Part shown: positions 1 through 64,000 of the stretch, in pieces | How the letters are laid out: the number at the start of each line of letters is the position of its first letter | Position numbering within the stretch: the first letter of the stretch is position 1 | IMG/VR virus record: IMGVR_UViG_3300017969_000006 | Coordinates: 35,772-99,771 of that record | Reading direction: 5' to 3' (one strand) | DNA: 64,000 nucleotides | DNA from: a virus | Notes under the pieces: model-generated | Told to the model about the DNA's origin: nothing | Seen by the model: only the letters and a program-made list of their open reading frames with translations | Databases searched by the model: none | Translations under genes and position numbers: made by a program

Positions 1-934
1 TCACGTCATAAATGATATTGATTGTGCATGAAACTTCGATAGGTGTGTAGTTGTAAACCCCGATATAAAGTCCTGCAATTGACCGATTAGTCACATCTAA
101 TTGAATGTCGTAAAGTTCCGCATTAGTGAGCGTTCGATCGATTCCATAAACAAAAACTGACGCATATCCCGGTGCGTTAGGAGCAACAAAATCTAAACCA
201 CCACCTGCATCGCCGTTGGTTAGATCATAAACCTTGGCTTGGGAAACATTGGAATATTGCGTCACGATATGTGATCGCATTTGTTCAGTTGTTGCGAATG
301 ATGCTGACAAAGCCCGAATAGCCGTCGTGCATCTCGCCAAGTAGGTGATGTCTGTTTCGGCATTCGTTCCATTGGAAAAATCAGCGAGAGCACTAACATC
401 ACCAAGTTCAGGGATAACAGTTTGACAAACAAACTCCGCTCCTTCAGGAACCAAAGGATGAATTCCAGTCAGAGTCGAAAGCACTTCAACTTCAACATAA
501 TGCAGAGGATCTGTCTCCGTTTGATTTGCGCCTCTCAGAATTGCAATTGCATCAGTGTTTTCATAAGTGAACGATTGATCATCACCCGCAACACTGATTG
601 TGTAACTGAAGGTTGTTCCTGCTGGGATATAAACATCTACAAACTCGCCAGCAAACAAACGCAATGTGACAGAAGCCCTAGTGCCCTCATCGCGGTATAC
701 CCCAAGTATGCGGGCAACACCTTCCATAATTCTCGGCGGTAGGCGATTGATCGCTGCCGTATTTAGCGTTGTCATGTATGACATTGCTTGGAAAATTGCA
801 TCGTCAACCGTTCCTTGACGCAAGGTAAAATCAGGAAGAGTTAAGCGGGCAAGTTCGATTGCGCCAAAGTAAACGTCAACCGGATTAACATCGTAGGGAG
901 TGAGATCTACGTACTCCGAAAAATCTGATGGCAT
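1..934 (-). CDS. Baseplate J-like protein (partial, C-terminus off the window)
   Basis: The reading frame opens at the ATG on the complement of 932-934 (MPSDFSEYVDLTPYDV...) and runs open to base 1, giving about 311 residues without a stop. A good ribosome binding site (AGGAG) lies about 9 bases upstream. The N-terminal half, with its many helices and the stretch YLARCTTAIRALSA followed by a segment on joining VTQYSNVSQAKVYDL, resembles the baseplate J / gp47 family. Those proteins form the baseplate wedge periphery in contractile tails. It follows a gp25-like gene, spike and hub, the standard myovirus order. The gp25-like stop is only 3 bases upstream, so the two are probably translated together. 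The C-terminal part cannot be judged here. Confidence 0.78.
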   Translation of the reverse strand, partial: MPSDFSEYVDLTPYDVNPVDVYFGAIELARLTLPDFTLRQGTVDDAIFQAMSYMTTLNTAAINRLPPRIMEGVARILGVYRDEGTRASVTLRLFAGEFVDVYIPAGTTFSYTISVAGDDQSFTYENTDAIAILRGANQTETDPLHYVEVEVLSTLTGIHPLVPEGAEFVCQTVIPELGDVSALADFSNGTNAETDITYLARCTTAIRALSASFATTEQMRSHIVTQYSNVSQAKVYDLTNGDAGGGLDFVAPNAPGYASVFVYGIDRTLTNAELYDIQLDVTNRSIAGLYIGVYNYTPIEVSCTINIIYDV

Positions 935-937
935 ACG

Positions 938-1231
938 TCATCGTCTCCTGAACGAAAAGTTGACAATGTTTTCACCCTCGTCGTTGATTGCTGATTCAAC
1001 TGATTCAATTTCAACCTCAGGCACAAAACGTGAAGCGTGCAAGACAAATGCACCTTTTTCGACACCGTTAAATGTTGGATCCCAGATACCAAAATCGGGA
1101 GTCAAGGGGAGCGACTGTGGCTCCGTCAAGGTGCAAATAGACAACAACTGCTTGTAATAGTCGTCAGTACCATCGACATCTCTCACAAGGCCATTGGCAT
1201 CAAATTGTAAAGGGAACTTCATTGCGTCCAT
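938..1231 (-). CDS. gp25-like baseplate wedge protein
   Basis: A 97-residue protein read from the ATG at 1231 (MDAMKFPLQFDANGLV); a GTG nine bases earlier is the alternative start. GGTGG precedes the ATG by 5 bases. The pattern of an N-terminal loop, a helix (YYKQLLSICTLTE) and then LPLTPDFGIWDP matches the gp25/gpW-type wedge family, in which a T-x-x-G...P-x-F-G segment is conserved. Members of that family join the wedge to the sheath initiator. Length is normal for the family. It lies between the spike gene and the baseplate J-like gene, as in T4-like and P2-like baseplates. No lysozyme activity is implied. Confidence 0.72.
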   Translation of the reverse strand: MDAMKFPLQFDANGLVRDVDGTDDYYKQLLSICTLTEPQSLPLTPDFGIWDPTFNGVEKGAFVLHASRFVPEVEIESVESAINDEGENIVNFSFRRR

Positions 1232-1253
1232 AATTACCACCGTAACAATTCTA

Positions 1254-1670
1254 TCAATGATAACCCTGAAGGGTGCTTACCTGCGATTGAAGGGTACTTA
1301 CCTGCGATTGCAGGGTGCTTACCTGCGACTGAAGGGTGCTTACCTGCGACTCCAGAGCGTCTATTCGATTATCCAGCGATGCAGCGTAGGTTTGCAGTGC
1401 AAATACGTCATACGACCTATCCAACGCGCCAATTACAACAAGATTGTTTTTATTATGGTCAATAAACGCGCAAAGGACCCGCTCATTGACCTTCAGTGGT
1501 TGCTTCGGTGTAGAAAACACAACCGAACAATCCGTGATAGTGATACCAAGCATGGGAACCTTAACTGCGACACGACGCGTAGATCCGACATGCGTGACAG
1601 TGCCGATATAAATACCGCCACCCGGTTCCGGATGGGAGGCACCACTAGCAGCAGAAACAAAACCAGCCAT
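1254..1670 (-). CDS. Baseplate spike / gpV-like OB-fold protein with heptad-repeat tail
   Basis: 138 residues. Residues ~15-95 form a beta-rich stretch (GGGIYIGTVTHVG, RVAVKVPMLG, NERVLCAFID, NNLVVIGALD) like the OB-fold of gpV/gp5/gp45 spike proteins, which cap the tail hub and initiate membrane penetration. The C-terminus is a run of four near-identical heptads (SQVSTLQ) after LDNRIDALE, with hydrophobic residues at a/d spacing. This suggests a parallel, probably trimeric, coiled coil. The heptads come from a 21-bp tandem DNA repeat. The ATG overlaps the stop of the hub gene. I see no beta-helix or zinc-tipped PAAR part, so the tip may be another protein. Confidence 0.7.
   Translation of the reverse strand: MAGFVSAASGASHPEPGGGIYIGTVTHVGSTRRVAVKVPMLGITITDCSVVFSTPKQPLKVNERVLCAFIDHNKNNLVVIGALDRSYDVFALQTYAASLDNRIDALESQVSTLQSQVSTLQSQVSTLQSQVSTLQGYH
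1268..1351 (-). repeat. 21-bp tandem repeat, four copies, coding for SQVSTLQ heptads
   Basis: Four head-to-tail copies at 1268-1288, 1289-1309, 1310-1330 and 1331-1351, differing at only a few bases. The unit length is a multiple of 3 and of 7 codons, so copy number can change without breaking the frame. It would add or remove one coiled-coil heptad per step in the spike protein. Confidence 0.9.
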
Positions 1671-2761
1671 CAGTTTCCAAACCTTTCCATGTAATCAAAC
1701 ACGGACTCGAATTTCTGTCCAACAGCAAGTTGATTAATTTCTTTATCTTCACGCTCTGGTGAGCGAAATTCGATACTGACCGGGTCATTACCCAAATGCG
1801 AGTAACTCACATTACTAATAATATACGGCCCCTGCATTGTCGGATAATTTGTCACATGCACCGTCATTCCAGCACGCAATTTTGACCCAGAAGACCGTTC
1901 CAACTCAGCAGAACCTTGCACGGCAAGAGGGTCGTTGTCTGAGCGGCGAAGACTTGGCATTGAAACAAGTTTGAATGTGTCATCCGACCTGCTTGGATAA
2001 CGGATGGGGCAAACATTCATTTCCGTAGCATTTTGCATATAGGGAATAACTTCCTCTTTTGGAATATTTTGGAAGTCTGAACCCCATCTACCCAGTAAAT
2101 ATTTTTGAGAACAGAAAAACAAAACGCCTTCCGACTCAAACACGACAAACTTCGCATCAGAGGCCAGTCGCGAAAGAACATCCCAAGTCGAGTCAGCGGC
2201 ACGATCGTTAGTTGCCTTATTTATCTTTTGTGTTTTTGAAGTAGATTCTGCAACGCAATCAAGACCATAATCATGGGCAACGTTAATAACCCAGTTGTGT
2301 CCGGTTCCCTTGATGCTTGAAGGATTTTTGTCACGGCGCATCTGCTGTACAGCCTTGTTTCTCAATTCCAGCGTCCATACTGGTTCGCTTGCCGGGCCGG
2401 AAGCACAAGCAGCAGAAGCAATTTCGAGTGACATGAATTGATGTGCGGCGAGCGTTTCTGCCGCTCCGACACCGTAACCATCCATAAGTTTGAGATCTGT
2501 GAGTGTGGATGTTTTAAAATAGACATCGCGACCAATAGCAAAATAGTTCGCTCGAGCAAGTTCGAAATTTGGGTCGTGAACACGAACAGTGAGTTGTGTC
2601 GCGAGATCGATTCCCATTTCAACTTGAATGTCGAGAATCGCATCCCGAATATCGCTTTTACCATCTATCAGTGTTGGGTCATCCCAAACAAGGTCGGTTC
2701 GTCGGTCGACGAACTCGGCAGTACCACTAGACGTCCAATAATCGCTGTAAACATCACTCAT
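1670..2761 (-). CDS. Tail hub protein (late control gpD / gp27-like)
   Basis: 363 residues. The N-terminal DIRDAILDIQVEMGID...LTVRVHDPNFELARA is typical of hub proteins: a helix, then a strand giving the definition of derivative directions. The middle segment (DRAADSTWDVLSRLASDAKFVVFESEGVLFF) is the cell-wall-side domain seen in gpD/gp27 relatives. The C-terminal LRAGMTVHVTNYPTMQGPYIISNVSYSH is the beta domain that carries the spike. It sits directly before the OB-fold spike gene, overlapping it, and after another baseplate protein (ATGA overlap at 2758-2761). Role: trimeric hub at the tail tip through which DNA passes. Confidence 0.72.
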   Translation of the reverse strand: MSDVYSDYWTSSGTAEFVDRRTDLVWDDPTLIDGKSDIRDAILDIQVEMGIDLATQLTVRVHDPNFELARANYFAIGRDVYFKTSTLTDLKLMDGYGVGAAETLAAHQFMSLEIASAACASGPASEPVWTLELRNKAVQQMRRDKNPSSIKGTGHNWVINVAHDYGLDCVAESTSKTQKINKATNDRAADSTWDVLSRLASDAKFVVFESEGVLFFCSQKYLLGRWGSDFQNIPKEEVIPYMQNATEMNVCPIRYPSRSDDTFKLVSMPSLRRSDNDPLAVQGSAELERSSGSKLRAGMTVHVTNYPTMQGPYIISNVSYSHLGNDPVSIEFRSPEREDKEINQLAVGQKFESVFDYMERFGN

Positions 2762-4308
2762 ACCGGAGTAGCCAGACCGCTAATCAAATTTACATCAAAA
2801 TTCTTCCCTGCTCCATCAACACCGGAACTGAACAACGGAGCAGAGCCTTGGTCGCTGCTGGTGGGTTTCTTGATTGCCGGCACAGGAATAGAGAACTTCG
2901 GCATTGAAAATTTTACAACTGTCAATTTTTCGATCGGGATTTCCCTTAACGTCAAACGAATTGTTGCCGCTGTGATTTCGCGACTTTGAGAATTCATTGA
3001 CCGCCGCAGTGATGTCACCTGCATGTCGGTAATAACGAACTCCATCGGCTTCCCCGTCTCGGCAGCACGTTTCAACTGGATACGGAACATGTCATCCAAG
3101 TTAAACACTGAAACAGGGGCACGTCGTTGCGACATGCGACGCAATGTATCGATGCGTGCTTGAACACTATTGAAGATGCCATCAGGCACAGTGGCACCGC
3201 CTTGTTCAACTCGATCCTCAGCGACTGTAAATTCCATTTCGGCTTGCATGAGGCTCCAGCCAGCCCATTCAACAAGTGGATAGTTCCCCTGACGATCAAT
3301 ATCCACCCATTCTGAACCCAGACCAGAATAACTAATAGTATTCGGAACATAAGGGAAGTAGAAAATATCTTGACGCGACTCTGAACGTTTCCCACCCGAA
3401 ACCGTAGTGTCGGTAACGTATTCAGTGTAAGTCTGAATAATTTGGGGTCGTAGATCCGGCGCTTTGTCGGGGGGAGCAGAGTAACCAAAAGGCGCTTTAA
3501 TAGTCACTTTTCTCGTAGCGGGCGTAGGCGCAATGGCATCCCGTGCAGGACTATTCGATGGACCAGTCTGCCTAGAACCCGAAGGACTACTCGCGTTGCC
3601 GCTCTGACGTTTTACTGACTCGCCAGTAATCGACTGAGACGGGTCAAAATACCAACGAATATACGCATCTGTATATCCAGCGTTCTTCAATGCTTCTTCC
3701 GCTTTACCCTTCAAAGACGCAATTGCGCCATGTAGCGCATAACTGCTAGAGAAATCCGACGATTCAAGAGAACTGATTTGTCGGCGCACACCGTTTGTAA
3801 TACGATCCATTTCAGAACGCGTGTTACTAAGTTGATCAGACAGACGATCATCAGATGAAGTTGCTATCGCATACGGGGTCATGCTTGGAGACGAAAGATT
3901 CGCACCATTTGAAGTTGTTGACGAAGCGTACGCCTGTTCTCTCTGAACTTGAGCAATCCATGCATCTTTTTGAAACGTCGTTTTGACCTTATATTGCGGG
4001 TTGTATCCGTAGATTTTTGAACCAACCTTGTAATGAGACGCAGACGAGCCCGCTGGCCAAACCCATTTAGCGTAGGTTTTAGTGTAATTACTAATGCTGT
4101 ACGGGTTATCAGGGTGTCCGGGCCCTAAAGTTTTCGTGTACGTTTCACTCTTCGCTTTGCCCCACAGGCGTTGAACGTAATAGGTGTTTCCGACTTTCTG
4201 TAAACCCCAGTAAGATTCAACCCGATACATAGTGTCTTGGTAACACAACGTGCCGGTTTCGTTCCGAACCGTATAAGCAATATTTACAGGCCAGTTTTCG
4301 CCACTCAT
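2758..4308 (-). CDS. Baseplate/tail adaptor protein (gp53/XkdP-position)
   Basis: 516 residues, probably two halves. Residues 1-~120 are rich in Tyr and Trp and have no family I recognise. A Ser/Pro-rich linker is seen around 230-270. The C-terminal half (from GYSAPPDKAPDLRP) has strands and helices such as YFPYVPNTISYSGLG and a closing LRRSMNSQSREITAATIRL segment. These resemble the baseplate-tube adaptor proteins that sit between tape measure and hub in contractile-tail clusters. I do not see a convincing LysM repeat. Gene order (tape measure, this, hub) supports the role more than sequence does. It overlaps both neighbours by 4 bases. Confidence 0.55.
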   Translation of the reverse strand: MSGENWPVNIAYTVRNETGTLCYQDTMYRVESYWGLQKVGNTYYVQRLWGKAKSETYTKTLGPGHPDNPYSISNYTKTYAKWVWPAGSSASHYKVGSKIYGYNPQYKVKTTFQKDAWIAQVQREQAYASSTTSNGANLSSPSMTPYAIATSSDDRLSDQLSNTRSEMDRITNGVRRQISSLESSDFSSSYALHGAIASLKGKAEEALKNAGYTDAYIRWYFDPSQSITGESVKRQSGNASSPSGSRQTGPSNSPARDAIAPTPATRKVTIKAPFGYSAPPDKAPDLRPQIIQTYTEYVTDTTVSGGKRSESRQDIFYFPYVPNTISYSGLGSEWVDIDRQGNYPLVEWAGWSLMQAEMEFTVAEDRVEQGGATVPDGIFNSVQARIDTLRRMSQRRAPVSVFNLDDMFRIQLKRAAETGKPMEFVITDMQVTSLRRSMNSQSREITAATIRLTLREIPIEKLTVVKFSMPKFSIPVPAIKKPTSSDQGSAPLFSSGVDGAGKNFDVNLISGLATPV

Positions 4309-7300
4309 CGCCGCTCCCTATCAGACTGCTCGCGTGCTTTAATTCGAGACATCACAGTGTCAGCAATAAGTTGCGGATCTGCTCCAGAACCATTCACGTT
4401 AATCGTGTAGTTGTACGTCATATTTCCAGCAGTAGACCCCATGGTGGCCGGCGAGGAAGAGTCACCGGTGTTCGGTACCGCATGCAAATGACGAGAACCA
4501 GCGGAACCATGGAACTCCGCAAAACCGCCGCCGTTTTCAATCATTTGTTTGTACTGACCGAGGTTGTCTCCGATCAGGTCGAGAGCACCGCCCTTAATGT
4601 GGTCAGAACTTGGGCTTCCGAGATTGAAATTGCGCCAACCAGATGTCACAATTTGTTTGCCGTTAATCATCGATGACAGCGAACGGTGTGCCGCCATGGT
4701 GCGACCAAATCGTCCAGAAGCAGTGTCACCCCTCGGCGAGGAAGTATCCGAAGAACCTCCTGTGCTTGGAGGTGTCGTCGTCGTCGGGTCTGTCTCAATA
4801 CCCAAGTCGGCGAGAGCATCATTCATCGCTTTCGTCAACCTACCCAACTGCGAAATGAATTCATCAGTCTGACCTTCAAGGCTCTTGCCCGTATCCTCAA
4901 TCTCGTTAATCATGATGTCAAGACCATACGATTTGAGAATGGCTTCAATTTCAGACTGCGACTTACCCTCAAAAATGTCGCCCGTGATACCCTCAGCCAA
5001 TCTTCGAACACCAGCCGATCCCAAAGCCGAATAGCGGCCTTCAAAGTTGGTTCCTTGAGCAACGGAGAATCCTGCATTTCTCAATACGCTCTGAATTTGC
5101 TCGGTAACCATACTGTTATCAGCAATACTTCCTGTACCAATGGTATCGAGGAACTGAGCAATAGGCCCAAAACTGCGAAGAGCACCCTCCATTCCCTCCA
5201 GAGTTCTGCCTTGACCAAACGCTGCGCCGCCACGACCAAACTGTCTCGTGAACTCCTGATTGGCACGGAAAACGTCGCCGCCATACAACGACACCAACGA
5301 GTCGTAAATCGCTGTGAGTTGCTCTCCGATATCTGCTGATGTGAGAGAGCCCTCGGAATTCATCTCAACCAGAGCGCGAGCCGCCTCGTCCATAATCAAC
5401 GGTGCGTTCTCTGCCTCAATTGACTTATTTAGTTGCGCAAAAACATCGGACGCTTCGTCAGCCATAGCGCCTTGCAACTGCTGATATGACTGAATCATGT
5501 TTTGCGTCAAGGAAGCAATCATGTCCGACGTTTTCGCTGTAGCGTCATACAGATTGGTACCAGTTTCATGAGCGAGACTAATAATTTGGTCTTCAGTCAT
5601 ATGAAGCGCATCTCGCAGACCGCTCATCCGGTCGTTATATGTTGAATCTGCGAAATCAATCGCATCAACAAATGCCTCAACCTGCGGAGTCAGTTTTTCT
5701 AACGCCTCTTTAGGTTTTTCCATCATCTCGGCTAATTGTTCCGTCGAGATTTCAAGACCAAGCGCTCGACGGTTATCGTAAATATTTTGGATTTGCTCTT
5801 TTCGATATGCGTCATCTATATTGGCACCACGACGATTCAAGAGAAGACCCATGCCGGCTGCTCCAAGGGGGCCACCCAGCAGATAACCGCCACCCATCAG
5901 AGCCGCACCTTTTAAGCCCCCGACGCCACCCATGCTCTTTCGATTCGGGTCACCCTTAATAGCCTGTCGTGAACTGGCAGCAACCTTTCGCAACTCATCA
6001 ACATTGAAGACCGAACCAAGATTGCCACTCACCGCAGCAAGTTCTTTAGCCGTTGAACCCTTCAAACCCGCGAGTGCCTCAGAGAACATCGACGATCCGA
6101 TTTCCTCACCGGCTTCCCGTGCCGCATCTTTCTTCGCATTGTTTTTATTCCAAAACGACTTGACGCCACCCACAACACCACCGGCAATGGCACCAATAAT
6201 CGCTCCATGAATACCGAACTGTGCGCCCATCGCGGCACCACCGGCGGCACCACCCAAAGTTCCGACAACAGAATTCTCTGCCGTAAGAGCAGTTCCCAAA
6301 CCGGCGACACCGAGACCCATCAACGGATTAAATCCAGCAACCATCGAACCCAACGCCATTGCACCCTGAGTTTCCTCAGGCATAAATTGGCTCGCAATAC
6401 CTAAGCCAGCCATGGTACCCATGCGGGCCGTGCCGGAATTATTGAAACGACCCACGCCCTCCATGAAACGCTGCCTCGTCGGAGTTCCCGTTCGCCACGA
6501 ACGTGGACCATACTGGCCGGAGAAACGTTGCAGGGCGCTCGGCCCAGCCCATACTGGGCTTCCAGCCATGTACCCGCTCGCACCCGGAGTACCAAGGCCA
6601 CGATTGTATTGCTGTGCGGCACGCAACCCCGACATACCGCCGTTGCGGTACGCGCTATAGAGGCTTTGACGCTGAGCCGCTGTCCCTGCAACAGGAGGAG
6701 GCAACATTCCCCCGCTCGTTTGGCTACGCATCCCGTTTGCCGGACCCGGATACAACTGTCCGCCAGCAGTACCACCGGTAACATTAACAACACCAGCATT
6801 AACATTCATGGTCCCAGTGTTCTTCGGGACAAAACCACCTTTGGTGTTTTTCATGGAACGGAACATGATGCCCGCACCCATCAGCAACCCGAACGCACCG
6901 AAACCATCACCCATGCCACCGAAAATGCTGGCAGATGCTTTGAAAACCTGACCAAGTGCACTGACGATCTGTTTTACGCCCTCAAGGATTTTATTGACAA
7001 ACGGAAGTGCTTTGAAGAACAACTCACGTGACACATCCATGATTTCGCCGAACTTGGCGAGGATTGCCCCAACCTTGGTGCCAAATTCTTCAAGGTTTTC
7101 CCTATTGTCTTGAATCATCTCATTGAGAGATCCGAACCCTTCACGGAATCTATCAATGACAGGCATAAAGATGTTTTTCAACATCTGCTCTAAAACTCGT
7201 GCGCCTTCAATTAACGGCCGGAGCGACTCCTTAATATTATTCCAGCCTTTAGTAAACCTTTCCCAACGGTCAGCCATCCGTTGCATCATTCCGGTTGCTC

Positions 7301-8453
7301 GAGGCAAGTAGTCGCGAATCAACATGACAAAAATGTCGGAAAGTTTCTCGGCGAAACCACCCACACTGTCAATAAATGGTCCGTTGCCGAAACGGATCAA
7401 TTCGCCTTGGACTCTACGGAATGCGTTCTCGAAAGTATTAAGAACTTCTCGGGTGACTTCCTTCAGGGGTTTCAAAAACTGTTGACCGAAGTCAGCGAAG
7501 TTATTTTGGATCTCAGTGAAACCACCCTTAAGCACACTAACCAACGTGCTATTCACAGCCCCAAACTGGCCTTCAACACCGCCAAGAACAGCAAGGTTTC
7601 CTGAAAGAATTGCCTCTTTCAATTCTTCAGCCGTATTGATGCCCTGCTTTTTCGCTTCCTCCATGGCTTTTTTCATCTCAGGCCCGAGCGCTTCAGCCGC
7701 TTTAGTAATTTCACCAAACGACTTCTTCGGATCCTGCAACAAACCAATAAACTCGCCGGCGGCTTTTACGCCTTGCTCGAGTGGCTGGCCAGCAGAAGCA
7801 AAATCCATCAAACCTTTAAGGAGATTTTGTGATCCACGAGTGAAGGTGGAATTCTTAGACACCGCAGCATATGCGGCATTCAAATTCTTCAGACCAACAG
7901 AAGCAAGTGCGGTATCGGTATGCAAGCCGCGCATCACGACTCGTACCTGATTCAGGTTGCTACCGAACTCACCAAACCCTGAATTGCGTCCCTTGTAGGC
8001 ATGCATTGCTGCTGTTTGTTCACGCATGGCGGCAGCAACGGCAGCAATTGCGACAGCGGCAGCAGCGGCACCGGCGGCAACAACATTAAGCATTGCATGA
8101 TACGCCCTACCTAACAGGTTGCCAGCCTTAAAAAGGGCATGAACGCCAATCATTGCAGCACCCATCAGCGCAAATTCGGCGACTGTTGCTTTCAACATGA
8201 GGCCCAGTCCCTTAAGGGAGACCTTGCCAAACATCGCAACCATTTTGTCTACGGAGTCAAAATGTCTCTTCCACGATTTGGTGATGTTCGTGAGCCGCTT
8301 ATTTACAGCGTCGTTGTAACCCTTGGAAAAAGCATTCAACTTAGCCTGAGTTGCTGTGGCAGCAGCACCGATCTGAAGAAGACCATTACGAACTTTTCGG
8401 AGTTGGCGTTCCCCAATTGCCCCAATTTTAATTCGTAGTGATGCTTGTTCCAT
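4305..8453 (-). CDS. Tape measure protein with C-terminal M15-like peptidase domain
   Basis: 1382 residues. It sets tail length and passes into the cell on ejection. The N-terminal ~130 residues are basic and then Ala-rich (AAGAAAAAVAIAAVAAAM, a probable hydrophobic segment). The middle holds long helical stretches (380-540), a Gly/Ala/Met-rich hydrophobic part (~715-780, glycine-zipper-like) and a second Gly/Leu-rich stretch (~860-890). Near the C-terminus, residues ~1282-1324 carry HxxGxAxD (in SDHIKGGALDLI) and HLH. This is the zinc-ligand pattern of M15 D,D-peptidases and would suit cell-wall cleavage during injection. The last 30 residues (NYTINVNGSGADPQLIADTV) are typical of tape measure ends. 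It follows the chaperone pair. Confidence 0.88.
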   Translation of the reverse strand: MEQASLRIKIGAIGERQLRKVRNGLLQIGAAATATQAKLNAFSKGYNDAVNKRLTNITKSWKRHFDSVDKMVAMFGKVSLKGLGLMLKATVAEFALMGAAMIGVHALFKAGNLLGRAYHAMLNVVAAGAAAAAVAIAAVAAAMREQTAAMHAYKGRNSGFGEFGSNLNQVRVVMRGLHTDTALASVGLKNLNAAYAAVSKNSTFTRGSQNLLKGLMDFASAGQPLEQGVKAAGEFIGLLQDPKKSFGEITKAAEALGPEMKKAMEEAKKQGINTAEELKEAILSGNLAVLGGVEGQFGAVNSTLVSVLKGGFTEIQNNFADFGQQFLKPLKEVTREVLNTFENAFRRVQGELIRFGNGPFIDSVGGFAEKLSDIFVMLIRDYLPRATGMMQRMADRWERFTKGWNNIKESLRPLIEGARVLEQMLKNIFMPVIDRFREGFGSLNEMIQDNRENLEEFGTKVGAILAKFGEIMDVSRELFFKALPFVNKILEGVKQIVSALGQVFKASASIFGGMGDGFGAFGLLMGAGIMFRSMKNTKGGFVPKNTGTMNVNAGVVNVTGGTAGGQLYPGPANGMRSQTSGGMLPPPVAGTAAQRQSLYSAYRNGGMSGLRAAQQYNRGLGTPGASGYMAGSPVWAGPSALQRFSGQYGPRSWRTGTPTRQRFMEGVGRFNNSGTARMGTMAGLGIASQFMPEETQGAMALGSMVAGFNPLMGLGVAGLGTALTAENSVVGTLGGAAGGAAMGAQFGIHGAIIGAIAGGVVGGVKSFWNKNNAKKDAAREAGEEIGSSMFSEALAGLKGSTAKELAAVSGNLGSVFNVDELRKVAASSRQAIKGDPNRKSMGGVGGLKGAALMGGGYLLGGPLGAAGMGLLLNRRGANIDDAYRKEQIQNIYDNRRALGLEISTEQLAEMMEKPKEALEKLTPQVEAFVDAIDFADSTYNDRMSGLRDALHMTEDQIISLAHETGTNLYDATAKTSDMIASLTQNMIQSYQQLQGAMADEASDVFAQLNKSIEAENAPLIMDEAARALVEMNSEGSLTSADIGEQLTAIYDSLVSLYGGDVFRANQEFTRQFGRGGAAFGQGRTLEGMEGALRSFGPIAQFLDTIGTGSIADNSMVTEQIQSVLRNAGFSVAQGTNFEGRYSALGSAGVRRLAEGITGDIFEGKSQSEIEAILKSYGLDIMINEIEDTGKSLEGQTDEFISQLGRLTKAMNDALADLGIETDPTTTTPPSTGGSSDTSSPRGDTASGRFGRTMAAHRSLSSMINGKQIVTSGWRNFNLGSPSSDHIKGGALDLIGDNLGQYKQMIENGGGFAEFHGSAGSRHLHAVPNTGDSSSPATMGSTAGNMTYNYTINVNGSGADPQLIADTVMSRIKAREQSDRERR

Positions 8454-8471
8454 TGGGCTGAACCCCTACAA

Positions 8472-8671
8472 CTAAGACCGATTTTGTCGTGCTTTTCGCT
8501 CCTGTTCCTCACGGTCGCGCTCTATAACTTTAGCACAGGCCATAAGTAGTACCCATTCGTCATCGTCAAGGGCGAGCAAATCCAAAGGATTTGTTCCCCA
8601 TAACTCTCCTAGTCGAGCCGAAGAAATCACATAGGAATCTTCGGTTAATTCATCTAGGAGTCCTTCGTAGG
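8472..8671 (-). CDS. Tape-measure chaperone extension, reached by -1 frameshift
   Basis: A 65-codon open frame (YEGLLDELTEDSYVISSARL... ending KARQNRS) lies one base back from the end of the 173-residue chaperone and stops 18 bases before the tape measure gene. It has no ATG with an open frame behind it; the only start is a GTG deep inside. Its Glu/Arg-rich helical end is typical of the T part of G/GT chaperone pairs. Those pairs nearly always use a frameshift before the tape measure. No canonical slippery heptamer is visible. The best single-tRNA slip is CCT to CCC (8669-8672). Confidence 0.62.
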
Positions 8672-9175
8672 GTCCACAGCATCTACGGTCTCCCCATATC
8701 CAGCGGCCTCAAGGATAGCGAGTGCCGCAGCCTCTACGTGGGGATCAGTGTGGAAAAAAGCCATAACGGCGTCTGGTACAGGACGGGTACAGTCCGTAGA
8801 TGCAAGTATATCAGCGGAGGCAAAGTTGAGTGGGAAGCCATTCTCATCGAATACTTCTTCCTCATCCATTTCAATGCCGATAGTCGTGTGCCCGACCACG
8901 TAAGCAGCAAACTTGGTTGGGTCCATTCCGTTACGAGTGTCCTCGCCAGCGTTGCGACGCCAAGCCTTCATCTGCTTCTGCGTGATGTTCGGACTGATCT
9001 TCAGGGCAACACCCGGACGATCAGGAACTTCCAAGATGACTTCAGGTCGCGTTACCTTCGCTGAAATCTTCTCTTTCAACCTGTCGAGAGGTGATTCAAC
9101 CTTGCTTGAGCCAGCCGCCTTTGCCGGAGCCGGATCATCAGGGGTGTCGTTGTCAATATACAGTGAGTCGCTCAT
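8654..9175 (-). CDS. Tape measure chaperone (gpG-like)
   Basis: 173 residues, acidic. A low-complexity N-terminus (residues 1-25, Asp/Pro/Ala-rich) is followed by a core with VTRPEVILEVPDRPGVALKI and ITQKQMKAWRRNAGE. The position between tube and tape measure is that of tail assembly chaperones, which keep the tape measure soluble during tail building. A second frame overlapping its 3' end (8472-8671) would give the longer GT-type product. It is separated from the tube gene by 112 bases that hold a strong hairpin. Confidence 0.72.
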   Translation of the reverse strand: MSDSLYIDNDTPDDPAPAKAAGSSKVESPLDRLKEKISAKVTRPEVILEVPDRPGVALKISPNITQKQMKAWRRNAGEDTRNGMDPTKFAAYVVGHTTIGIEMDEEEVFDENGFPLNFASADILASTDCTRPVPDAVMAFFHTDPHVEAAALAILEAAGYGETVDAVDPTKDS

Positions 9176-9224
9176 GGTTCGTCAACCTAGCACAGTCAGC
9201 GCGATTTTGGCGCAACAATGCAAC

Positions 9225-9253
9225 GCGGCCCACCCCATTTCGGGATGAGCCGC
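9225..9253 (-). terminator. Strong RNA hairpin between tube and chaperone genes
   Basis: On the minus strand the RNA folds into a 12-bp stem: arm 9253-9242, 5-nt loop GAAAU, arm 9236-9225. It has two G-U pairs that exist only in the minus-strand transcript (the plus strand would have C-A mismatches). No U-run follows, so it may be a partial terminator, an RNA stabiliser or a processing site. Placing it after the tube gene would let sheath and tube be made in excess over the tape measure. Confidence 0.6.
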
Positions 9254-9260
9254 AAAGCCG

Positions 9261-9276
9261 TAAAACCTAGGTTTTA
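9261..9276. repeat. 16-bp perfect palindrome
   Basis: taaaacctaggtttta is a perfect inverted repeat without a loop, 11 bases after the tube stop codon and 7 bases before the strong hairpin in the direction of transcription. It could be a protein-binding site or, as RNA, a short AU-rich hairpin. Function unknown. Confidence 0.6.
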
Positions 9277-9287
9277 TCGAGTTTTTA

Positions 9288-9752
9288 TCAGGATGCAGAG
9301 TTCACATTCTGAATAGCAAACGTCAGAGCGAAAGTCGCCGGAGCGCCAGATGACGAGTCACCCTCAGGCTCCGTGATTCCGACAAGCAGAGCGTTCGAGT
9401 AGACGCGGTCGGTGCCGATCACCTCGATGTCGCAGTCGTACGTTTTCACGTTGACGTTGTAGTACGCCTGACCGACGAGCGGACGCAACTGGGCCAACTT
9501 GCGGGCAAGACCGGCGGCTCCGTCACTCTCGGTGTAGTCATCGTCGTAATGAGCGGTGAGCGTAATGTCACCAATCTCGAACGGCGCGCAAAGAACCGTA
9601 GGGAACTTCGCTCCACCTTCATAGATTTTCTCAACCGACGCCGTGATCTCACCGCCGGACACCTGAGCGAAACGAAAGCCCTCCCACTTGGGGTGGTTCG
9701 TATCAACTGGTGCGATATCGGCGAGGATCTGTCGCTGTGAAGTTTTGGCCAT
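9288..9752 (-). CDS. Tail tube protein
   Basis: 154 residues, mostly beta strands (GEITASVEKIYEGG, DITLTAHYDDDY, YYNVNVKTYDCDIEVIG, PATFALTFAIQNV). These fit the phage T4 gp19-like tube fold, which stacks in hexameric rings inside the sheath. It directly follows the sheath gene (17-base gap), the usual sheath-tube order of contractile tails. Length is typical. Confidence 0.78.
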   Translation of the reverse strand: MAKTSQRQILADIAPVDTNHPKWEGFRFAQVSGGEITASVEKIYEGGAKFPTVLCAPFEIGDITLTAHYDDDYTESDGAAGLARKLAQLRPLVGQAYYNVNVKTYDCDIEVIGTDRVYSNALLVGITEPEGDSSSGAPATFALTFAIQNVNSAS

Positions 9753-9769
9753 CTGTCATTCTCCCTTGG

Positions 9770-11248
9770 TCAGACAACCGAGTTGGTCAGGTTGCTCTTA
9801 ACGATGTCGACTTCGATCTTGTCGCCGACACTCGACACGCGGATACCGACCTTGGCCTTGATAAGACCATCAGCCAACTGGGTAACAGGGTTGAGCGACG
9901 TATCGCACTTAACCGTGTATCCATAGTCGATCCGCTTGCCGTTTGCGTCGAACGCCTCATAAAGGGCGCCGGCGAGACGAAGAGGTTCAAGCACAGCGAT
10001 GAGTTTCGCCTCAACGCTGGCAAAAATGTTGTTACGTCCGTCGATGACGCTGAAGAGAAGATCTTCAAGCGTGCGATTGGCCTCGACAACCACGTGGTTG
10101 ACAAGATCCTGCGCCGTCATGTAACGGAAGTTGCTGGTGTCCGACGAGAGCGAACGAGCGCCATAGATGCGAATCGTGTTATTGATCGTGCGAATGGCGT
10201 TCACGTGTGCTTCGTCCAGTGCATCTCCCGCCGACTTGTCGAGAGCAAACTCGATTCCGTTGACGTAGCGTGCGTTCGAGATGATGCCTGCGCCGGGCTG
10301 CTGAGGTCCAACCTGATTGTGTGCGCGGGAGCGAACACCGGCAGCGTAGCCAAGCGGTGGAATCAGACGGTTGATGCCCGGAGTGGAAGTTGGAACATAA
10401 ACCCACGGGTAAAACACCGCAGCATGCTCACCATTAGCAGCACCGAGCGCTTCCGACCTGCCGTTAGCACCAGCAGTCACTGCGGTGGTACCAGCCGGAT
10501 AGTGATGGATGCTCATACGGTTGTTGGTGTTCGCGTGGGCGATAAGCGCGTCACGGACGACAGCGGAAGTTGTCTCTGGGCACCCAACAACGCCAGTTCC
10601 AAAAGAATTGAGGAACAAGTCGAGAGCAGCCGAGTACTGGTTGTCACCGGGGGCTCCACCGTCGCTCACCACTGAATTGTCAGCGTTCGTGGTCGGGAAC
10701 GCAGTTGAAGCAACTGGAGCGGGCATCAACGTGCCGGTGATTTCCGCCGTCACATATCGAGAAGCAATAGCGCTCGTGTTGATGCGTCCGACCATCTGAG
10801 CAAGCGACAAACAGTCACCAGTGTTGTACACCATGGTGCCTTCCCAATAAAGGCGAAGAGCCGAACTGTTTGCAGCAACACCGATGACGACTTCGTAATT
10901 GAGATCGTCTACCCATGTTCCCGGACCGTTGGCGGTAAGTTGCAATGCCGAATCAGCGTTGACATCATCGAGTTCGATGTACGAAGTGACTGGGTTGGCG
11001 CCAGTGACTCGAGCGACGTAACACTGGGTGCCGCCCTCCTCGAAGAATGCTTTAACGGTGTCATGCAGGTAGCCGTTTGAGACGTATCCGCCGTAGAGGG
11101 CCTCGTACTCTTCCATGCTGTTGACTTTTGAGGCCTGATCGGCAGGACCACGCTCGGTGATACCTGCAAAAAAAGCCTGTGACGATTCGCGAGTGGTGTT
11201 CCCGGTAGGGCCACTTCGCACTGCTGTTGAAATTACGACTCCCGGCAT
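9770..11248 (-). CDS. Contractile tail sheath protein
   Basis: 492 residues. It starts MPGVVISTAVRSGP and continues FFAGITERGPADQASKVNSMEEYEALYGGY, the classic N-terminal segment of sheath proteins. It has a jelly-like middle with AHANTNNRMSIHHYP and a C-terminal domain with NAIRTINNTIRIYGARSLSSD. The C-terminal end (KVGIRVSSVGDKIEVDIVKSN) is the conserved strand that donates to neighbouring subunits. The sheath contracts to drive the tube through the envelope. AAGGGAAG lies before the start, and a TACAAT box lies 45 bases further up. Confidence 0.92.
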   Translation of the reverse strand: MPGVVISTAVRSGPTGNTTRESSQAFFAGITERGPADQASKVNSMEEYEALYGGYVSNGYLHDTVKAFFEEGGTQCYVARVTGANPVTSYIELDDVNADSALQLTANGPGTWVDDLNYEVVIGVAANSSALRLYWEGTMVYNTGDCLSLAQMVGRINTSAIASRYVTAEITGTLMPAPVASTAFPTTNADNSVVSDGGAPGDNQYSAALDLFLNSFGTGVVGCPETTSAVVRDALIAHANTNNRMSIHHYPAGTTAVTAGANGRSEALGAANGEHAAVFYPWVYVPTSTPGINRLIPPLGYAAGVRSRAHNQVGPQQPGAGIISNARYVNGIEFALDKSAGDALDEAHVNAIRTINNTIRIYGARSLSSDTSNFRYMTAQDLVNHVVVEANRTLEDLLFSVIDGRNNIFASVEAKLIAVLEPLRLAGALYEAFDANGKRIDYGYTVKCDTSLNPVTQLADGLIKAKVGIRVSSVGDKIEVDIVKSNLTNSVV

Positions 11249-11299
11249 AGGATTCTTCCCTTTTCTTGCGTCGGACGGTCACTTGTAAGTGTAATCACA

Positions 11300-11305
11300 A
11301 TTGTA
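11300..11305 (-). promoter_or_regulatory. Candidate -10 box (TACAAT) upstream of the sheath gene
   Basis: TACAAT on the minus strand, in the 100-base gap before the sheath gene, would give a ~45-base leader. No good -35 hexamer at 16-18 bases. The same hexamer occurs in four other gene-start gaps of this window, which is the main support. Confidence 0.4.
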
Positions 11306-11348
11306 CAGAACACTTATTCGTTTCCTTGCAACTGCTTTGTATAGGATA

Positions 11349-11765
11349 TCAGACCTCATCTTCCGATGAGTTGACATTTTCGGGTTCTTCCACCTTCTCC
11401 TCGACTTCGGGCGCTGCCTCTTCAGCGGTCTCCTCTTTGGGAGATTCTGCTGATTCATCGGACACCACTTCCTCGACGGGATCAGTTTTGGTTTTGGAGG
11501 GAGATTTCTTTGGCTTTGAAGGAGCATCCACACTGGTTTCGTCGATAGCGACGTCGCCGCGCTCAACAGCGGCCTTCAGGGTTGCGTCCTGCTTTTTAAG
11601 GCGACCCCAAGAACGTGCTGGCATGACCTGACCTTCATCGTTGATCATTACGCTGTAGGAGCGAAGGCTGTGGACACCAACTCCACCGTCCACTTTGGCC
11701 ATCGCTGCTTCTGAGCGTGTGCAAACTTCGAAATGATTTCCAGACATGTGTAGAGTATACCTCAC
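11349..11765 (-). CDS. Unknown protein with acidic C-terminal tail
   Basis: 138 residues from the GTG at 11765, which overlaps the previous stop (GTGA); an ATG at 11747 is an alternative. Residues 1-~75 look folded (CTRSEAAMAKVDGG, SYSVMINDEGQVMPARSW). Residues ~80-138 are a disordered Lys/Pro then Glu-rich tail. It lies between the head-tail connector genes and the sheath, a place often taken by small neck or tail-completion proteins. I recognise no family. Confidence 0.55.
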   Translation of the reverse strand: MRYTLHMSGNHFEVCTRSEAAMAKVDGGVGVHSLRSYSVMINDEGQVMPARSWGRLKKQDATLKAAVERGDVAIDETSVDAPSKPKKSPSKTKTDPVEEVVSDESAESPKEETAEEAAPEVEEKVEEPENVNSSEDEV

Positions 11766-12025
11766 TTACCTTTTAGAAGACGTCCAGTTTTACCGAACGA
11801 CGCCAATGTTTTCAAGAACTTTTTTTCCAGACCGTCTACGATTCTCGGGTTATCTTTTGACACGAGCCAGATTTCGTGTCGTTTCGTTTTGCATGAATGG
11901 TCACAGATTTCAAAGTTGTCTATACCGCTGCAAGCGACGACAACTTTGTCCTTTGTGTCATAGCCAAACGCATAAACATCAGACACGCCGTTATTCAATT
12001 TAATACAACAACCACAATTACTCAT
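11762..12025 (-). CDS. Small Cys-containing unknown protein
   Basis: 87 residues. The N-terminus has CGCC at residues 4-7 and two further Cys/His groups (CSGIDNFEICDHSC), so a bound metal ion is possible. The C-terminus is Lys-rich. It overlaps the tail terminator-like gene by 4 bases and the next gene by 4 bases, so it is part of the same operon. Function unknown. Confidence 0.5.
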   Translation of the reverse strand: MSNCGCCIKLNNGVSDVYAFGYDTKDKVVVACSGIDNFEICDHSCKTKRHEIWLVSKDNPRIVDGLEKKFLKTLASFGKTGRLLKGK

Positions 12026-12630
12026 AACTCAATGCTTTCCGTAGATCCCATTCCTCTAATAACCGTTTCGATATCGAACTCACCGACCTCACCCAAAGGC
12101 TCGCGCATCACAATCTCATTAATTGACAAGTCGTAACCCAAATACGAGCCAGCAAGCATTCGATCACCCTTCAATACAGTGAGGTCCGAGAACTGCTCCT
12201 GAATTGTTCCCTCATCAACGAGAACTTGGAAAGTTTCCCGAGGATCGGTTGCCCTCAAACATGGGCGGTCAAGCAACGCTGAACGCACGACCGTAGTCAG
12301 ACGGTCTCTCATGGTCGTGGCCTCTTCAGACCCAGCATCACGTACCCAAATGTATGTTCGCATCTGATACGTGACCCGATACTCGGGATGACTCCGATCA
12401 AAACCAATTCGCTCAAAGTTCGATGTCGAGATAGCCACCGTAATCAGGGTCGGCCACGAATCCAAAGCAATTGGTTCGTAAGTCAAATACTTGCGGGGAT
12501 CAGGCAGTAGATAGTCATCTAAATTCCATCCGTTACGATACGAAACCAATCGAGTCGGAAGATCGAACTTGAGATACTCGTTTACATACTGTTTGGCGAA
12601 ATGTGCGCCATGCATCAAATCAATTGCCAT
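12022..12630 (-). CDS. Tail terminator / completion-like protein
   Basis: 202 residues with an alternating strand-helix pattern. The segments ALDSWPTLITVAIS, YQMRTYIWVRDAGSEEAT and DRLTTVVRSALLDRP recall tail terminator and gpU-type neck proteins, which cap the tail and join it to the head. It follows a virion-morphogenesis protein in the usual connector order. Assignment rests on this pattern and on gene order. It might instead be another neck protein. Confidence 0.55.
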   Translation of the reverse strand: MAIDLMHGAHFAKQYVNEYLKFDLPTRLVSYRNGWNLDDYLLPDPRKYLTYEPIALDSWPTLITVAISTSNFERIGFDRSHPEYRVTYQMRTYIWVRDAGSEEATTMRDRLTTVVRSALLDRPCLRATDPRETFQVLVDEGTIQEQFSDLTVLKGDRMLAGSYLGYDLSINEIVMREPLGEVGEFDIETVIRGMGSTESIEL

Positions 12631-12636
12631 AAACCA

Positions 12637-13098
12637 TCACCCGTCCACGTCGCCGTCTTTAATGTATTTAGCGGTTTTCTCTGCCCACTCGCGAGAGAAA
12701 TTCATCGGCTCATACACAACTTCACGTTTCGGCATCTTCGTAGTGCCGTACTGATGGAATTTAGCATACTTAATACCATTACCAAAAGTAGCCTCTTTAT
12801 CTCGAATCTCACTATCTGTACCACGCAGTTCACTGAGGCTTCGAAACAAGCGTCCACTCTGAACCATGGGCGGAGCACCGGGAAAATGAACAGATTTCCA
12901 AGATGCATACTCTGCATCGAGAGGCCGCCAACCGCCAGCAGCCAAGCCGTTGTCAAGGAAGTTTTGACGCCAGTCTCGCTGAAGTTGACGCCTCATGGCA
13001 CGAAACACCGGTTTGAAATTATCTGCGCGATGCATCATCCCGCGAAGGTCAGAACGAGTGCCGTCGTCCTCCCACTCAACATCAAAAAGAAGTGCCAC
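12637..13098 (-). CDS. Virion morphogenesis / neck protein (Mu gpG- or HK97 gp10-like)
   Basis: 153 residues. FRAMRRQLQRDWRQNFLDNG...GGWRPLDAEYASWK followed by PPMVQSGRLFRSLSEL and KYAKFHQYGT is the recognisable order of phage virion morphogenesis proteins: helix, W-x-P-L, L-x-x-S-G-x-L, then the strand with A-x-x-H-Q-x-G. These proteins connect the head to the tail. Two bases separate it from the upstream connector gene. Confidence 0.75.
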   Translation of the reverse strand: MALLFDVEWEDDGTRSDLRGMMHRADNFKPVFRAMRRQLQRDWRQNFLDNGLAAGGWRPLDAEYASWKSVHFPGAPPMVQSGRLFRSLSELRGTDSEIRDKEATFGNGIKYAKFHQYGTTKMPKREVVYEPMNFSREWAEKTAKYIKDGDVDG

Positions 13099-13100
13099 GG

Positions 13101-13724
13101 CTATGACACCTGAACGCGTCGATACCTCTTGACCGCCATCAATTCTTTTTCAAGAAAACCGGTTTCCATCGGCGCAACATTTCGTGGTTCCAAATCCTTG
13201 ACACCGACAACGTCGTCATGCATGTTTTGCATTTCACGAGTGGCAGCACGCAAAATCATCAACTTGAACATTTTGATGTCGTTGCCCGCCAAACCAGCGT
13301 CGTATGTGACTTCAACAATGTCATCCGCCCAACCACGGAAAAGATCCATCCCGTATCTGCGAACAACAAAATCACGATCCTCAGTCAAAGTTTCCCATTC
13401 CTGAAAACGTGGCTTCAACCTGACCTGAGAAACGGAGACAACCGGTGAATTGCGCAAATAAATCGTTGCAGGTGGCTGGGCATAAGTGATCGGATTCATC
13501 GTTGTATCTAGTGATGTGTTGTAGAAAAACGACGACATCGGAACGCCAACATGGTTTGCTGGAAGTTTGTATTCCTCGGTAAAAGTTCCAACCTCGATAG
13601 GTCGATTTAAGTACGCCTCGAGTTCGCTTTGCAATCCACCAAGCACCATTTCAGCGGCGTCCTCTTGACGCAGCGAAAAGGATATATCCATGTAATTTTT
13701 GAGATCAGCGATAGAAACAAGCAC
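13101..13724 (-). CDS. Head-tail connector protein (gp6-like)
   Basis: 207 residues from the GTG at 13724, chosen because GAAGGGGG lies 5 bases before it and because the frame upstream overlaps a separate small gene. The N-terminal helical part (SIADLKNYMDISFSLRQEDAAEMVLGGLQSELEAYLNRP) is typical of phage head-tail connectors of the gp6/gp15 group. The C-terminal part contains the beta insertion (VEVTYDAGLAGND) and a final helix. It probably forms the ring beneath the portal. Confidence 0.68.
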   Translation of the reverse strand: MLVSIADLKNYMDISFSLRQEDAAEMVLGGLQSELEAYLNRPIEVGTFTEEYKLPANHVGVPMSSFFYNTSLDTTMNPITYAQPPATIYLRNSPVVSVSQVRLKPRFQEWETLTEDRDFVVRRYGMDLFRGWADDIVEVTYDAGLAGNDIKMFKLMILRAATREMQNMHDDVVGVKDLEPRNVAPMETGFLEKELMAVKRYRRVQVS

Positions 13725-13740
13725 CAAGGCCCCCTTCGAA

Positions 13741-13908
13741 TTAGCCTCGGCGACGACGGCCGCGTTCGCGAATAATGTCACGAATCGTTTCGTCACGACG
13801 CCTGCGACCAACAAGACGACCGACGCCCTGCGCACCAGATCTAATCAAACGACGAAGAGTGCCCGGCCTACGGACGGTCTCATCTCCTGTTCTACCGGGT
13901 ACAGCCAT
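13741..13908 (-). CDS. Small Arg-rich protein
   Basis: 55 residues (MAVPGRTGDETVRRPG... ending RERGRRRRG) starting at 13908. A perfect AAGGAG lies about 6 bases upstream. About a third of the residues are Arg. It lies between a ParB-like gene and the connector gene. A nucleic-acid or capsid-interior binding role is possible but nothing shows it directly. The good ribosome site makes it a real gene. Confidence 0.6.
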   Translation of the reverse strand: MAVPGRTGDETVRRPGTLRRLIRSGAQGVGRLVGRRRRDETIRDIIRERGRRRRG

Positions 13909-13972
13909 GTCAATCTCCTTAAGGTGATGACATAAGTGTAGCACCAGAACACGTGCGTTTTTAAGAAAAATA

Positions 13973-14521
13973 CTAGCGATCTGGGCCCGGAGGTGGTTCA
14001 ACTAGAGCGCCACCGGCGTCAACTGTTCCCGCAGGAGCCTCAACCGGAACCCACGCACGAGAATACTGATGGTTTTTTACGTTTCGGCTTTTCAGAATCG
14101 TTCCATCTAGCATCAACTCGAGTTCATCGCCGCGCATCGACCACTGGCGATTGAAATCTTCTGCCTTAAACACACCAGAGCGTTTCAGGGTGCGGACAAT
14201 GTTTGACAACTTTTTAGCAACGATGCTTCCACGGCCTCGATTGAGTTGAATATGAAGCGCCATTGCCTCAACCTCAGATATGTCTAAAGAACGCACGGGA
14301 ACAACGTCAAACTTCTCTCGCAGGTGTTTATTCCCTTGAATCAACATGACCCTCTGAGACCCATCAATGATTTGTTTCGTTGAAGAACGAATAACTATTG
14401 GAGTTAGCAGTCCGTAATCTCCAAGCGAGGAGGCCAAGGTCAGCAGATCCGGCCGAAGAATATGGGTGGCGTTCCATGTTGGAACAACAAGTTCATCAAT
14501 TTCCATGTACTCAAGCATCAT
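13973..14521 (-). CDS. ParB/sulfiredoxin-fold protein (IbrB-like)
   Basis: 182 residues. The N-terminal half (ILRPDLLTLASSLGDYGLLTPIVIR...QIIDGSQRVMLI) is the ParB-type domain, with I-D-G-S-Q-R replacing the usual G-E-R-R motif. The C-terminal half is helical with a Pro-rich end. It overlaps the PAPS-reductase-like gene by 11 bases. Such neighbours recall the IbrA/IbrB (YbdN/YbdM) pairs of enterobacteria and phages, where the role is still unclear. It is not a partition protein in this context, since I see no ParA. Confidence 0.65.
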   Translation of the reverse strand: MMLEYMEIDELVVPTWNATHILRPDLLTLASSLGDYGLLTPIVIRSSTKQIIDGSQRVMLIQGNKHLREKFDVVPVRSLDISEVEAMALHIQLNRGRGSIVAKKLSNIVRTLKRSGVFKAEDFNRQWSMRGDELELMLDGTILKSRNVKNHQYSRAWVPVEAPAGTVDAGGALVEPPPGPDR

Positions 14522-15638
14522 TATCCTCGCTCAACTTTTCCAGTGCTTTACGGCGAAGAGTATCCGCCCTTGTTTTTGGCCCAACAGGTGACGCCGCCAA
14601 CGTGGTCAACTCGTTCAACAGCAAGTTGCGAATCAGCCAGTTCAGTGGATATGAATACGGATCGGCAGCGTGCTTCTTCCTGAATTCAGCAACGAAGGCT
14701 CTCGCCCTAGTTTGCTTCGTCGGGCCTATCATGAAAGTGCCCACTACGTCTTTGACGCCGTCCCAACCACGAGACGCAAACTTTTCAATGACCTGTTCGA
14801 TGTCATACTCTGGCCACCATCTACGTTGAGCATCGATGTATGGGAAGCATTCGTAGAGCCTGTCGTAGAACTCCGGTTCTGTCGCAACAAGATCCCCAAT
14901 ACGTCGAATGGCAACGGAGTGTAAGGGAATACCAACCCGCGTGTTTGATCCTGTAAGTGCGGCAAGATCATAATATTCGCAATACGGTGCACCATGTTCC
15001 TCAGAGATGAATTTGAATACATCATCGGTATTCCAGTCATAGATGACCTTCGCGAATTTAAGTGGAACACCGCTCTTCAGTCGGTACGGCTTCACAATGT
15101 AGTTCTCGTGGAGTTTCTGAACACATGACCTGTAACGAATCATGGATTCCGATGCTCGAACACCGGTAATAAAAGCGGTCGAACCCTTTTTCCCCTGCAT
15201 GGTGTAATAGTCAACAGATTCCGGAAGGCTTTTGCTGTGATCTAGGCCAAACGAGTAACCGGTAATCGCATCATCCGGCATCTCGCGAACAAGACGACCC
15301 TCTGAGCGTCGTTGATCACCCCACAAAATGACAGACTGCCGGCGACCCAAAACCCAAACCTCAGCACCATAAGGCAGGCAATACCACTCCATGTCGACCC
15401 AGTCAAAATTCTTGACCATGTTGACATAGTCAATGACTACGGGTGAGACCATTTCCTCGTCACGAAAAATAACTTTCACAGGGCCGAGGCCACGCTCTTC
15501 GTGAATTTCTTTGGCCAAATACAAGACTGCTGTTGAGTCTTTTCCCCCAGAAAATTGGACGCAAACGGTATCGAACGAATCATAGATATGGCGAATTCGT
15601 TCACGCGCAGCATCGACAACGCTGATGTCTAGAAACAT
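14511..15638 (-). CDS. PAPS-reductase-family ATP-pyrophosphatase (IbrA-like)
   Basis: 375 residues. The start at 15638 (MFLDISVVDAARERI) is chosen because it follows the previous stop by 11 bases and has AGAGG before it; an open frame continues upstream but overlaps the previous gene. VCVQFSGGKDSTAVLYLA is the PP-loop (SGGKDS) of the phosphoadenosine phosphosulfate reductase / DndC superfamily. RSCVQKLHENYIVKPY and VIYDWNTDDVFKFI are further family segments. It could adenylate or sulfur-transfer to a target. With the ParB-like partner next door it resembles IbrA. Confidence 0.75.
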   Translation of the reverse strand: MFLDISVVDAARERIRHIYDSFDTVCVQFSGGKDSTAVLYLAKEIHEERGLGPVKVIFRDEEMVSPVVIDYVNMVKNFDWVDMEWYCLPYGAEVWVLGRRQSVILWGDQRRSEGRLVREMPDDAITGYSFGLDHSKSLPESVDYYTMQGKKGSTAFITGVRASESMIRYRSCVQKLHENYIVKPYRLKSGVPLKFAKVIYDWNTDDVFKFISEEHGAPYCEYYDLAALTGSNTRVGIPLHSVAIRRIGDLVATEPEFYDRLYECFPYIDAQRRWWPEYDIEQVIEKFASRGWDGVKDVVGTFMIGPTKQTRARAFVAEFRKKHAADPYSYPLNWLIRNLLLNELTTLAASPVGPKTRADTLRRKALEKLSEDNDA

Positions 15639-15649
15639 CCTCTGACGTG

Positions 15650-16264
15650 TCACAACTTGCCTCGCTTGATCTTGCCTCGCTTGATGTCGTATGCGAGTTT
15701 GGTTTGAGTTGGCTTGGTAAACGGCGCAGGGTGCCTGAAAATACCAAGGTACAGGGCTTCCCATCGTTCCTGTGTTTCAATTCGAATCCAGTTCCCCCTA
15801 ATCAGAGGTGAGGGATAAGGTGCTCGCCCAAGCATCTCGTTGATCTCAACAACTGTGTATCCCTTGTCGCGGATTCGCTGTGCGATTTTTTTGCTGTAAG
15901 AGGAACGCACCAGTTGCTTGGGGCCGAAATTGTCTGGTCGAACCCGCAAGATCTTGCTTTCCGTTTCTCGCCAAACCATCTTGGATTTCCCGGAACGGAT
16001 TTTTTTGAGCGTTGCTTCATGTATGCCTGACCGTATTGCAACAGCGTTGATGCTAACCCCATGTTCCTTCAGGTAAAGCAAATGTCGTTGAGCAACGCCC
16101 GGATCAACCGAACGACTCGGCGGCTCAGGCCCAATCCCCTGCTTGAATCGTCGATGCAGACGCATACGCTCACGATTGTAGGTTCTGTGTGCGATTACGC
16201 ATGCCTCACACTTGCAACCCCTTGAATACCCGGCGTGCTCTCCGTGGCGTATCGGTTTGCTCAT
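15650..16264 (-). CDS. Actinophage-type zinc/HTH DNA-binding protein
   Basis: 204 residues. The N-terminus (HGEHAGYSRGCKCEACVIAHRTYNR) is the H-x-G...Y-x-x-G-C-x-C-x-x-C motif common in actinobacterial phage and mobile-element proteins and probably binds zinc. Residues ~60-90 (HGVSINAVAIRSGIHEATLKKIRSG) form a helix-turn-helix. A second HTH-like stretch lies near GYTVVEINEMLG. The C-terminus is Lys-rich. It probably binds DNA. It may regulate the nucleotide-metabolism genes around it. Confidence 0.62.
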   Translation of the reverse strand: MSKPIRHGEHAGYSRGCKCEACVIAHRTYNRERMRLHRRFKQGIGPEPPSRSVDPGVAQRHLLYLKEHGVSINAVAIRSGIHEATLKKIRSGKSKMVWRETESKILRVRPDNFGPKQLVRSSYSKKIAQRIRDKGYTVVEINEMLGRAPYPSPLIRGNWIRIETQERWEALYLGIFRHPAPFTKPTQTKLAYDIKRGKIKRGKL

Positions 16265-16929
16265 GGGGAAACTCTACCGTGGGCCTCCCAAGCGTCAAAC
16301 GTCACCGGCATTTTTTCTTTGAATGAATACTCAATCGCGCCGGCATAATCCCGGATTTCCCTTTGAGCGGTAGAATCCGTACGCAAAGAGAGGAAGTTCA
16401 TAAGCGCCCTAGCGTTTACAGTCCAGTAAAACTCCGTGAATGTTGACACCGGGAGTACCGTTCTGGCAATTTCCTTCGCAACTCCCCGCTCAAGCAAATA
16501 GTTGTATGTTCTAAACGCCGCCTGATTCGACTGATTGATCACCTCGGAGACCTGCTCAGCCAACTCGTCATCAAGAGGTTCAAAAGTATAACTCCCCGGT
16601 TTACCCGTCTGCTTTCGACAATATTCTCCGACAGGCACATACCCAGCATTGTCCAAGCGGGTATACCGACCAGAAATTTCATTGAACGAACCAATGCGGT
16701 GCCGGAACCATTCGCGGGCGACAAAAATTGGACACTTGACGTGGAACCGAAATGAGTTGTGCTCGAAAGGCGTCCCATGACGCTCCCTCATCAGAAAATT
16801 AATGAGCCCCTCATCAGCATCACCCATGACCTCTCGCCTATCCCCAAAAGAAACTCTGGCGGCATTGACAACAGACAGATCATCAGCCATCGAATCGTCA
16901 AGTCGAACAAAACCATGTTCATGAATCAT
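16261..16929 (-). CDS. thyX: Flavin-dependent thymidylate synthase
   Basis: 222 residues from ATG 16929 (MIHEHGFVRLDDSMADDL), one base after the preceding gene's stop codon. The ThyX signature is RHRIGSFNEISGRYTRL (RHRxxSxNExSxRY). HGTPFEHNSFRFHVKCPIFV upstream and VLPVSTFTEFYWTVNARALMNFL downstream complete the FAD and dUMP sites. The enzyme makes dTMP from dUMP with FAD, NADPH and methylene-tetrahydrofolate. It works with the dCMP deaminase two genes upstream, which supplies dUMP. Confidence 0.95.
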   Translation of the reverse strand: MIHEHGFVRLDDSMADDLSVVNAARVSFGDRREVMGDADEGLINFLMRERHGTPFEHNSFRFHVKCPIFVAREWFRHRIGSFNEISGRYTRLDNAGYVPVGEYCRKQTGKPGSYTFEPLDDELAEQVSEVINQSNQAAFRTYNYLLERGVAKEIARTVLPVSTFTEFYWTVNARALMNFLSLRTDSTAQREIRDYAGAIEYSFKEKMPVTFDAWEAHGRVSP

Positions 16930-16930
16930 C

Positions 16931-17713
16931 TTAGACCTCCGAATGCGCGTCGATAAAGGACATAATTTTCTCTGCCGTTGTAGACCCGTCGTAGCCGGGG
17001 TCATTCCGCAACCACCGAATAAAGTCATACCATCGACGTTGCTGCTCCGGATCGTCGAATACCAAGGTGTATTGAACGACAGCCTGAGGCGCAGAACCCG
17101 GTGACGCTACGGTCGAACCCTGAATTGCAACTTGCTTATGATCGACGTCACCACCGGCCACAATTTGACGCTCGCCGTCAGCGTTCTCTTCGACAATAGG
17201 ATTGTAAGTTGGCTTTGTGTCAACTATGACTGGCGGAACATAAGACGAAGAACCGACCGTCGGATCGTTGGCGTTAAATGATGCTTCCTCGTATGCGGCG
17301 ATTTCAAACTCGTCCCATCCAAGTCCATCGAAAAGGTCCTGATAGTTGTTCTCTGCCATCATTTCCATGAGTTCAAAAACCGCAGCGTTATCGCTTTGGC
17401 CTAGTTCAACAGTTCGGTTGTCAGCAAGAGCGAAGGCAATTGCTTTATCCATGTCACCATCCATGCGCACTGCCGCAACCTGAGTCCATCCCAGTCGTCG
17501 TGCTGCTTCAACTTGGTGATTCCCAGCGATTACCGTGAATGTTCCATCATCACCATTTGGAGTGATGACAATTGGACGCACTTGTCCGAATTCACGATAC
17601 GACGCCATGATTGCCTCAACGTTACCTTTTCGAGGATTACTAGGCAGTGGCGTCAAAACGCTGAGGTCGATAGCAAGATCGGCAATTGCTTTATCAATAT
17701 TGTTACTCACCAC
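16931..17713 (-). CDS. ParB-like nuclease-domain protein
   Basis: 260 residues. LTPLPSNPRKGNVEAIMASYREFGQVRPIVI...TVIAGNHQVEAARRLGW is a full ParB/Srx N-terminal domain, with AGNHQ at the catalytic-loop position. A KAIAFALADNR helix follows. The C-terminal part holds a linker and a short WYDFIRWLRND motif. Stand-alone ParB-like proteins of this sort are frequent in actinophages. Some are thought to be nucleases or CTP-dependent DNA binders. It overlaps the dCMP deaminase gene by 11 bases. Confidence 0.72.
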   Translation of the reverse strand: MVSNNIDKAIADLAIDLSVLTPLPSNPRKGNVEAIMASYREFGQVRPIVITPNGDDGTFTVIAGNHQVEAARRLGWTQVAAVRMDGDMDKAIAFALADNRTVELGQSDNAAVFELMEMMAENNYQDLFDGLGWDEFEIAAYEEASFNANDPTVGSSSYVPPVIVDTKPTYNPIVEENADGERQIVAGGDVDHKQVAIQGSTVASPGSAPQAVVQYTLVFDDPEQQRRWYDFIRWLRNDPGYDGSTTAEKIMSFIDAHSEV

Positions 17714-18164
17714 TAATCACCTCAATAACATCGATGTGAGCATTTTCCATGAACAAACGCACTCTAGCCCAATCTTCATACGCTGAATCGGAATAACAAA
17801 CCACCCTGACAATTCCACTGGAGGCAATTTGTTTGGCGCACCCGTAACAGGGTGGTCCGTTTACAATCAGGGTGCCACCAATCCTTTGACTGGGGTCAGA
17901 CCACAACAGCGCATTTGCTTCGGCATGTTGAGCGATGCAGTTGTCGTAAACCGCGCCATTGGCCGATCCCTCCGTATAGCGTGGACAATGACCGTCGACA
18001 CAATGACCAATTCCCGGCGGGGAGCCGTTATAACCCACTCCAGCGACACGGCCATTGGGCATTAGAACAACAGCGAAATACTGACGTTTAGCGCAAGTGG
18101 AAAACCTGCCGGCCAGATCAACGCACGACTCAAGCCAGTTCTTCTCGCGCCTTGATATTGTCAC
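17703..18164 (-). CDS. dCMP deaminase
   Basis: 153 residues. HAEANALLW at residues ~80-88 (zinc His and catalytic Glu) and PPCYGCAKQI at ~104-113 (PCxxC zinc ligands) are the deoxycytidylate deaminase motif. A further Cys/His-rich segment (HCVDGHCPRYTEGS) matches the second zinc site of phage dCMP deaminases. It converts dCMP to dUMP to feed ThyX. It overlaps both neighbours. Confidence 0.9.
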   Translation of the reverse strand: MTISRREKNWLESCVDLAGRFSTCAKRQYFAVVLMPNGRVAGVGYNGSPPGIGHCVDGHCPRYTEGSANGAVYDNCIAQHAEANALLWSDPSQRIGGTLIVNGPPCYGCAKQIASSGIVRVVCYSDSAYEDWARVRLFMENAHIDVIEVISGE

Positions 18165-18508
18165 GGCCCAACCTGAACACGCACATTTGCATTCAGTGTC
18201 CGCATGGCATCAATTGACGTTCTAAGTGACAACAACTTTTCCCGCTTCGATTTCACAAGCGCTTCAGCAATCTTGAAATCGTATTGCTCATCCGCCATCT
18301 TGTAATCAGCCCAAGACTCACGTTCCTTAATTGAGCCCTTAGCGCTGAGATATTCTTTAGCCCAATTTGATTTATATAAGGCTTCTTTCTTCGCCGAATC
18401 TTCCGCTAATACTTCGAAGGCCTCCGTCTCATCTTCGAGATCAGCGATCAAACGAAGCAACTCGTCTTCGATTTCAACCTGACTAATAGGGCTGTTTCTA
18501 CGGTTCAT
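18161..18508 (-). CDS. Coiled-coil unknown protein
   Basis: 115 residues, almost wholly helical and charged, with two heptad-like stretches (QVEIEDELLRLIADLEDETE and ALVKSKREKLLSLRTSIDAM). It overlaps the RuvC-like gene by 11 bases and the deaminase by 4. Small coiled-coil proteins next to recombination genes are common in actinophages. No known domain. Confidence 0.5.
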   Translation of the reverse strand: MNRRNSPISQVEIEDELLRLIADLEDETEAFEVLAEDSAKKEALYKSNWAKEYLSAKGSIKERESWADYKMADEQYDFKIAEALVKSKREKLLSLRTSIDAMRTLNANVRVQVGP

Positions 18509-19010
18509 TTCTCCACTCTATTTTTTCTAATGCGGCCAAATGTGATTCTGGCCAACTGTAAGATGACTCACCCAAATGCGCTAAAACCATCTGACGCAAA
18601 ATCCATGCGTCACACATATCGTCAGATCCAGAACCAGACCACACGATTCCGGTTCTCGCAGAAATTGAACTTACAACTTCGGTTTTCGAAGCATTCCCTT
18701 TTCCGGTGGCGAACTTCGCTCGTGAAGTGGGTGGTATTTCCACGTAAGGAATACCATGCTCATAAAAATCGACACGCAAAACTCCACCAAGTTCACCCAA
18801 AGCATGAGCGTGAGAATTTCTTGAAGAAAAGGAATATCCCTCGATCGCTATCAGATCTATCGAGTGCGCCCGCACAAGAGCGTTGACAAAATTACGTATC
18901 TGAATTAGACGTTCAGGACCTTTTGTCTTCGGCTGAAAAACCATCGTTTCATCGTCAGACATGCAAACACCAGTCGATGTCAGCGATGGATCAACACCAA
19001 GGACGTTCAT
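18498..19010 (-). CDS. RuvC-like Holliday junction resolvase
   Basis: 170 residues from ATG 19010 (MNVLGVDPSLTSTGV), whose ATGA overlaps the HNH stop. The first catalytic Asp is in GVDPSLTSTG, the second acidic residue in LIAIEGYSF, and the last pair in GSDDMCDAWILR. This is the RNase-H fold pattern of RuvC. It probably trims branched DNA before packaging. The Rad52-like annealing protein and the RecB-like nuclease upstream suggest one recombination module. Confidence 0.82.
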   Translation of the reverse strand: MNVLGVDPSLTSTGVCMSDDETMVFQPKTKGPERLIQIRNFVNALVRAHSIDLIAIEGYSFSSRNSHAHALGELGGVLRVDFYEHGIPYVEIPPTSRAKFATGKGNASKTEVVSSISARTGIVWSGSGSDDMCDAWILRQMVLAHLGESSYSWPESHLAALEKIEWRNEP

Positions 19011-19378
19011 TTCTCCCAGCCGTGTTTCGCTAAACCCAACTCGAATGCCAACTGCGGATAATTGCCAATTCGAACATGACATTCTCGACAGACTGCAATG
19101 CAGTTGGACTCATCAAGAATCGAACCGCCCTGACTTCTGCGAACAAGTTCGTGAATGTCTACACTCCCCCTACGAGTGTAAGCAATGACTCCATCGTGCC
19201 TCGCAAAAACCGGACACGCTTGACAGTATCTGTGATCGTCCAACATTTTTGCGACAAGTTTGCGTCGCTCAACATATTCTGCTTCACGTTTCTTGCTACG
19301 CACTTTCAATGGCGAACCACGCTTCAGACCACCAGACCTCTTCAAAGGGGTCCGCTTCATCGGTTTGCCACGCTTCAC
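19007..19378 (-). CDS. HNH endonuclease
   Basis: 123 residues. The basic N-terminus (MKRGKPMKRTPLKRSGGLKR) is followed by a zinc ribbon (CQACPVFARH) and the HNH core: DIHELVRRSQGG, then NCIAVCRECHVRI. The Cys pairs are in place for the beta-beta-alpha metal site. It may nick or process DNA at packaging, or be a homing-type enzyme. Its tight operon position favours a packaging or recombination role. Confidence 0.82.
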   Translation of the reverse strand: MKRGKPMKRTPLKRSGGLKRGSPLKVRSKKREAEYVERRKLVAKMLDDHRYCQACPVFARHDGVIAYTRRGSVDIHELVRRSQGGSILDESNCIAVCRECHVRIGNYPQLAFELGLAKHGWEK

Positions 19379-19881
19379 AACAACGCAGCATCCACGTTGT
19401 CGAACTCCCAGCGATTATCGAGGGTAGCCCACAGTGCTTTGTCGACCTCAGTTTCTTCCATGTTGTACTCCTGCAACATGGTCCGATGCATCTTGATAGC
19501 GCGACGATAAAAATCTGCGGTTTCCCAAGGGCTTTCCTCGATGACCTGACCGTTTTCAATCATCGCATTAACTTGGTTCAAGCGTCTTTGAACAAAGAAC
19601 CTAAATCGCTCAACCTTGTTTCGCTTAGATTTGTATGCCGACTCAGCGGTCTTCAATAATTTTGCACCATCACGGCCAAGCGCTTTGTACCTAGATGCAT
19701 CGGCTTCAGAGTCAGCATCAATATCGTCAATCTGTCCGTTCAAGTTTTCAACAAGTACCTGAAGGGCCCGTCTCCACTTGTCCCAGTTCTCTTGCTTCAT
19801 TAATGTCTGTCTTTGATCTGGCGACAGTTTATTTTTGACTTCTTCAGCCACCATTTGTGCAAAAATTTCGTCCGGAATCAC
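19375..19881 (-). CDS. Helical unknown protein
   Basis: 168 residues from the GTG at 19881 (VIPDEIFAQMVAEEVKNKL), with GGAGGT 5 bases upstream. An in-frame GTG three bases earlier is possible. Long amphipathic helices dominate (VERFRFFVQRRLNQVNAMIE, DFYRRAIKMHRTMLQEYNME). I do not recognise it, but it lies between the RecB-like nuclease and the HNH gene and overlaps both. Confidence 0.55.
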   Translation of the reverse strand: MIPDEIFAQMVAEEVKNKLSPDQRQTLMKQENWDKWRRALQVLVENLNGQIDDIDADSEADASRYKALGRDGAKLLKTAESAYKSKRNKVERFRFFVQRRLNQVNAMIENGQVIEESPWETADFYRRAIKMHRTMLQEYNMEETEVDKALWATLDNRWEFDNVDAALL

Positions 19882-19883
19882 CA

Positions 19884-20657
19884 CTACCTCCAAGCAGGGC
19901 AAATTGTTTTGTAGGCGCACCAATCGCAAAGCCGTGAGGTGCGAGTTTCGAATTGATGTGTCTCACACGCCTCATCAATAAGACGCTTCGTGATAGTTAC
20001 ATACTCAATTGTATCGCTTCTATCCTGATCAGTGAATGGAACTTTATATTTAGTCCCATCCTTCAAATACAACAGTTCGAGTTGATCAGGTTCACATACT
20101 CCGAGTTCACCAATCAGCGTCCCATAAATCCGCAGTTGCAAAAATTTGTCATCGACCCATCGCTTTGCAGGAGTTTTTCCGGTTTTGTAATCGGAAATAA
20201 CATTTGTGTCACCGATGGTTAAACGGTCGATGAAACCCTTCAATGTCACACCATTAATCTGGCCATTCAACTCGTACTCAATGTGGGTTGCGTCAACTTG
20301 CTTAGGGTTCTCGACATTGAAGATGTTCTCCAGACACCACCACGAGTTCCAGCGGAACATTCTGATGACATCTGGATCAGTACCAATCCAAGGCGTTACG
20401 CGTTCGAGCCATTCACTGTTCTCCCACGTGCTCGCAGCAAGTGACTTTAGGTTCGCTAAATTCCTATCGTCGGATGGGAGCACGTAGAAGTATTCCAATG
20501 TTTCATGCACAAAGTTACCCATCAGCGTCGCCTGCGTTGGCTCGTCTGGGATCATGTCGATTTTTGAGAACCGAAACTTCTGCGGACACTGATTGAACGT
20601 GCCCATTGATGATGGCGATAAATGCGGTGGGGGGACTAGAACATCACTACTCGCCAT
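19884..20657 (-). CDS. Cas4/RecB-like PD-(D/E)XK nuclease with probable Fe-S cluster
   Basis: 257 residues from ATG 20657 (MASSDVLVPPPHLS). SPSSMGTFNQCPQKFRF carries the first Cys; GNFVHETLEYF gives the nuclease His; LKGFIDRL the Asp; VISDYKTGKT the DxK; LQLRIYGTLI the QxxxY motif. CDWCAYKTIC closes with three Cys. Four Cys placed like this suggest a 4Fe-4S cluster as in Cas4 and AddB. It probably resects DNA ends to make single strands for the Rad52-like annealing protein encoded next to it. Confidence 0.85.
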   Translation of the reverse strand: MASSDVLVPPPHLSPSSMGTFNQCPQKFRFSKIDMIPDEPTQATLMGNFVHETLEYFYVLPSDDRNLANLKSLAASTWENSEWLERVTPWIGTDPDVIRMFRWNSWWCLENIFNVENPKQVDATHIEYELNGQINGVTLKGFIDRLTIGDTNVISDYKTGKTPAKRWVDDKFLQLRIYGTLIGELGVCEPDQLELLYLKDGTKYKVPFTDQDRSDTIEYVTITKRLIDEACETHQFETRTSRLCDWCAYKTICPAWR

Positions 20658-21291
20658 TAGGCTCAACCCATTCCCCGCCCATCATAATGCGAACGCACTC
20701 ACCGATTAGAAACTCCAGATCGACAGCCGACGCGGTTTCCAAAGTGGGCTTAGGGGCGCCGTCGGCATACTCCGACCATACCTGTCCAAGTTCAGCCTTC
20801 TGATCGGCATTCAATTCCTTAGTGTGGCTAATGAAAGAAGTCCACAGTGCGATGATTTCTTCACTAACGACAGGCTTGGAAGCCTCCTCGTCAATGGCCA
20901 AAGCCTCGTCGGTTCGTGCGAGGTAGAGGCCGATACCGAACTGTTGAGCGGCCTTCTTGAGAGCGTCCGAAACGGCGCCCTTGAACTCGTCACCAAGATC
21001 AACAATGTCTCCGTTCTTGGTGCGCTTAATCTTCTGACCGCCAATGCCATCCTTCCAGACCAACGTGCCGTCAATGGTGGTTTCGATGCGAACATGGGCG
21101 ACAATGAAGTCAGGATCAAGTTGGTCTCGGGCGCACGAGATGATCTGGCTACTCCACTTTTCTACACCAAACACCTTGTTCATTCGAGTGATGACTTCAC
21201 TGACGGGAATGTAAGTCAGGTTCGCACCACCCTTTTTAAGGGTCCGTTCAACCTCTCGGGGAAACGGTTCGTACAGGTCATTCAATTCCAT
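20647..21291 (-). CDS. Rad52/22-family single-strand annealing protein
   Basis: 214 residues. LTYIPVSEVITRMNKVFGVEKWSSQI and GDEFKGAVSDALKKAAQQFGIGLYL are the two conserved blocks of the Rad52/Rad22 DNA-binding domain. The loop EFKGAVSDALKKAA is the clearest signature. The C-terminal ~70 residues form a separate helical domain. It anneals complementary strands for phage recombination and end repair. The RecB-like nuclease gene overlaps its 3' end. Confidence 0.85.
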   Translation of the reverse strand: MELNDLYEPFPREVERTLKKGGANLTYIPVSEVITRMNKVFGVEKWSSQIISCARDQLDPDFIVAHVRIETTIDGTLVWKDGIGGQKIKRTKNGDIVDLGDEFKGAVSDALKKAAQQFGIGLYLARTDEALAIDEEASKPVVSEEIIALWTSFISHTKELNADQKAELGQVWSEYADGAPKPTLETASAVDLEFLIGECVRIMMGGEWVEPNGE

Positions 21292-21794
21292 TACTTCGCC
21301 TTTCCAATATTGCCCTTGCGGACAATGACGCTGGTTTTTGCTTCTGACTCGCAGTAGTTGTCAGGGTTGATTCCAATTTCATTCAACTTTGATGCACGCC
21401 AATACGAAGGCTGAACAAAGTCCAACATACGCATGGCGACATCCTCCGAAGACATGACAACCTCGCCGGTATCCATGTCAATCGATGATTGAACGATTCT
21501 ACGCACGACGTCGTTTGCAATGTCCTTGTGACGCCACTTTGTGCGAGACGATGACATCTTGCGTTCGATTTCAGCACCGTCACGCAACTTGATGAATTCA
21601 TTGTTTCGCATCAGGACGCCCATTCGTGCTTCGACAGAAGAATAGACGTACGAGAGATCCGTCTTGAGAAGATTCAGTTCGAGCATCAAATTTGCGGCAT
21701 CTTCCACATTGACCTCATCGGACAAATATTCCGCGAGTGCATCATCGAGATCCGCGATTTGACGCCGAAGATCAGCAATCAAGTTAGTAATCAT
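21291..21794 (-). CDS. Unknown helical protein of the recombination block
   Basis: 167 residues. The N-terminal ~60 residues are a coiled coil (LIADLRRQIADLDDALAEYL). The middle has KMSSSRTKWRHKDIANDVVRRIV and the end YWRASKLNEIGINPDNYCES. It shares its last base with the start of the Rad52-like gene. I have no family for it; a partner of the annealing protein is a guess from position only. Confidence 0.5.
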   Translation of the reverse strand: MITNLIADLRRQIADLDDALAEYLSDEVNVEDAANLMLELNLLKTDLSYVYSSVEARMGVLMRNNEFIKLRDGAEIERKMSSSRTKWRHKDIANDVVRRIVQSSIDMDTGEVVMSSEDVAMRMLDFVQPSYWRASKLNEIGINPDNYCESEAKTSVIVRKGNIGKAK

Positions 21795-21826
21795 TGTTCC
21801 CCTTTAATAAGTGTGGGTGGTTGTTG

Positions 21827-23131
21827 TTATACGACGATAGCAACTCTTTTTCGCTGTGGCAACCCCAAACCTGTTAAATGTGTGAACGCCCCCACAGCAG
21901 AGTCGACTTGGTCATCATGTGGCGCGGCCTCCGGGAACGCCGATAACTCATCAAGCCATTCTGTTAACCATGGGGCGCGTACACATCTGACGTTGCCGTT
22001 GGCAACAGCAGCAGCAAATGGCCGTGCGCGCGTAACCTTGTCTCCAGTCGAACGGATTCCAGCAAAATCATAGCCAGACAGCACATATCGAGCATACTGA
22101 TCGACAAGGGCCTTCCCTGATGAACCCGGCTCTTGCTCCATGCGAATCGCAACATGCCTTCCGTCTTCGTACGCCGTTTGAGCGATCAGTTGTTCAACCT
22201 TCTCGCCCTTGACCCTTGCTTTCTTTACATCAAGGATGTATGCGATGCCCTGATCGAACAGCATCAACGTACCCACAGTCCAGTCAGGGTCCGGGTTGGA
22301 CTGTGATGGTTCGGTGGCAGCCAAGTCCCAGAATCGAACAGCCCGGGCAGCAGATGAAATCTCAGGAACCTCATGCTGATCGAGAAGAACAACATTTTCA
22401 CGTTCAAAAAGACTGCCAAGCGTAGTTGACCACCAATCACCTTCTTCGAGCCGGCGTCGCTCAACAGGGTCAAGCGCTTGAAGGGTCTGTCTGTAGGAAG
22501 CAGCGTCGATACCCGGGTTGTCCGTCAACTTCGACGGAACGAAAATCCGGTTGTGTTCGAGACCTTCAACAATGAATCGTTGCCGCACCCAGTTGGGCGC
22601 CGGGTTGGAAGCAGCCCTCATCCGTAGTGGCACCTTGGACAGGGGGCCGTTTGCTGGACGACGCAAACGCGAGAACATGTAGCGGTAGTCCGATTCGCGA
22701 ATCTCGGTGACCTCGTCCATTCCGATAAATTGAAATTCAGCACCCTTATAACGCAAATAGTCCTGCTGATTGTTCAAATACCCGAAAGATATGCGTGCGC
22801 CAGACGGGAAAACTGCCGTGTAGTTATTGGCGTTCCACCGAACGTCATCTTCGGCAGCAATCCAAGATTGGAAACGGTCCATGATTGCTCCGGGCAAAGC
22901 AAGGTCAGCGTAGGTGCGCCTAAACAGGATTGCGCTATACCCGGGCACATCGACATATTGAAGTGCCGACATCAAAAGGGCCGAACTTTTACCGCCACCG
23001 GCCGCTCCGCCAAACAGGGCCTCGAGAGCGTACGTACGCAAAAAGACCTTTTGCGTCAACGATGCGGACTCTGGACAGTACAGCGCTTCCTTCGGCTGCA
23101 AATAATCTAAAACCTTTTGCCAATCTTCCAC
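21827..23131 (-). CDS. terL: Terminase large subunit
   Basis: 434 residues. Walker A FGGAAGGGKSSALL at ~40-53, the Walker B and catalytic Glu in FIGMDEVTEI, and the coupling motif in MRAASNP form the ATPase motor. RFWDLAATE and APHDDQVDSAVGAF give the acidic residues of the RNase-H-fold nuclease. It cuts concatemers and pumps DNA into the prohead through the portal. The small-terminase candidate lies 37 kb away at 60310. It is divergent from the portal side, with 58 bases between start codons. Confidence 0.95.
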   Translation of the reverse strand: MEDWQKVLDYLQPKEALYCPESASLTQKVFLRTYALEALFGGAAGGGKSSALLMSALQYVDVPGYSAILFRRTYADLALPGAIMDRFQSWIAAEDDVRWNANNYTAVFPSGARISFGYLNNQQDYLRYKGAEFQFIGMDEVTEIRESDYRYMFSRLRRPANGPLSKVPLRMRAASNPAPNWVRQRFIVEGLEHNRIFVPSKLTDNPGIDAASYRQTLQALDPVERRRLEEGDWWSTTLGSLFERENVVLLDQHEVPEISSAARAVRFWDLAATEPSQSNPDPDWTVGTLMLFDQGIAYILDVKKARVKGEKVEQLIAQTAYEDGRHVAIRMEQEPGSSGKALVDQYARYVLSGYDFAGIRSTGDKVTRARPFAAAVANGNVRCVRAPWLTEWLDELSAFPEAAPHDDQVDSAVGAFTHLTGLGLPQRKRVAIVV

Positions 23132-23189
23132 TGAGAGACCTTTCGCGCTATTACCAGAATAGACGACAACGTTGCGCTATGTTGTGAGT

Positions 23190-23387
23190 ATGGCCGAGCA
23201 GATAAAAACGAAGTGGCGACGCATGCGTGAAAAAGTCAACCGCGTTAATGTTGCCAACCTTCTGATGCTATTATTTATAGTGTTTACCAGTATTGGTGTC
23301 GCTCTTGTCGCCCCTTCGGCGGGATGGGGTTTCATTGCTGCTGGTGTAACAAGCGGCATATTCGGCTATCTGCTGGGACTTGAATAA
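23190..23387 (+). CDS. Small membrane protein with two transmembrane segments
   Basis: 65 residues from ATG 23190 (MAEQIKTKWRRM); a longer TTG-started version is possible but less likely. The basic N-terminus is followed by two hydrophobic helices (ANLLMLLFIVFTSIGVALVA and FIAAGVTSGIFGYLLG) with a short loop between. It could be a holin-like or head-associated membrane protein. It sits two bases before the portal gene, so it is made with it. No lysin lies nearby, so a holin role is only a possibility. Confidence 0.6.
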   Translation: MAEQIKTKWRRMREKVNRVNVANLLMLLFIVFTSIGVALVAPSAGWGFIAAGVTSGIFGYLLGLE

Positions 23388-23389
23388 GC

Positions 23390-25375
23390 ATGGCATGGAA
23401 CTCCTTTGAAAAGAAGTCACTCAACAACATTGAGTCGAAAGCCGCACGGGTGTCGGTCGGTGCGCCCATTGCCAACAACCCCAGTTACGCCGGAAAAGGT
23501 TACCGAGACCCTTGGGACATTGAACGTGCGTACAAAGAGGGGATGCAGAAAGTTGTCTGGGTATCGCGATGCATCGACGCGATTGCCGGCAACCAAGCGC
23601 GACTACCAGTAATTCTTCGGCAAAACAATGATCCCGAAGGAAAGATCGTTACCAAAAAGAATCTTGGAAACGGCAGCATTCTCGACATCCTGAACACGAA
23701 GGCGAACGAAGGCGAAAACTCCTTCATCTTCCGTTACAGGCTTTCCGCCCAACTTCTGATGAGCACACGAGGTGCTTTCATTGAGAAGATTAGGGGGCGC
23801 GATGGTCGAATTATCGGGCTGAACTTGCTTCCCCCTCAGTACACGTCACCAATTCCTGACCCGAGGCGCTTCGTTGCTGGCTATGAAGTGCTCATGCCTA
23901 ACGGCGAGAAAATCATCATGAAGCCAGATGATGTCATTTGGATTCGCCGTCCGCACCCCATTGACCCATACCTGTCGATGACTCCAATGGAATCAGCAGG
24001 TATCGCGATCGAAATCGAAAACCTTGCGAAACTTTATAACCGCAACTATCTCATCAACGATGGCCGACCGGGTGGTCTCCTTGTTCTCAAGGGAGAAATC
24101 GACGAGGATGATAAAGATGAACTACGTAATCGTTTCCGAGGAAATCTTGGACGCACCGGCGCAACAACGGTAATCGCCGCTGATGATGGTGTTGACTACG
24201 TCGACACCTCGTCGAGCCCCCGCGATGCTGCTTACATTCAGATGCGGCAAATCACGAAAGAAGAGATTCTCGCCTCCTTCGGCGTGCCTGAATCGGTCAT
24301 CGGTAATGCTGCGGGTCGAACATTCTCGAATGCTGCCGAGGAAATCCGAGTTTTCTGGATTGAGACGATGATGCCTCACTTGGAGCATCTTGCTCGAGGG
24401 CTGGACGAAGCAGACGAGAAGCATTATGTCGACTTCGACACCTCTGAAGTTCCGATCCTTGTGATTTACAAGCAGGAGCGGGAAAGATACCTGCTCGATG
24501 AACTCCAGCAAGGTCTCATCACCCCAAATGAATACCGCGAGGCAACCGGTCGGAAAAAGGTGGAATCAGAACTTGCCGATTCCATGTTGATGAATCCCAA
24601 CCTCACGCCTGTCGGAAACACAGAAAAACCGATGCCCGGGCCAGAAGCGCAAATGGGTGGAGGGGCCCCCGGAATGCCGGGAGCGATGCCGGGAGCGATG
24701 CCCGGACAACCGGGAGAAACGCCAGCGGCAATGCCGCCGCAGCAGCCGGGCGCCGCACCGCTTGATCCAAACACCATGCAGGGCGCTATGGCGGCTGAGC
24801 AGGCTCCGATGGAAACAACTAACGTTGAGCCACCGGAAGGACAGTTGGCGGATCCGGCGTTCGGTAATGTGAATACCAAATCTGACATAGATGCCGATCT
24901 TGAGCGTTGGACTCAAATCCTTGAGCGGTCACTTGAAAGGCTTGTTGAGCGACAGCAGCGAGTTGTGCTTGAAAAAGTAAGTGGTCAGAAAGCGCGAAAA
25001 GCACTTGCCGAGGGAACAATCGATCCGGACAGCGTAATGCCATTAGACGTCTGGACGAAGCAGTTGGAAGAAGACATTCTTCCTGTCTTGAACTCAATTA
25101 TGAAGGACGGGCAGGGTTTTGATGTGAAGTCGGAAAATAACGACGACATGGTTGTTCATGCCAACGCTGCACTCAGTCGCATTAAAACTGTGGTTTCTGA
25201 TACCCGCACGTTTTTGGATATTGAGATCAATAAGTGTATGGCCATTCCAGACGGTGAATTGCGCCTGAAAGTGCTTCGTTCTGCGCTTACAGGGCATTTT
25301 GCCTATCTGATGGGCAAGAAGGTTAACGAGATTGCGACCGCAGAGGCTCGCAGGGCTTGGAAATTGGCCAAGTAG
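23390..25375 (+). CDS. Portal protein (HK97/lambda-type)
   Basis: 661 residues. The core has VSRCIDAIAGNQARLPVILR near residue 60, the crown/clip segment with LLPPQYTSPIPDP, and DDVIWIRRPHPIDPYLSMTPMESAG. The helical VYDTSSSPRDAAYIQM-like part near 280 leads to EEILASFGVPESVIG, the most typical HK97 portal motif. Residues ~425-480 form a Met/Pro/Gly/Ala-rich disordered stretch (MPGAMPG repeats). A long C-terminal extension beyond the usual ~430 residues is helical. It forms the dodecameric ring through which DNA enters the head. Confidence 0.93.
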   Translation: MAWNSFEKKSLNNIESKAARVSVGAPIANNPSYAGKGYRDPWDIERAYKEGMQKVVWVSRCIDAIAGNQARLPVILRQNNDPEGKIVTKKNLGNGSILDILNTKANEGENSFIFRYRLSAQLLMSTRGAFIEKIRGRDGRIIGLNLLPPQYTSPIPDPRRFVAGYEVLMPNGEKIIMKPDDVIWIRRPHPIDPYLSMTPMESAGIAIEIENLAKLYNRNYLINDGRPGGLLVLKGEIDEDDKDELRNRFRGNLGRTGATTVIAADDGVDYVDTSSSPRDAAYIQMRQITKEEILASFGVPESVIGNAAGRTFSNAAEEIRVFWIETMMPHLEHLARGLDEADEKHYVDFDTSEVPILVIYKQERERYLLDELQQGLITPNEYREATGRKKVESELADSMLMNPNLTPVGNTEKPMPGPEAQMGGGAPGMPGAMPGAMPGQPGETPAAMPPQQPGAAPLDPNTMQGAMAAEQAPMETTNVEPPEGQLADPAFGNVNTKSDIDADLERWTQILERSLERLVERQQRVVLEKVSGQKARKALAEGTIDPDSVMPLDVWTKQLEEDILPVLNSIMKDGQGFDVKSENNDDMVVHANAALSRIKTVVSDTRTFLDIEINKCMAIPDGELRLKVLRSALTGHFAYLMGKKVNEIATAEARRAWKLAK

Positions 25376-25408
25376 CAGTTTACGTAAATAACTCGCAGTT
25401 TACGTAAA
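25375..25408. promoter_or_regulatory. Two 14-bp direct repeats, each holding a palindrome
   Basis: gcagtttacgtaaa occurs at 25375-25388 and again at 25395-25408, exactly 20 bp apart, i.e. about two helical turns. Each copy contains the perfect palindrome tttacgtaaa. They lie in the 110-base gap between portal and prohead protease, upstream of an AT-rich stretch (tattatattta, 25457-25467) that could serve as a -10 region. This looks like a double operator for one dimeric protein; no such protein is identified here. Confidence 0.6.
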
Positions 25409-25485
25409 CCCTTTATTTTGCTCGTATTAGTTGCATTACGTCAACTACGCTTCGTTTATTATATTTAGTGTCGAAGGAGCGAAAA

Positions 25486-27168
25486 ATGCCCACTAACGAA
25501 CTTACCGATCTCGAAATCAAAGCAGCGCCAGCCGGCCAGATGACCGTAAATCAGGCAAAAGGCATCGTCGAGGCTTTCGTTGCAGGAATTGGCAACAAAG
25601 ACTCTGTGGGCGATATTTGCGCCTCGGGAGCGTTCAACGCGAGCCTTAAGCGCCGCAAGCCACGCGTGGTGTGGGGACACAACTGGAATGACCCAATCGG
25701 TAAAGTGCTTGAAATCTATGAGGTTCCGGCTACCGACCCCCGCCTTCCGGAAAAGATGAAACGTGCCGGAATCGGTGGACTTTACGCAAAAGTTCAGTTC
25801 AACCTCAACAGTGAAAAAGGACGCGAAGCGTTCGCAAATGTCCAATTTTTCGGTTTAGAGCAAGAATGGTCAATCGGATACAAAACGCTCGACGCCATTT
25901 TCGATCCCGCCAAGCAAGCGAATGTTCTCAAAGAAGTCGAACTTTACGAAGTCAGCCCAGTTCTTCATGGCGCAAACCAGTTGACGGGAACAATTTCCGT
26001 AAAAGCAGCGAAGCAGAAACTGCGCGACCCCAAGGGTGGGCTGACCGCCGCTGGGCGACGTCACTTCAACCAGACCGAAGGATCGAACCTCAAGCCGGGC
26101 GTTAAAGGTCCTGCTGATACGCCGCAAAAAATGCGTCGGAAAGGCTCGTTTCTGACTCGCTTCTTCACAAACCCATCCGGGCCAATGAAAAAGCCGGACG
26201 GCAAGCCGACTCGCCTCGCACTTTCAGCGGCTGCATGGGGCGAACCAGTTCCACAAAACCGCAGTGACGCAGCCAAACTCGCCGCAAAAGGACGTCGACT
26301 CCTTGAACGCTACGAGAATGCGAAGAAAAAAGATGCTGATTGGGACGAGGAGCAAATCGACTATACGGTCTTTGAGAACTTCTTCGCCGAGGATAACCCC
26401 GAGTTCAAAACGCTCGAAACTGACGAGGGATTCTCTATTAACGATATTGAAATCGACGAGGTCGACGAAAAGGGCCACTACATGATGCGTATGGTTCCAC
26501 GCAGAGCCCCAGAAAGCCCCCGCCGTGACATTTTCGCAGAAGGCGAAGCGCAATCCCTCAATGCGGAGAAGCGAAACGCCCTTGAAATGGAAATTGCTTC
26601 ACGAACCCAGATGCCGATCAAACTCATTGAGGCGACGGAAAACTTGGCTGTCTTTGCTAAGAGTAAGCCAGATGGTACTAAGAAGTTTTACCGCCTTCCA
26701 TACCACTGGGACACTGAAACCCAGCAATACATGTTTGGCAAGCCAGAGCGCGTCGAGCCAGCGATGATGTGGCGCCCACGGAAGCCACGCGTCGTCGTCC
26801 CATCACAAATGCCGTCAATGCCGGTTGAAGTAAAGCCTCAAGGTGAAGGGCGAGGCGAGTACAACAACCCTGTAACCGTGAAGTTTGAAGAAGATGAGAA
26901 AAGCGCAATCGATCAAATGATGGAGTGGCTTGATGAATCTGAAGATGTCGAAATGAAGGAAGATGCTGTTCGCTTCATCATCGAATGCGACATGGAAGAT
27001 GCCTTCAACGTGAAATCTGCATTCGACCCAATCTTCGATTACTACAAAGTTGACGTCGAAGTTACTGAAGATGGAATTGAAGTTCTGTCAGAGGCTTCTG
27101 ACGACTTCTTGAATGCCATTGCGGTTGCTTCCAAATCGATCTTCGGGGAGACCGAAAAAAAAGTCTGA
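25486..27168 (+). CDS. Prohead protease (HK97 family) with DUF6321-like domain, zero-frame product
   Basis: 560 residues from ATG 25486, with AAGGAG 8 bases upstream. Residues 1-~165 are the HK97/U35 protease: active-site His65 in VVWGHNWNDP and Ser129 in EWSIGYKTLD, plus SVGDICASGAF at the N-terminus. Residues ~180-275 (DPKGGLTAAGRRHFN, LKPGVKGPADTP, RRKGSFLTRFF) resemble the DUF6321-type basic domain of actinophage proteins. The rest is acidic and helical. The gene ends in a frameshift signal; most ribosomes would stop at TGA 27166-27168, a fraction would continue into ~958 more residues. It matures the capsid shell. Confidence 0.88.
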   Translation: MPTNELTDLEIKAAPAGQMTVNQAKGIVEAFVAGIGNKDSVGDICASGAFNASLKRRKPRVVWGHNWNDPIGKVLEIYEVPATDPRLPEKMKRAGIGGLYAKVQFNLNSEKGREAFANVQFFGLEQEWSIGYKTLDAIFDPAKQANVLKEVELYEVSPVLHGANQLTGTISVKAAKQKLRDPKGGLTAAGRRHFNQTEGSNLKPGVKGPADTPQKMRRKGSFLTRFFTNPSGPMKKPDGKPTRLALSAAAWGEPVPQNRSDAAKLAAKGRRLLERYENAKKKDADWDEEQIDYTVFENFFAEDNPEFKTLETDEGFSINDIEIDEVDEKGHYMMRMVPRRAPESPRRDIFAEGEAQSLNAEKRNALEMEIASRTQMPIKLIEATENLAVFAKSKPDGTKKFYRLPYHWDTETQQYMFGKPERVEPAMMWRPRKPRVVVPSQMPSMPVEVKPQGEGRGEYNNPVTVKFEEDEKSAIDQMMEWLDESEDVEMKEDAVRFIIECDMEDAFNVKSAFDPIFDYYKVDVEVTEDGIEVLSEASDDFLNAIAVASKSIFGETEKKV

Positions 27169-27194
27169 GGGGTCGCGCTCAAAGTTTCGACCCC
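27145..27194 (+). promoter_or_regulatory. Programmed -1 ribosomal frameshift signal
   Basis: In order: a Shine-Dalgarno-like GGGGAG (27145-27150); the slippery heptamer A AAA AAA in register (27156-27162, inside an 8-A run); a 6-base spacer ending in the zero-frame TGA; and a 7-bp stem GGGGTCG/CGACCCC (27169-27175 with 27188-27194) closing a 12-base loop. This resembles the three-part dnaX signal. The -1 frame is open for 958 codons and has no ATG, GTG or TTG for its first 51 codons, although those codons encode a module conserved in the neighbouring proteins. Confidence 0.85.
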
Positions 27195-30038
27195 AACGCT
27201 GTAGATGGTGACGAGGACGGTCTCGTTCAGGAGGGCACCCCCTTCGAGCGTCCAGCCACACCCAATGTCGCTCGCGCCCTTAGGAGCGCCACAAGTTCCG
27301 CCGGATTCGACGGGATGAAACGCGACGATATGGCGAAAATGCGTTCAGAAGAATTCAACGAGGCGGTACAGAAACAGTTCGAAAAAGCAAAGGAACTGAG
27401 GGCCGAACTGTACGAGAAATATCCAAAACTGGATGCGATGCTTGCAGCGCAGCAGATTGCGACCGTCACTTCAGTTCGCACCGGTCAGGACATCCGTGAA
27501 GAAGATGTCATGGAAGAACTTCAAGATCTGCTGAAGATCGATAGCGACGAAATCGACGACCTAGCAGACATCATCGCCAGTACACGATTCAGCCAAGACC
27601 TCCTCGAAGCGGACGAAGCGCAAATGTCAATTTCTCGCGCTCGAGATTTCGTTGAGGAAACAACTGAGGACATGGGGAACATCTCGCTCGCAATCACCGA
27701 CATGGAAGAAGACGTAGAAACCGCTCTTGACCGAATCAAGAAAGAACTTGACGGCATGGAGATTTCTACAGGGCAATTCAAAGATCTTGCTGAATCCGAT
27801 GACCGTGCCGACGCAACCCGCAGGCTACTCACTGATTTGATTGACGACCGAGAAGAACTTGAGCAACAGATTCCTCAAATGGGCTACCTTCTTGAAGATT
27901 ACGACGAGGTCAAGGAGATGCGCGATCAACTCAAAGACCTCGTAGATGAACTCGAAGAACTTTCAAGTGGACCTGTTGAATCTAGGGAGCGGGGACGAGA
28001 TCTGCTTAAGCAAGGTTTCCTGAACGCTGACTCACTAAACACGGGGTACGACGAAGACAAGTTTCGTGAGATGCTTGGAAAGTTCCGCAAGACAAAGACT
28101 TACGAGCGTGCCACCGAAGGGATGACAATCGTCCGCAAGCGCAGTATTCCAAAATCTGAACCCGTTGCTGACAGCGACGCCGCAAGGGACATTCATGGAC
28201 TTGGAAAGCGCAGCATCATCAACATCCCGGAAACGGGCGTTCAGGTCATGCTCAACGATGATCAACGTGGCGATGCTCGTCGCACCATCGCTGGTCTCAG
28301 GTCATCAACACAAAATCCTGATGCTTTCGAGAAGATGGACGAGTGGCTTTCCGGTAAATCGCCCAATATTTCGCGAGATCAGCATGAGGAGATTTTCAAC
28401 GAGTTCGCAGATGCCGCCAACCGGGATTTGGATCTTGGAGACCTCCGACACGTCCGTGACGCGATCAACTTGGCGGCAATGTCTGAAGATGGAAAATGGA
28501 AAACGCCAAAGGCTGAGGGTGGATTCGATGGAAGACCAAAACCCGCTGGTCTGACTAAGCGCCAAAGAGCAGATTTGTTGGAGTGGGGGCAAAACGACGC
28601 AGATGACATGCTGCGTAGACGCTTCGTTGGTCTGAAAGAAGATGATGTGTCCCCCAAGGGGTGGATGATGCTCCGCAACGATTTTGGCGGTGGCATGCGT
28701 TCAGCAACTGGCGGTGGAAGCATCAATGAAACGCGTGACACCGGCAAGCGAGCACAGCGAGGTAGGCCGGTTGGCGCTGGTGATGAGAAGAAATTCAAGG
28801 GCAAACCGTTCTCGGAAGTAAAACCTGACAATTGGGATCAGTTGACTGCCGATGAGAGGTTTGACGAACTTCTTACGAATTTGCACCCTTCTAAGACCGG
28901 TCTTCGAGAAGTTGACTTCAACCGTTTGAGAAAAGAACTGGTGCTGGAGTCTCTCCGCTCAGATCAGGAAAGCGAGCGTGCTCGACGTCGGGCTCAGCGT
29001 CGGGAAGCGCTGGCGAACGTCAGGGTAAGCAAACCAACTGAGCGCCCTGCTGCTCGACCTGCTCCAGTTGCTACAACCGCTGAACAAGCCAAGAAGCAGC
29101 GTCAGCAGGAAGTCACGAAAATCGGCAACCGAGTTGCCCGTATTTCGTCAAATATTGACAAGCAGTTCGAGAGAGACGAAGAACGTGGTTTGGACCCCAA
29201 CGATGAGTCCCATAGAGATATTTGGGCGTCACTTACCGACATTTTGGAAGATAGCGATGAGTTAACCCTGTCTCAAGCAGAATCCATCGCTGCAACCCTT
29301 GACGACTACCTAGAAGAAGCATCCGGAGCAGATCTTACTGCAACCGAATCAAACAGTGTCCAAAATGCTCAGGTTCTTCGCGCAGATATGGGCGATCTGA
29401 TTGACAGATATAGGCTTGACCCGAATATCAGCAAGGGTGACAGTTCAGCGGCGGTCCGAATTGGCGGCGAAGGTGAAGAAGATGTCGCCACCACCGGCCG
29501 CTCCGCCGCACGATTCCTTTCCGAAGGCGGAATGCGATCATTTACCTCATACAAGCCTTCCCCAACCGTCCAAGAATACGCAGAAGCACGCAGAAGCCAA
29601 GGGCTACGCAGTCAACAGGCTGGACGAACCGTAATCAATGAGGAAGCGACATTCTTCAAGGCAATCGAAGATTCTCTGGCAAAAGAAATCAGAGAAGCAC
29701 GTAACGCCAACGATTCACGAACGGTTAAGGGGCTTGAACTACTTCAGCGAATTATGCGTCGTCAAGATTCAGGCAAAGTCTCGGATCGTCGAACCAACGC
29801 CGGCGCACTTTGGGTGACGGCAGACGAAGCCGATGAGATTTTGGACGCGATGATGTTTGCCCTTGACCGACAAATGGAAACAGGCGGATCTAGGGTGGAC
29901 CTGTATGCACAATTTGTCGAAATTATCTCGGCTGCCGCAATGGGGACATTCATCAGCAAGACGACCTCGGAGGTTTCGTCACGAACCCAAGCACGAACGA
30001 ACAGTCAAGGACGACAAGTAAATATCCCGAATCAGTAG
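27162..30038 (+). CDS. Frameshift extension of the prohead protease: giant helical cargo-like protein
   Basis: 958 codons in the -1 frame, giving a ~1517-residue fusion with the protease. The first residues (SLRGRAQSFDPNAVDGDE...) carry the DPNAxDGDxDGxVQEGT module found in three other proteins here; ALRSATSS and three further G(L/M)RS motifs recur later, plus AGLRSSTQ. Most of the rest is acidic coiled coil (ELQDLLKIDSDEIDDLADII and similar), then basic linkers and a helical C-terminus. An internal ATG at 27315 could give a 907-residue protein but would miss the module. No enzymatic domain is recognised; it may act as scaffold or packaged protein. Confidence 0.75.
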   Translation, partial: SLRGRAQSFDPNAVDGDEDGLVQEGTPFERPATPNVARALRSATSSAGFDGMKRDDMAKMRSEEFNEAVQKQFEKAKELRAELYEKYPKLDAMLAAQQIATVTSVRTGQDIREEDVMEELQDLLKIDSDEIDDLADIIASTRFSQDLLEADEAQMSISRARDFVEETTEDMGNISLAITDMEEDVETALDRIKKELDGMEISTGQFKDLAESDDRADATRRLLTDLIDDREELEQQIPQMGYLLEDYDEVKEMRDQLKDLVDELEELSSGPVESRERGRDLLKQGFLNADSLNTGYDEDKFREMLGKFRKTKTYERATEGMTIVRKRSIPKSEPVADSDAARDIHGLGKRSIINIPETGVQVMLNDDQRGDARRTIAGLRSSTQNPDAFEKMDEWLSGKSPNISRDQHEEIFNEFADAANRDLDLGDLRHVRDAINLAAMSEDGKWKTPKAEGGFDGRPKPAGLTKRQRADLLEWGQNDADDMLRRRFVGLKEDDVSPKGWMMLRNDFGGGMRSATGGGSINETRDTGKRAQRGRPVGAGDEKKFKGKPFSEVKPDNWDQLTADERFDELLTNLHPSKTGLREVDFNRLRKELVLESLRSDQESERARRRAQRREALANVRVSKPTERPAARPAPVATTAEQAKKQRQQEVTKIGNRVARISSNIDKQFERDEERGLDPNDESHRDIWASLTDILEDSDELTLSQAESIAATLDDYLEEASGADLTATESNSVQNAQVLRADMGDLIDRYRLDPNISKGDSSAAVRIGGEGEEDVATTGRSAARFLSEGGMRSFTSYKPSPTVQEYAEARRSQGLRSQQAGRTVINEEATFFKAIEDSLAKEIREARNANDSRTVKGLELLQRIMRRQDSGKVSDRRTNAGALWVTADEADEILDAMMFALDRQMETGGSRVDLYAQFVEIISAAAMGTFISKTTSEVSSRTQARTNSQGRQVNIPNQ

Positions 30039-30078
30039 AACGTCAATAAGTACTCCACAGAATAAGCCAATTTTGGGG

Positions 30079-30084
30079 TACAAT
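30079..30084 (+). promoter_or_regulatory. Candidate -10 box (TACAAT)
   Basis: TACAAT preceded by gggg in the 185-base gap before the acidic protein gene. The leader would be ~130 bases. A second -10-like TATGAT lies at 30148-30153. No matching -35 for either. Confidence 0.35.
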
Positions 30085-30171
30085 TTGACAAACGGTCCTC
30101 ACGAAAAAACAGTTTAAATACCTCTGCATGGTCACAGGCAAACAGGCTATGATGCCATGTAGTGGTTGTAG

Positions 30172-30186
30172 CATCTCTAAGAGATG
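30172..30186. promoter_or_regulatory. 15-bp inverted repeat in a leader region
   Basis: catctctaagagatg is a perfect inverted repeat (two 7-base arms and one central base). It lies just downstream of the TATGAT box and ~38 bases before the start codon of the acidic protein. It fits an operator or a small leader hairpin. Function unproven. Confidence 0.4.
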
Positions 30187-30223
30187 TTTACTGAATAACA
30201 TGCAGTACAAGGAGCCTACCAAC

Positions 30224-31690
30224 ATGGAACAAGAAGAGAAAGCAGTCATCAAGATCGATGCCGAGGGCAAGATGATGAACTGCGCCAAAGGCCATGGTGG
30301 AGACGACTGCGGCTACAAAACTGGCGCGAAGATGTGCGGCAAGTGTGGAGCCATGGCAGTTGAAGTAAAAGATGACGATGCCGACTCCGAAGATCTCGAG
30401 GCCAAGTCCTACGATGAAATCGACGAAGACGACGAAATTATCGAAAAGGCACTCGCCGCCGTTGCTACCGATGAAGACGAGGACGAGGACGAGGAAGAGT
30501 CCGACGAGGAATCGGATGATGACGCCGAGATGAAGGCTGTTGGCAACGCTCCACAGATGGATGAAGAAGAAGACGAAGAAGACGAAGACGAAGAAGAGGA
30601 CGACGTTGCCCCCGCAGAGGCCGCCCCAGCCGAAGAGGCCACTCCTGCCGATGATGAGCCCACCCCTGATTCTGATGCCGAGATGGAAGAAGAAGAAGAC
30701 GAAGACGAGGAAGAGGACGACGAAGAGGAAAAAGGCTGGATGGGTGACGCTCGCAAGCGCCGCCTCCAGACCATGGGGCGCAAATCTGCCGACCTTGGTC
30801 AGACCGGCTTCCTCTGCGCCGTCGAGCGCAAGGTGTACCCGGGAAGCGCATCCGTCTGTGACGACTGCCCGGGTGGATGTATCGCCGAAAAAGGCATGCC
30901 CGGTCTCATCGAAATCGAAGGCAAGGCCGAAGCAGAGTTCAACGGTACCGTCATTGATTCCGGATACTCGCAGGACAGCGACATCTACGTCATTGACCTT
31001 GAAGTTAAGGACGGACACGCCATCGAAGTGTTCATGGAGGGATCCACTGGCGAAACCCTCGGCTTCCATCGTCTCGACGACTCTGTGTTTGAGCAGAAAT
31101 CGCTGACCGCTGACACCGAACTAATCGATTTCAACGTCGCTGCCGAAATTGCCGTCAAATCAATCGAAGGGGTTGAAGGCATCGTTACCGCTGTGGAGCC
31201 TGACACCTTCGAAGGCTTTGACGTTTACGCAGTAGAGGTCGACGGTATTGATGGCAAGTCATATGACGTATTCGTCGCTCTAGACGGAGAAGTGCTTGGT
31301 TTCGACACTTACGAACCGGACGAGGCGGAAGAGATTGAAGCCGAAGCGGCAGAAATCGCCCTCAAGCGTGCGTTTAATGAATCCCAGCGAGAGGAAATGG
31401 CCAAAGAAGGTCTTGCGCTTCCTGATGGTTCTTTCCCAATTTCCAATGTTGACGATCTGCGCAACGCAATCATGGCCCATGGCCGCGCCGTCGACAAGGA
31501 GAAAGCCAAGAAGCACATCATTAAGCGCGCCCGAGAAATGGGTAAGGAAGAGATGATTCCTGCTGCTTGGACATCCGCCAAGAAAGAAGACGCCGAGGTG
31601 AACGACATCAACGACGCAAGTTTCATGCGTTCGCTGGTCGAGTTTGAAATGCTCATGAACGAGGACGACAGCAACGACGGGAACTCCTGA
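30224..31690 (+). CDS. Very acidic actinophage protein with Cys clusters, PepSY-like repeats and DUF6582-like end
   Basis: 488 residues from ATG 30224 (AAGGAG 9 bases upstream). Order: a Cys cluster (NCAKGHGGDDCGYKTGAK then CGKC, ~15-45); a very acidic Asp/Glu run (~50-185); a second Cys cluster (FLCAVERKVYPGSASVCDDC then CPGGC, ~205-235); two alpha/beta repeats resembling PepSY domains (~240-375); and a closing segment LALPDGSFPISNVDDLRNAI then GRAVDKEKAKKHIIKRAREM, which matches DUF6582 of actinophages. The likely role is in head assembly or DNA/capsid interaction, judging by position between protease and capsid genes and by the strong negative charge. Confidence 0.7.
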   Translation: MEQEEKAVIKIDAEGKMMNCAKGHGGDDCGYKTGAKMCGKCGAMAVEVKDDDADSEDLEAKSYDEIDEDDEIIEKALAAVATDEDEDEDEEESDEESDDDAEMKAVGNAPQMDEEEDEEDEDEEEDDVAPAEAAPAEEATPADDEPTPDSDAEMEEEEDEDEEEDDEEEKGWMGDARKRRLQTMGRKSADLGQTGFLCAVERKVYPGSASVCDDCPGGCIAEKGMPGLIEIEGKAEAEFNGTVIDSGYSQDSDIYVIDLEVKDGHAIEVFMEGSTGETLGFHRLDDSVFEQKSLTADTELIDFNVAAEIAVKSIEGVEGIVTAVEPDTFEGFDVYAVEVDGIDGKSYDVFVALDGEVLGFDTYEPDEAEEIEAEAAEIALKRAFNESQREEMAKEGLALPDGSFPISNVDDLRNAIMAHGRAVDKEKAKKHIIKRAREMGKEEMIPAAWTSAKKEDAEVNDINDASFMRSLVEFEMLMNEDDSNDGNS

Positions 31691-31713
31691 AGGCTGGGAA
31701 AGAGTGGCCCACT

Positions 31714-34700
31714 ATGGCCAACATCCGGGCCGAACGAGTAATACTTTCTGATCGCGTCAACACCTATCGACGTGATTACGAAACCATTGGTGCTCTCTTT
31801 CGGATAAAGAGTGCGGTACTTGCTTCCCAAGAGAGCCTTGACCCAAACATCTCTGTAAAAGCGTTAAATCAGGATCTTCCCAAAAAAGATAAAAAAGATT
31901 CTGAGAAGCGCACTTCTGGTACGGGAGTTGAAGAACAACTCCCCGAACTTCGCTATGCGCCTAACGGCAAACGTGGCCGTGGCGACGTACTCAAACTGCA
32001 TGTAACCCCACGCGACCTCACAACTGGCAACGAACCAAACTTTGGTTGGATTCCTGCTCCTGAGAAAAAATCCGAAGAGGAAACACGCAAACAAATGCGT
32101 GAACTGTTGGATTGGAAGAAGCGCCGACCCAAAGTTCGCGTCAGGAGTTTTCGTGCTGACCCAAGAACAGGTCAACGAGTAGAGGATTCCGGTGTCGATG
32201 TCGAAGTAAAAGGACTCGGCAGAAAACTGAACCAGATTGTTCCCGGAGGGAATTTGTCCTCACGTGCGGCTGGGGCAGTTGGAGTACTAACTGACGCAAA
32301 CGGGAAATTCCGATGCCCGCCCGGAACCCCGGCAGCCAACCAGTTCACCGATGAATTTGGTACAAACTGTTTCAAACCAGCACTCTCCTCGCGTCGACTC
32401 ATTGGAGCGATGCGTCGGTGGTTCGACAAATATGTTGAACTCGGAGAACAAATCCAACTGCTTGAAAGCATGGGCATATACGGTGTCGGGCCAGACGACC
32501 TAACCCCTCAATACAGGCAAAACATCCGAAACATGGTTCGGGCTGCTGGAAGTGTTGCGCCAAAAGAACGCGTCCAAGAAGTTCAATCCCGAATGGACAC
32601 CGCAATTGATGCCCTCCAAACACGACTTGGAACGACTCGCGACACCACAGACAATGCCGACATGTGGACCGCGCTGGCAACGCTGGCCGCCGATGAATGG
32701 CAAGACCTTGACTTCTCAGGGATTTTTTCCGGACCGGAAGGCTGGGGTTCGTGGAACAAAAACATGCTTGCCGACCCAAAGGGTCGCACTCCTCAAGCAG
32801 CAGCAGATCACACTGCCGACGTTCGTAGCCAATACATCTCAATGTTTGACAACTGGGTGTCGGACGGCCCAATGCGCCAAAGGTACCGAGATGGAGACCC
32901 CGAAGCCAGAGCCCTCATTGACGAAATGGTTACCCGCCATCTGGCAGCAGAGCGTGGCTTCTTAAAGGCGATTCTTCAGGAGTATCAAGAATCCCCGGAA
33001 ATCATGCGTCAAGTAAAGACGCTAGGCCGAACGCAAATCCGTGATGGCGAGGCGTTTGATGACTATTGGCGAGTAGATGGAGAATGCAGCCCGGCAGGTT
33101 TCCACCCCAGAGATGGGTTCGCTCTGAATATTGACTTCAACGCGGCAGCAGTGGCTCTGAAACCAGCAATCCAAAACGGACTAGCAAATTACACTTCTGA
33201 CGGCCGCATCCTCTTATTCGATATCGACCCCAACGATGTGTCTCGCTCATTCACTTCGGAAGCCGAACAGTGGGCCGAAATCGGAAACCTGATGCAGAAC
33301 ACCGTCGATCTTGAACGGTGGCGAAATGTTTACGCTCAAGACCTTTCTACCGCACGCCACGGCTCAATCGAAGCAAAGGGTGTGCATATCGCAAAACATG
33401 AACTTGGTCACGCCCGCCAGTACCAGTTCATTAAAAATGCCGTCTTGGACACCCACGCCAAAACAGGCTCCACCTACTTAGTCAACTCAACTTCAGGTCA
33501 AATTGAACGGCTCGACGTTTCTCCCGATCAGTGGACTAACCAGCAATGGGTTGATGTGGTGACGAGTCAGGTTCAACGTCTTATCCCAGAAAAGTACCTC
33601 GCCGATGGCTTCCCACCGACGTCGCTTGAGACGTTCGAAGGAACAATGCTTCACATCATGGCGGGAAGGTATTACCAAGACGAAGTTCAAAATTTCTTCA
33701 ACTTGAATGATGATGCCAAACGAGGACAGTCGGCATTGATGATGCTCGAAGGCATGACAGAATTGCGCGCGCTTCGAGATATGGGTGTCCTCATGGATCC
33801 AGAACTCGACCGGCTCGTGTCATGGATGGACGACGTTGACCCCAGAACACCGGAACGCCCTGATCCGCAAGGAGTTATCTGGCCGCCGCCGACAAGTTCA
33901 GCAATGCAAGTGTTCCAGCCGGATCCCAATGGAACGTGGGACACAATTAGCCGCACCCCGATTGAAGATCCAAACCCGTTCATTCCTGACCTTGGCGGAA
34001 AACAGGAACATATCGATGCCATCAATTCACGCATCTCAAGTCTCAATCGCAGTCTTCCCGACGCCGAAAGAGACCTTTTTGATCCAAGAAGCGAAGTCGT
34101 CGAAATCCAGAACGGCAATGACGTTGTCGAACAACTGAGAAGTGGCAAAACCGCTCTCGACATTGAAAACCTGACGGTTAAGAAACAGCAAATCATTGAC
34201 CGCGAAGTACTTGCTGAGGACATCGCAGCAACAGGAGAAATCGACGATGTTGGGGATCTCGAGGTCGGCGATGCCATCCGATTCAAAGGATTCAAAACAC
34301 TTGATCGCCGCATGGATGCTGATCAAGAACAAGACCTTTCGGCTGACGAAGGAAAACGGAAAGTCAACTTTGTTCTACCTAAGGGAACAAAAGGCATCGA
34401 AAAACAAAACCCGGCGAACAACGAGCCCGATCAGGTTGAGATTCCCGGCGGAGAATACGAAGTCCGTTCTGTTAACCCAGATGGAACTGTCACGCTAGTT
34501 CCCCGCAGCCAAGATGATGCCGACACCGTTGCTCGTCGCCTCATCGACAGTCTTGATGGAAGTTCCGACATAGACGACGTTCGCGATGCTGTAAGAACAG
34601 TTCAGAAACGGGCGCAGAAGTACGTCCAGAAAAAGGAAAAGATTCGTCGAGCCACGCGATCCAGCGACCCGGCCACCGCACAACGTATGGAGCGGCGCAA

Positions 34701-37700
34701 TGCGGCGATTGTCGAAGAAATTCGGCAACGTGGAGCAAACCCATTCCGCGTAACCGACAGAGATATCGAACGCATCTGGGGCTCTGTAAGACCCGGTGAA
34801 CGTCCACCATTCACCCGTGCCCAAGCAGAAGAGGCTTACGGACGTGCGCTCGAAACTATCGAAGATCTCCGTGGCCGACCAACAACTGGGCGATTTGGTC
34901 GAGCATTGGAAGCAACTGATGAAGTCAGAGAATTCCTAGAGACCGCCCGCCAAAGCGAAATCGGTGCGCGTATTGAACGCGCTGTAATGGAGTACCACAA
35001 CGGTTTCGATTCACGCCCACGATACCGGACCGACATGGACGGCCTTCAGAGCATCATTGACACAGGGGACTCACGTGGCCTCATCCCGCCACGCGGTTCT
35101 CAGTGGGATCCGTTCCTTGATGCTGAAGATGCCATGCAAGGGTTCACTCCAGATGATGGAATTCGTCCACTCTTCGGCAATCTGCTGCACGCTGACGATG
35201 ACAGCGCCATTCAACGCTACTTGGACAACATCAAGGGTTACGCCGCTATTCGAGACTCGGAGTTCTTCGATCGGGTAACTGAGTCGCCACTCGGCAAAGT
35301 CCTAACCGGAGATGTCGAATTGGTTCTTCGTGCCGATGTCGCTCGCCGAACCGGATACGGAATTGGTGATGCACGAGGTCAAATCGCGTTTGGCGTCATG
35401 ATTCACGACGACGATCCAGCGCGTGTCCGTCAAGCACTCCTGACACGTCGATTTGGCGGACCTATTGACGACACCGCAACCACAGGCGCAGCATTGGACT
35501 TCTTGCACGCAGACCTGACCGGTGACTACTCGGGAATCAGAACCCCGATGGACACCCTTTCCCTTGACGCTGGCCTCAGCGTAGACGTCAGAGATCGAAC
35601 TATCCGTGGACGAGTAGACGCAGATGCATTTATCGCAGGCGGATTCAACGGCGAAGAACTAGAAAATGTTCGAATCGGTAGTGCTTCACTGAACTACAAA
35701 CGTCAATTCCTAGCACCAGCAGAAGTCGGCGCGAACAACAGCGAACTCCGCAAGAGGCTCGGTCTTGCCGGTCTCTCTAAAACTGAAGTAGACACCGTGT
35801 TTGAGTTCGCTCAAAGCGGCCGCCTCGACCTCGAATCAGCCGACTTGCTACGAATGAACAAAGCAGCACGGGAACAGGCAGACCGTTTCGCAAGAGTCGG
35901 TATCAGCACAACTTTCACCAACGATAAGGGCATTAACGTCCTTGATGGTGCTTCGGTATCGGTAGAAACACCGGGTATTGGCCGCATCGAAGCATCCAAG
36001 CGTGCCGACGACATCCTGCGTGTACGCCTTGAGGGAGAAATCGCCGAGCGCGCAGAAGACATTGCCAAACAAATTCGATCTGGTGTTGGTCTTCGTTCAG
36101 CAACCTCTTCACCACGCCGAGACGCCCCAATCAATGTCGTTGACCCCTTTAGTGATGACCCATTTGGCGGTGTGGTTGACCGAGCACGGACTGTTGTCAC
36201 CGACCGTATTCGCGACGAAGTAAGCGAAAGAGCAACGGCGCTTGCAACAGAGAAGATTGGCCGTCTGGGAGCCAAACTTTCCCGTCGTCAAGTTCAGAAT
36301 CGCGGCATACAAAGAGTTGGCATGAACGTTCTTCAATCGGACCGAGCAGAAAATTTGCTTCGTCGGGCCGGACTTGAGACAGACGACATTGAGAACATCC
36401 GCTTTGTCGGTGAACTTGCTGCTGCCTTCGGAACTTCCGGACCGGCCGGCGTCGGATTGGTTCTCGCTCGACGCGGAAGCCGTGAAGGAATCGATTTTGG
36501 TGTTCGCAAAGCACGCGAACAAGGTTGGATCACCGACAGCCAAGCCAACGCAATCTTGCGCGCCGCAGACACCGTTGCACCAGAAGGACTTCCTGATGCG
36601 GTGACGAACGCAATTGGTGAACAAGCGCAGCGAGCCATCAACTCAGACGCAGCCGATCGTGCTAGGGAAATCGCAAGCGCCGCCGCTGAACGTGTGCGTG
36701 AACTTGACCTTGGTGATCGTGTTGGGGACATTTTTGATAGGGGTCGCACGGCCGATACTCCTGCTCTTCCGTCCACACCCAACGACCCATTCTCCGCGAA
36801 TGATCCGTTCGCACCTATCTCCGGTGGAGGGCTTCGCTCTCAAACTGGGCGTTCGATTCTCGCACAGTCGAAACCAATTTTTGACATTGAATCTGATGAC
36901 GACATCAACAAATTGGCCGACGAACTGCGAACCCTTACGCAACCAGATTCAAGAAACCCTAATAACCACGTGAGCATCATGGCAGAAGAGTTGCGAGACA
37001 TTATTGGCGATATAGAAACTCCTGATCTTCTCACTGGTGAACCACGCAAATATGCGGAAGACATCACTGACAGCATTCCTTCATATATTGCCAACAGAGT
37101 ACGCGAGCAACTGGGCGATATGCCGCTTTCTGACGAACAGAAGCAACGCGTTGGGGAACTGCTCGCGGCATCCGAGCAGATGCGAGAACTTGACGCCTTC
37201 CGGTTTGACATCATGCAACGGAGGACACCTGATCAAGTCACTGATACGAATGACCCATTTGGTGGTCCACCACCAAGAAGGCCAAGCGCACCACCACCAA
37301 GAAGGCCTACAGCAAACGACCCATTCTCTGACGGTCCAGAAGAAGTTCCAGAAACGCCGCCTCAGTACACCGCTGCGCAAGCACGCGAACGTCTCGATGA
37401 GATCCTTGCAGATTCAACGATTTTTACAACCGAATTCAATCAGCGCCAATCAACTATCACCGAGCGAGAAAATCGTCGATCCGAAGTGGAAACACGCAGG
37501 CAAGAACTTGAGTCAGTAATCAATGAACTGGCTAGATACGAAATGGTTACCGCTGACCGTCTGACAGAAGAAATTGATAGAACTGCACCAGTTGGAAAAG
37601 CCACAACCACACAAGCGGCCAAAATCGATCCCAGACAACACGCCCCACAGCAAGGCATTGTTCGTGACCCCAAAGAGGTCCAGCGAATCGCAGAACAGAC

Positions 37701-38742
37701 TGTCGCTCCCGCTGCCGACCTCACCTTGCCAGAACACCGTGATGAGTTGCGCACGCTCCTGCTCGAGAACGAAAACATCACCAAATGGCTTGGCCTCATT
37801 CAGGAACGAACCCCCATCATCAAGGAGGGGATCGGCAACTGGATGAATGATGTTTACGCCCTTAACCCACCCCCCGCAGACTGGGACGTCAATGAAATAT
37901 GGCGAGAGTCCGGAGGCTTGGTCGGAGCGCGACTTACCGAAGCGCTCATTAGAAGCAGAGGTTATGACGCGCCAGCAATGACTGTAAATGAAGCAGAAAT
38001 GGATCTTCTTCTAGCCACCCGTGGACTTATGCCGATCTCACGTGGTGCTACCAACAACATGCAACGCGCAACCCTTGATTCGTCAGAAGAATTCCTCACC
38101 GGAGGCGGCATTGACGGTGCTGGGCTCTATTTCGCTATCGAAGGAACAAGCCCCACCCGACTGGGTGGCGGACATCACGAGGCCGACGGCTACATCGAAG
38201 GCGTATCAGATGCTTCTGTTATCCGTGGCGCGCTAAACCCCGGCGCGAAAGTAATGCAAATTTCTGCTGCAACACGAATGGCTGAAGAATACCGGTTGGA
38301 AACTCTAGGTGAGGATGTTGGTGCAGGAGGGGAAGCGAACCCTCTGATCGCCCTGAGGCGCAGCCTCGTGAACGACCCATCTCAGGCCGATTTGTTGGAA
38401 GCGTTAGATTCGGCGATTGTTGATTCAACCGACCCAGCAAAGTTTGACGGAGGATCAGTTAACGGACGGACAGTAATTCCGTTGCTCTTGGGCTATGACG
38501 CTACAATTTCCGAGACACGAGATGATAACCGCGTTGTCATTCTGAACCGCTCGGCAGCAATCCTGCAAGACACAACGTATACGGGTCAAGAGTGGGCTGA
38601 GGCAAAACCATGGGATCGCCTCTTGGAACGCGCCAAAGTGCTTGGTGCCGACATGGACATTCCTATCGGCCTATCACCGGAAGAAAGAACACAGTGGGTT
38701 CTTGAGAAGTTGGAAACAGAATTTGGAGCGATCAGTGGATAG
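31714..38742 (+). CDS. Giant multi-domain protein: HELGH peptidase motif and C-terminal ADP-ribosyltransferase-like domain
   Basis: 2342 residues. Residues ~165-240 carry KGLGRKLNQ and the Cys motif CPPGTPAANQFTDEFGTNCF. The zinc motif HELGH is at ~562-566, with a later EGMTELRALRDMG helix as possible third ligand. Residues ~880-940 (FVLPKGTKGIEK then EIPGGEYEVRSV) recall the end of an ART fold. Residues ~1105-1230 (RPLFGNLLHADDD, VELVLRADVARRTGYGIGD) resemble DUF3626-like proteins. Two GLRS motifs lie at ~1460 and ~1706; repeated NDPF motifs and a PPPRRP repeat occupy ~1690-1880. The C-terminus (~2100-2290: MPISRGAT, GAGLYFAIEGT, VIRGALNPGAKVMQI, GYDATISE, VVILNRSAAILQD) looks like a toxin-type ADP-ribosyltransferase. 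Probably injected with DNA; that is inference. Confidence 0.72.
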   Translation: MANIRAERVILSDRVNTYRRDYETIGALFRIKSAVLASQESLDPNISVKALNQDLPKKDKKDSEKRTSGTGVEEQLPELRYAPNGKRGRGDVLKLHVTPRDLTTGNEPNFGWIPAPEKKSEEETRKQMRELLDWKKRRPKVRVRSFRADPRTGQRVEDSGVDVEVKGLGRKLNQIVPGGNLSSRAAGAVGVLTDANGKFRCPPGTPAANQFTDEFGTNCFKPALSSRRLIGAMRRWFDKYVELGEQIQLLESMGIYGVGPDDLTPQYRQNIRNMVRAAGSVAPKERVQEVQSRMDTAIDALQTRLGTTRDTTDNADMWTALATLAADEWQDLDFSGIFSGPEGWGSWNKNMLADPKGRTPQAAADHTADVRSQYISMFDNWVSDGPMRQRYRDGDPEARALIDEMVTRHLAAERGFLKAILQEYQESPEIMRQVKTLGRTQIRDGEAFDDYWRVDGECSPAGFHPRDGFALNIDFNAAAVALKPAIQNGLANYTSDGRILLFDIDPNDVSRSFTSEAEQWAEIGNLMQNTVDLERWRNVYAQDLSTARHGSIEAKGVHIAKHELGHARQYQFIKNAVLDTHAKTGSTYLVNSTSGQIERLDVSPDQWTNQQWVDVVTSQVQRLIPEKYLADGFPPTSLETFEGTMLHIMAGRYYQDEVQNFFNLNDDAKRGQSALMMLEGMTELRALRDMGVLMDPELDRLVSWMDDVDPRTPERPDPQGVIWPPPTSSAMQVFQPDPNGTWDTISRTPIEDPNPFIPDLGGKQEHIDAINSRISSLNRSLPDAERDLFDPRSEVVEIQNGNDVVEQLRSGKTALDIENLTVKKQQIIDREVLAEDIAATGEIDDVGDLEVGDAIRFKGFKTLDRRMDADQEQDLSADEGKRKVNFVLPKGTKGIEKQNPANNEPDQVEIPGGEYEVRSVNPDGTVTLVPRSQDDADTVARRLIDSLDGSSDIDDVRDAVRTVQKRAQKYVQKKEKIRRATRSSDPATAQRMERRNAAIVEEIRQRGANPFRVTDRDIERIWGSVRPGERPPFTRAQAEEAYGRALETIEDLRGRPTTGRFGRALEATDEVREFLETARQSEIGARIERAVMEYHNGFDSRPRYRTDMDGLQSIIDTGDSRGLIPPRGSQWDPFLDAEDAMQGFTPDDGIRPLFGNLLHADDDSAIQRYLDNIKGYAAIRDSEFFDRVTESPLGKVLTGDVELVLRADVARRTGYGIGDARGQIAFGVMIHDDDPARVRQALLTRRFGGPIDDTATTGAALDFLHADLTGDYSGIRTPMDTLSLDAGLSVDVRDRTIRGRVDADAFIAGGFNGEELENVRIGSASLNYKRQFLAPAEVGANNSELRKRLGLAGLSKTEVDTVFEFAQSGRLDLESADLLRMNKAAREQADRFARVGISTTFTNDKGINVLDGASVSVETPGIGRIEASKRADDILRVRLEGEIAERAEDIAKQIRSGVGLRSATSSPRRDAPINVVDPFSDDPFGGVVDRARTVVTDRIRDEVSERATALATEKIGRLGAKLSRRQVQNRGIQRVGMNVLQSDRAENLLRRAGLETDDIENIRFVGELAAAFGTSGPAGVGLVLARRGSREGIDFGVRKAREQGWITDSQANAILRAADTVAPEGLPDAVTNAIGEQAQRAINSDAADRAREIASAAAERVRELDLGDRVGDIFDRGRTADTPALPSTPNDPFSANDPFAPISGGGLRSQTGRSILAQSKPIFDIESDDDINKLADELRTLTQPDSRNPNNHVSIMAEELRDIIGDIETPDLLTGEPRKYAEDITDSIPSYIANRVREQLGDMPLSDEQKQRVGELLAASEQMRELDAFRFDIMQRRTPDQVTDTNDPFGGPPPRRPSAPPPRRPTANDPFSDGPEEVPETPPQYTAAQARERLDEILADSTIFTTEFNQRQSTITERENRRSEVETRRQELESVINELARYEMVTADRLTEEIDRTAPVGKATTTQAAKIDPRQHAPQQGIVRDPKEVQRIAEQTVAPAADLTLPEHRDELRTLLLENENITKWLGLIQERTPIIKEGIGNWMNDVYALNPPPADWDVNEIWRESGGLVGARLTEALIRSRGYDAPAMTVNEAEMDLLLATRGLMPISRGATNNMQRATLDSSEEFLTGGGIDGAGLYFAIEGTSPTRLGGGHHEADGYIEGVSDASVIRGALNPGAKVMQISAATRMAEEYRLETLGEDVGAGGEANPLIALRRSLVNDPSQADLLEALDSAIVDSTDPAKFDGGSVNGRTVIPLLLGYDATISETRDDNRVVILNRSAAILQDTTYTGQEWAEAKPWDRLLERAKVLGADMDIPIGLSPEERTQWVLEKLETEFGAISG

Positions 38743-38959
38743 CAAACGAGTCACCACCGGAGATGACGGCATCCGTTTTCAGCCTAGCCAGACGTACTTG
38801 AAGTACATGGAAACCAGCGCTGTTCGTGAACTGCTTGATAAAGACCCCGACGTTGAACCGTACCTCCAGCAGATCTTTACTGCGCTGCCACAAGTCAGTG
38901 AAGTAATCGATCTTTACAAAAACACCTACATCATGGCGCTGCGTGAGGTTGAAGAATGA
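38735..38959 (+). CDS. Small protein following the giant ART-like gene
   Basis: 74 residues from the GTG at 38735, which overlaps the end of the giant gene by 8 bases; TGGAGCG lies just upstream. Helical (SAVRELLDKDPDVEPYLQQI). Its stop overlaps the next start (ATGA). Small genes after giant toxin-like genes recur here, so an immunity or chaperone role is possible. No homologue is known to me. Confidence 0.55.
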   Translation: MDSKRVTTGDDGIRFQPSQTYLKYMETSAVRELLDKDPDVEPYLQQIFTALPQVSEVIDLYKNTYIMALREVEE

Positions 38960-41445
38960 GAGCAGTACTAATTGGTCAAGTTAGAAAAAACCCGGTCTAC
39001 TACGACCTAGACGGAAAAGAAACTGACGCGTTCGTTGTCGATAAAGAAAACAACGTTGTTCCGGTCAACGTTATCTCCCTCATTGGCAAAGGCCTCATAG
39101 AACCCATCAACGACTCCGACTTCACTGACTTCTTTTGGAATGGTTCCAAAGAGAGCAGCAAAAGATGGGAAAACATTTTTATCCATCGCGTTCAAGATGT
39201 GCCAGACAAACTGTTGCGTGGAGTTCAAATGCTTACCACTCCACCAAAAAAGAAGAATCCGGCGCGATCGAAAGCCGTTGAGGAAAAAGCGCTGAGAGCA
39301 GATGCCTACAAAGCGCTTGTTGAGAGCGAGCAGCACGAGAAAGCACTGGGTCGAAGTCTAAATCGATTCGGTGGAAGGGCTACTGCGGGTGTTCGTGGAT
39401 TCGTTCGTAATGCCCGATGGGACCCTGACGCATTGGATGCTGACGGTGATGGTTGGGTTCAGGAAGGAACACAGTTCGCTCGTCGGATAACCGGTGCTAA
39501 TGTGACGAAACCGAATAAGCCTTCTCCACCCGAAGTCAACGTTGAGCACTATCGCGCGCTTAGAAGTCAACAAAGGCGCAATTATCAGAACTATCTAAGC
39601 GGATCGATCAGTGAACGACTTGCAAAACGTAAAGCGCGATTCTACATCGACCGCATGGAGAAAGTTGACCAAATGATCGAAAGCCGTTTCTCTGACGGCA
39701 AGCGAATCAAGACCGTTGGCGATATGCGTAAAGCGTTTGAACGTGCTCATCCGGGTTTCATTACAGGTGACAGCACTGCCGAATACTTGAATAGCGCAGA
39801 TCCTGATGAGGAACTAAAAGACACGGTTAGGGAACATGGCTACATGTTTCTTTTGGCACTTATGTCGAATCCGGACCTAACGAAAGCAAACTGGAAATTC
39901 ACTAAAGTTGATCCATCCGAAGAGTTTTCTGGCGCCGCTGCTTTCAAAGGGCCGAACAAAATCGACAGACTTGGAAAAGCACGAGATTTGCCTCGAAACC
40001 GAAAAATGCTTATCGAGATCTCCTACAAAGATGAATTTCCCGAAGCGAAATTTAGAGATGCGCAACAAATGGATGCTCGTTTACGTTTGCAACTTGAGAA
40101 CACCAAGATTATTGCGTCCATATTGAGGTCTGATTTGCCAGACGATGAGAAGCAGGAGTTTGTTCGTCGTTTTCATGCTCGCTCAACAGCATTCCACGAA
40201 ATGACACATGGAAGCATGTATTTTAAAGCGTTCACAGATTCATTGGCGTCAGTCGGTTTACAGCCTGACGAAAAAACCGACGCCGATGCGATCTTGGATG
40301 AGGTGTATACAGCAATATCAGATTTAGCACCAGAAAAAGCATCCCTTCTTGCCGATCAATTCTGGGCAGAAACTATTGCCATGCCAGTTGCATTAGTCAA
40401 CCGTGTCTTGAATTATCTTATGCTTCGTTCCAGTATGGATCCAAGAGCGAAATCAACCATGCTTGATGCGATCAATGCGGATCTCACGGATGGTCAACCC
40501 AATGCCCCTGAACCATTGCGTGTCTCAAAGAAACTCTCCGCGTTTCTTAATGACAAGCAAATCCCGAAAAATCTTGCTAAGCCAAACGATCCACAAGATA
40601 CAACCTTCGAAGAAGGTGACGCTTTATCAATCAACTCGACTATGAACATACTTGCGCATCTGGTCAACGACTTGGGTTCTGGAAATGGTTACCAGAATAG
40701 GCTTCCGTGGGCTGGACGGAAGGCAGTTAACTTTGGTAAGAGCGAAGATGACATTGCCCTGAATTGGCCGCTCCTCTTGGAACATGGAATTCCAAATACA
40801 GACCTTGATTCAGAAGATGTAAAAACATTGCTTATGGCAAATATTCGCATTGGAGAAGTAATCTCGGAAGTGCTTCAATCAGGTAATCCAGACAGCATCA
40901 GGAATTTTGCTGCTATTGCGGCAAGTAACCAAACACAAATTGCTCCCGCTGTTTGGTTGGGCCTTACTGGGAATATCGCAAATCAAAGCATGCGTGAAGC
41001 ATACGTTCAATCCAGTATTCGAGGGGGAGTATCGCAACTTTGGGAAAGCGTTAAAGCAAGCGGCACGGACCGTGATCGAGGAAGAATCATTGACACCCTC
41101 GCCTTACTCTTGGGCGTATGGGACGACCTGACCCCACAGCAACGCGATCTTGCTAAGAACTATGCCGCAATGTCGGGTGGCGGTCTTTATGCTTCGTACG
41201 CTGGATATATCACTAACTTCACGCAGTTGGGTCGAGTTTTCGATGGACTCAACTATGAACTGCTCGCCGAACTTGGCCCCTTAGCCCTATTCGGCAATGT
41301 GGCAGAAATGGCGGATGAACAGGCTGGCGGGATTCGCGAACTTGACCCATCTGAACCAACATATGAAGCATTGCAGAAATTGATTTCGTGGCTGTGGCCC
41401 GAACTCCCCTTCGCGTTAAACGGTAAAGAGAAGGCAAAGTCATGA
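38956..41445 (+). CDS. Large protein with HEMTH zinc-peptidase motif and EF-hand-like module
   Basis: 829 residues. The N-terminal ~100 residues are a small alpha/beta domain. KALGRSLNRFGG then WDPDALDADGDGWVQEGT (~155-172) is the shared module, followed by ALRSQQRR (~201-208). The peptidase motif HEMTH is at residues 414-418, within AFHEMTHGSMYFKAF; an EVYTAISDLAPEKASLLADQ helix and FWAETIAMP follow, offering a third zinc ligand. The C-terminal half is helical. It belongs with the neighbouring giant proteins by its shared module. The substrate is unknown. Confidence 0.72.
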   Translation: MRAVLIGQVRKNPVYYDLDGKETDAFVVDKENNVVPVNVISLIGKGLIEPINDSDFTDFFWNGSKESSKRWENIFIHRVQDVPDKLLRGVQMLTTPPKKKNPARSKAVEEKALRADAYKALVESEQHEKALGRSLNRFGGRATAGVRGFVRNARWDPDALDADGDGWVQEGTQFARRITGANVTKPNKPSPPEVNVEHYRALRSQQRRNYQNYLSGSISERLAKRKARFYIDRMEKVDQMIESRFSDGKRIKTVGDMRKAFERAHPGFITGDSTAEYLNSADPDEELKDTVREHGYMFLLALMSNPDLTKANWKFTKVDPSEEFSGAAAFKGPNKIDRLGKARDLPRNRKMLIEISYKDEFPEAKFRDAQQMDARLRLQLENTKIIASILRSDLPDDEKQEFVRRFHARSTAFHEMTHGSMYFKAFTDSLASVGLQPDEKTDADAILDEVYTAISDLAPEKASLLADQFWAETIAMPVALVNRVLNYLMLRSSMDPRAKSTMLDAINADLTDGQPNAPEPLRVSKKLSAFLNDKQIPKNLAKPNDPQDTTFEEGDALSINSTMNILAHLVNDLGSGNGYQNRLPWAGRKAVNFGKSEDDIALNWPLLLEHGIPNTDLDSEDVKTLLMANIRIGEVISEVLQSGNPDSIRNFAAIAASNQTQIAPAVWLGLTGNIANQSMREAYVQSSIRGGVSQLWESVKASGTDRDRGRIIDTLALLLGVWDDLTPQQRDLAKNYAAMSGGGLYASYAGYITNFTQLGRVFDGLNYELLAELGPLALFGNVAEMADEQAGGIRELDPSEPTYEALQKLISWLWPELPFALNGKEKAKS

Positions 41446-41780
41446 ATCAGAAAGAATGGAACAAAAAACTCGAGAAAACTACCGGTTTTCCAATCAGTGA
41501 AATGTTCACTGCGCTATCCAGTGATCAACTGATTGGGAAGATTCGGGAGGCTGAAGATGGAAAGGATCCATTCGCTGACAAAAGAATGGAAAAATTTGAG
41601 CAATTTCTTGATGTCCATTCAAATAAGCGCGTAAACCCAAACAATCCTTTTAGGGACGATCGAGATCGTGAAATTTGGTCAACGATCGAGTTCCGGACAG
41701 TTCTCTTGCCTCCAAAAGAACGAAATAAGCGGATTCCAACCTATTTCGGACCGAATCGAGTACAACTAGAAGTTTCCTAG
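41442..41780 (+). CDS. Small unknown protein following the HEMTH gene
   Basis: 112 residues, charged, overlapping the peptidase-like gene by 4 bases (ATGA). It holds ADGKDPF-like acidic helices and PNNPFRDDRDREIW. It is the second case of a small gene straight after a giant one. Possible immunity protein, chaperone or tail-like adaptor. No family recognised. Confidence 0.55.
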   Translation: MNQKEWNKKLEKTTGFPISEMFTALSSDQLIGKIREAEDGKDPFADKRMEKFEQFLDVHSNKRVNPNNPFRDDRDREIWSTIEFRTVLLPPKERNKRIPTYFGPNRVQLEVS

Positions 41781-41813
41781 CATCATCATTATCTATTCTA
41801 AACTGGATACACC

Positions 41814-42449
41814 ATGGATGAAATCGAAGTCAAAGGCCCACAAGATGTAATCCTCGACCTTCCACAGGAACGAGTCACGGCGATTACTGGCGGCAGGGGA
41901 CCGCGTCGCGGCAACCTTGAGAGGTTGTTGCGCTATTGGCGTCCCATCATGAAAAAGCCGGGTGGATTCAGAAGGTGTCGTGTAATTCTTGCGGACCACC
42001 CAGAACTTTACCCACTCGAACGAATCTGTGCTTGGCTGCACCATGAGACAACCGGTCTTTGGCCCAATGAGGGATGTCACCATCCCGGAATGAAAAACTG
42101 TAGAGGAAAACTCAAGAAGCGGAACTGGTCTGATGCCGACTGGAGCAAGAGGATGGCTCGACGCTTCAAAAAGAACAAGAAATCTATCTTTGATCATCAA
42201 GTTGATGACATGTTCTACGGTGATTTTATTGAACGTAAAGAACTTGAAACAGATTTCGACTATAATCAAGTAGTTACCGAAACAGATTTCAAGCATGCGA
42301 TGTCCGTTTTGTCAGACTTCATGGACATGGAACCTGATTTCGTCTCGTATATCAGAGATTACGAAAACTGGGAAATCGTCGGAGACGACGAAAACGGCGA
42401 TGAAATTTCGGCAACATTCGTGAAAACCGAAGATTGCGGATGTGACTGA
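41814..42449 (+). CDS. Actinophage structural-region protein of unknown role
   Basis: 211 residues. ITGGRGPRRGNLERLLRYWR then KPGGFRRCRVILADHPELYP and CAWLHHETTGLW are typical of a small family seen near portal and capsid genes of actinophages. That family has a G-N-x-x-x-L-x-R-Y-W motif and a His/Cys pair. The C-terminus is acidic and ends EDCGCD. A weak ribosome site and TATTCT 15 bases upstream leave open a short-leader start. It lies between giant genes. I infer a head-related role from family context only. Confidence 0.55.
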   Translation: MDEIEVKGPQDVILDLPQERVTAITGGRGPRRGNLERLLRYWRPIMKKPGGFRRCRVILADHPELYPLERICAWLHHETTGLWPNEGCHHPGMKNCRGKLKKRNWSDADWSKRMARRFKKNKKSIFDHQVDDMFYGDFIERKELETDFDYNQVVTETDFKHAMSVLSDFMDMEPDFVSYIRDYENWEIVGDDENGDEISATFVKTEDCGCD

Positions 42450-44404
42450 TGGCCACTTCATACATTTACGAAAAAGAAGTTGATTGTGAAGCGTGTCCAA
42501 GTGTTCGCGTGAAAAGAACGATCATCGCCAAACTCGAACAGAAAGAAAACGTTCGTTACCTCCGGCAAACTCGCGCAAATCGTGAAGAACTCGTGCAATT
42601 TAAAGCACTTTCTAAACGAAACGGGAATATTCGCCAGTATGACGTCAAACGAGTTGGCGCAATCGGGTCAAGTAGCCGTCTGGGGCAAGCAGCCCAAGCA
42701 ATCGGAACCATTGCCACCCCCGGAAATATTTCCCCTTACCGCAGCCCAATCAGGTCAGGAATTGCTCGTGCCCTGACTCCCGGCAAACCCGGTGGTATGC
42801 GTGGTGTACGTCGCCGGGGACGAACCTCTAGGTGTCCAGAAGGATTCCAGTACGGTGGTCGTTTTACTGACAATGAATTCTCGACATGTGGGCAACAGTT
42901 GTTCGATGTTCCATCTCCCCTTGGCGCAACAATTCGCGCAATTCGTGAGCAGCAAAGAGCCGCCGCTCGAGGACCAGCCCAACCGCGAACTGCCGCTACG
43001 CCAATTGCCTCACAAGGAACAGTGAATCGTGACCGTGCCGTTCGTGCGGCACAAATTCCGCGCGTGTCAGCCACCACGAAGAAAACCGATCGCGATAAGA
43101 GCACCGCTGAAGTAATCAAAACGATGGGCAAGCCAGACATCAACGCCACTCGCCTCGTCCGACGTGACGGATATGTTCTCGAGCCAGTCGTGACACCCCG
43201 AGTTCTTCGAACCATCCCAGACAACCGAGACATGGTTGATGCAACATTTATTCTGACTGCCAAGAATCGCGCAGACCTTGGCGACCAAGAACTTGGGCTT
43301 CTTTCAAATACAGGCGTAACCAACGTCACGTATGTTTTTCAAGACGGATCTTACGTTCAGATTCGAAAAGTTCGTTCATTGACCCGTGGTGAGCGACGCA
43401 AGTTGGGTCGCACCGTGAACGCGGCGATGAAAGTTGATAACGAAAGTGACCCTCTTGCACGCCTGAAATACGTTTCAGATGAGACCGGTGATGGCATCGA
43501 TCTCGTTGAGAGCCTACGAGGCGGTCGCACGATTCAAAAAATCCTTTCCGGGAAAGGCAAAGTTTCGAGATCGAAAGATTCAGAAACTGTCGATCCGCTT
43601 GGAGACGCCGCAAAAACAGTTCGAGACGGAGGAGACATCTCCTCTATCCGCCCAACAATCCTGCAAGAAGCGATTGGTAAAACGAATCTCTTCAAAAAGA
43701 CAGGTACTGACAAGTACAAGGCTGCCGATGGCAGGGTTTACACACTGCGCACTTCGGGCAAGTCAGGCGAACACATTACGCAAGCCATGTCATCCGCAGT
43801 CCAAGACCACCTCGGACTCAACGGTGTTGATATCGCATTTGTCGGTAAGGGATCATCGAAGCGCAAGTACTTGTCCATGACCCCGGAATCCGAGATCGTC
43901 GACGGTGCGCTTTCCAAAGAGAAGTCATTCAATGACCTCGATGTGGACGACGTGGCAAAACTTTTCGTATCTGACATGGTTATGGATATAGAAAGTCGCG
44001 CCAGCAACACGGTTGCGATCTTCGACAAGGGGGATGAGTCGTCGCTCATTGCGACATTTGCCCAAAGTGAACTCGTGGATCTTTCGGATGCCAAAATTCG
44101 TGAACGTACCCAGAAAAAGATTCGCGACATGAAAGCATTGCAACCCGACAGCATTTACAGTAAATACTATAAGAGTTTGAAGGCTGAACAGCGCCGACAA
44201 ATGCAAGAAGAGATCGACAAACTCATTGCGAAAGCACGCGAATTTAACTTCACCAAATTCCGCGACAAACTCTACGCAGATGGAGAACTCTCCTCAGCGG
44301 AGAAGACACACTTGAACATTATTGCTAAAATTATTAAGACACGTATTGATGTACTTACCGACAGTAGGGAAGTTTTGATGCGTGTTCTCGGAGGTCAGAA
44401 GTGA
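42449..44404 (+). CDS. Cys-motif protein with possible kinase-like C-terminus
   Basis: 651 residues. The N-terminal part has CEACPSVRVKR and a basic Ala/Arg-rich linker. RCPEGFQYGGRFTDNEFSTC (~127-146) matches the Cys motif of the 2342-residue protein. A second basic linker follows. Residues ~405-560 (LFKKTGTDKYKAADGRVYTL, GEHITQAMSSAVQDHLGL, VDDVAKLFVSDMVMDIESRA) have the spacing of a protein-kinase or HipA-like fold: a glycine-poor N-lobe, then a D-x-x-x-x-x-R helix. That assignment is weak. It overlaps both neighbours by a base or four. Confidence 0.6.
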   Translation: MATSYIYEKEVDCEACPSVRVKRTIIAKLEQKENVRYLRQTRANREELVQFKALSKRNGNIRQYDVKRVGAIGSSSRLGQAAQAIGTIATPGNISPYRSPIRSGIARALTPGKPGGMRGVRRRGRTSRCPEGFQYGGRFTDNEFSTCGQQLFDVPSPLGATIRAIREQQRAAARGPAQPRTAATPIASQGTVNRDRAVRAAQIPRVSATTKKTDRDKSTAEVIKTMGKPDINATRLVRRDGYVLEPVVTPRVLRTIPDNRDMVDATFILTAKNRADLGDQELGLLSNTGVTNVTYVFQDGSYVQIRKVRSLTRGERRKLGRTVNAAMKVDNESDPLARLKYVSDETGDGIDLVESLRGGRTIQKILSGKGKVSRSKDSETVDPLGDAAKTVRDGGDISSIRPTILQEAIGKTNLFKKTGTDKYKAADGRVYTLRTSGKSGEHITQAMSSAVQDHLGLNGVDIAFVGKGSSKRKYLSMTPESEIVDGALSKEKSFNDLDVDDVAKLFVSDMVMDIESRASNTVAIFDKGDESSLIATFAQSELVDLSDAKIRERTQKKIRDMKALQPDSIYSKYYKSLKAEQRRQMQEEIDKLIAKAREFNFTKFRDKLYADGELSSAEKTHLNIIAKIIKTRIDVLTDSREVLMRVLGGQK

Positions 44405-47400
44405 AACAGTACGCTTTAGTAAAGGACATGGTTAACGGCTCGTCTTACTATGGCGTTGTCATCCGTGAAAATGGGCTTACCGAATGCAAAGGTGTTTCAG
44501 GTGTAGGCGAAAAGTGGGCGGAATCTTACAACAACGCCGAAACTAAGTCCCTTGACGATGGTCTTCCCTATGGTGTGAAAATCGGAGAATTCCATGCGTT
44601 GACTCAAAGCGAGGAAATCCTTGTCGAACACATGCTTGACGGCAACACTGTTCGTTTCCCAGACAGAACTCAACTGAAGCAACTGTCTTTCCACAAAACA
44701 GACGCTAATTCAAGCCTTCCTGCCGTTTCAAACACGCCGCTTTCAGCATTTTTGATGGATGACCTGCAAACCGCAGTTGACTACAAGATTCGCGCTTTCC
44801 TCTCCGACTCTGCGAGAGCGTCAGTGATGCTGAAGTCACGTCTTGAAAGATACGGCATCAGCGACACAACTGTCGGCTTCAAGTCTGCAAGCAATAACAG
44901 TTTCCTGAATGAAGACATGTCCAGTGTGGCTCGTGGACATGGCAATCTTCGACGTGCGCTGTTGGATATCAGAGACGCAAAATCAACCTTCCTAGAAAAT
45001 CATCCGGGATATCAGGTTGGAATCGAGGAAAAAGCAATCGGGCGTAGCCTCGGTCGAGGTGCGCGCATTGGCAGACGTGCGGCTCGCGCCTTCAAGCCAT
45101 ACGACCCGAACGCAATCGATGGCGACATGGACGGAATTGTTCAAGAAGGAACACCTTGGGAACGTCCAGCAGTCAGAGTTGGTGGACGTGGCGTTCGCTT
45201 AACCCCAACGCAGCAGCGGGCAAGAAGCGAAATTGCTCCAGATGTCGGGATGCGTAGCCGGACGGGTGATGGAGAAAGCATTCAGGACAGGCTTACAGCG
45301 GCGCGTAACAGTCGACAGCAAAAACTTGCCGATCGCATGCGTGAAATGGGTTTCGACGATGACAATCAAAAAGAAATCAATGACTGGCTGAGAACCTTTA
45401 ACCCGGAAGATTTCGAATATACCGACATTGATGATCTCGAGATTGAAGGTCTGACCTCGCGCCGTGGCTCATCCAGCCCTACCGGCAGCATTTTTGGTCA
45501 GCGCCGTTACTCAAGCGAGGATTGGATCGAAGGCCAACTCGATGAGGGGCCGCTTGCTGGTTCTTTCTTTGAACTTCGAACCGCACGCGATTACACCGAA
45601 AGCAACTTTAATGATCCGGGTGAAACGCTCGGTGGTAATGATGAGTTGACTGTTTACACGCCTGATGGTGTCGTTCTCAGTTTCGAAAACGAAACATGGG
45701 AAGACTCTTTGGACCTTATCAATGTCCGCGCACCGGGCGGTGATGGCCTTCGGTCAAGAAGTCGACGCGGGGATGACGAGGACTACCCTCGTATCGACCC
45801 CGATCTCATCAACAGGTTGCGAAATGAACGATTTGTTCCCGAGACAAGTCGTTCTGGTCGTGCACGTCAAAACCGCATCATTAACACCCCGAACGCTGAT
45901 GGTGGTCCACCACGTCGTGCAGTCCGGGAGCGCTCTGGCCGAGTTGTCCCAGAACCACCGGCACGTGATCGGAGCGGACTGCGCAGCAGGACCGGTGACA
46001 CCGCCAACAGAAATGCCGAATTGACCGGTGTAGGAACAACCGTCCCCAAAGCCATGAAGGCAAACAGGAAGTTCTTCCAAACACTTGCTGCCAACGGATT
46101 CGTTTGGGACGACAAGCCTGACACCAGTGGCAGAGTTAGGATTTTCCTACCCGACCGCATGTCCGACTGGACACTTGACCAGCCCGACAGCGTCCGTAAT
46201 CAGTGGGGCAAATTCAAACCAGCCCGCGAAAATCAGGCAGCCGGCTTCATTCACGTACACCCCGGCAAGGACACGCCACAACGTCCTGAAAACATGGCGA
46301 AACGTTTCCTGCGCACCATTTTTGGCGACACCGCATGGGACGACATGGAAGCAAACGCCAAGAAACCCGGCGATAAGCGCGGCACTGGTCGAATCGGAGT
46401 AATTCCTTCAACTAGCACCGGCGCGACTGGATTGCGTTCCGCAACGTCTCGTGCTCGCACTCGTACTGCCTCAACGGAAAGAGTAGCAACGCCCACCACA
46501 ACCGGACGAAGCCTCCGCTCGGGCCAACTGCGCAAACTTGGAAAGCCCGGTGTCGCAAGAGGTGAAAGCGACGGAAAAATCTGGGAACAATTGGATGACA
46601 ACCAACGCGATTTGTTCAAGCAATTTGCACAGGCGCGTGAAGTTCAGTTGATGCGGAATCTCACTCAGGATGCGAGAATGCGAAAGTTCCGCAACAAGAT
46701 GATAGATGATGGCGATTTCGACGAAATCGACGAGGACGGCAACGTTGTGCGGAATTACAACAAACCGCTTGCTCGAAACATCATCCCATTGGCGCAACGA
46801 GAAATTGACGATCTGCTTCGCGATGAAAAAATCACGGAGGAAACCCACGTAAAGTGGCAGAAAACTTTGGACGACATCAAGACGTTGCGCAACATGAAGG
46901 AAAGCGACAACTACGAAGCGCTGGAGCACCTGCATCCGGCAAGTCGTGCCAAGATCATCAAGGACGCTCGGGGTGAAGATTCAAGCATTCCGGGTGTTCG
47001 TGCACTGAAGGCTGATGGTCCGTCAACGTTCTTCGGTGATCAAGCCCGTACAGCCAGTGGTCGTAGCGCCGGTAAGAATCGGAAACCGAAAAGGAAGCGG
47101 CCTTTCGCTGACCGCATTATCACACCGAATGTTGAACGACTACAGCGTCGGGCGGCTCGTCGTCAACGAGCACAAGCGATTCGTCGGGGAGGCCTTGTTC
47201 GCGGTCAAGAGGCTGACGTTTCTGCAACGCAAAATGCTCGACGCAAACTGGCTCGTCAACTTCGTCGAGCACGACGCAGATTTAAAGGAGAACGCGACGA
47301 AAGAGCGATCCGTAAAATCTTTGACGAAAAGAAGAAAAATCACCCATTGGCCCGTACAAAAGAAGGCGCTCCAGAAGTCAATGACAAGTACGTTGATTAC

Positions 47401-48246
47401 CTTGCCTTCGTCGGATCAAATATTGATAAACGTCAAAAAGGTGAACTCTCATCAGACGTTCGCGACAGCGTCCTTCGAGACCTTTGGCAAAACGGAGGAT
47501 TCAACCAACGCCCCGAACTCATTTCTGCGGACGAGATGCAGGCCCTCAGCGATGCGGGTTGGCAGGTTCTACACCGAGGAGTTGACAGACTGGGAACTCA
47601 AGCACAAGCAAACACAGATTCGTACAAGGAAGACTTGGACCGTTTCACGCCCGGCGAAACTAATCTACGAGCACATGGCGTTGGCGAATACTGGGCTGCT
47701 CCGGGGAGTGGGCACTGGGGAGGTTACGGTTCTGGCATGCTTGCCTTCATTGACCCAGAAGGCAAAAGGATCCAGAGGAATAAACTCAAGGGATTATCAG
47801 ATGAATCTTGGCCAGCAATGAAGGAAATCCAAGATCTCATCGATGAACTAGGTGATGGAGTTGCACAAGGTGAAGACCCTGCAAACTTCGTTGATCAAGT
47901 AATGGAACGACTCCGCTCCAATGGTCTCGAAGGTCTCCTCGAAAAAGATAATGAAATCATCCAAGTGGCTCGCCAATTGCTCGACAGGTACAAGGGCATG
48001 ACCCCGAATGACACAAAGCGTGAAAATACGTGGAATGCCATTCAATATATGCTCGGCCAATCGAGGCAGGCGCAATGGTCAGGCGGAGAGGGATATTGGG
48101 CTCCAATCCTCGGCTACGACTACGTCACCTCAAACGAGGGCGTGTTCCTTGTTCACAACCGAGGCAGTGTTGCTGTGCTTGACGTCGCCGAACCGCTCAG
48201 CGGCGGAGCAGCAAAGACAATTGTAGATGGCCTCAATGAAGGGTAA
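44401..48246 (+). CDS. Giant modular protein with GLRS linkers and C-terminal ADP-ribosyltransferase-like domain
   Basis: 1281 residues. The N-terminal ~110 residues form a small domain (ALVKDMVNGSSYYGVVIREN). KAIGRSLGRG then YDPNAIDGDMDGIVQEGT (~235-252) is the shared module. G(L/M)RS motifs at ~283, ~449, ~526 and ~677 separate four linker-joined segments. One segment (~540-675) looks like a small folded domain (TVPKAMKANRKFFQTLAAN, GFIHVHPGKDTPQRPENM). A very basic region (~880-960, Arg-rich) precedes the C-terminus. The end (~1053-1275: WQVLHRGVDR, HGVGEYWAAPGSGHWGGY, AFIDPEGK, ILGYDYVTS, FLVHNRGSVAVLD) matches toxin-type ADP-ribosyltransferases. A small gene follows directly. Confidence 0.72.
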   Translation: MKQYALVKDMVNGSSYYGVVIRENGLTECKGVSGVGEKWAESYNNAETKSLDDGLPYGVKIGEFHALTQSEEILVEHMLDGNTVRFPDRTQLKQLSFHKTDANSSLPAVSNTPLSAFLMDDLQTAVDYKIRAFLSDSARASVMLKSRLERYGISDTTVGFKSASNNSFLNEDMSSVARGHGNLRRALLDIRDAKSTFLENHPGYQVGIEEKAIGRSLGRGARIGRRAARAFKPYDPNAIDGDMDGIVQEGTPWERPAVRVGGRGVRLTPTQQRARSEIAPDVGMRSRTGDGESIQDRLTAARNSRQQKLADRMREMGFDDDNQKEINDWLRTFNPEDFEYTDIDDLEIEGLTSRRGSSSPTGSIFGQRRYSSEDWIEGQLDEGPLAGSFFELRTARDYTESNFNDPGETLGGNDELTVYTPDGVVLSFENETWEDSLDLINVRAPGGDGLRSRSRRGDDEDYPRIDPDLINRLRNERFVPETSRSGRARQNRIINTPNADGGPPRRAVRERSGRVVPEPPARDRSGLRSRTGDTANRNAELTGVGTTVPKAMKANRKFFQTLAANGFVWDDKPDTSGRVRIFLPDRMSDWTLDQPDSVRNQWGKFKPARENQAAGFIHVHPGKDTPQRPENMAKRFLRTIFGDTAWDDMEANAKKPGDKRGTGRIGVIPSTSTGATGLRSATSRARTRTASTERVATPTTTGRSLRSGQLRKLGKPGVARGESDGKIWEQLDDNQRDLFKQFAQAREVQLMRNLTQDARMRKFRNKMIDDGDFDEIDEDGNVVRNYNKPLARNIIPLAQREIDDLLRDEKITEETHVKWQKTLDDIKTLRNMKESDNYEALEHLHPASRAKIIKDARGEDSSIPGVRALKADGPSTFFGDQARTASGRSAGKNRKPKRKRPFADRIITPNVERLQRRAARRQRAQAIRRGGLVRGQEADVSATQNARRKLARQLRRARRRFKGERDERAIRKIFDEKKKNHPLARTKEGAPEVNDKYVDYLAFVGSNIDKRQKGELSSDVRDSVLRDLWQNGGFNQRPELISADEMQALSDAGWQVLHRGVDRLGTQAQANTDSYKEDLDRFTPGETNLRAHGVGEYWAAPGSGHWGGYGSGMLAFIDPEGKRIQRNKLKGLSDESWPAMKEIQDLIDELGDGVAQGEDPANFVDQVMERLRSNGLEGLLEKDNEIIQVARQLLDRYKGMTPNDTKRENTWNAIQYMLGQSRQAQWSGGEGYWAPILGYDYVTSNEGVFLVHNRGSVAVLDVAEPLSGGAAKTIVDGLNEG

Positions 48247-48255
48247 ACTATTGAC

Positions 48256-48639
48256 ATGAGTGATACAACTAACGAATGGGGCGAAGATCTGCAAGAGGTA
48301 GAGCGTCGACAGCAATTCACCGACCGGTTTAACGAGTTGATGGACTTGACCGACTACCCGCCATTTTCAATCAATCTTGAAAAACACAACGAGTATCGCG
48401 AAGAAGTCATGGCCTACAGCGTGAAAATCTCTGAACAAATTCGTGAAAGCGACGCAATCGAAGATCGACCATTCTCAACACTTATGGCGAAATGGGAAGA
48501 TGACCTTGACGAGGCCAAACTCTACAAACAGCGTTATGGTAGGGATTTTGTTGGCGCCCAGAAAGCGGCCGCAAAGAATGACGGCATCTCCATGCGTGAC
48601 GTAAAGCCCATCGGACCACCATCAGCATATAAAGACTGA
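48256..48639 (+). CDS. Small acidic protein following the ART-like gene
   Basis: 127 residues, acidic, helical (DRFNELMDLTDYPPFSINLE, EEVMAYSVKISEQIRESD), 9 bases after the 1281-residue gene and overlapping the zeta-like gene. It is the third small gene after a giant one; an immunity or chaperone role is conceivable. No known domain. Confidence 0.55.
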   Translation: MSDTTNEWGEDLQEVERRQQFTDRFNELMDLTDYPPFSINLEKHNEYREEVMAYSVKISEQIRESDAIEDRPFSTLMAKWEDDLDEAKLYKQRYGRDFVGAQKAAAKNDGISMRDVKPIGPPSAYKD

Positions 48640-50243
48640 TGAATAAAGGGGCCGCCGGGAAAGCGCGAGCACTCCGACGCGCTAAAGAATTGGGATGCAC
48701 TGGTGCACACAAACATCCTGACGGCGGCTGGATGGCATGCTCCACCCATGAAGAGTACGAGCGTTTAGAAGCCGAAGAAGAGTCCGAGCAAGAAGAAAAA
48801 TCCGTTCTTTCTCGTGTTCGTGAATTCCAAAGTGTTCGCGAACGAAAAGGCAAACGCCGCAAAAAGAAAAATAAAAAGAACTGGGAAAAACTCGGTGAAC
48901 GTGGCGTTGTTTCAATCGACACAATCACTGGCGGCGGGCTCGTTTCGGGCGCTGTCGCTGGAAAAGTTGCATCAGCAATCCCCCGTGACGGAGAAGAAGA
49001 TGTTTTTACCGACATCAACTCAGCACGTCGAAGGGCGCGACAACTGGGATGTATCGGAGTTGCACGACGTCGTTCCACTGGCGGTCAAGTCGTATGGACT
49101 CCGTGTTCAAACATCACCGACTATGCGCGACGCACAGGAAGCACCGCCCTTGGCCGTCGATACATAGAACGAATGCGACGGCAAGAAGCGCGTCGAATCG
49201 TTGAAGAAGAACGCAAGCGCGGTCGCTACAAGCGTAAAATTTCCCTATTTGAAGAACTTCACGGGAAAGCGCTCGGCAGGAAAATCCGTCAGGCTGCTGC
49301 TGTTTTCGATGCCAATGCCACGGATGGTGACAACGACGGGATGGTGCAAGATGGCACCGCTTTTGCTAGACCAGCAATCCCCAAGGGTGTCGGTAAGTCG
49401 AAAACATGGAAAGACCTCATTGAGATGGAGCCCGGTTGGATGTCCGAGGCACCAAAAAACATTCAAAGAGCAGCGTCGCAGGAAGCGAGAGAAAAACACC
49501 GGAAATTACGTGTTTCTGGGCTTCGTTCGCAGCAAACCGGGTCCGGTGGTCGTGCTCAAGTGAGTCGAATCATGCAACAAGTCATGCCAGAGCATCGTGG
49601 AAAAGAGGATAGAACCCTCTATTTCATTGGCGGAACAACTGGTGCGGGGAAGTCAACTCTCACCCGAAATGACAGATTTGGGATACCGGGGCCTGATGCT
49701 GCTGCACATATTGACCCTGATGAGATTAAGGCCGGTTTGGTTGGCTGGGATAATGGCCGTGGTGCTGGTGCCGTTCACGATTCTTCACGACGAGTTACCG
49801 ATCACGCCATGAAAGCAGCGGCTGAGGAAAAAACCGATATGGTCGTTCAGGGTACTGGCAAGAGGACTGAGCACCTTCAAATGGCTCGTCAAAATGGATA
49901 TGCAACTGTTGGGCACTTTGTTCATATTCCCGGTGACGAAGCAGATCGCCGGATTGTTCAGCGAAATGCTGACAATAGGCAGAATGGTGGAGCGATAATC
50001 CCGGAATGGTTTGGGAGCCAGATTGGTCGTGAACTACAGCCGATTGTTCCTCGTCAAATTACATCCGGATTATTTGATGAATTCTTCTTGTGGGATAACA
50101 GCGGAGACACACCCGTTCTGATTGCTAAGCGCACCAAAGACGGAAATTACAACATCAATGATATTGATGCTTTCAATGATTTCTTTAGTCCGACCGGAGC
50201 CGAGTACGTCAAGAACTACTGGGATAGTAAGTCAAGTAGTTAA
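48639..50243 (+). CDS. Zeta-toxin-like kinase fused to the shared EF-hand-like module
   Basis: 534 residues. Two copies of an A-x-x-x-A-x-x-L-G-C-x-G...W-x-x-C-S repeat lie at ~10-45 and ~128-165. A basic linker follows. KALGRKIRQ then FDANATDGDNDGMVQDGT (~223-240) is the shared module; SGLRSQQTG is at ~293-301. From ~327 the zeta kinase: Walker A FIGGTTGAGKSTL, HIDPDEIKAGLV, HDSSRRVTDHAMKAA, and GHFVHIPGDEADRRIVQRN. Zeta toxins phosphorylate UDP-N-acetylglucosamine and block wall synthesis. No epsilon-type antitoxin is obvious. It is the last gene before the major capsid protein. Confidence 0.8.
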   Translation: MNKGAAGKARALRRAKELGCTGAHKHPDGGWMACSTHEEYERLEAEEESEQEEKSVLSRVREFQSVRERKGKRRKKKNKKNWEKLGERGVVSIDTITGGGLVSGAVAGKVASAIPRDGEEDVFTDINSARRRARQLGCIGVARRRSTGGQVVWTPCSNITDYARRTGSTALGRRYIERMRRQEARRIVEEERKRGRYKRKISLFEELHGKALGRKIRQAAAVFDANATDGDNDGMVQDGTAFARPAIPKGVGKSKTWKDLIEMEPGWMSEAPKNIQRAASQEAREKHRKLRVSGLRSQQTGSGGRAQVSRIMQQVMPEHRGKEDRTLYFIGGTTGAGKSTLTRNDRFGIPGPDAAAHIDPDEIKAGLVGWDNGRGAGAVHDSSRRVTDHAMKAAAEEKTDMVVQGTGKRTEHLQMARQNGYATVGHFVHIPGDEADRRIVQRNADNRQNGGAIIPEWFGSQIGRELQPIVPRQITSGLFDEFFLWDNSGDTPVLIAKRTKDGNYNINDIDAFNDFFSPTGAEYVKNYWDSKSSS

Positions 50244-50394
50244 CTAGATAAGGGCCTTATGTAATGCCCTTAAAAAAATAGTGTTATTTGCCTTATTTGG
50301 GGCTAGTGATGTTGTACCTTATAGGTAAGGGCGCGTGCTTACGTAGGCCTTGTAAACCATCCATCACGTAATTCTTCCAAGGAGAAGACCCATC
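50244..50394. other. Intergenic region before the major capsid gene
   Basis: 151 bases. It holds an inverted repeat AAGGGC/GCCCTT (50250-50255 with 50266-50271) followed by an A-run, a 5-bp hairpin TACCT/AGGTA (50314-50326), and AAGGAG at 50380-50385 before the start codon. The hairpin near the capsid gene could protect its mRNA. I find no clear promoter, though one is likely here given how strongly a capsid gene must be expressed. Confidence 0.4.
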
Positions 50395-51711
50395 ATGGCA
50401 GATTCAAGCCGCATTACGGAGTTGCAGACCGCGCTCCAGAGCAAGATGGACGAGAACAAGGCCATTGCCGACTCGTTCAAAATTGAGGACGGCGTCGTCG
50501 TCGTCGAAAATGACCAGAAGTCCGCGTTCGACGCGAACATGAAGGACATCAAGGAGATCAAGTCACTGATCGCCGGCCTTCAGGACTTCAGCGAAGTTCA
50601 GTCGTGGAGTGCAGAGTCGGTTGAGTCCGTCGCTGCTGCCGCTGCTGCTGGCGAGGGCCTCCGCGAGGCTCGCGCTCAGTTCAAGTCGATCGGTGAGGAA
50701 TTCCTCGCTTCCGACGAGTTCAAGAGCCTTCAGGGTGGCCGTAACGGCGCGAACATGCCGTCGCCATTCCAGTACTCTGGCTCGCTGACCACCAGCGGTT
50801 ACGGCGTTAAGGACATCTACTCGGCGATGCCTTCCGGCACCCCGGGTCAGTTTGGTTCGATCCAGCGCGATCCGATTGTGATCCCGCCGCAGCGCACCAA
50901 GCGCGTCCGCGACCTGTTCCCGACCCGCACCACTTCGGCTGCGATCATCGAGTACTTCCGCATGACCGGATTCACCAACAACGCGGCGACCGTCGCTGAG
51001 CGTGGTGGCACCCCCGAGACGTTCGCTGCGAAGCCGCAGTCGACGATGACCTTTGAGGGCGCTCAGGCTCCCGTTCGCACCATCGCTCACTGGGAGGCCG
51101 CTCACCGTAACGTCCTCGCCGACGAGCCGCAGTTGCGTTCGATCATCGACAACGAGTTGATGTACGGCCTCCGTCTTCAGGAAGACGCTCAGATCCTCTC
51201 TGGTGACGGAACTGGTGAGAACCTCACTGGTGTTCTCAACACCACTGGTATCCAGACCTACGACTGGTCCGACGGTGCGCTCAGCCCGGTTCCGGACACG
51301 AAGGCTGACGCGATTCGTCGCGCCGCCACGCTTTCGTTCCTCGCCTACTACGAGCCGACCGGCGTCGTTCTTCACCCGAACGACTGGGAGGACATCGAGT
51401 TGACGAAGGACAGCAACGGTCAGTACCTCGTCGCGGTTTCGGTCGCGATGGGTGGCGAGCCGCGCGTCTGGCGTCTCCCGGTCGTCGAGACCCCCGCTAT
51501 CACCGAGGGCACCGCTCTCGTCGGTGCGTTCGGTACCGGCGCCCAGTTGTACGACCGCGAGCAGGCGAACATCCGGATCTCCGAGCAGCACTCGGACTTC
51601 TTCGTTCGCAACGCGATCGTGGTGCTCGCCGAGCAGCGTCTGGCCCTCGCGGTCAAGCGTCCGGAGGCCTTCGTGAAGGTTTCCTTCGACGGCGCTCCCG
51701 AGGCTCCCTGA
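50395..51711 (+). CDS. Major capsid protein (HK97 fold)
   Basis: 438 residues. The N-terminal ~105 residues form the delta domain: a coiled coil (ITELQTALQSKMDENKAIAD) and an Ala-rich stretch, probably removed by the prohead protease. The mature part has PQRTKRVRDLFPTRTTSAAIIEYF, EGAQAPVRTIAHWEAAHRN and a spine helix region, then the A-domain with VVLHPNDWEDIELTKDSNGQ and the closing strand FFVRNAIVVLAEQRLALAVKRPEAFVKV, the classic HK97 end. Codons are more G+C-rich than in the flanking genes, as expected for strong expression. A strong terminator follows. Confidence 0.95.
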   Translation: MADSSRITELQTALQSKMDENKAIADSFKIEDGVVVVENDQKSAFDANMKDIKEIKSLIAGLQDFSEVQSWSAESVESVAAAAAAGEGLREARAQFKSIGEEFLASDEFKSLQGGRNGANMPSPFQYSGSLTTSGYGVKDIYSAMPSGTPGQFGSIQRDPIVIPPQRTKRVRDLFPTRTTSAAIIEYFRMTGFTNNAATVAERGGTPETFAAKPQSTMTFEGAQAPVRTIAHWEAAHRNVLADEPQLRSIIDNELMYGLRLQEDAQILSGDGTGENLTGVLNTTGIQTYDWSDGALSPVPDTKADAIRRAATLSFLAYYEPTGVVLHPNDWEDIELTKDSNGQYLVAVSVAMGGEPRVWRLPVVETPAITEGTALVGAFGTGAQLYDREQANIRISEQHSDFFVRNAIVVLAEQRLALAVKRPEAFVKVSFDGAPEAP

Positions 51712-51751
51712 TCCTCGGATCAACAACTAACGGCCTAGAGCCGTAGGAACG

Positions 51752-51783
51752 TCCCCCGGGTTAGTCCCCGGGGGATTTTCCTT
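51752..51783 (+). terminator. Rho-independent terminator after the major capsid gene
   Basis: A 9-bp GC-rich stem TCCCCCGGG / CCCGGGGGA (51752-51760 with 51767-51775), 6-base loop, then a T-rich tail (ttttccttta). It lies 40 bases after the capsid stop. A weaker ACGGC/GCCGT hairpin sits just upstream at 51730-51744. Confidence 0.88.
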
Positions 51784-51789
51784 TATATG

Positions 51790-51795
51790 TACAAT
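51790..51795 (+). promoter_or_regulatory. Candidate -10 box (TACAAT) after the capsid terminator
   Basis: TACAAT directly follows the terminator tail. Transcription would begin about 7 bases later, at or near the A of the ATG at 51803, which would make a leaderless mRNA. The absence of any Shine-Dalgarno sequence there agrees. Confidence 0.45.
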
Positions 51796-51802
51796 GTTTA
51801 AT

Positions 51803-51964
51803 ATGGCAAAGAACAGCAACGCCGACAACGATTATTGGGATGAATACAAACGGATTGGTCGAGACTTCAGGGGTGGACCAGAAGACCTCGAGGAACTTGT
51901 TGTTGATGAACATCGGCACGTGCGTATCCATCGCCGTAGAAAAGAAAAGATGACCGACGAATGA
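51803..51964 (+). CDS. Small charged unknown protein, probably leaderless
   Basis: 53 residues (MAKNSNADNDYWDEY... RIHRRRKEKMTDE). An in-frame ATG at 51794 could add three residues, but it lies within the TACAAT box. The C-terminus is Arg/Lys/His-rich. Its stop overlaps the start of the nuclease gene (ATGA), so the two are made together. No family recognised. Confidence 0.55.
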   Translation: MAKNSNADNDYWDEYKRIGRDFRGGPEDLEELVVDEHRHVRIHRRRKEKMTDE

Positions 51965-52326
51965 TGACTCTGTACACCTATCGGGCACGGCTTGACCGTG
52001 TTGTTGACGGAGACACCGTCGACCTAACCATTGACCTTGGATTTGATATCCACCACAAAGTCCGTTGTCGTCTTTATGGAATCAACACTCCCGAGAGCCG
52101 AACAAAAGACCTTGCTGAAAAAGAAAAAGGTCTTGCCGCTAAAGCCTACGTGGAAGACTGGTTTAATTGGAATAAAGAGTGTTTTGTTCAAACCATGAAG
52201 GATGGCAAAGGCAAGTATGGTCGCCTTCTCGCCAATATCTACCCAGACGAAAAGTGTGAGTTCTCTCTTAACGAACAGTTAGTTGACTCCGGTCACGCTG
52301 TCGAATACTTTGGTGGAGCACGATAA
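51961..52326 (+). CDS. Staphylococcal-type (thermo)nuclease
   Basis: 121 residues. RLDRVVDGDTVDLTIDLG, RCRLYGINTPESR and GKGKYGRLLANIY are the three conserved blocks of the SNase family, with the catalytic Arg/Asp/Glu positions present (DGDTVD, R-x-x-GIxxPE, K-x-G-R). LNEQLVDSGHAVEYFGG is the typical C-terminal end. No signal peptide is seen. It may break down host DNA or trim DNA ends. It starts right after the capsid operon. Confidence 0.9.
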   Translation: MMTLYTYRARLDRVVDGDTVDLTIDLGFDIHHKVRCRLYGINTPESRTKDLAEKEKGLAAKAYVEDWFNWNKECFVQTMKDGKGKYGRLLANIYPDEKCEFSLNEQLVDSGHAVEYFGGAR

Positions 52327-52328
52327 TC

Positions 52329-52610
52329 ATGTCGGATTCGCCCGGATGGTGGGTGAATTCTAACGACCATTACTGGAACCTAGATGGGACCCCAGCAAAG
52401 GCAATGCTCATCAAACGGCTACGAGAAAACGTAAAAATCGTCTCACTTATGCCATGGACATCCGATGTTTACGGATGTTACCCATGTGATGTTTACTGGG
52501 TGGACAGAGAAACATGTTGGGTCTGTGGTGACGAGGGTTTGCTCCTCGCCAACGCACAGACCAAAATCAACATGGTGAAGGACGCCCACAGGGGCAACAC
52601 CATCACTTGA
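52329..52610 (+). CDS. Small Trp/Cys-rich unknown protein
   Basis: 93 residues with five Trp before residue 60 and a CYPCDVYWVDRETCWVCGDEG segment whose two Cys pairs could bind zinc. It follows the nuclease by two bases and overlaps the convergent ribonucleotide reductase gene by 8 bases at its stop. Function unknown. Confidence 0.55.
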   Translation: MSDSPGWWVNSNDHYWNLDGTPAKAMLIKRLRENVKIVSLMPWTSDVYGCYPCDVYWVDRETCWVCGDEGLLLANAQTKINMVKDAHRGNTIT

Positions 52611-54528
52611 TTGGACATGCGCCCGTAGCGCAGTCATCCATAACGACGTCCTCCGAGAAGATTGACTGCACCAAGGGAACCGAGAAGTCAATCTTTTCCA
52701 ACATCTTCTTGTACTCATCTTCAGTACATTCCTCGTAAGGCGGAAGCGGGAAGTTGTGATCCGAGTGCAGAAGGAACGAGACAGACTTGACACCGTCGGT
52801 GTAATTCTTCGACAGCCACTCACGGATGTCGTCAAGTTCTTCAATTCGATAGTAGACGGTTACGGACACAGCGTTGTCTGCCCAGACGGTCTGCATCTTC
52901 TTAACCCATTCCAACTGGTCAATAGCAGTCATGTCAGCAGCAAGTACTGAACCCTCTGGCGATTCACATGGGAACTCAACAACATAGCGAGTGCGATCTT
53001 CGCGTCCATCGATGCCCACGTCCCACTTGACTGGGTAGCCGCGCCGACGGCAAGCATCAACCAACGGATCTGAAGAGCCAAATCGAACACGACGAATGTA
53101 ATGACGAGCATACGCAGGATGAACACCCGGAGTCACACCCGGTAGCAGAGCCAACGTTCCAGAAGGCTGAACAGTAGTCAGACGAATCGACTTCGGGAAA
53201 CCATGCTCCGCCGAATACTTCTCATCGAGACCTTCCAGATACTCGTACACCGGATCGAGCCACGAAATCTGCTTTTCCGATGCCTGAAGAATGCCCGTCA
53301 CCGACTGACCAAGACGAGCGTTCTTCGAAACGATCTTCGTAGTCTTCTCGTAAGGATATGACAGACGCGTGATCTGCTTCTGAGTCATGTAGAGCAGTTC
53401 TGAAATTTCCCGGAACTGAGCAAGCGACTCGATATTTGGAAGGAAGATCGTCGAAAGGTTGCACGACTCCCCGTCGCCAAGAGCAATTTCAGCACACGGG
53501 TTATAACCCTCAATGCTCGGGTCTGCCTTCTTGTGTCCCAGACGACCAAACTTGCGTGCCAACTTTCGGTTGACAAGACCGTATGGTTCCCCTGAGCCGT
53601 CGTAACCCTTCCACACCTCGGGCACAATTTCTTCCCACGCGTCAGCGTAAATCGAGTTGTTGGAGTTTGCGCGCCATGCGGGCACGTTGCCGGCAGACCA
53701 GTTCTTTGCCCGAAGGAAGAGAACATCATCCGGGTCTCCGATCGCGATTTGAGCGGAACGTCGCGATGAACCAGAAACCACAATACGCCCAATGATGTTG
53801 CAAATGTCGAGGACATCAACGGAACGCAACTTCTTGCCAACGCGAGCATCCATGACCTTGCAGATATCCTCGATGCCGTCGATCAACGCACCCGGACCTG
53901 ATGCCGTGCCACCAAACGTCTTGAGTGGTGCACCGTACTCGCGGATGAGAATCGTTGAATACGAGAACGACTTGCCCGTGTAGAAGTACGACTTCAAAAC
54001 GGAATGAACCAGACGCGACCACCCCTGACGCGAGTCGGGGACAATGATGTCGGCGTCATTCGTCTTCTCATGAGAGATAGCAACACCCGACTTGACCTTT
54101 GGCAACTCGTGAATTTTTGCGCGTTCCACCGAGAACCCGACGCCACCACCGAGCATGAGGTGATCGAACAGGAATTCGAAGTCCTCAACCTTTTCAATGT
54201 TGACGAAGTAACAGTTATTCAGGGAAGCAGCGTTGAACTGCTGAACCAACGGGGTACCCAACTGCCACAACGCACGACCCGAAAATGAACACCGCAAATT
54301 GAACATGTGATCGAACAATGTCTCGGCCTGCTTCTTGGTGTAAGGAACACCGATCTCTCCAGCGCCCTCAATGACTCGAGCGATTGTTTCTGGCCAAGTT
54401 TCAATCGTTCCGTCATCTTTCGGACGGCTGTAGGTACGCAGATAGACAATCTCGCCCATTCCATTAAAGCCCCACGGAGGTGTTTTTTGGGCGTACGAAT
54501 CTAGGAACGACTGTTCAAGCAGGGTCAT
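52603..54528 (-). CDS. nrdJ: Class II (adenosylcobalamin-dependent) ribonucleotide reductase
   Basis: 641 residues. NCYFVNIEKVEDFEFLFDHL and GGGVGFSVERAKI, then GYNPCAEIALGDGESCNLS (the N-P-C-x-E active-site Cys/Glu loop), and VQPSGTLALLPGVTPGVHP are the RNR barrel motifs. The C-terminal CATGACPIK gives the redox Cys pair. Length and motifs fit the monomeric class II type related to the Lactobacillus enzyme. It reduces ribonucleotides to deoxyribonucleotides with or without oxygen, using B12 from the host. It feeds the phage dNTP pool along with the deaminase and ThyX. Confidence 0.9.
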   Translation of the reverse strand: MTLLEQSFLDSYAQKTPPWGFNGMGEIVYLRTYSRPKDDGTIETWPETIARVIEGAGEIGVPYTKKQAETLFDHMFNLRCSFSGRALWQLGTPLVQQFNAASLNNCYFVNIEKVEDFEFLFDHLMLGGGVGFSVERAKIHELPKVKSGVAISHEKTNDADIIVPDSRQGWSRLVHSVLKSYFYTGKSFSYSTILIREYGAPLKTFGGTASGPGALIDGIEDICKVMDARVGKKLRSVDVLDICNIIGRIVVSGSSRRSAQIAIGDPDDVLFLRAKNWSAGNVPAWRANSNNSIYADAWEEIVPEVWKGYDGSGEPYGLVNRKLARKFGRLGHKKADPSIEGYNPCAEIALGDGESCNLSTIFLPNIESLAQFREISELLYMTQKQITRLSYPYEKTTKIVSKNARLGQSVTGILQASEKQISWLDPVYEYLEGLDEKYSAEHGFPKSIRLTTVQPSGTLALLPGVTPGVHPAYARHYIRRVRFGSSDPLVDACRRRGYPVKWDVGIDGREDRTRYVVEFPCESPEGSVLAADMTAIDQLEWVKKMQTVWADNAVSVTVYYRIEELDDIREWLSKNYTDGVKSVSFLLHSDHNFPLPPYEECTEDEYKKMLEKIDFSVPLVQSIFSEDVVMDDCATGACPIK

Positions 54529-54588
54529 TTGGGGCCTCTTTCGAAGTATTTTGTGCGGTTATGACGGGTAGTAAATCCCCGTTTGTCG

Positions 54589-54594
54589 ATTGTA
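54589..54594 (-). promoter_or_regulatory. Candidate -10 box (TACAAT) upstream of nrdJ
   Basis: TACAAT on the minus strand, ~60 bases upstream of the nrdJ start codon in the 90-base gap. No -35 match. Same hexamer as in four other gene-start gaps. Confidence 0.4.
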
Positions 54595-54618
54595 TCTGAC
54601 CGACAAATACTGAAAGCG

Positions 54619-54939
54619 TTAAGCCAATCCGAGATTTCTTGCTTCTTCGAGAGGAATGTGTTTTCCTGCCGGATATTTAAGGACTTTAGCGACGGTGAAC
54701 GGAGTAATTTTTTTCTCCTCCCACACATCTTCCTCGAGCAGAAAGGTTTGAGACTCAACCAAGGATTCGATCTGGTTGTATCCGGCCACATGTTCTGGTG
54801 GCTGAAGATCTCCTTTGCAGTCACCAGTAGGGTGGCCACATACCGGACATGGCTCCCTGCTTGCAGCAGAAAAGCCAACTTCCAGACCATCAATGCGGAT
54901 CACTCCGTCATTTCGTCCGAAAGAGTTGTATCCGATCAT
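54619..54939 (-). CDS. Small zinc-motif actinophage protein of unknown role
   Basis: 106 residues. CPVCGHPTGDC at residues ~31-41 is a likely zinc site. The rest (TPFTVAKVLKYPAGKHIPLEEA) looks like a small beta-helix domain. It is co-directional with nrdJ and 90 bases upstream of it. It looks like a small protein often found near actinophage nucleotide genes, but I cannot name the family. Confidence 0.5.
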   Translation of the reverse strand: MIGYNSFGRNDGVIRIDGLEVGFSAASREPCPVCGHPTGDCKGDLQPPEHVAGYNQIESLVESQTFLLEEDVWEEKKITPFTVAKVLKYPAGKHIPLEEARNLGLA

Positions 54940-54963
54940 CCCTTAATTGTACCCCTCATAGCG

Positions 54964-55590
54964 TTAGAACTCTTGGACATTGAAGCCAGCGGCATTCAGC
55001 ATCGTGATTGGATCCTCACCGAGGGTTTCGTCTTCATCCGAACACGGCCCCCTGAGAGTTGCTGCGATCATAGCGGGGATGATTGCCTCGCGCAACACCG
55101 AAGCGGCACCTTGCGTGTATGCGACATTATCTTCCCACCAGATGTGTTCTTTATTAATATAACTATATGGCGCACTTATTAACATTACATTAGGAGAATC
55201 ATCTACGCCGAGTGAAACGTGAGTCACAGTCACGCATTCCCTTACGTTTTTATTGCCATCGGCAAATAATGCGGCAAGATTCTTCCCCGCCGTCATCTCC
55301 GGAGTTTGAGAATGAAATCCTTCGGCCACAAACGTAACCTCGTCACAACCCCAAAAATACCTCATTGCGTGTAAAGCGCCAAGACACATCTCGAATCGTT
55401 CTTGCAAATCCTTCTTCATGAATTCACGAGTTAATTGGACAACAAGAGCAAGTTCGTCTCCTACCCACCCAAAGAAATTGAATGGGATATCCTTACCAAC
55501 ACCCTCATCAGCAATGAGAACTTCTTTCGCGATCTGGGCAGAAGTCAGCGAAAGCGCAACCTTGGAATATATGTCTGGATATTGGTCCAC
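54964..55590 (-). CDS. Unknown alpha/beta protein
   Basis: 208 residues from the GTG at 55590. Helices at the N-terminus (SKVALSLTSAQIAKEVLIAD), then FGWVGDELALVVQLT and DEVTFVAEGFHS strands, and an acidic end (CSDEDETLGEDP). It does not match a family I know. It lies divergent from the histone-like gene, with 46 bases between starts. Confidence 0.5.
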   Translation of the reverse strand: MDQYPDIYSKVALSLTSAQIAKEVLIADEGVGKDIPFNFFGWVGDELALVVQLTREFMKKDLQERFEMCLGALHAMRYFWGCDEVTFVAEGFHSQTPEMTAGKNLAALFADGNKNVRECVTVTHVSLGVDDSPNVMLISAPYSYINKEHIWWEDNVAYTQGAASVLREAIIPAMIAATLRGPCSDEDETLGEDPITMLNAAGFNVQEF

Positions 55591-55597
55591 GACTGGC

Positions 55598-55603
55598 TAC
55601 AAT
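55598..55603 (+). promoter_or_regulatory. Candidate -10 box (TACAAT) before the histone-like gene
   Basis: TACAAT in the 46-base divergent gap. The leader would be ~27 bases and contains AGGGAG 7 bases before the start codon. No -35 match. Confidence 0.45.
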
Positions 55604-55636
55604 AGTCCACGCACGCCAAAATCAAGGGAGAAATCA

Positions 55637-55975
55637 ATGGCAAGCAAGAAACCGGCAAAGAAAACCCCAGCGAAAAAGGCACCCGCCAAGAAAACGGCGC
55701 CAGCCTCAGGAAAGAAGACCGCTGCTGCTAAGAAATCCGCAGCAAAGAAGGCACCTGCAAAGAAAGCACCTGCAAAGAAAGCACCTGCCAATGCAGCACC
55801 GAGGAAGCGCGCTCAGGCAACTGGCCCATACGCTGGGAACAACACTGAAGCAAAACAGTTCACGGAAGCACCAGCACCTGCTCCTGCTCCGGTTGAGACC
55901 ACAGCCGAAAAGATTGATATTGTCGTCGAGAAGCCATCTTGGCGCTCGCGTCTCGTGGCGGTCTTCAAAAAATAA
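55637..55975 (+). CDS. Histone-H1-like Lys/Ala/Pro-rich protein
   Basis: 112 residues from ATG 55637, with AGGGAG 7 bases upstream. Residues 1-~60 are tandem AKKAP/AKKTA-type repeats, a typical disordered DNA-binding tail of histone-H1-like and Hc1-like proteins. A short hinge (GPYAGNNTEAKQFTEAP) and an Ala/Pro stretch lead to a C-terminal amphipathic helix (WRSRLVAVFKK). It may condense phage DNA or bind the host nucleoid. A frame open upstream is ignored because the repeats start here. Confidence 0.75.
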   Translation: MASKKPAKKTPAKKAPAKKTAPASGKKTAAAKKSAAKKAPAKKAPAKKAPANAAPRKRAQATGPYAGNNTEAKQFTEAPAPAPAPVETTAEKIDIVVEKPSWRSRLVAVFKK

Positions 55976-55993
55976 CCGCGTAGGGCAGGCCTG

Positions 55994-56671
55994 ATGGCAC
56001 TCGAAGTTCGAGACAATTTCATCAATCCAGAGTTATTCGAAGCAGTTCGCCTCGATGAAGGTTTCTTTCCGCCAGAAATGGAAGGAATCAACATTGGCGA
56101 ATACCTGAACGAATTTCATGACGAAGAATGTGACTGCTACGCCCCATACATGTTTTGGGATGGATGGCATAATTCGCCCGCAGACACAACTCGCAAAAAA
56201 GTAATTCAAGAAATTTGGTCGACCCCGGGCTTGCTCCCATGCGACATTGATGACGTCGTCGGCTTCGAATACTGGACACGAACGTTTCTACCCGGACAAT
56301 TTTTGGCTGTGCACTGCGATGAAGACACGTTCTTGTACCAGAAATCGCAAATATTTCGTGGCCCCATCATCGGATGTGTTTGGTATGGGCCATCCGAAGC
56401 AACAGGCGGATTTCTTGAACTTCACGACAATATCCTCAAAGAAGGAAGAGGCGTTTTAGAACGCAATTTACTTGACCCGATGATGTCACCCATTGAAGAA
56501 CGTGAGCGAATTAAGTACCAGCCGAATCGCCTAGTCGTATTCGACGCCGGTCACCGCCTACATGAAACAACGAAGACACTTTCAGGAAAACGTCAGGTCA
56601 TGGTAATCAATGTTTGGCTCAAAGATAAACCTCCGACTGCTCTAGAGACTGGTGAGTTCTTTTACGAATAA
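55994..56671 (+). CDS. 2OG-Fe(II) oxygenase
   Basis: 225 residues. The iron triad is visible: HCDED (H-x-D) near residue 110 in FLAVHCDEDTFLY, and the distal His in FDAGHRLHETT, followed by GKRQVMVINVW with the 2-oxoglutarate Arg. VVFGYEYWTR-like strands precede it. It belongs to the prolyl-4-hydroxylase-like superfamily. The substrate (protein, DNA or small molecule) is unknown. It is the first of three in 6 kb. Confidence 0.82.
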   Translation: MALEVRDNFINPELFEAVRLDEGFFPPEMEGINIGEYLNEFHDEECDCYAPYMFWDGWHNSPADTTRKKVIQEIWSTPGLLPCDIDDVVGFEYWTRTFLPGQFLAVHCDEDTFLYQKSQIFRGPIIGCVWYGPSEATGGFLELHDNILKEGRGVLERNLLDPMMSPIEERERIKYQPNRLVVFDAGHRLHETTKTLSGKRQVMVINVWLKDKPPTALETGEFFYE

Positions 56672-57314
56672 AAAAATTATGCAACTCGAACGAATATCGC
56701 TTATTGAACTTGGTGTTTGGGTAGGAAAAATTGATGAGGTCAACCCAAAACAAATCTCGTCGGATATCCATAATTACGCTCAAACCATCGATCAGGAATG
56801 CCCTGATTACGGCGTAATTTCGCGCGGGTTCGTTCAATTTGAAGATTTGGTAATGCCGATCACACCGGAAGTTACAAAACTGGAAACAGCCGTAAAAGCG
56901 CGCCTCCATCATCTAACAGGCAGAGACTACGAGATCCACGATATGTGGGCTGTTGACCTCGAATACAATCAGAGTGTCATCGCCCACTCACACCACTCCA
57001 ATCTTCACGTACATCCCCACGAGTACTACAGCGTCACTTATTATCCGCAAGTGCCCGAGGGCTCCGCAGAACTCGTTTTCAACTACGACTACTGCAACAT
57101 GATGAGCGGCACCGCAAGTGTGAAACCGGAAGTCGGAACGTGTGTCATTTTCAACTCATACATCCAACACATGACGTCTCGCAACAAATCCGATACGTCT
57201 CGTCTCGTTGTAAGCATGAACCTCGGGCCCGTTGACCCAACGGTTGACCCAAATGCTGATTGGTCCGTGTACTGGAACAGGCCTGTAATCGAAAATCCCG
57301 AGCCGCATAAATGA
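56652..57314 (+). CDS. Second 2OG-Fe(II) oxygenase
   Basis: 220 residues from the GTG at 56652, which overlaps the previous gene; ATG 56679 is an alternative. The segment MWAVDLEYNQSVIAHSHHSN (His-rich) then YYSVTYYPQVPEGSAELVF and GTCVIFNSYIQHMTSRNKSD then RLVVSMNL follows the PF13759-type 2OG-Fe(II) oxygenase pattern: H...SGVYY, P-x-x-G...F-x-S-x-x-x-H, and R-x-x-x-S-x-N. It was probably co-acquired with the first oxygenase. The substrate is unknown. Confidence 0.78.
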   Translation: MSSFTNKKIMQLERISLIELGVWVGKIDEVNPKQISSDIHNYAQTIDQECPDYGVISRGFVQFEDLVMPITPEVTKLETAVKARLHHLTGRDYEIHDMWAVDLEYNQSVIAHSHHSNLHVHPHEYYSVTYYPQVPEGSAELVFNYDYCNMMSGTASVKPEVGTCVIFNSYIQHMTSRNKSDTSRLVVSMNLGPVDPTVDPNADWSVYWNRPVIENPEPHK

Positions 57315-57727
57315 CAACAGAACATCGCCGCTCACCTCGCAAAAAAGTTACAAACATCGAACGGGTTGGCGCATGGGGAAAAGTGCGGTACCTGCATCAT
57401 CTCGAGTGCGGCCATGTCGAGTCGCGCCCAAGAGCGTCGTCGGCCCCACGCCTCGGCTGTGTGATGTGCTTGCGCATCTCCGAAAAAGAAGCGGAACTCG
57501 AAGATTTACTAATAGTTAACGAGAATCCTGTTGACATTGGACACGATGCAGGCCAAGATGAAATACGACTCGCAAAGACAGCCAGCATCATCGCCAAAAG
57601 ATTCGGTGTGCCAGTCGAAGCAGTCGACATACACGTTGCAATTGGGCCAGAAGGCACACTCGTCTACAACGGTGGACTGGTGTTCCTCTCTGGGGAAGAC
57701 ATATTCCGGTTAGTGGGAGAACGATGA
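57311..57727 (+). CDS. Unknown protein with Cys/His N-terminus
   Basis: 138 residues, overlapping both neighbours by 4 bases. HHLECGHVESRP and GCVMCLRI give a possible zinc site near residues 29-53. The C-terminal part (AKTASIIAKRFGVPVEAVDI then LVYNGGLVFLSGEDIFRLVG) is an alpha/beta domain. It lies just before WhiB. Function unknown. Confidence 0.5.
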   Translation: MTTEHRRSPRKKVTNIERVGAWGKVRYLHHLECGHVESRPRASSAPRLGCVMCLRISEKEAELEDLLIVNENPVDIGHDAGQDEIRLAKTASIIAKRFGVPVEAVDIHVAIGPEGTLVYNGGLVFLSGEDIFRLVGER

Positions 57728-58059
57728 ACAGTAAGGTTGAGCCGGTACCAGCCGGCGCCGGTGCATGCTACGAAATGCCAGTGTCTTGGTGGTTTCCGCA
57801 TTTTGATCCAAGACGAAATGGTTCAATCGCAGTGATGCGACAGAACCGTGAAAAAGCGATCGAAATCTGCAATTCATGCGAATACAAAGAACAGTGTCTT
57901 GAGTGGAGCCTGCATCACGAACCTCTAGGCGTGTGGGGAGGTATGCCAGAATACCCACGAGCGGTTCTTCGAGCGAAGCGTGGTATCGAATGCTCGAACA
58001 ATGCGTTTATCTCTGTTCCCGGAAAAGGGGTACGTAACGTATCTGCGGTGAAAGGCTGA
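57724..58059 (+). CDS. WhiB-family iron-sulfur transcription regulator
   Basis: 111 residues. ACYEMP gives the first Cys; ICNSCEYKEQCLEW gives CxxC-x5-C; GVWGG is the signature beta-turn. Together these bind a 4Fe-4S cluster and contact the RNA polymerase sigma subunit. WhiB proteins are confined to actinobacteria and their phages, so this gene dates the host. It may redirect host transcription, perhaps at the -10-only promoters. It overlaps both neighbours. Confidence 0.92.
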   Translation: MNSKVEPVPAGAGACYEMPVSWWFPHFDPRRNGSIAVMRQNREKAIEICNSCEYKEQCLEWSLHHEPLGVWGGMPEYPRAVLRAKRGIECSNNAFISVPGKGVRNVSAVKG

Positions 58060-59834
58060 TGTATGGCCACACCGAAACTCTCCTGTCGAAACTAGACGGC
58101 GTCGTAAAATCTGCGAACGGATGGGAAGCACGATGCCCATGCCGTCAAGATGACCGCAACCCATCACTTTCCGTTAAAGAAAATTCCGATGGAAAAATCG
58201 TCATGTTCTGTCACAGGAACAACGGATGTGGTGCCGCTGAAATCTGCTCGGCTATCGGTTTGCAACTTTCAGATTTAATGCCACCATCTGACAAGACGCA
58301 AACTGCATCAATCGATTATCCAAAACAGGAACGTCCAAAACTAAAGTTCGTCGCAAAATACGAATACCGCGACGCCGACGGAACCCTGCTTTTTGAGAAA
58401 GTTCGATACACCGAACCCGATGGCAAAAAGACTTTCCGCCAACGCAAGCCCGACGGATCTGGGGGCTGGACATACAGCCTTGGAGACACCCCAAAGGTGT
58501 TATATAACCTGCCCGCCGTCTTAGAGGCAAAAGCAAACGGAGAACCAATCTTTCTCGTGGAAGGAGAGAAAGATGCAGACGCTCTCATCTCAATGGGTGC
58601 TTGTGCCACAACTATGCCCGGAGGGGCAGGTAAATGGCTCGACATACACACTGAGGCTCTCGCTGGAGCAATCGTGGACGTTATCGTCGACAACGACGAG
58701 CCCGGACGCCGACATGCACACCTTGTCGCAGGCATCCTCACTCAAGCCGGTTCGGACGTAGCGATTTGGCGAAGCCAAACTCAAAAAGACATTTACGACC
58801 ACCTGCAAGCGGGTGGGTCAACCACCGACCTCGAACAGATCCCATACGAAACCCTGATCTCTGAGTTTGCTGGCCAAACAATCGAGCCAGAAGAACAGGA
58901 AGAAGACGGTGACGAGCCAGAACTTGTCGAGCACACTCCGCAAGAAAAAGCAATCCTCGACATCGCCCATCTGCTCACGTCAGATAAAAACCCAAAACAC
59001 ATTCTTCTAAAAATCGCTGACATCGCCTTATCACAAGGCCAAGAGTTCTCGCAGCCAGATCCGGGCCGACTGGTGAACTGGGATGACTTCGTCATGGAGG
59101 AAACTGACGATTCGTATGAATGGCTCCTACCCGGACTATTGGAAAAACAAGAACGAGTAATGGTCGTAGCCGCTGAAGGTGTTGGCAAAACCATGCTTGC
59201 CCGTCAAGTGGCGATCTGCTCAGGATACGGAGTTCACCCATTCACTTTTCAACGCATGCCACGTGTACGCACGCTCACCGTTGACCTAGAGAACCCTGAG
59301 CGAATCATCAAACGAACGTCCGACAAAATCGTCGGAGCAGCAAAGTCAATGGGTTACGAACGCAAAGGTGACAACCATCTTGTTATCAAGCCGGACGGCC
59401 TGAACCTGCTATCGGTGCAAGACCGAATGATCTTGGAACAACACATCGAGGCAGTCGAGCCAGAAATCCTAGTAATGGGACCCCTCTACAAAGCATTTCT
59501 CGACCCCGGTACTAAAACTTCTGAAGCGGTTGCAATCGAAGTCGCAAAATATCTCGACCGCATACGGTCAACCTACAACTGTGCGCTCTGGTTGGAACAC
59601 CACGCTCCACTTGGAGCATCACAAACCTCTCGCGAGTTACGTCCGTTTGGATCCGCTGTCTGGTCACGTTGGCCAGAGTTTGGACTCGCGTTACAGCCAG
59701 ACCCCGTTCGCCCTCACGATTTTGTTTACGACGTAAATCATTTCCGTGGTGCTCGAGACCTTCGCGCATGGCCCACGCAAATGACACGCGGCAAGAAGTT
59801 TCCGTTCGAAGTATTGGAGTTTATGAAAGTATGA
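58059..59834 (+). CDS. Primase-helicase (zinc finger, Toprim, RecA-like ATPase)
   Basis: 591 residues. The N-terminal zinc domain has CPCRQDDRNPSLSV and FCHRNNGCGAAEIC. The Toprim part is IFLVEGEKDADAL and IVDNDEPGRRHA. A long acidic linker follows (~270-300). The C-terminal ATPase has Walker A VVAAEGVGKTMLARQVA, Walker B TLTVDLENPE and LEHHAPLGASQ, like DnaB/RepA-type replicative ATPases. It would open and prime DNA at the phage fork. It is translated with the next gene by ATGA overlap. It may act without a separate DnaG. Confidence 0.85.
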   Translation: MYGHTETLLSKLDGVVKSANGWEARCPCRQDDRNPSLSVKENSDGKIVMFCHRNNGCGAAEICSAIGLQLSDLMPPSDKTQTASIDYPKQERPKLKFVAKYEYRDADGTLLFEKVRYTEPDGKKTFRQRKPDGSGGWTYSLGDTPKVLYNLPAVLEAKANGEPIFLVEGEKDADALISMGACATTMPGGAGKWLDIHTEALAGAIVDVIVDNDEPGRRHAHLVAGILTQAGSDVAIWRSQTQKDIYDHLQAGGSTTDLEQIPYETLISEFAGQTIEPEEQEEDGDEPELVEHTPQEKAILDIAHLLTSDKNPKHILLKIADIALSQGQEFSQPDPGRLVNWDDFVMEETDDSYEWLLPGLLEKQERVMVVAAEGVGKTMLARQVAICSGYGVHPFTFQRMPRVRTLTVDLENPERIIKRTSDKIVGAAKSMGYERKGDNHLVIKPDGLNLLSVQDRMILEQHIEAVEPEILVMGPLYKAFLDPGTKTSEAVAIEVAKYLDRIRSTYNCALWLEHHAPLGASQTSRELRPFGSAVWSRWPEFGLALQPDPVRPHDFVYDVNHFRGARDLRAWPTQMTRGKKFPFEVLEFMKV

Positions 59835-60313
59835 AACTGGTTGATCTACACCCGTGGGAGTATGACCATGCGCTGAGTGTTGCTGCTCGCCGGTGTGCTG
59901 CCAACTGGGGTAAACAAGATGCTCCGCATTACCACCGCAAGAACATGGAGGACGACCGGACTGCTCAAGCAGCGGCTTGCGTCTGCGAGTTGGCTGTCGC
60001 AAAAGCAACGAACCGCTATTGGTCTGGACATGTTTGGCACAAGAGCGAACATCACTTGTATCGGGATCTCGCCGATGTAGGTGAAAACATTGAAGTCCGA
60101 CGTATCCGCACCCGCATGTCTGCCGCTGTAAGGCGACACCAGTTGGGAAAAGGTTTAGTATTATTTGTAGCAAGGCCTGTATTGCCAGAAATGACACAAG
60201 TCGAAATATTTGGCTGGAAAAAATATGACGAGGCATGGGAAATCGGCGAACCGGCCTCATATGACCCCGACAACACCCGCGTAATCGGAGTTGAACATTT
60301 GGAACAATTATGA
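59831..60313 (+). CDS. Unknown replication-region protein
   Basis: 160 residues from ATG 59831, ATGA-overlapped by the primase-helicase stop. ATNRYWSGHVWHKSEHHLYR and NIEVRRIRTRMSAAV suggest a small alpha/beta fold with conserved His/Arg, possibly nuclease-like. No family is recognised. It sits between the helicase and a small-terminase-like gene. Confidence 0.5.
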   Translation: MKLVDLHPWEYDHALSVAARRCAANWGKQDAPHYHRKNMEDDRTAQAAACVCELAVAKATNRYWSGHVWHKSEHHLYRDLADVGENIEVRRIRTRMSAAVRRHQLGKGLVLFVARPVLPEMTQVEIFGWKKYDEAWEIGEPASYDPDNTRVIGVEHLEQL

Positions 60314-60984
60314 GCGACGACAGTGGAAAAGCCCTATCACGAGAATTCTTAGCCGAACGTGACCTGCGCATCTTCAAAATGAGGCAGGCCGGCGTGACGA
60401 CAACTGAAATTGCGCGACGCTTCAATGTCAGCACATCAGTTGTGTCGAAAGCGGTCGGTCGTCAACTCGAAAAAATGAACCGGGAAGCCATGATGGCTTA
60501 CCCTGAAGTTTTGCGAATGGAACTGGAACGCTTAGATGCGCTACAAGCCGCAATATGGCCGATGACACAACATCGACGAGTGACCCTTGACGATGGGCAA
60601 GAAGTTTCAGTTGAACCTGACATGAAAGCAATTCAGCAGGTGCTGAGCATCATGGATCGTCGCTCAAAACTTCTTGGAATGGACCAGAACAACCTCACCG
60701 TTCAAATGGACATTTCCACAGACACCGCGACCCCGATCCGAGTTTCCATGGCAAGCGAAACCGACACGGGTGCCGCACCAGTCGACGCATTTGACCCTAA
60801 AGAAGAAGCCCGCCAACTACTAGAACTCATGGGCAGATCCGGCGTCCTCCCAGACGCAGAAGTGCAGCAAATGTTAGGAACAGGGACAGAAGAGGAACAA
60901 GACATCGAGGAAGCCGAGATCGTCGAAGTTATCCGAGATGTTGAAGTGCTAGAAAATTACAGAGGCAACGATGAGTCAGATTGA
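60310..60984 (+). CDS. Terminase small subunit-like HTH protein
   Basis: 224 residues. RDLRIFKMRQAGVTTTEIARR then FNVSTSVVSKAVGRQLEKM is a helix-turn-helix. A long helix (LRMELERLDALQAAIWPM) then EPDMKAIQQVLSIMDRRSKLLG follow the small-terminase pattern. The C-terminal third is acidic. It would recognise packaging sites and load the large terminase. It is far from terL (37 kb), on the other strand. A plain HTH regulator is the alternative. Confidence 0.65.
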   Translation: MSDDSGKALSREFLAERDLRIFKMRQAGVTTTEIARRFNVSTSVVSKAVGRQLEKMNREAMMAYPEVLRMELERLDALQAAIWPMTQHRRVTLDDGQEVSVEPDMKAIQQVLSIMDRRSKLLGMDQNNLTVQMDISTDTATPIRVSMASETDTGAAPVDAFDPKEEARQLLELMGRSGVLPDAEVQQMLGTGTEEEQDIEEAEIVEVIRDVEVLENYRGNDESD

Positions 60985-61687
60985 CGGACTAGAACAACTT
61001 TACATTTTCCCGAACTTCCTAGACGAGGACGAAATCAACCTCTGGAACAATCGGCTCCGCGCAGAAACATTCTGGAAAGAAATTCCAGCGAGTGACCACG
61101 AACACTCAACTCAAAGAAACCACATTTCCATCGACGGCGACAATATGCGCAACGACCTTTCATTGCTTCAAGACAATGAGGTCCTAGTATCAAAAATCAA
61201 CGCCAAGGTCGAACAAATTTTTGGGGAACATTTTCTCACGCCCACAACCCTTTACTATCGGAAGTGGGTTGCCGGAATGACACAAGGGCTGCACCATGAC
61301 GCATGCTACGAGTATGGGGCAGGTCTAGATTGGCGCACAAACAGCGAAGCAAAAGAATCGGCTTTCCCTATTGCTTTTCACGACGTAGCAACCGTCCTCT
61401 ACTACAACGACGATTTTGAAGGCGGAGAAATCTTTTTCCACCGGCCAAATATCTCATTGAAGCCGGAACGCGGAATGCTCATCATGATGCCATGCACCGA
61501 CAGATACATTCATGGAGTAAATGAGATCACCTCTGGCGAACGATACATTTCCGCCCACTTCTGGACACGTGCAAAAACGATCGCAATGTGTCTGGGTCAC
61601 GATAAAACCCGCATAAATGAATGGATATACAAGTACTCCGACTGTGATAAGGTTGACCGCCTACTCAGTGACATGCGGCGACACTAG
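60971..61687 (+). CDS. Third 2OG-Fe(II) oxygenase (prolyl-hydroxylase-like)
   Basis: 238 residues. YRKWVAGMTQGLHHDACYEY holds the H-x-D pair; DVATVLYYNDDFEGGEIFFH and GMLIMMPCTDRYIHGVNEI give the distal His; GERYISAHFW has the 2OG-binding Arg. This is the classic prolyl 4-hydroxylase-type core. The overlapping start with the small-terminase-like gene places it in the same operon. Its target is unknown. Related phage enzymes are found in other actinophages and cyanophages. Confidence 0.85.
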   Translation: MSQIDGLEQLYIFPNFLDEDEINLWNNRLRAETFWKEIPASDHEHSTQRNHISIDGDNMRNDLSLLQDNEVLVSKINAKVEQIFGEHFLTPTTLYYRKWVAGMTQGLHHDACYEYGAGLDWRTNSEAKESAFPIAFHDVATVLYYNDDFEGGEIFFHRPNISLKPERGMLIMMPCTDRYIHGVNEITSGERYISAHFWTRAKTIAMCLGHDKTRINEWIYKYSDCDKVDRLLSDMRRH

Positions 61688-61706
61688 AAAGATGTAGTAT
61701 CTAGAC

Positions 61707-62066
61707 ATGAGCGAAGAATCAACAGAAATTGAAATCACCTCCATCGAGGATCTGCCCTCAGTCGACTCCGAACAGTTGGCCGAAGTCACCTCATCTCCAT
61801 CGCATTTCCAATCCGTCCTACTAACCACGAACGAGTGGGGAACATTTGAAGTTCGATGGAACGGCACCACTTTCATCCTCCTTAAGGGCATTGCAACACA
61901 CACCTCTGAAGGAAAACCTCCAATTGTTTCGTACGAGGTTCTCGGACATCAAAACCCCGATGAGGAAGTGGACTATCCGTTCCCGCTTGACCTTTCAGTT
62001 CTCGAGCGAATCGGTCGCGTCCTCATCCACACCGTCAATACCGCTGCAAGCGAGGACGACGAGTAA
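61707..62066 (+). CDS. Small acidic unknown protein
   Basis: 119 residues. Acidic N-terminus (EIEITSIEDLPSVDSEQLAE) and a beta-rich middle (FEVRWNGTTFILLKGIATH). TAGTAT 11 bases before the ATG hints at a leaderless start. It lies between an oxygenase and the carbamoyltransferase. Function unknown. Confidence 0.5.
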   Translation: MSEESTEIEITSIEDLPSVDSEQLAEVTSSPSHFQSVLLTTNEWGTFEVRWNGTTFILLKGIATHTSEGKPPIVSYEVLGHQNPDEEVDYPFPLDLSVLERIGRVLIHTVNTAASEDDE

Positions 62067-62075
62067 ACTGCCAGT

Positions 62076-63518
62076 GTGCGCATCCTAGGGATTAACGACT
62101 CAAGCCACGACGCAGCAGTAAGTGTAATTGACAACGGAGAAATCGTTTTTGCGGCGCACAGCGAACGCTACAACAAACAAAAAAACACTTACGCAATTTC
62201 TGACGACCTGATTGAAGAGGTCATGTCGGATCCGCCCGACTTGATTGCTTACTTTGAGAAACGTCCATTTAAGCGGGCTCGCAGATTTAGACACGGAGGC
62301 ATCAACGGTGCCTACCAAAACCTATACAAAAAACTGCATAAATATCAATGGCCAAAAGAGGTGCAGGTCTCACACCACTACAGTCATGCAGCCGCCGGAT
62401 ATTTCACGTCGACATTTGCGGAAGCAACAGTAGTTGTACTAGATGCCATCGGCGAATTTGAAACCGCAACGATTTGGGACGCCAGCGGAAACAATATCCG
62501 CAAACGAGAATCGCTACGGTACCCGATTTCATTCGGATTGTTCTACAGCGCATTCACCGATCTAGTCGGGCTAAAACCCGGCTTTGACGAATACGTACTT
62601 ATGGGAATGGCCGCCTACGGAGACCCATCCCGATACGCGGCCGAGATCAACAAAATGTTCCCAAAGTGGAACAGCCAGACACAGAACTTCCACCACGGAG
62701 TCAACTGGCCGCACCCAATCATCTGCGAACAAGACAAATACGATATAGCAGCAGCAGTTCAACTCATATATCAAAATCGTTTAATTGACCTGATGCGCTA
62801 TGTGCGGCGCGACTCACCCACACAAAACCTTGTTTTCATGGGCGGCTGCGCACTCAACTGTTCAGCCAACACGAAACTTCTTGACATCTGGGACGAAGTT
62901 TGGATAATGCCGAATCCCGGCGACGCCGGCTCAAGCCTCGGTGCCGCACTAGCAATCTACGGATCACACATCGAATGGCGCGGCCCATACCTCGGTCACG
63001 ACATCGGCGGCGACTTTTACCCATCCGAAGACATCATCGACGTACTGCTACGAGACAAAATTGTTGCAGTCGCAAACGGAAGAGCCGAATTCGGTCCGCG
63101 AGCATTGGGGAACCGTAGCCTTTTGGCTGATCCCCGACCAGCCGACATGAAAGATCGCGTGAACCAAGTTAAAAAACGGGAACCTTTCCGTCCATTCGCA
63201 CCAATCATTATGGAAGATCACGTGTCCGAATGGTTCGAAATTGACCGCCCCGTCCCATACATGCAATTTGCCGTAAAAGCGCGCTTTCCAGAACTCATGC
63301 CGGCCGTAGTGCACCACGACGGAACATCACGAATCCAAACCGTGAACGAATATCAACACCCCGGCCTCTACGACGTTTTATCAATGTGGTATCACCAAAC
63401 CGGGATGCCAGTTCTATTAAATACCAGTCTCAATGTTCGTGACCAGCCTATGCTCAACGACGAACTCGATGCCCTAGTATGGCAAGAAATGAACCCACAA
63501 GTAAAACTTGTAACGTGA
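62076..63518 (+). CDS. Carbamoyltransferase (NodU/CmcH family)
   Basis: 480 residues from GTG 62076. The N-terminal Kae1-like fold has GINDSSHDAAVSVID, HHYSHAAAGYF (metal ligands) and VLDAIGEFETATI; GFDEYVLMGMAAYG follows. The C-terminal domain has GGCALNCSANTKL, NPGDAGSSLGAAL, GRAEFGPRALGNRSLLADPR and KREPFRPFAPIIM, the signatures of O-carbamoyltransferases using carbamoyl phosphate and ATP. In phages, such enzymes have been linked to carbamoylation of hydroxymethylated bases. Antibiotic or sugar carbamoylation is the alternative. The P450 gene follows after 9 bases. Confidence 0.9.
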   Translation: MRILGINDSSHDAAVSVIDNGEIVFAAHSERYNKQKNTYAISDDLIEEVMSDPPDLIAYFEKRPFKRARRFRHGGINGAYQNLYKKLHKYQWPKEVQVSHHYSHAAAGYFTSTFAEATVVVLDAIGEFETATIWDASGNNIRKRESLRYPISFGLFYSAFTDLVGLKPGFDEYVLMGMAAYGDPSRYAAEINKMFPKWNSQTQNFHHGVNWPHPIICEQDKYDIAAAVQLIYQNRLIDLMRYVRRDSPTQNLVFMGGCALNCSANTKLLDIWDEVWIMPNPGDAGSSLGAALAIYGSHIEWRGPYLGHDIGGDFYPSEDIIDVLLRDKIVAVANGRAEFGPRALGNRSLLADPRPADMKDRVNQVKKREPFRPFAPIIMEDHVSEWFEIDRPVPYMQFAVKARFPELMPAVVHHDGTSRIQTVNEYQHPGLYDVLSMWYHQTGMPVLLNTSLNVRDQPMLNDELDALVWQEMNPQVKLVT

Positions 63519-63527
63519 GGAAATACG

Positions 63528-64000
63528 ATGGCACCAAAACACTTTGCCGACAACTGGATCGCTGACTGGTCGCAAAATGACGCAGATCGAATCAAACGAG
63601 AGCAACGTTTTGCTCACTTCCGCGCACACACCCACATCCACGGTCTTCCAAAATTTTCGAAGTTGACCAAACCTGACAAACAGTATTGGGCGGCCCTCAC
63701 ATACAAAGACGTAGCAGAAATTTCTCGAAATCAAGAGATTTTCTGTGCAAGCGAAGGGTATCTGATTACAGATTTGCCGCGTGACATTTTCGAATATTTT
63801 GGTTCCCTACTGGCGCTCGACAATCCTCGACATAACGAAGTTCGGTCAATCGTTCAGCGAGCATTTGGGGCATCAAACGTAGCCAAACTAACCACGATGA
63901 TCGAACAAGTCACAGCGGATATTGTCGACGATGTAATCGAGAAACACCCTGAGCGAAAGTGTGACATTCACACTGAACTCTCAGCGCGACTACCAACTGA
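63528..64000 (+). CDS. Cytochrome P450-like protein (partial, C-terminus off the window)
   Basis: 157 residues are visible from ATG 63528 (GAGG 7 bases upstream). The N-terminal half of a bacterial P450 is recognisable: WAALTYKDVAEISRNQEIFC, then the C-helix LLALDNPRHNEVRSIVQRAF (D-x-P-x-H-x-x-x-R), and TADIVDDVIEKHPERKCDIH with LSARLP. The pattern resembles the actinobacterial CYP124/125/142 group. The haem Cys and the I-helix lie outside the window. It lies 9 bases after the carbamoyltransferase. Phage-encoded P450s are rare. Confidence 0.82.
   Translation, partial: MAPKHFADNWIADWSQNDADRIKREQRFAHFRAHTHIHGLPKFSKLTKPDKQYWAALTYKDVAEISRNQEIFCASEGYLITDLPRDIFEYFGSLLALDNPRHNEVRSIVQRAFGASNVAKLTTMIEQVTADIVDDVIEKHPERKCDIHTELSARLPT

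Follow-up and report, generated by a model that had tools for sequence, protein, structure and literature searches.

A probable programmed −1 frameshift links a phage prohead protease to a large extension, with its polarity reversed in three lineages

In the window—the whole 64,000-nucleotide stretch of viral DNA analysed here, from an IMG/VR parent record of 99,771 bases—a programmed −1 ribosomal frameshift very probably joins an HK97-type prohead protease to an extension of 958 codons, with free protease also being made from the same gene. On the sequence comparisons presented below, our best reading is that the frameshift determines how much free protease is made relative to protease–cargo fusion. 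A fusion by −1 shift had been proposed in an initial annotation of this DNA, and it is now strongly supported by relatives in which protease and extension share one reading frame and by a slippery heptamer and hairpin kept at the hinge between the two parts. The features of the locus are as follows.

25468–27168, plus strand: frame-0 ORF (566 aa) for the short product, an HK97-type (S78) prohead protease with DUF6321
27145–27150, plus strand: Shine–Dalgarno (SD)-like GGGGAG, a doubtful stimulator
27155–27162, plus strand: run of eight A residues (A8), identical in five contigs, with the in-register slippery heptamer A_AAA_AAA at 27156–27162
27166–27168, plus strand: frame-0 stop codon TGA, 3 nt past the heptamer
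27169–27194, plus strand: hairpin GGGGTCG/CGACCCC with a 7-bp stem and a 12-nt loop; relatives have hairpins at the equivalent place, with paired changes
27162–30038, plus strand: extension in the −1 frame (958 codons and a stop codon), beginning SLRGRAQSFDPNAVDGDEDG; residues 344–957 match continuous relatives
27189–27239, plus strand: DPNAVDGDEDGLVQEGT module at the N-terminal end of the extension, in frame with relatives
29466–30035, plus strand: conserved C-terminal domain of the extension, common to 22 aligned members, L068 included

The frame-0 protein matches Peptidase_S78 (4.1e-12) and DUF6321 (1.6e-28) in Pfam and the head maturation protease family PHROG 80 (9.2e-32), and a portal gene lies immediately upstream (Pfam portal, 3.1e-48); the S78 domain and the adjoining portal gene together place it among the HK97-type (S78) prohead proteases. 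The frameshift of phage tail assembly chaperones (G/GT) was ruled out as an identity for this locus, the gene being a prohead protease after a portal and not a chaperone pair before a tape measure. The major capsid gene (50395–51711) is found 20 kb past the protease gene, and the interval between them is occupied by very large ORFs, including one of 2342 aa (31714–38742) with no Pfam or PHROG match. Elsewhere in the window, a Nol-like carbamoyltransferase gene was identified at 62076–63518 (PHROG 1601, 7e-97). A genome scan for the host matched three MAG contigs only, and no host was found.

Frame 0 ends with GGG GAG ACC GAA AAA AAA GTC TGA, in which A_AAA_AAA follows the X_XXY_YYZ pattern of programmed −1 sites, in register and ahead of the stop codon. 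A spacer of 6 nt (27163–27168) separates the heptamer from the stem, whose arms lie at 27169–27175 and 27188–27194, and this short distance to a downstream structure that covaries among relatives is likewise typical of such sites; heptamer, spacer, stem and loop are thus present base by base as first annotated. The GGGGAG element proposed as a further stimulator does occur at 27145–27150 and ends 5 nt upstream of the heptamer. In dnaX, the corresponding SD-like element stands roughly 10 nt from the heptamer; given the shorter gap here, a stimulatory role is doubtful, and this part of the proposed signal is weak. Moreover, the window stem by itself is unexceptional, with a z-score of −1.39 (17 of 200 shuffles fold equally well) and of −0.71 against synonymous shuffles, so the case stands on the relatives and not on the fold of one site. 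Across the whole window, −1 overlaps between frames of at least 100 codons that contain an in-register A/T heptamer number two, the hinge being one; the other, on the minus strand, joins frames 19109–18500 and 19414–19009 and has GGGTTTA in register at 19037. It has also been reported that, in E. coli, A_AAA_AAA shifts less readily than A_AAA_AAG (PMC5009743).

The −1 frame contains no stop codon between 27102 and 30035, giving 958 codons when counted from 27162, and its first ATG, GTG or TTG comes at 27315, after 51 codons—both points being in agreement with the initial annotation. Residues 344–957 (614 aa) show 44–46% identity to the continuous proteins L007, L008 and L010, with E-values down to 1.9e-156, and from this homology we conclude that the frame encodes a real protein. 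No domain was found by Pfam in the window's own extension, and structure prediction for its middle part yielded a helical model of low confidence (pTM 0.38). Searches of phage records likewise returned no relative of the extension, the DNA matches being to a short stretch of an acidic neighbouring gene and tblastn giving none. Alternatively, the extension could be translated on its own, through reinitiation or an independent start, with two conceivable positions, CTG 27165 and ATG 27315, the latter opening an ORF of 907 codons; among rarer starts, only this CTG and ATC 27135 are candidates. A start at 27315, however, would lose the DPNAxDGD module that is kept in frame with relatives and has no clear SD sequence upstream, the first 51 codons hold no standard start, and most relatives need no second start at all. 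In the L296 lineage, a GTG/TTG start 5 nt past the stop makes reinitiation possible, but as an account of the window extension we regard a separately made protein as very unlikely.

The relatives supply the strongest argument for the fusion. The protease scan matched 342 loci, 80 of which were kept, and in the closest diverged relatives (L006–L011, with 66–71% protein identity) protease and extension form a single ORF of about 1,640–1,750 codons where complete; the ORFs of L012 and L013 are longer. The proteins of the window and of these continuous relatives align uninterrupted across the junction. Since diverged relatives carry one continuous ORF, the fusion appears to be the ancestral state and, most simply, is older than the split arrangement. 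This same continuity, together with a break that falls in a homopolymer, could suggest an assembly error or a recent mutation splitting one gene. Yet A8 is found in five separately assembled IMG/VR contigs (the window and four others, 99.85–99.99% identical), and a base-call error is unlikely when all five agree despite differing by a few SNPs—even though one population may be the source of all five. In addition, two unrelated lineages are arranged likewise, and no further break occurs across the 958 codons, making an artefact or fresh lesion exceedingly improbable. As to run length, it had been anticipated that either 7 or 9 A residues would give one continuous frame; this holds for 9, but not for 7 (6 would do so). 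Annotated relatives of the protease in Gordonia phages DalanDe and GMA6 and in Brevibacterium phage Cantare are laid out differently and were left out of the hinge comparison.

The hinge was surveyed across 324 loci, representing 68 distinct sites and 30 comparable protease clusters. An in-register slippery heptamer (G_GGA_AAA, A_AAA_AAA or C_CCA_AAA) is present at the hinge in 26 of the 30 clusters, four having none. From the amino acids and codon usage of each cluster, 2.7 heptamers would be expected at those 26 places, a figure that serves as a guide and not as a p-value because the position was chosen for having the heptamer. A wider-region shuffle that makes no choice of position, run on the first 25 clusters, gave 21 observed against 7.5 expected (maximum 15 in 2000 shuffles), with the proviso that both tests count clusters as independent while the clusters share ancestry. 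The continuous genes of the L006–L011 type read TCA AAA AAA GCR CTT AGG at the hinge, with A_AAA_AAA in the identical register, and a −1 shift there would meet TAG two codons later. Other clusters have GGG, CTG or CCG preceding GGA AAA, or CTC CCA AAA, again in register and with a −1 stop soon after. Of 23 continuous-ORF clusters, 19 have such an early stop (within 5 codons), where 7.2 are expected and none of 1000 shuffles gave more than 13; the early stop, too, looks to be under selection. Additionally, a GC-rich hairpin starts within about 7 nt of the heptamer at most sites. Its stability exceeds that of synonymous shuffles by over 2 standard deviations in nine clusters, but not in the others, among them the window. 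Covariation adds to this picture: among the seven pairs of the L057 group, three have changed on both sides and 95% of cells are paired (31–60% with a slid partner), and in the L061 group pairing reaches 98.6% and one pair has changed on both sides. The comparison of related phages that had been suggested as a check on the A-run and stem therefore finds the heptamer kept at the hinge and hairpins mostly present. These data also bear on transcriptional slippage, by which RNA polymerase would add one A at A8 and the resulting A9 mRNA would be read normally into the fusion. An added A would give exactly the fusion frame, and A8 is near the run lengths known to slip, 9 A or T in bacteria (PMC5009743). 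However, the G_GGA_AAA or C_CCA_AAA sites of relatives are not homopolymer runs, and the hairpin and early −1 stops are better suited to ribosomal slipping; polymerase slippage could contribute at A8, cannot account for the G_GGA_AAA relatives, and is improbable as the main explanation.

Which of the two products would need the proposed ribosomal shift varies within the family. In most relatives, the long product is in frame 0 and the short one would arise by −1 shift; the reverse arrangement is found in three lineages, namely the window group, L068/L073 and L296/L299/L308/L311/L321. The L068/L073 site reads CGA AAA AAA GAA GAC GCGCCC TCG GGGCGC TAG, with a −1 frame of 557 codons past the slip, and the L296 lineage has GGT TCA AAA AAA TAA, with a −1 frame of over 1,200 codons in L296. 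(dN/dS for L068 against L073 was uninformative, with 6 substitutions only.) A quick tree of the proteases indicates three polarity changes, all forced by strongly supported branches. The window is nested within a forward group with A7 on this tree, and one added A (A7 to A8) is thus the simplest account of its reversal. When efficiency is near 50%, as in dnaX, one base can swap which product needs the shift (Atkins and others, PMC5009743), and, by analogy, the efficiency of shifting here is likely substantial.

As had been noted at the outset, the module at the start of the extension (DPNAxDGDxDGxVQEGT) recurs in three neighbouring proteins. The copies lie at 39421, 45103 and 49308, in ORFs located between the protease and capsid genes (38956–41445, 44401–48246 and 48639–50243), the last of which also encodes a Zeta_toxin-type kinase domain (7e-9). 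A heptamer upstream of the module occurs in 2 of 44 cases in other genes versus 23 of 27 in protease genes; the signal is therefore tied to the protease gene and not to the module, which the large internal proteins of these phages may have in common as a tag for head entry or cleavage. The extension often ends in the common C-terminal domain, predicted by AlphaFold2 to comprise two beta-alpha-alpha units (pLDDT 76.7), and searches with the predicted fold found no known relative of it. Its middle part is variable: UvrD/REP helicase domains are found in L062 and L063 (where the hinge heptamer is absent), pentapeptide repeats in L057, HTH and sigma-r4-like repeats in L102, ParB_N/KTSC in L324 and KTSC in L012, and the middle of the window extension contains no recognisable domain.

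Taken as a mechanism, ribosomes translating the protease in frame 0 would be halted briefly by the hairpin, and some would slip back one base on A_AAA_AAA and continue for 958 codons to yield the protease–extension fusion. The remaining ribosomes would terminate three bases on and release free protease. In most relatives, the identical slip would instead yield the short protease from a gene whose frame-0 product is the fusion, and a single-base insertion lengthening A7 to A8 would have produced the reversal in the window. In HK97-like phages, the protease works only after it has entered the prohead. A tail fused to it would therefore be carried along during assembly, at a ratio set by the slip, leaving free protease for maturation. 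What the DNA itself shows is a conserved signal, a coding −1 frame and early stops under selection; from these, we infer that slipping occurs, with what efficiency, and that packaging and later cleavage follow. Delivery of cargo into the prohead is suggested by the gene context and the variable cargo domains.

Several known systems offer points of comparison. The likeness to dnaX (tau/gamma) put forward in the initial annotation applies to most relatives, which use the dnaX arrangement of an in-register A-rich heptamer and downstream stem-loop giving short and long products from one gene. In the window the roles are reversed—a polarity also seen for dnaX in a few bacteria (PMC5009743). Unlike dnaX, this is a phage head protease gene, the heptamer varies among relatives and the upstream SD element is doubtful. 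In retroviral Gag-Pol, a −1 shift similarly attaches a second part to a packaged protein and can thereby bring this part into the particle (PMC5009743), whereas here the common N-terminal part is the protease and not a shell protein, and packaging would follow by analogy. Programmed frameshifts also add C-terminal extensions to head proteins in T7/T3 gene 10, Lactobacillus phage A2 and Listeria phages (PMC5009743); in those cases the protein extended is a major capsid or coat protein and the addition is small or Ig-like, whereas here a maturation protease would gain from hundreds to more than a thousand residues. Very large proteins are packed in the head of P1, such as DarB of 251 kDa (PMC9024508). 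The head-internal proteins of P1 (DarB and others) differ in that this cargo is not reported to be fused to a protease. Phage lambda C/Nu3 provides a protease made with and without a C-terminal scaffold part, with Nu3 arising from an internal start and not from a frameshift.

The type of signal is therefore known, and what appears to be new, as far as the literature was searched, is that it occurs in a prohead protease gene, is conserved family-wide and has repeatedly been reversed. No frameshift in a prohead protease was found in that literature, an absence that counts as weak evidence, with subscription journals mostly outside the search; the phage-head cases of programmed frameshifting within it concern shell proteins and not the maturation protease. 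A broader reading, which we hold tentatively and lean somewhat against, is that of a phage counterpart to Gag-Pol: a protease carrying interchangeable cargo, with a hinge shift that would set the dose, a polarity that flips, and the module acting as a head-entry or cleavage tag. The combination of a conserved signal, three reversals and variable cargo constitutes a natural experiment on the evolution of two-product ratios and points to a possible route by which phages may load effector proteins into their heads.

Follow-up and report, generated by a model that had tools for sequence, protein, structure and literature searches.

The window, the whole stretch of 64,000 nucleotides analyzed here, belongs to a virus record of 99.8 kb from an uncultured phage. 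In its head operon, the portal (at 23390), an S78 prohead protease (at 25468), and several large proteins all lie upstream of a gene encoding a 534-aa protein that joins an N-terminal module to a zeta-fold kinase, and the major capsid gene follows directly. The main features, all on the plus strand, are:

25468..27168, plus strand: S78 prohead protease (PF04586, E 4e-12), the candidate enzyme for the GLRS sites
44401..48246, plus strand: protein of 1281 aa that bears a tag of its own and four G[LM]RS sites, together with a conserved C-terminal domain without an assigned fold
48256..48639, plus strand: small acidic gene, 127 aa, directly upstream of the module-kinase gene
48639..50243, plus strand: module-kinase protein gene, an ORF of 534 aa
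48660..48749, plus strand: first DUF3721 repeat, aa 8-37 (PF12518, E 7e-10, two stretches)
49008..49118, plus strand: second DUF3721-like repeat, aa about 124-160 with approximate edges (PF12518, two stretches; conserved GC...WxPC pattern in the alignment)
49305..49376, plus strand: D-rich tag FDANATDGDNDGMVQDGTAFARPA, resembling an EF-hand loop by eye only and kept in the alignment of relatives
49518..49529, plus strand: GLRS linker motif, bordering the folded kinase on its N-terminal side; the model's first helix begins about five residues later
49536..50240, plus strand: zeta-fold kinase domain (Pfam, alignments, AlphaFold2 model)
49629-49658, plus strand: Walker A motif GGTTGAGKST of the kinase
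50395..51711, plus strand: major capsid protein (PF05065, E 1e-46)

The original prediction implied a gene start at 49600. The true start is at 48639, where it overlaps the stop codon of the upstream gene (TGATG), and the stretch that had been noted is the C-terminal part of the 534-aa ORF, within which all the strings quoted in that prediction lie in frame. The position directly upstream of the capsid gene is shared by the homologues of the module-kinase gene. The capsid protein itself has about 50% identity to its counterparts in actinobacterial phages, and its relatives are spread over MAGs of several phyla. The same phage record also carries a carbamoyltransferase gene (62076-63518).

Fusion of the kinase to a tag of the phage's own had also been proposed and was borne out, since versions of the tag occur in the window ORFs 38956-41445 and 44401-48246. 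All 7 members of the tag-bearing set match phrog_7924, a family without an assigned function, weakly; the tag consensus found no match in the phage collection, and the N-terminal module matched none of 50,697 phage records at the limit used. A scan with the module identified 80 viral loci, of which a simple identity test left 52 as non-redundant. Module and kinase are fused in 29 of these 52, and no kinase was detected in the other 23, one of which (L204) is cut off by the end of its contig. In nearly all kinase-less loci, the module is a gene of its own that directly precedes the capsid gene and mostly encodes 193-256 aa. This stand-alone arrangement, found in about 20 distinct related viral loci, identifies the module as a head-operon protein in its own right that either gained the kinase or lost it; three changes of the kinase label are required on the capsid tree. 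Kinase-bearing homologues measure 534 to about 3270 aa, and pentapeptide repeats, ArdC-N, and MPTase-PolyVal occur in two of the longest. In the kinase-gene homologues L005/L106 and L012/L121, G[LM][RSA]S motifs lie between these domains.

The prediction of a zeta-type kinase is confirmed at the level of the fold by Pfam, a profile search, and an AlphaFold2 model that matches zeta and PezT. The Zeta_toxin match (PF06414) at aa 323-449 (E 7e-9, 35.8 bits vs a cut-off of 22.3) is the single match to this family in the whole record. Searching the PDB with the whole protein by phmmer gave nothing useful, and a profile search was needed: a profile built from the phage relatives found zeta 1gvn (E 1e-18), PezT (1.6e-9), and AvrRxo1 (2e-7). 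The AlphaFold2 model of the kinase, based on 58 sequences, has a pLDDT of 95 and a pTM of 0.92; a single-sequence model of the full protein (pLDDT 47) was left out of the analysis. Structure comparison of the kinase model placed zeta (1gvn_B) best, with a Z of 17.6 and an rmsd of 2.8 over 205 residues, followed by PezT (2p5t_B, Z 17.4) and then by AvrRxo1 (Z 14.9) and polynucleotide kinases (Z about 14). We consider the zeta-fold assignment secure. Neither a scan of bacterial genomes for the kinase clade nor PADLOC with the kinase protein returned a match. Among relatives, pairwise dN/dS of the kinase is about 0.05-0.12 in three pairs, indicating purifying selection, and the domain is therefore maintained.

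The active site tells a more mixed story. In the zeta toxin of S. pyogenes, toxicity was lost when D67, E116, R158, or R171 was mutated to alanine, with E116A and R171A each sufficient on its own (PMC6356619). We used these four essential residues outside the P-loop as a reference set (PMC6356619), with equivalences that rest on sequence alignment rather than on structural superposition of the active site. K338 aligns with the Walker A lysine K46, D361 with the base aspartate D67, and R442 with R158, all of them kept; the equivalent of T118 is also kept, and that of E100 is Asp. At the position of E116, Glu is replaced by Gln (Q404), and at that of R171, Arg is replaced by Ala (A452). Loss of the catalytic Asp or Arg had been named as the result that would speak against the original prediction, and it is seen in half of the set: D67 and R158 stand, whereas E116 and R171 do not. 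In related phages, the acid at 116 is usually changed to Gln or Thr and R171 is kept in only some, whereas Asp at 116 and, in most cases, Arg at 171 are found in kinases from outside the clade; the change is therefore specific to the clade. The equivalents of the P-loop Lys, D67, and R158 are present in nearly all kinases compared. The kinases of two loci, L225 and L227, are altered further, with T118 replaced by Tyr and the H..S motif by H..A. Judged from these alignments, the domain is a zeta-fold kinase with a remodelled site rather than a proven UDP-GlcNAc kinase.

A GLRSQQTG linker had been noted before the kinase; it begins at aa 294 (49518), and GLRS recurs in the surrounding block. The proteins encoded from portal to capsid contain 11 copies of G[LM][RSA]S, vs about 1.0 expected from shuffles, and one copy occurs elsewhere in the window. 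With no pattern chosen beforehand, GLRS is the commonest tetrapeptide of this block (8 copies vs 0.27 expected). Similarly, no tetrapeptide is more frequent than GMRS among 76 large proteins of relatives, where 78 copies are spread over 16 loci, and two proteins of L005 contain 12 copies vs 0.35 expected and 7 vs 0.39 expected. The motif is at background level in kinase-less loci, and several kinase-bearing loci lack GLRS/GMRS. It stands shortly before the kinase in the window and in L109, L116, L120, L121, and L125. Its codons vary freely over much of the synonymous range, including TCN and AGY serines, which points to selection on the peptide.

Several further observations concern these sites. 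Repeated G[LM]RS sites occur in other large proteins of the block, at 27315-30038 (four), 31714-38742 (two), and 44401-48246 (four), and a tape-measure-like ORF on the minus strand (4305-8453) has one GMRSQTSG. In the relatives L027-L034 (about 3001-7700), the S78 protease and a G[LM]RS-bearing protein are joined in a single ORF of about 1550-1600 aa, in some cases with the tag. By eye, the proteins at 31714-38742 and 38956-41445 contain HExxH-type motifs (HELGH, HEMTH) and are possible metallopeptidases; Pfam gave no peptidase match for either. The N-terminal junction of the capsid protein was considered as an independent check on cleavage sites, but a conserved GANMx[SA] fell on HK97 K103/S104 in one alignment and not in a larger one, and it was not used.

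The residue changes bear directly on what the kinase might do. The original prediction held that it inactivates UDP-GlcNAc; in this classical mechanism, the injected kinase would phosphorylate UDP-GlcNAc (or UDP-MurNAc), block wall synthesis, and weaken the wall or exclude rivals. Zeta and PezT are the nearest solved structures, and the residues kept at K46, D67, T118, and R158, with Asp at E100, agree with it. Against it stand the Gln at 116 and the Ala at 171, positions at which either alanine mutant kills S. pyogenes zeta toxicity (PMC6356619), and the confinement of these changes to the clade. The mechanism is possible but weakened, and we rate it as unlikely: because E116 and R171 are both replaced, UDP-GlcNAc phosphorylation is at most putative and perhaps unlikely. 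With two catalytic residues changed, the kinase probably does not use UDP-GlcNAc as its streptococcal counterpart does, and a related nucleotide-sugar, NAD, or some other nucleotide is no less likely as the substrate. A tentative possibility is an enzyme with a changed substrate in the host, resembling a 3'-NAD kinase or a polynucleotide kinase, or serving counter-defence through action on a signalling nucleotide. AvrRxo1 and the polynucleotide kinases are the next structural neighbours, and the conserved H..S motif is common to AvrRxo1 and the kinase in the profile alignment, although the likeness to zeta exceeds that to NAD or polynucleotide kinases. The domain might instead be a pseudo-kinase that serves the head or connector as a non-catalytic component, given the loss of E116 and R171, the more degraded kinases of L225 and L227, and the constant location of the domain in the head operon. 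We regard this as improbable, considering that nearly all kinases compared retain the equivalents of the P-loop Lys, D67, and R158, that the tested pairs are under purifying selection, and that many related phages have no kinase domain.

Two further questions concern the neighbouring gene and the linker. As the original prediction stated, no epsilon-like gene was found near the kinase. The 127-aa acidic protein could nevertheless be its antitoxin: its gene lies directly upstream with overlapping start and stop codons, is conserved beside the kinase gene, and is present in nearly all kinase loci (a lenient search added L205 and L207) and in no intact kinase-less one. However, the small gene tracks the C-terminal domain of the preceding gene wherever both could be seen, and L225 and L227, the only module-kinase loci without it, also lack that domain. 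This evidence amounts to only about three independent changes on the capsid tree, and the L225 and L227 kinases look degraded. An antitoxin role thus seems quite improbable, and we lean toward the acidic protein serving the preceding 1281-aa protein, as its distribution suggests. The protein at 48256-48639 is a candidate immunity or partner protein of the C-terminal domain in question; by eye, this domain had appeared ADP-ribosyltransferase-like, which neither PDB nor Pfam searches support. As for GLRS, we consider it probably a protease or linker code; a protease site would be its simplest explanation, with the S78 prohead protease as first candidate, and the zincin-like peptidases seen in relatives could use the code instead. 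It is doubtful that GLRS/GMRS, instead of being a processing site, is a repeat used in recombination or simply a flexible linker. The sites do lie in linkers between swappable domains, but the freely varying codons argue against a conserved DNA repeat, and one would not expect a simple linker to preserve a single tetrapeptide.

The reading we prefer, with a probability of roughly 0.5, is that of a virion-packaged and proteolytically released kinase effector of the polyvalent/MuF-zeta kind, acting on an altered or uncertain substrate. The DUF3721 and D-rich-tag module would be a head-associated protein of this phage group, with the zeta-family kinase fused to it as cargo. During head assembly, the module would carry the protein into the prohead, where the GLRS linker would be cut by a virion protease, for which the phage's own S78 prohead protease is the likeliest candidate; the freed kinase would then enter the host with the DNA and phosphorylate a small molecule there. 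The kinase is probably packed in the particle and injected. The prediction of virion presence is based on the head-operon position and on a distant MuF-zeta protein seen in virions, that of cyanophage P-SS2. P-SS2 ORF030 (L019 10708-15207) has 1500 aa and contains MuF and Zeta_toxin domains. Table 2 of the 2009 paper gives it 96.5 average peptides in mass spectrometry of purified virions, a figure for the whole protein, and labels it major capsid protein (PMC2784084); in GenBank it is named minor head protein. Kinship with polyvalent proteins is also apparent in the arrangement, with module and kinase before the capsid gene and with longer homologues that add ArdC-N and MPTase-PolyVal, as is typical of polyvalent proteins that are transferred.

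A more speculative extension, which we put forward only tentatively, is that injected effectors are made as polyproteins on a head-protein module and cut by a capsid protease at a dedicated G-[LM]-R-S code, with the kinase as an interchangeable cargo that has acquired a new substrate. If true, this would be a phage counterpart of viral polyprotein processing. These findings offer a testable anatomy of how several enzymes may be loaded into a head, consisting of a stand-alone module, a recurring linker with a possible role as cleavage code, and cargo domains that vary from one relative to another. Should the linker prove to be a protease site, the limits of each cargo could be deduced from the sequences of many uncultured phages. 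The remodelled active site is also a warning against reading every Zeta_toxin match as a wall-synthesis poison.

The T4 Alt and internal proteins are packaged, matured by the prohead protease, and injected. The scheme predicted here from sequence follows the same logic of packaging, protease trimming, and injection as these and the SPN3US ejection proteins. The known prohead-protease motifs of the T4 and SPN3US systems are of the L/I-x-E or S-x-E type, in contrast to the candidate G-[LM]-R-S. Epsilon/zeta and PezAT (1gvn, 2p5t) share with the window kinase the fold, the P-loop, and the equivalents of D67 and R158; here, no epsilon was found, the site carries E116Q and R171A, and the kinase is encoded within a phage head gene. 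AvrRxo1, a zeta-fold 3'-NAD kinase (PMC5087710), shares the fold and the H..S motif but differs as a secreted effector of a plant pathogen with its own partner protein and about 15% identity to the window kinase. The MuF-zeta fusions reported by Iyer et al. in 2017, for which wall weakening was suggested (PMC5512222), likewise place a zeta kinase on a head-operon protein, as in P-SS2 ORF030, so the idea of wall weakening by such kinases is already published. The module-kinase protein has no PF04233 match up to E 1, whereas MuF was found in P-SS2; in place of MuF, it has the DUF3721/D-rich-tag module and G[LM]RS linkers. The P-SS2 kinase has Asp at 116 and Arg at 171, both replaced in the window kinase, and multi-domain relatives with ArdC-N and MPTase-PolyVal are common to both.
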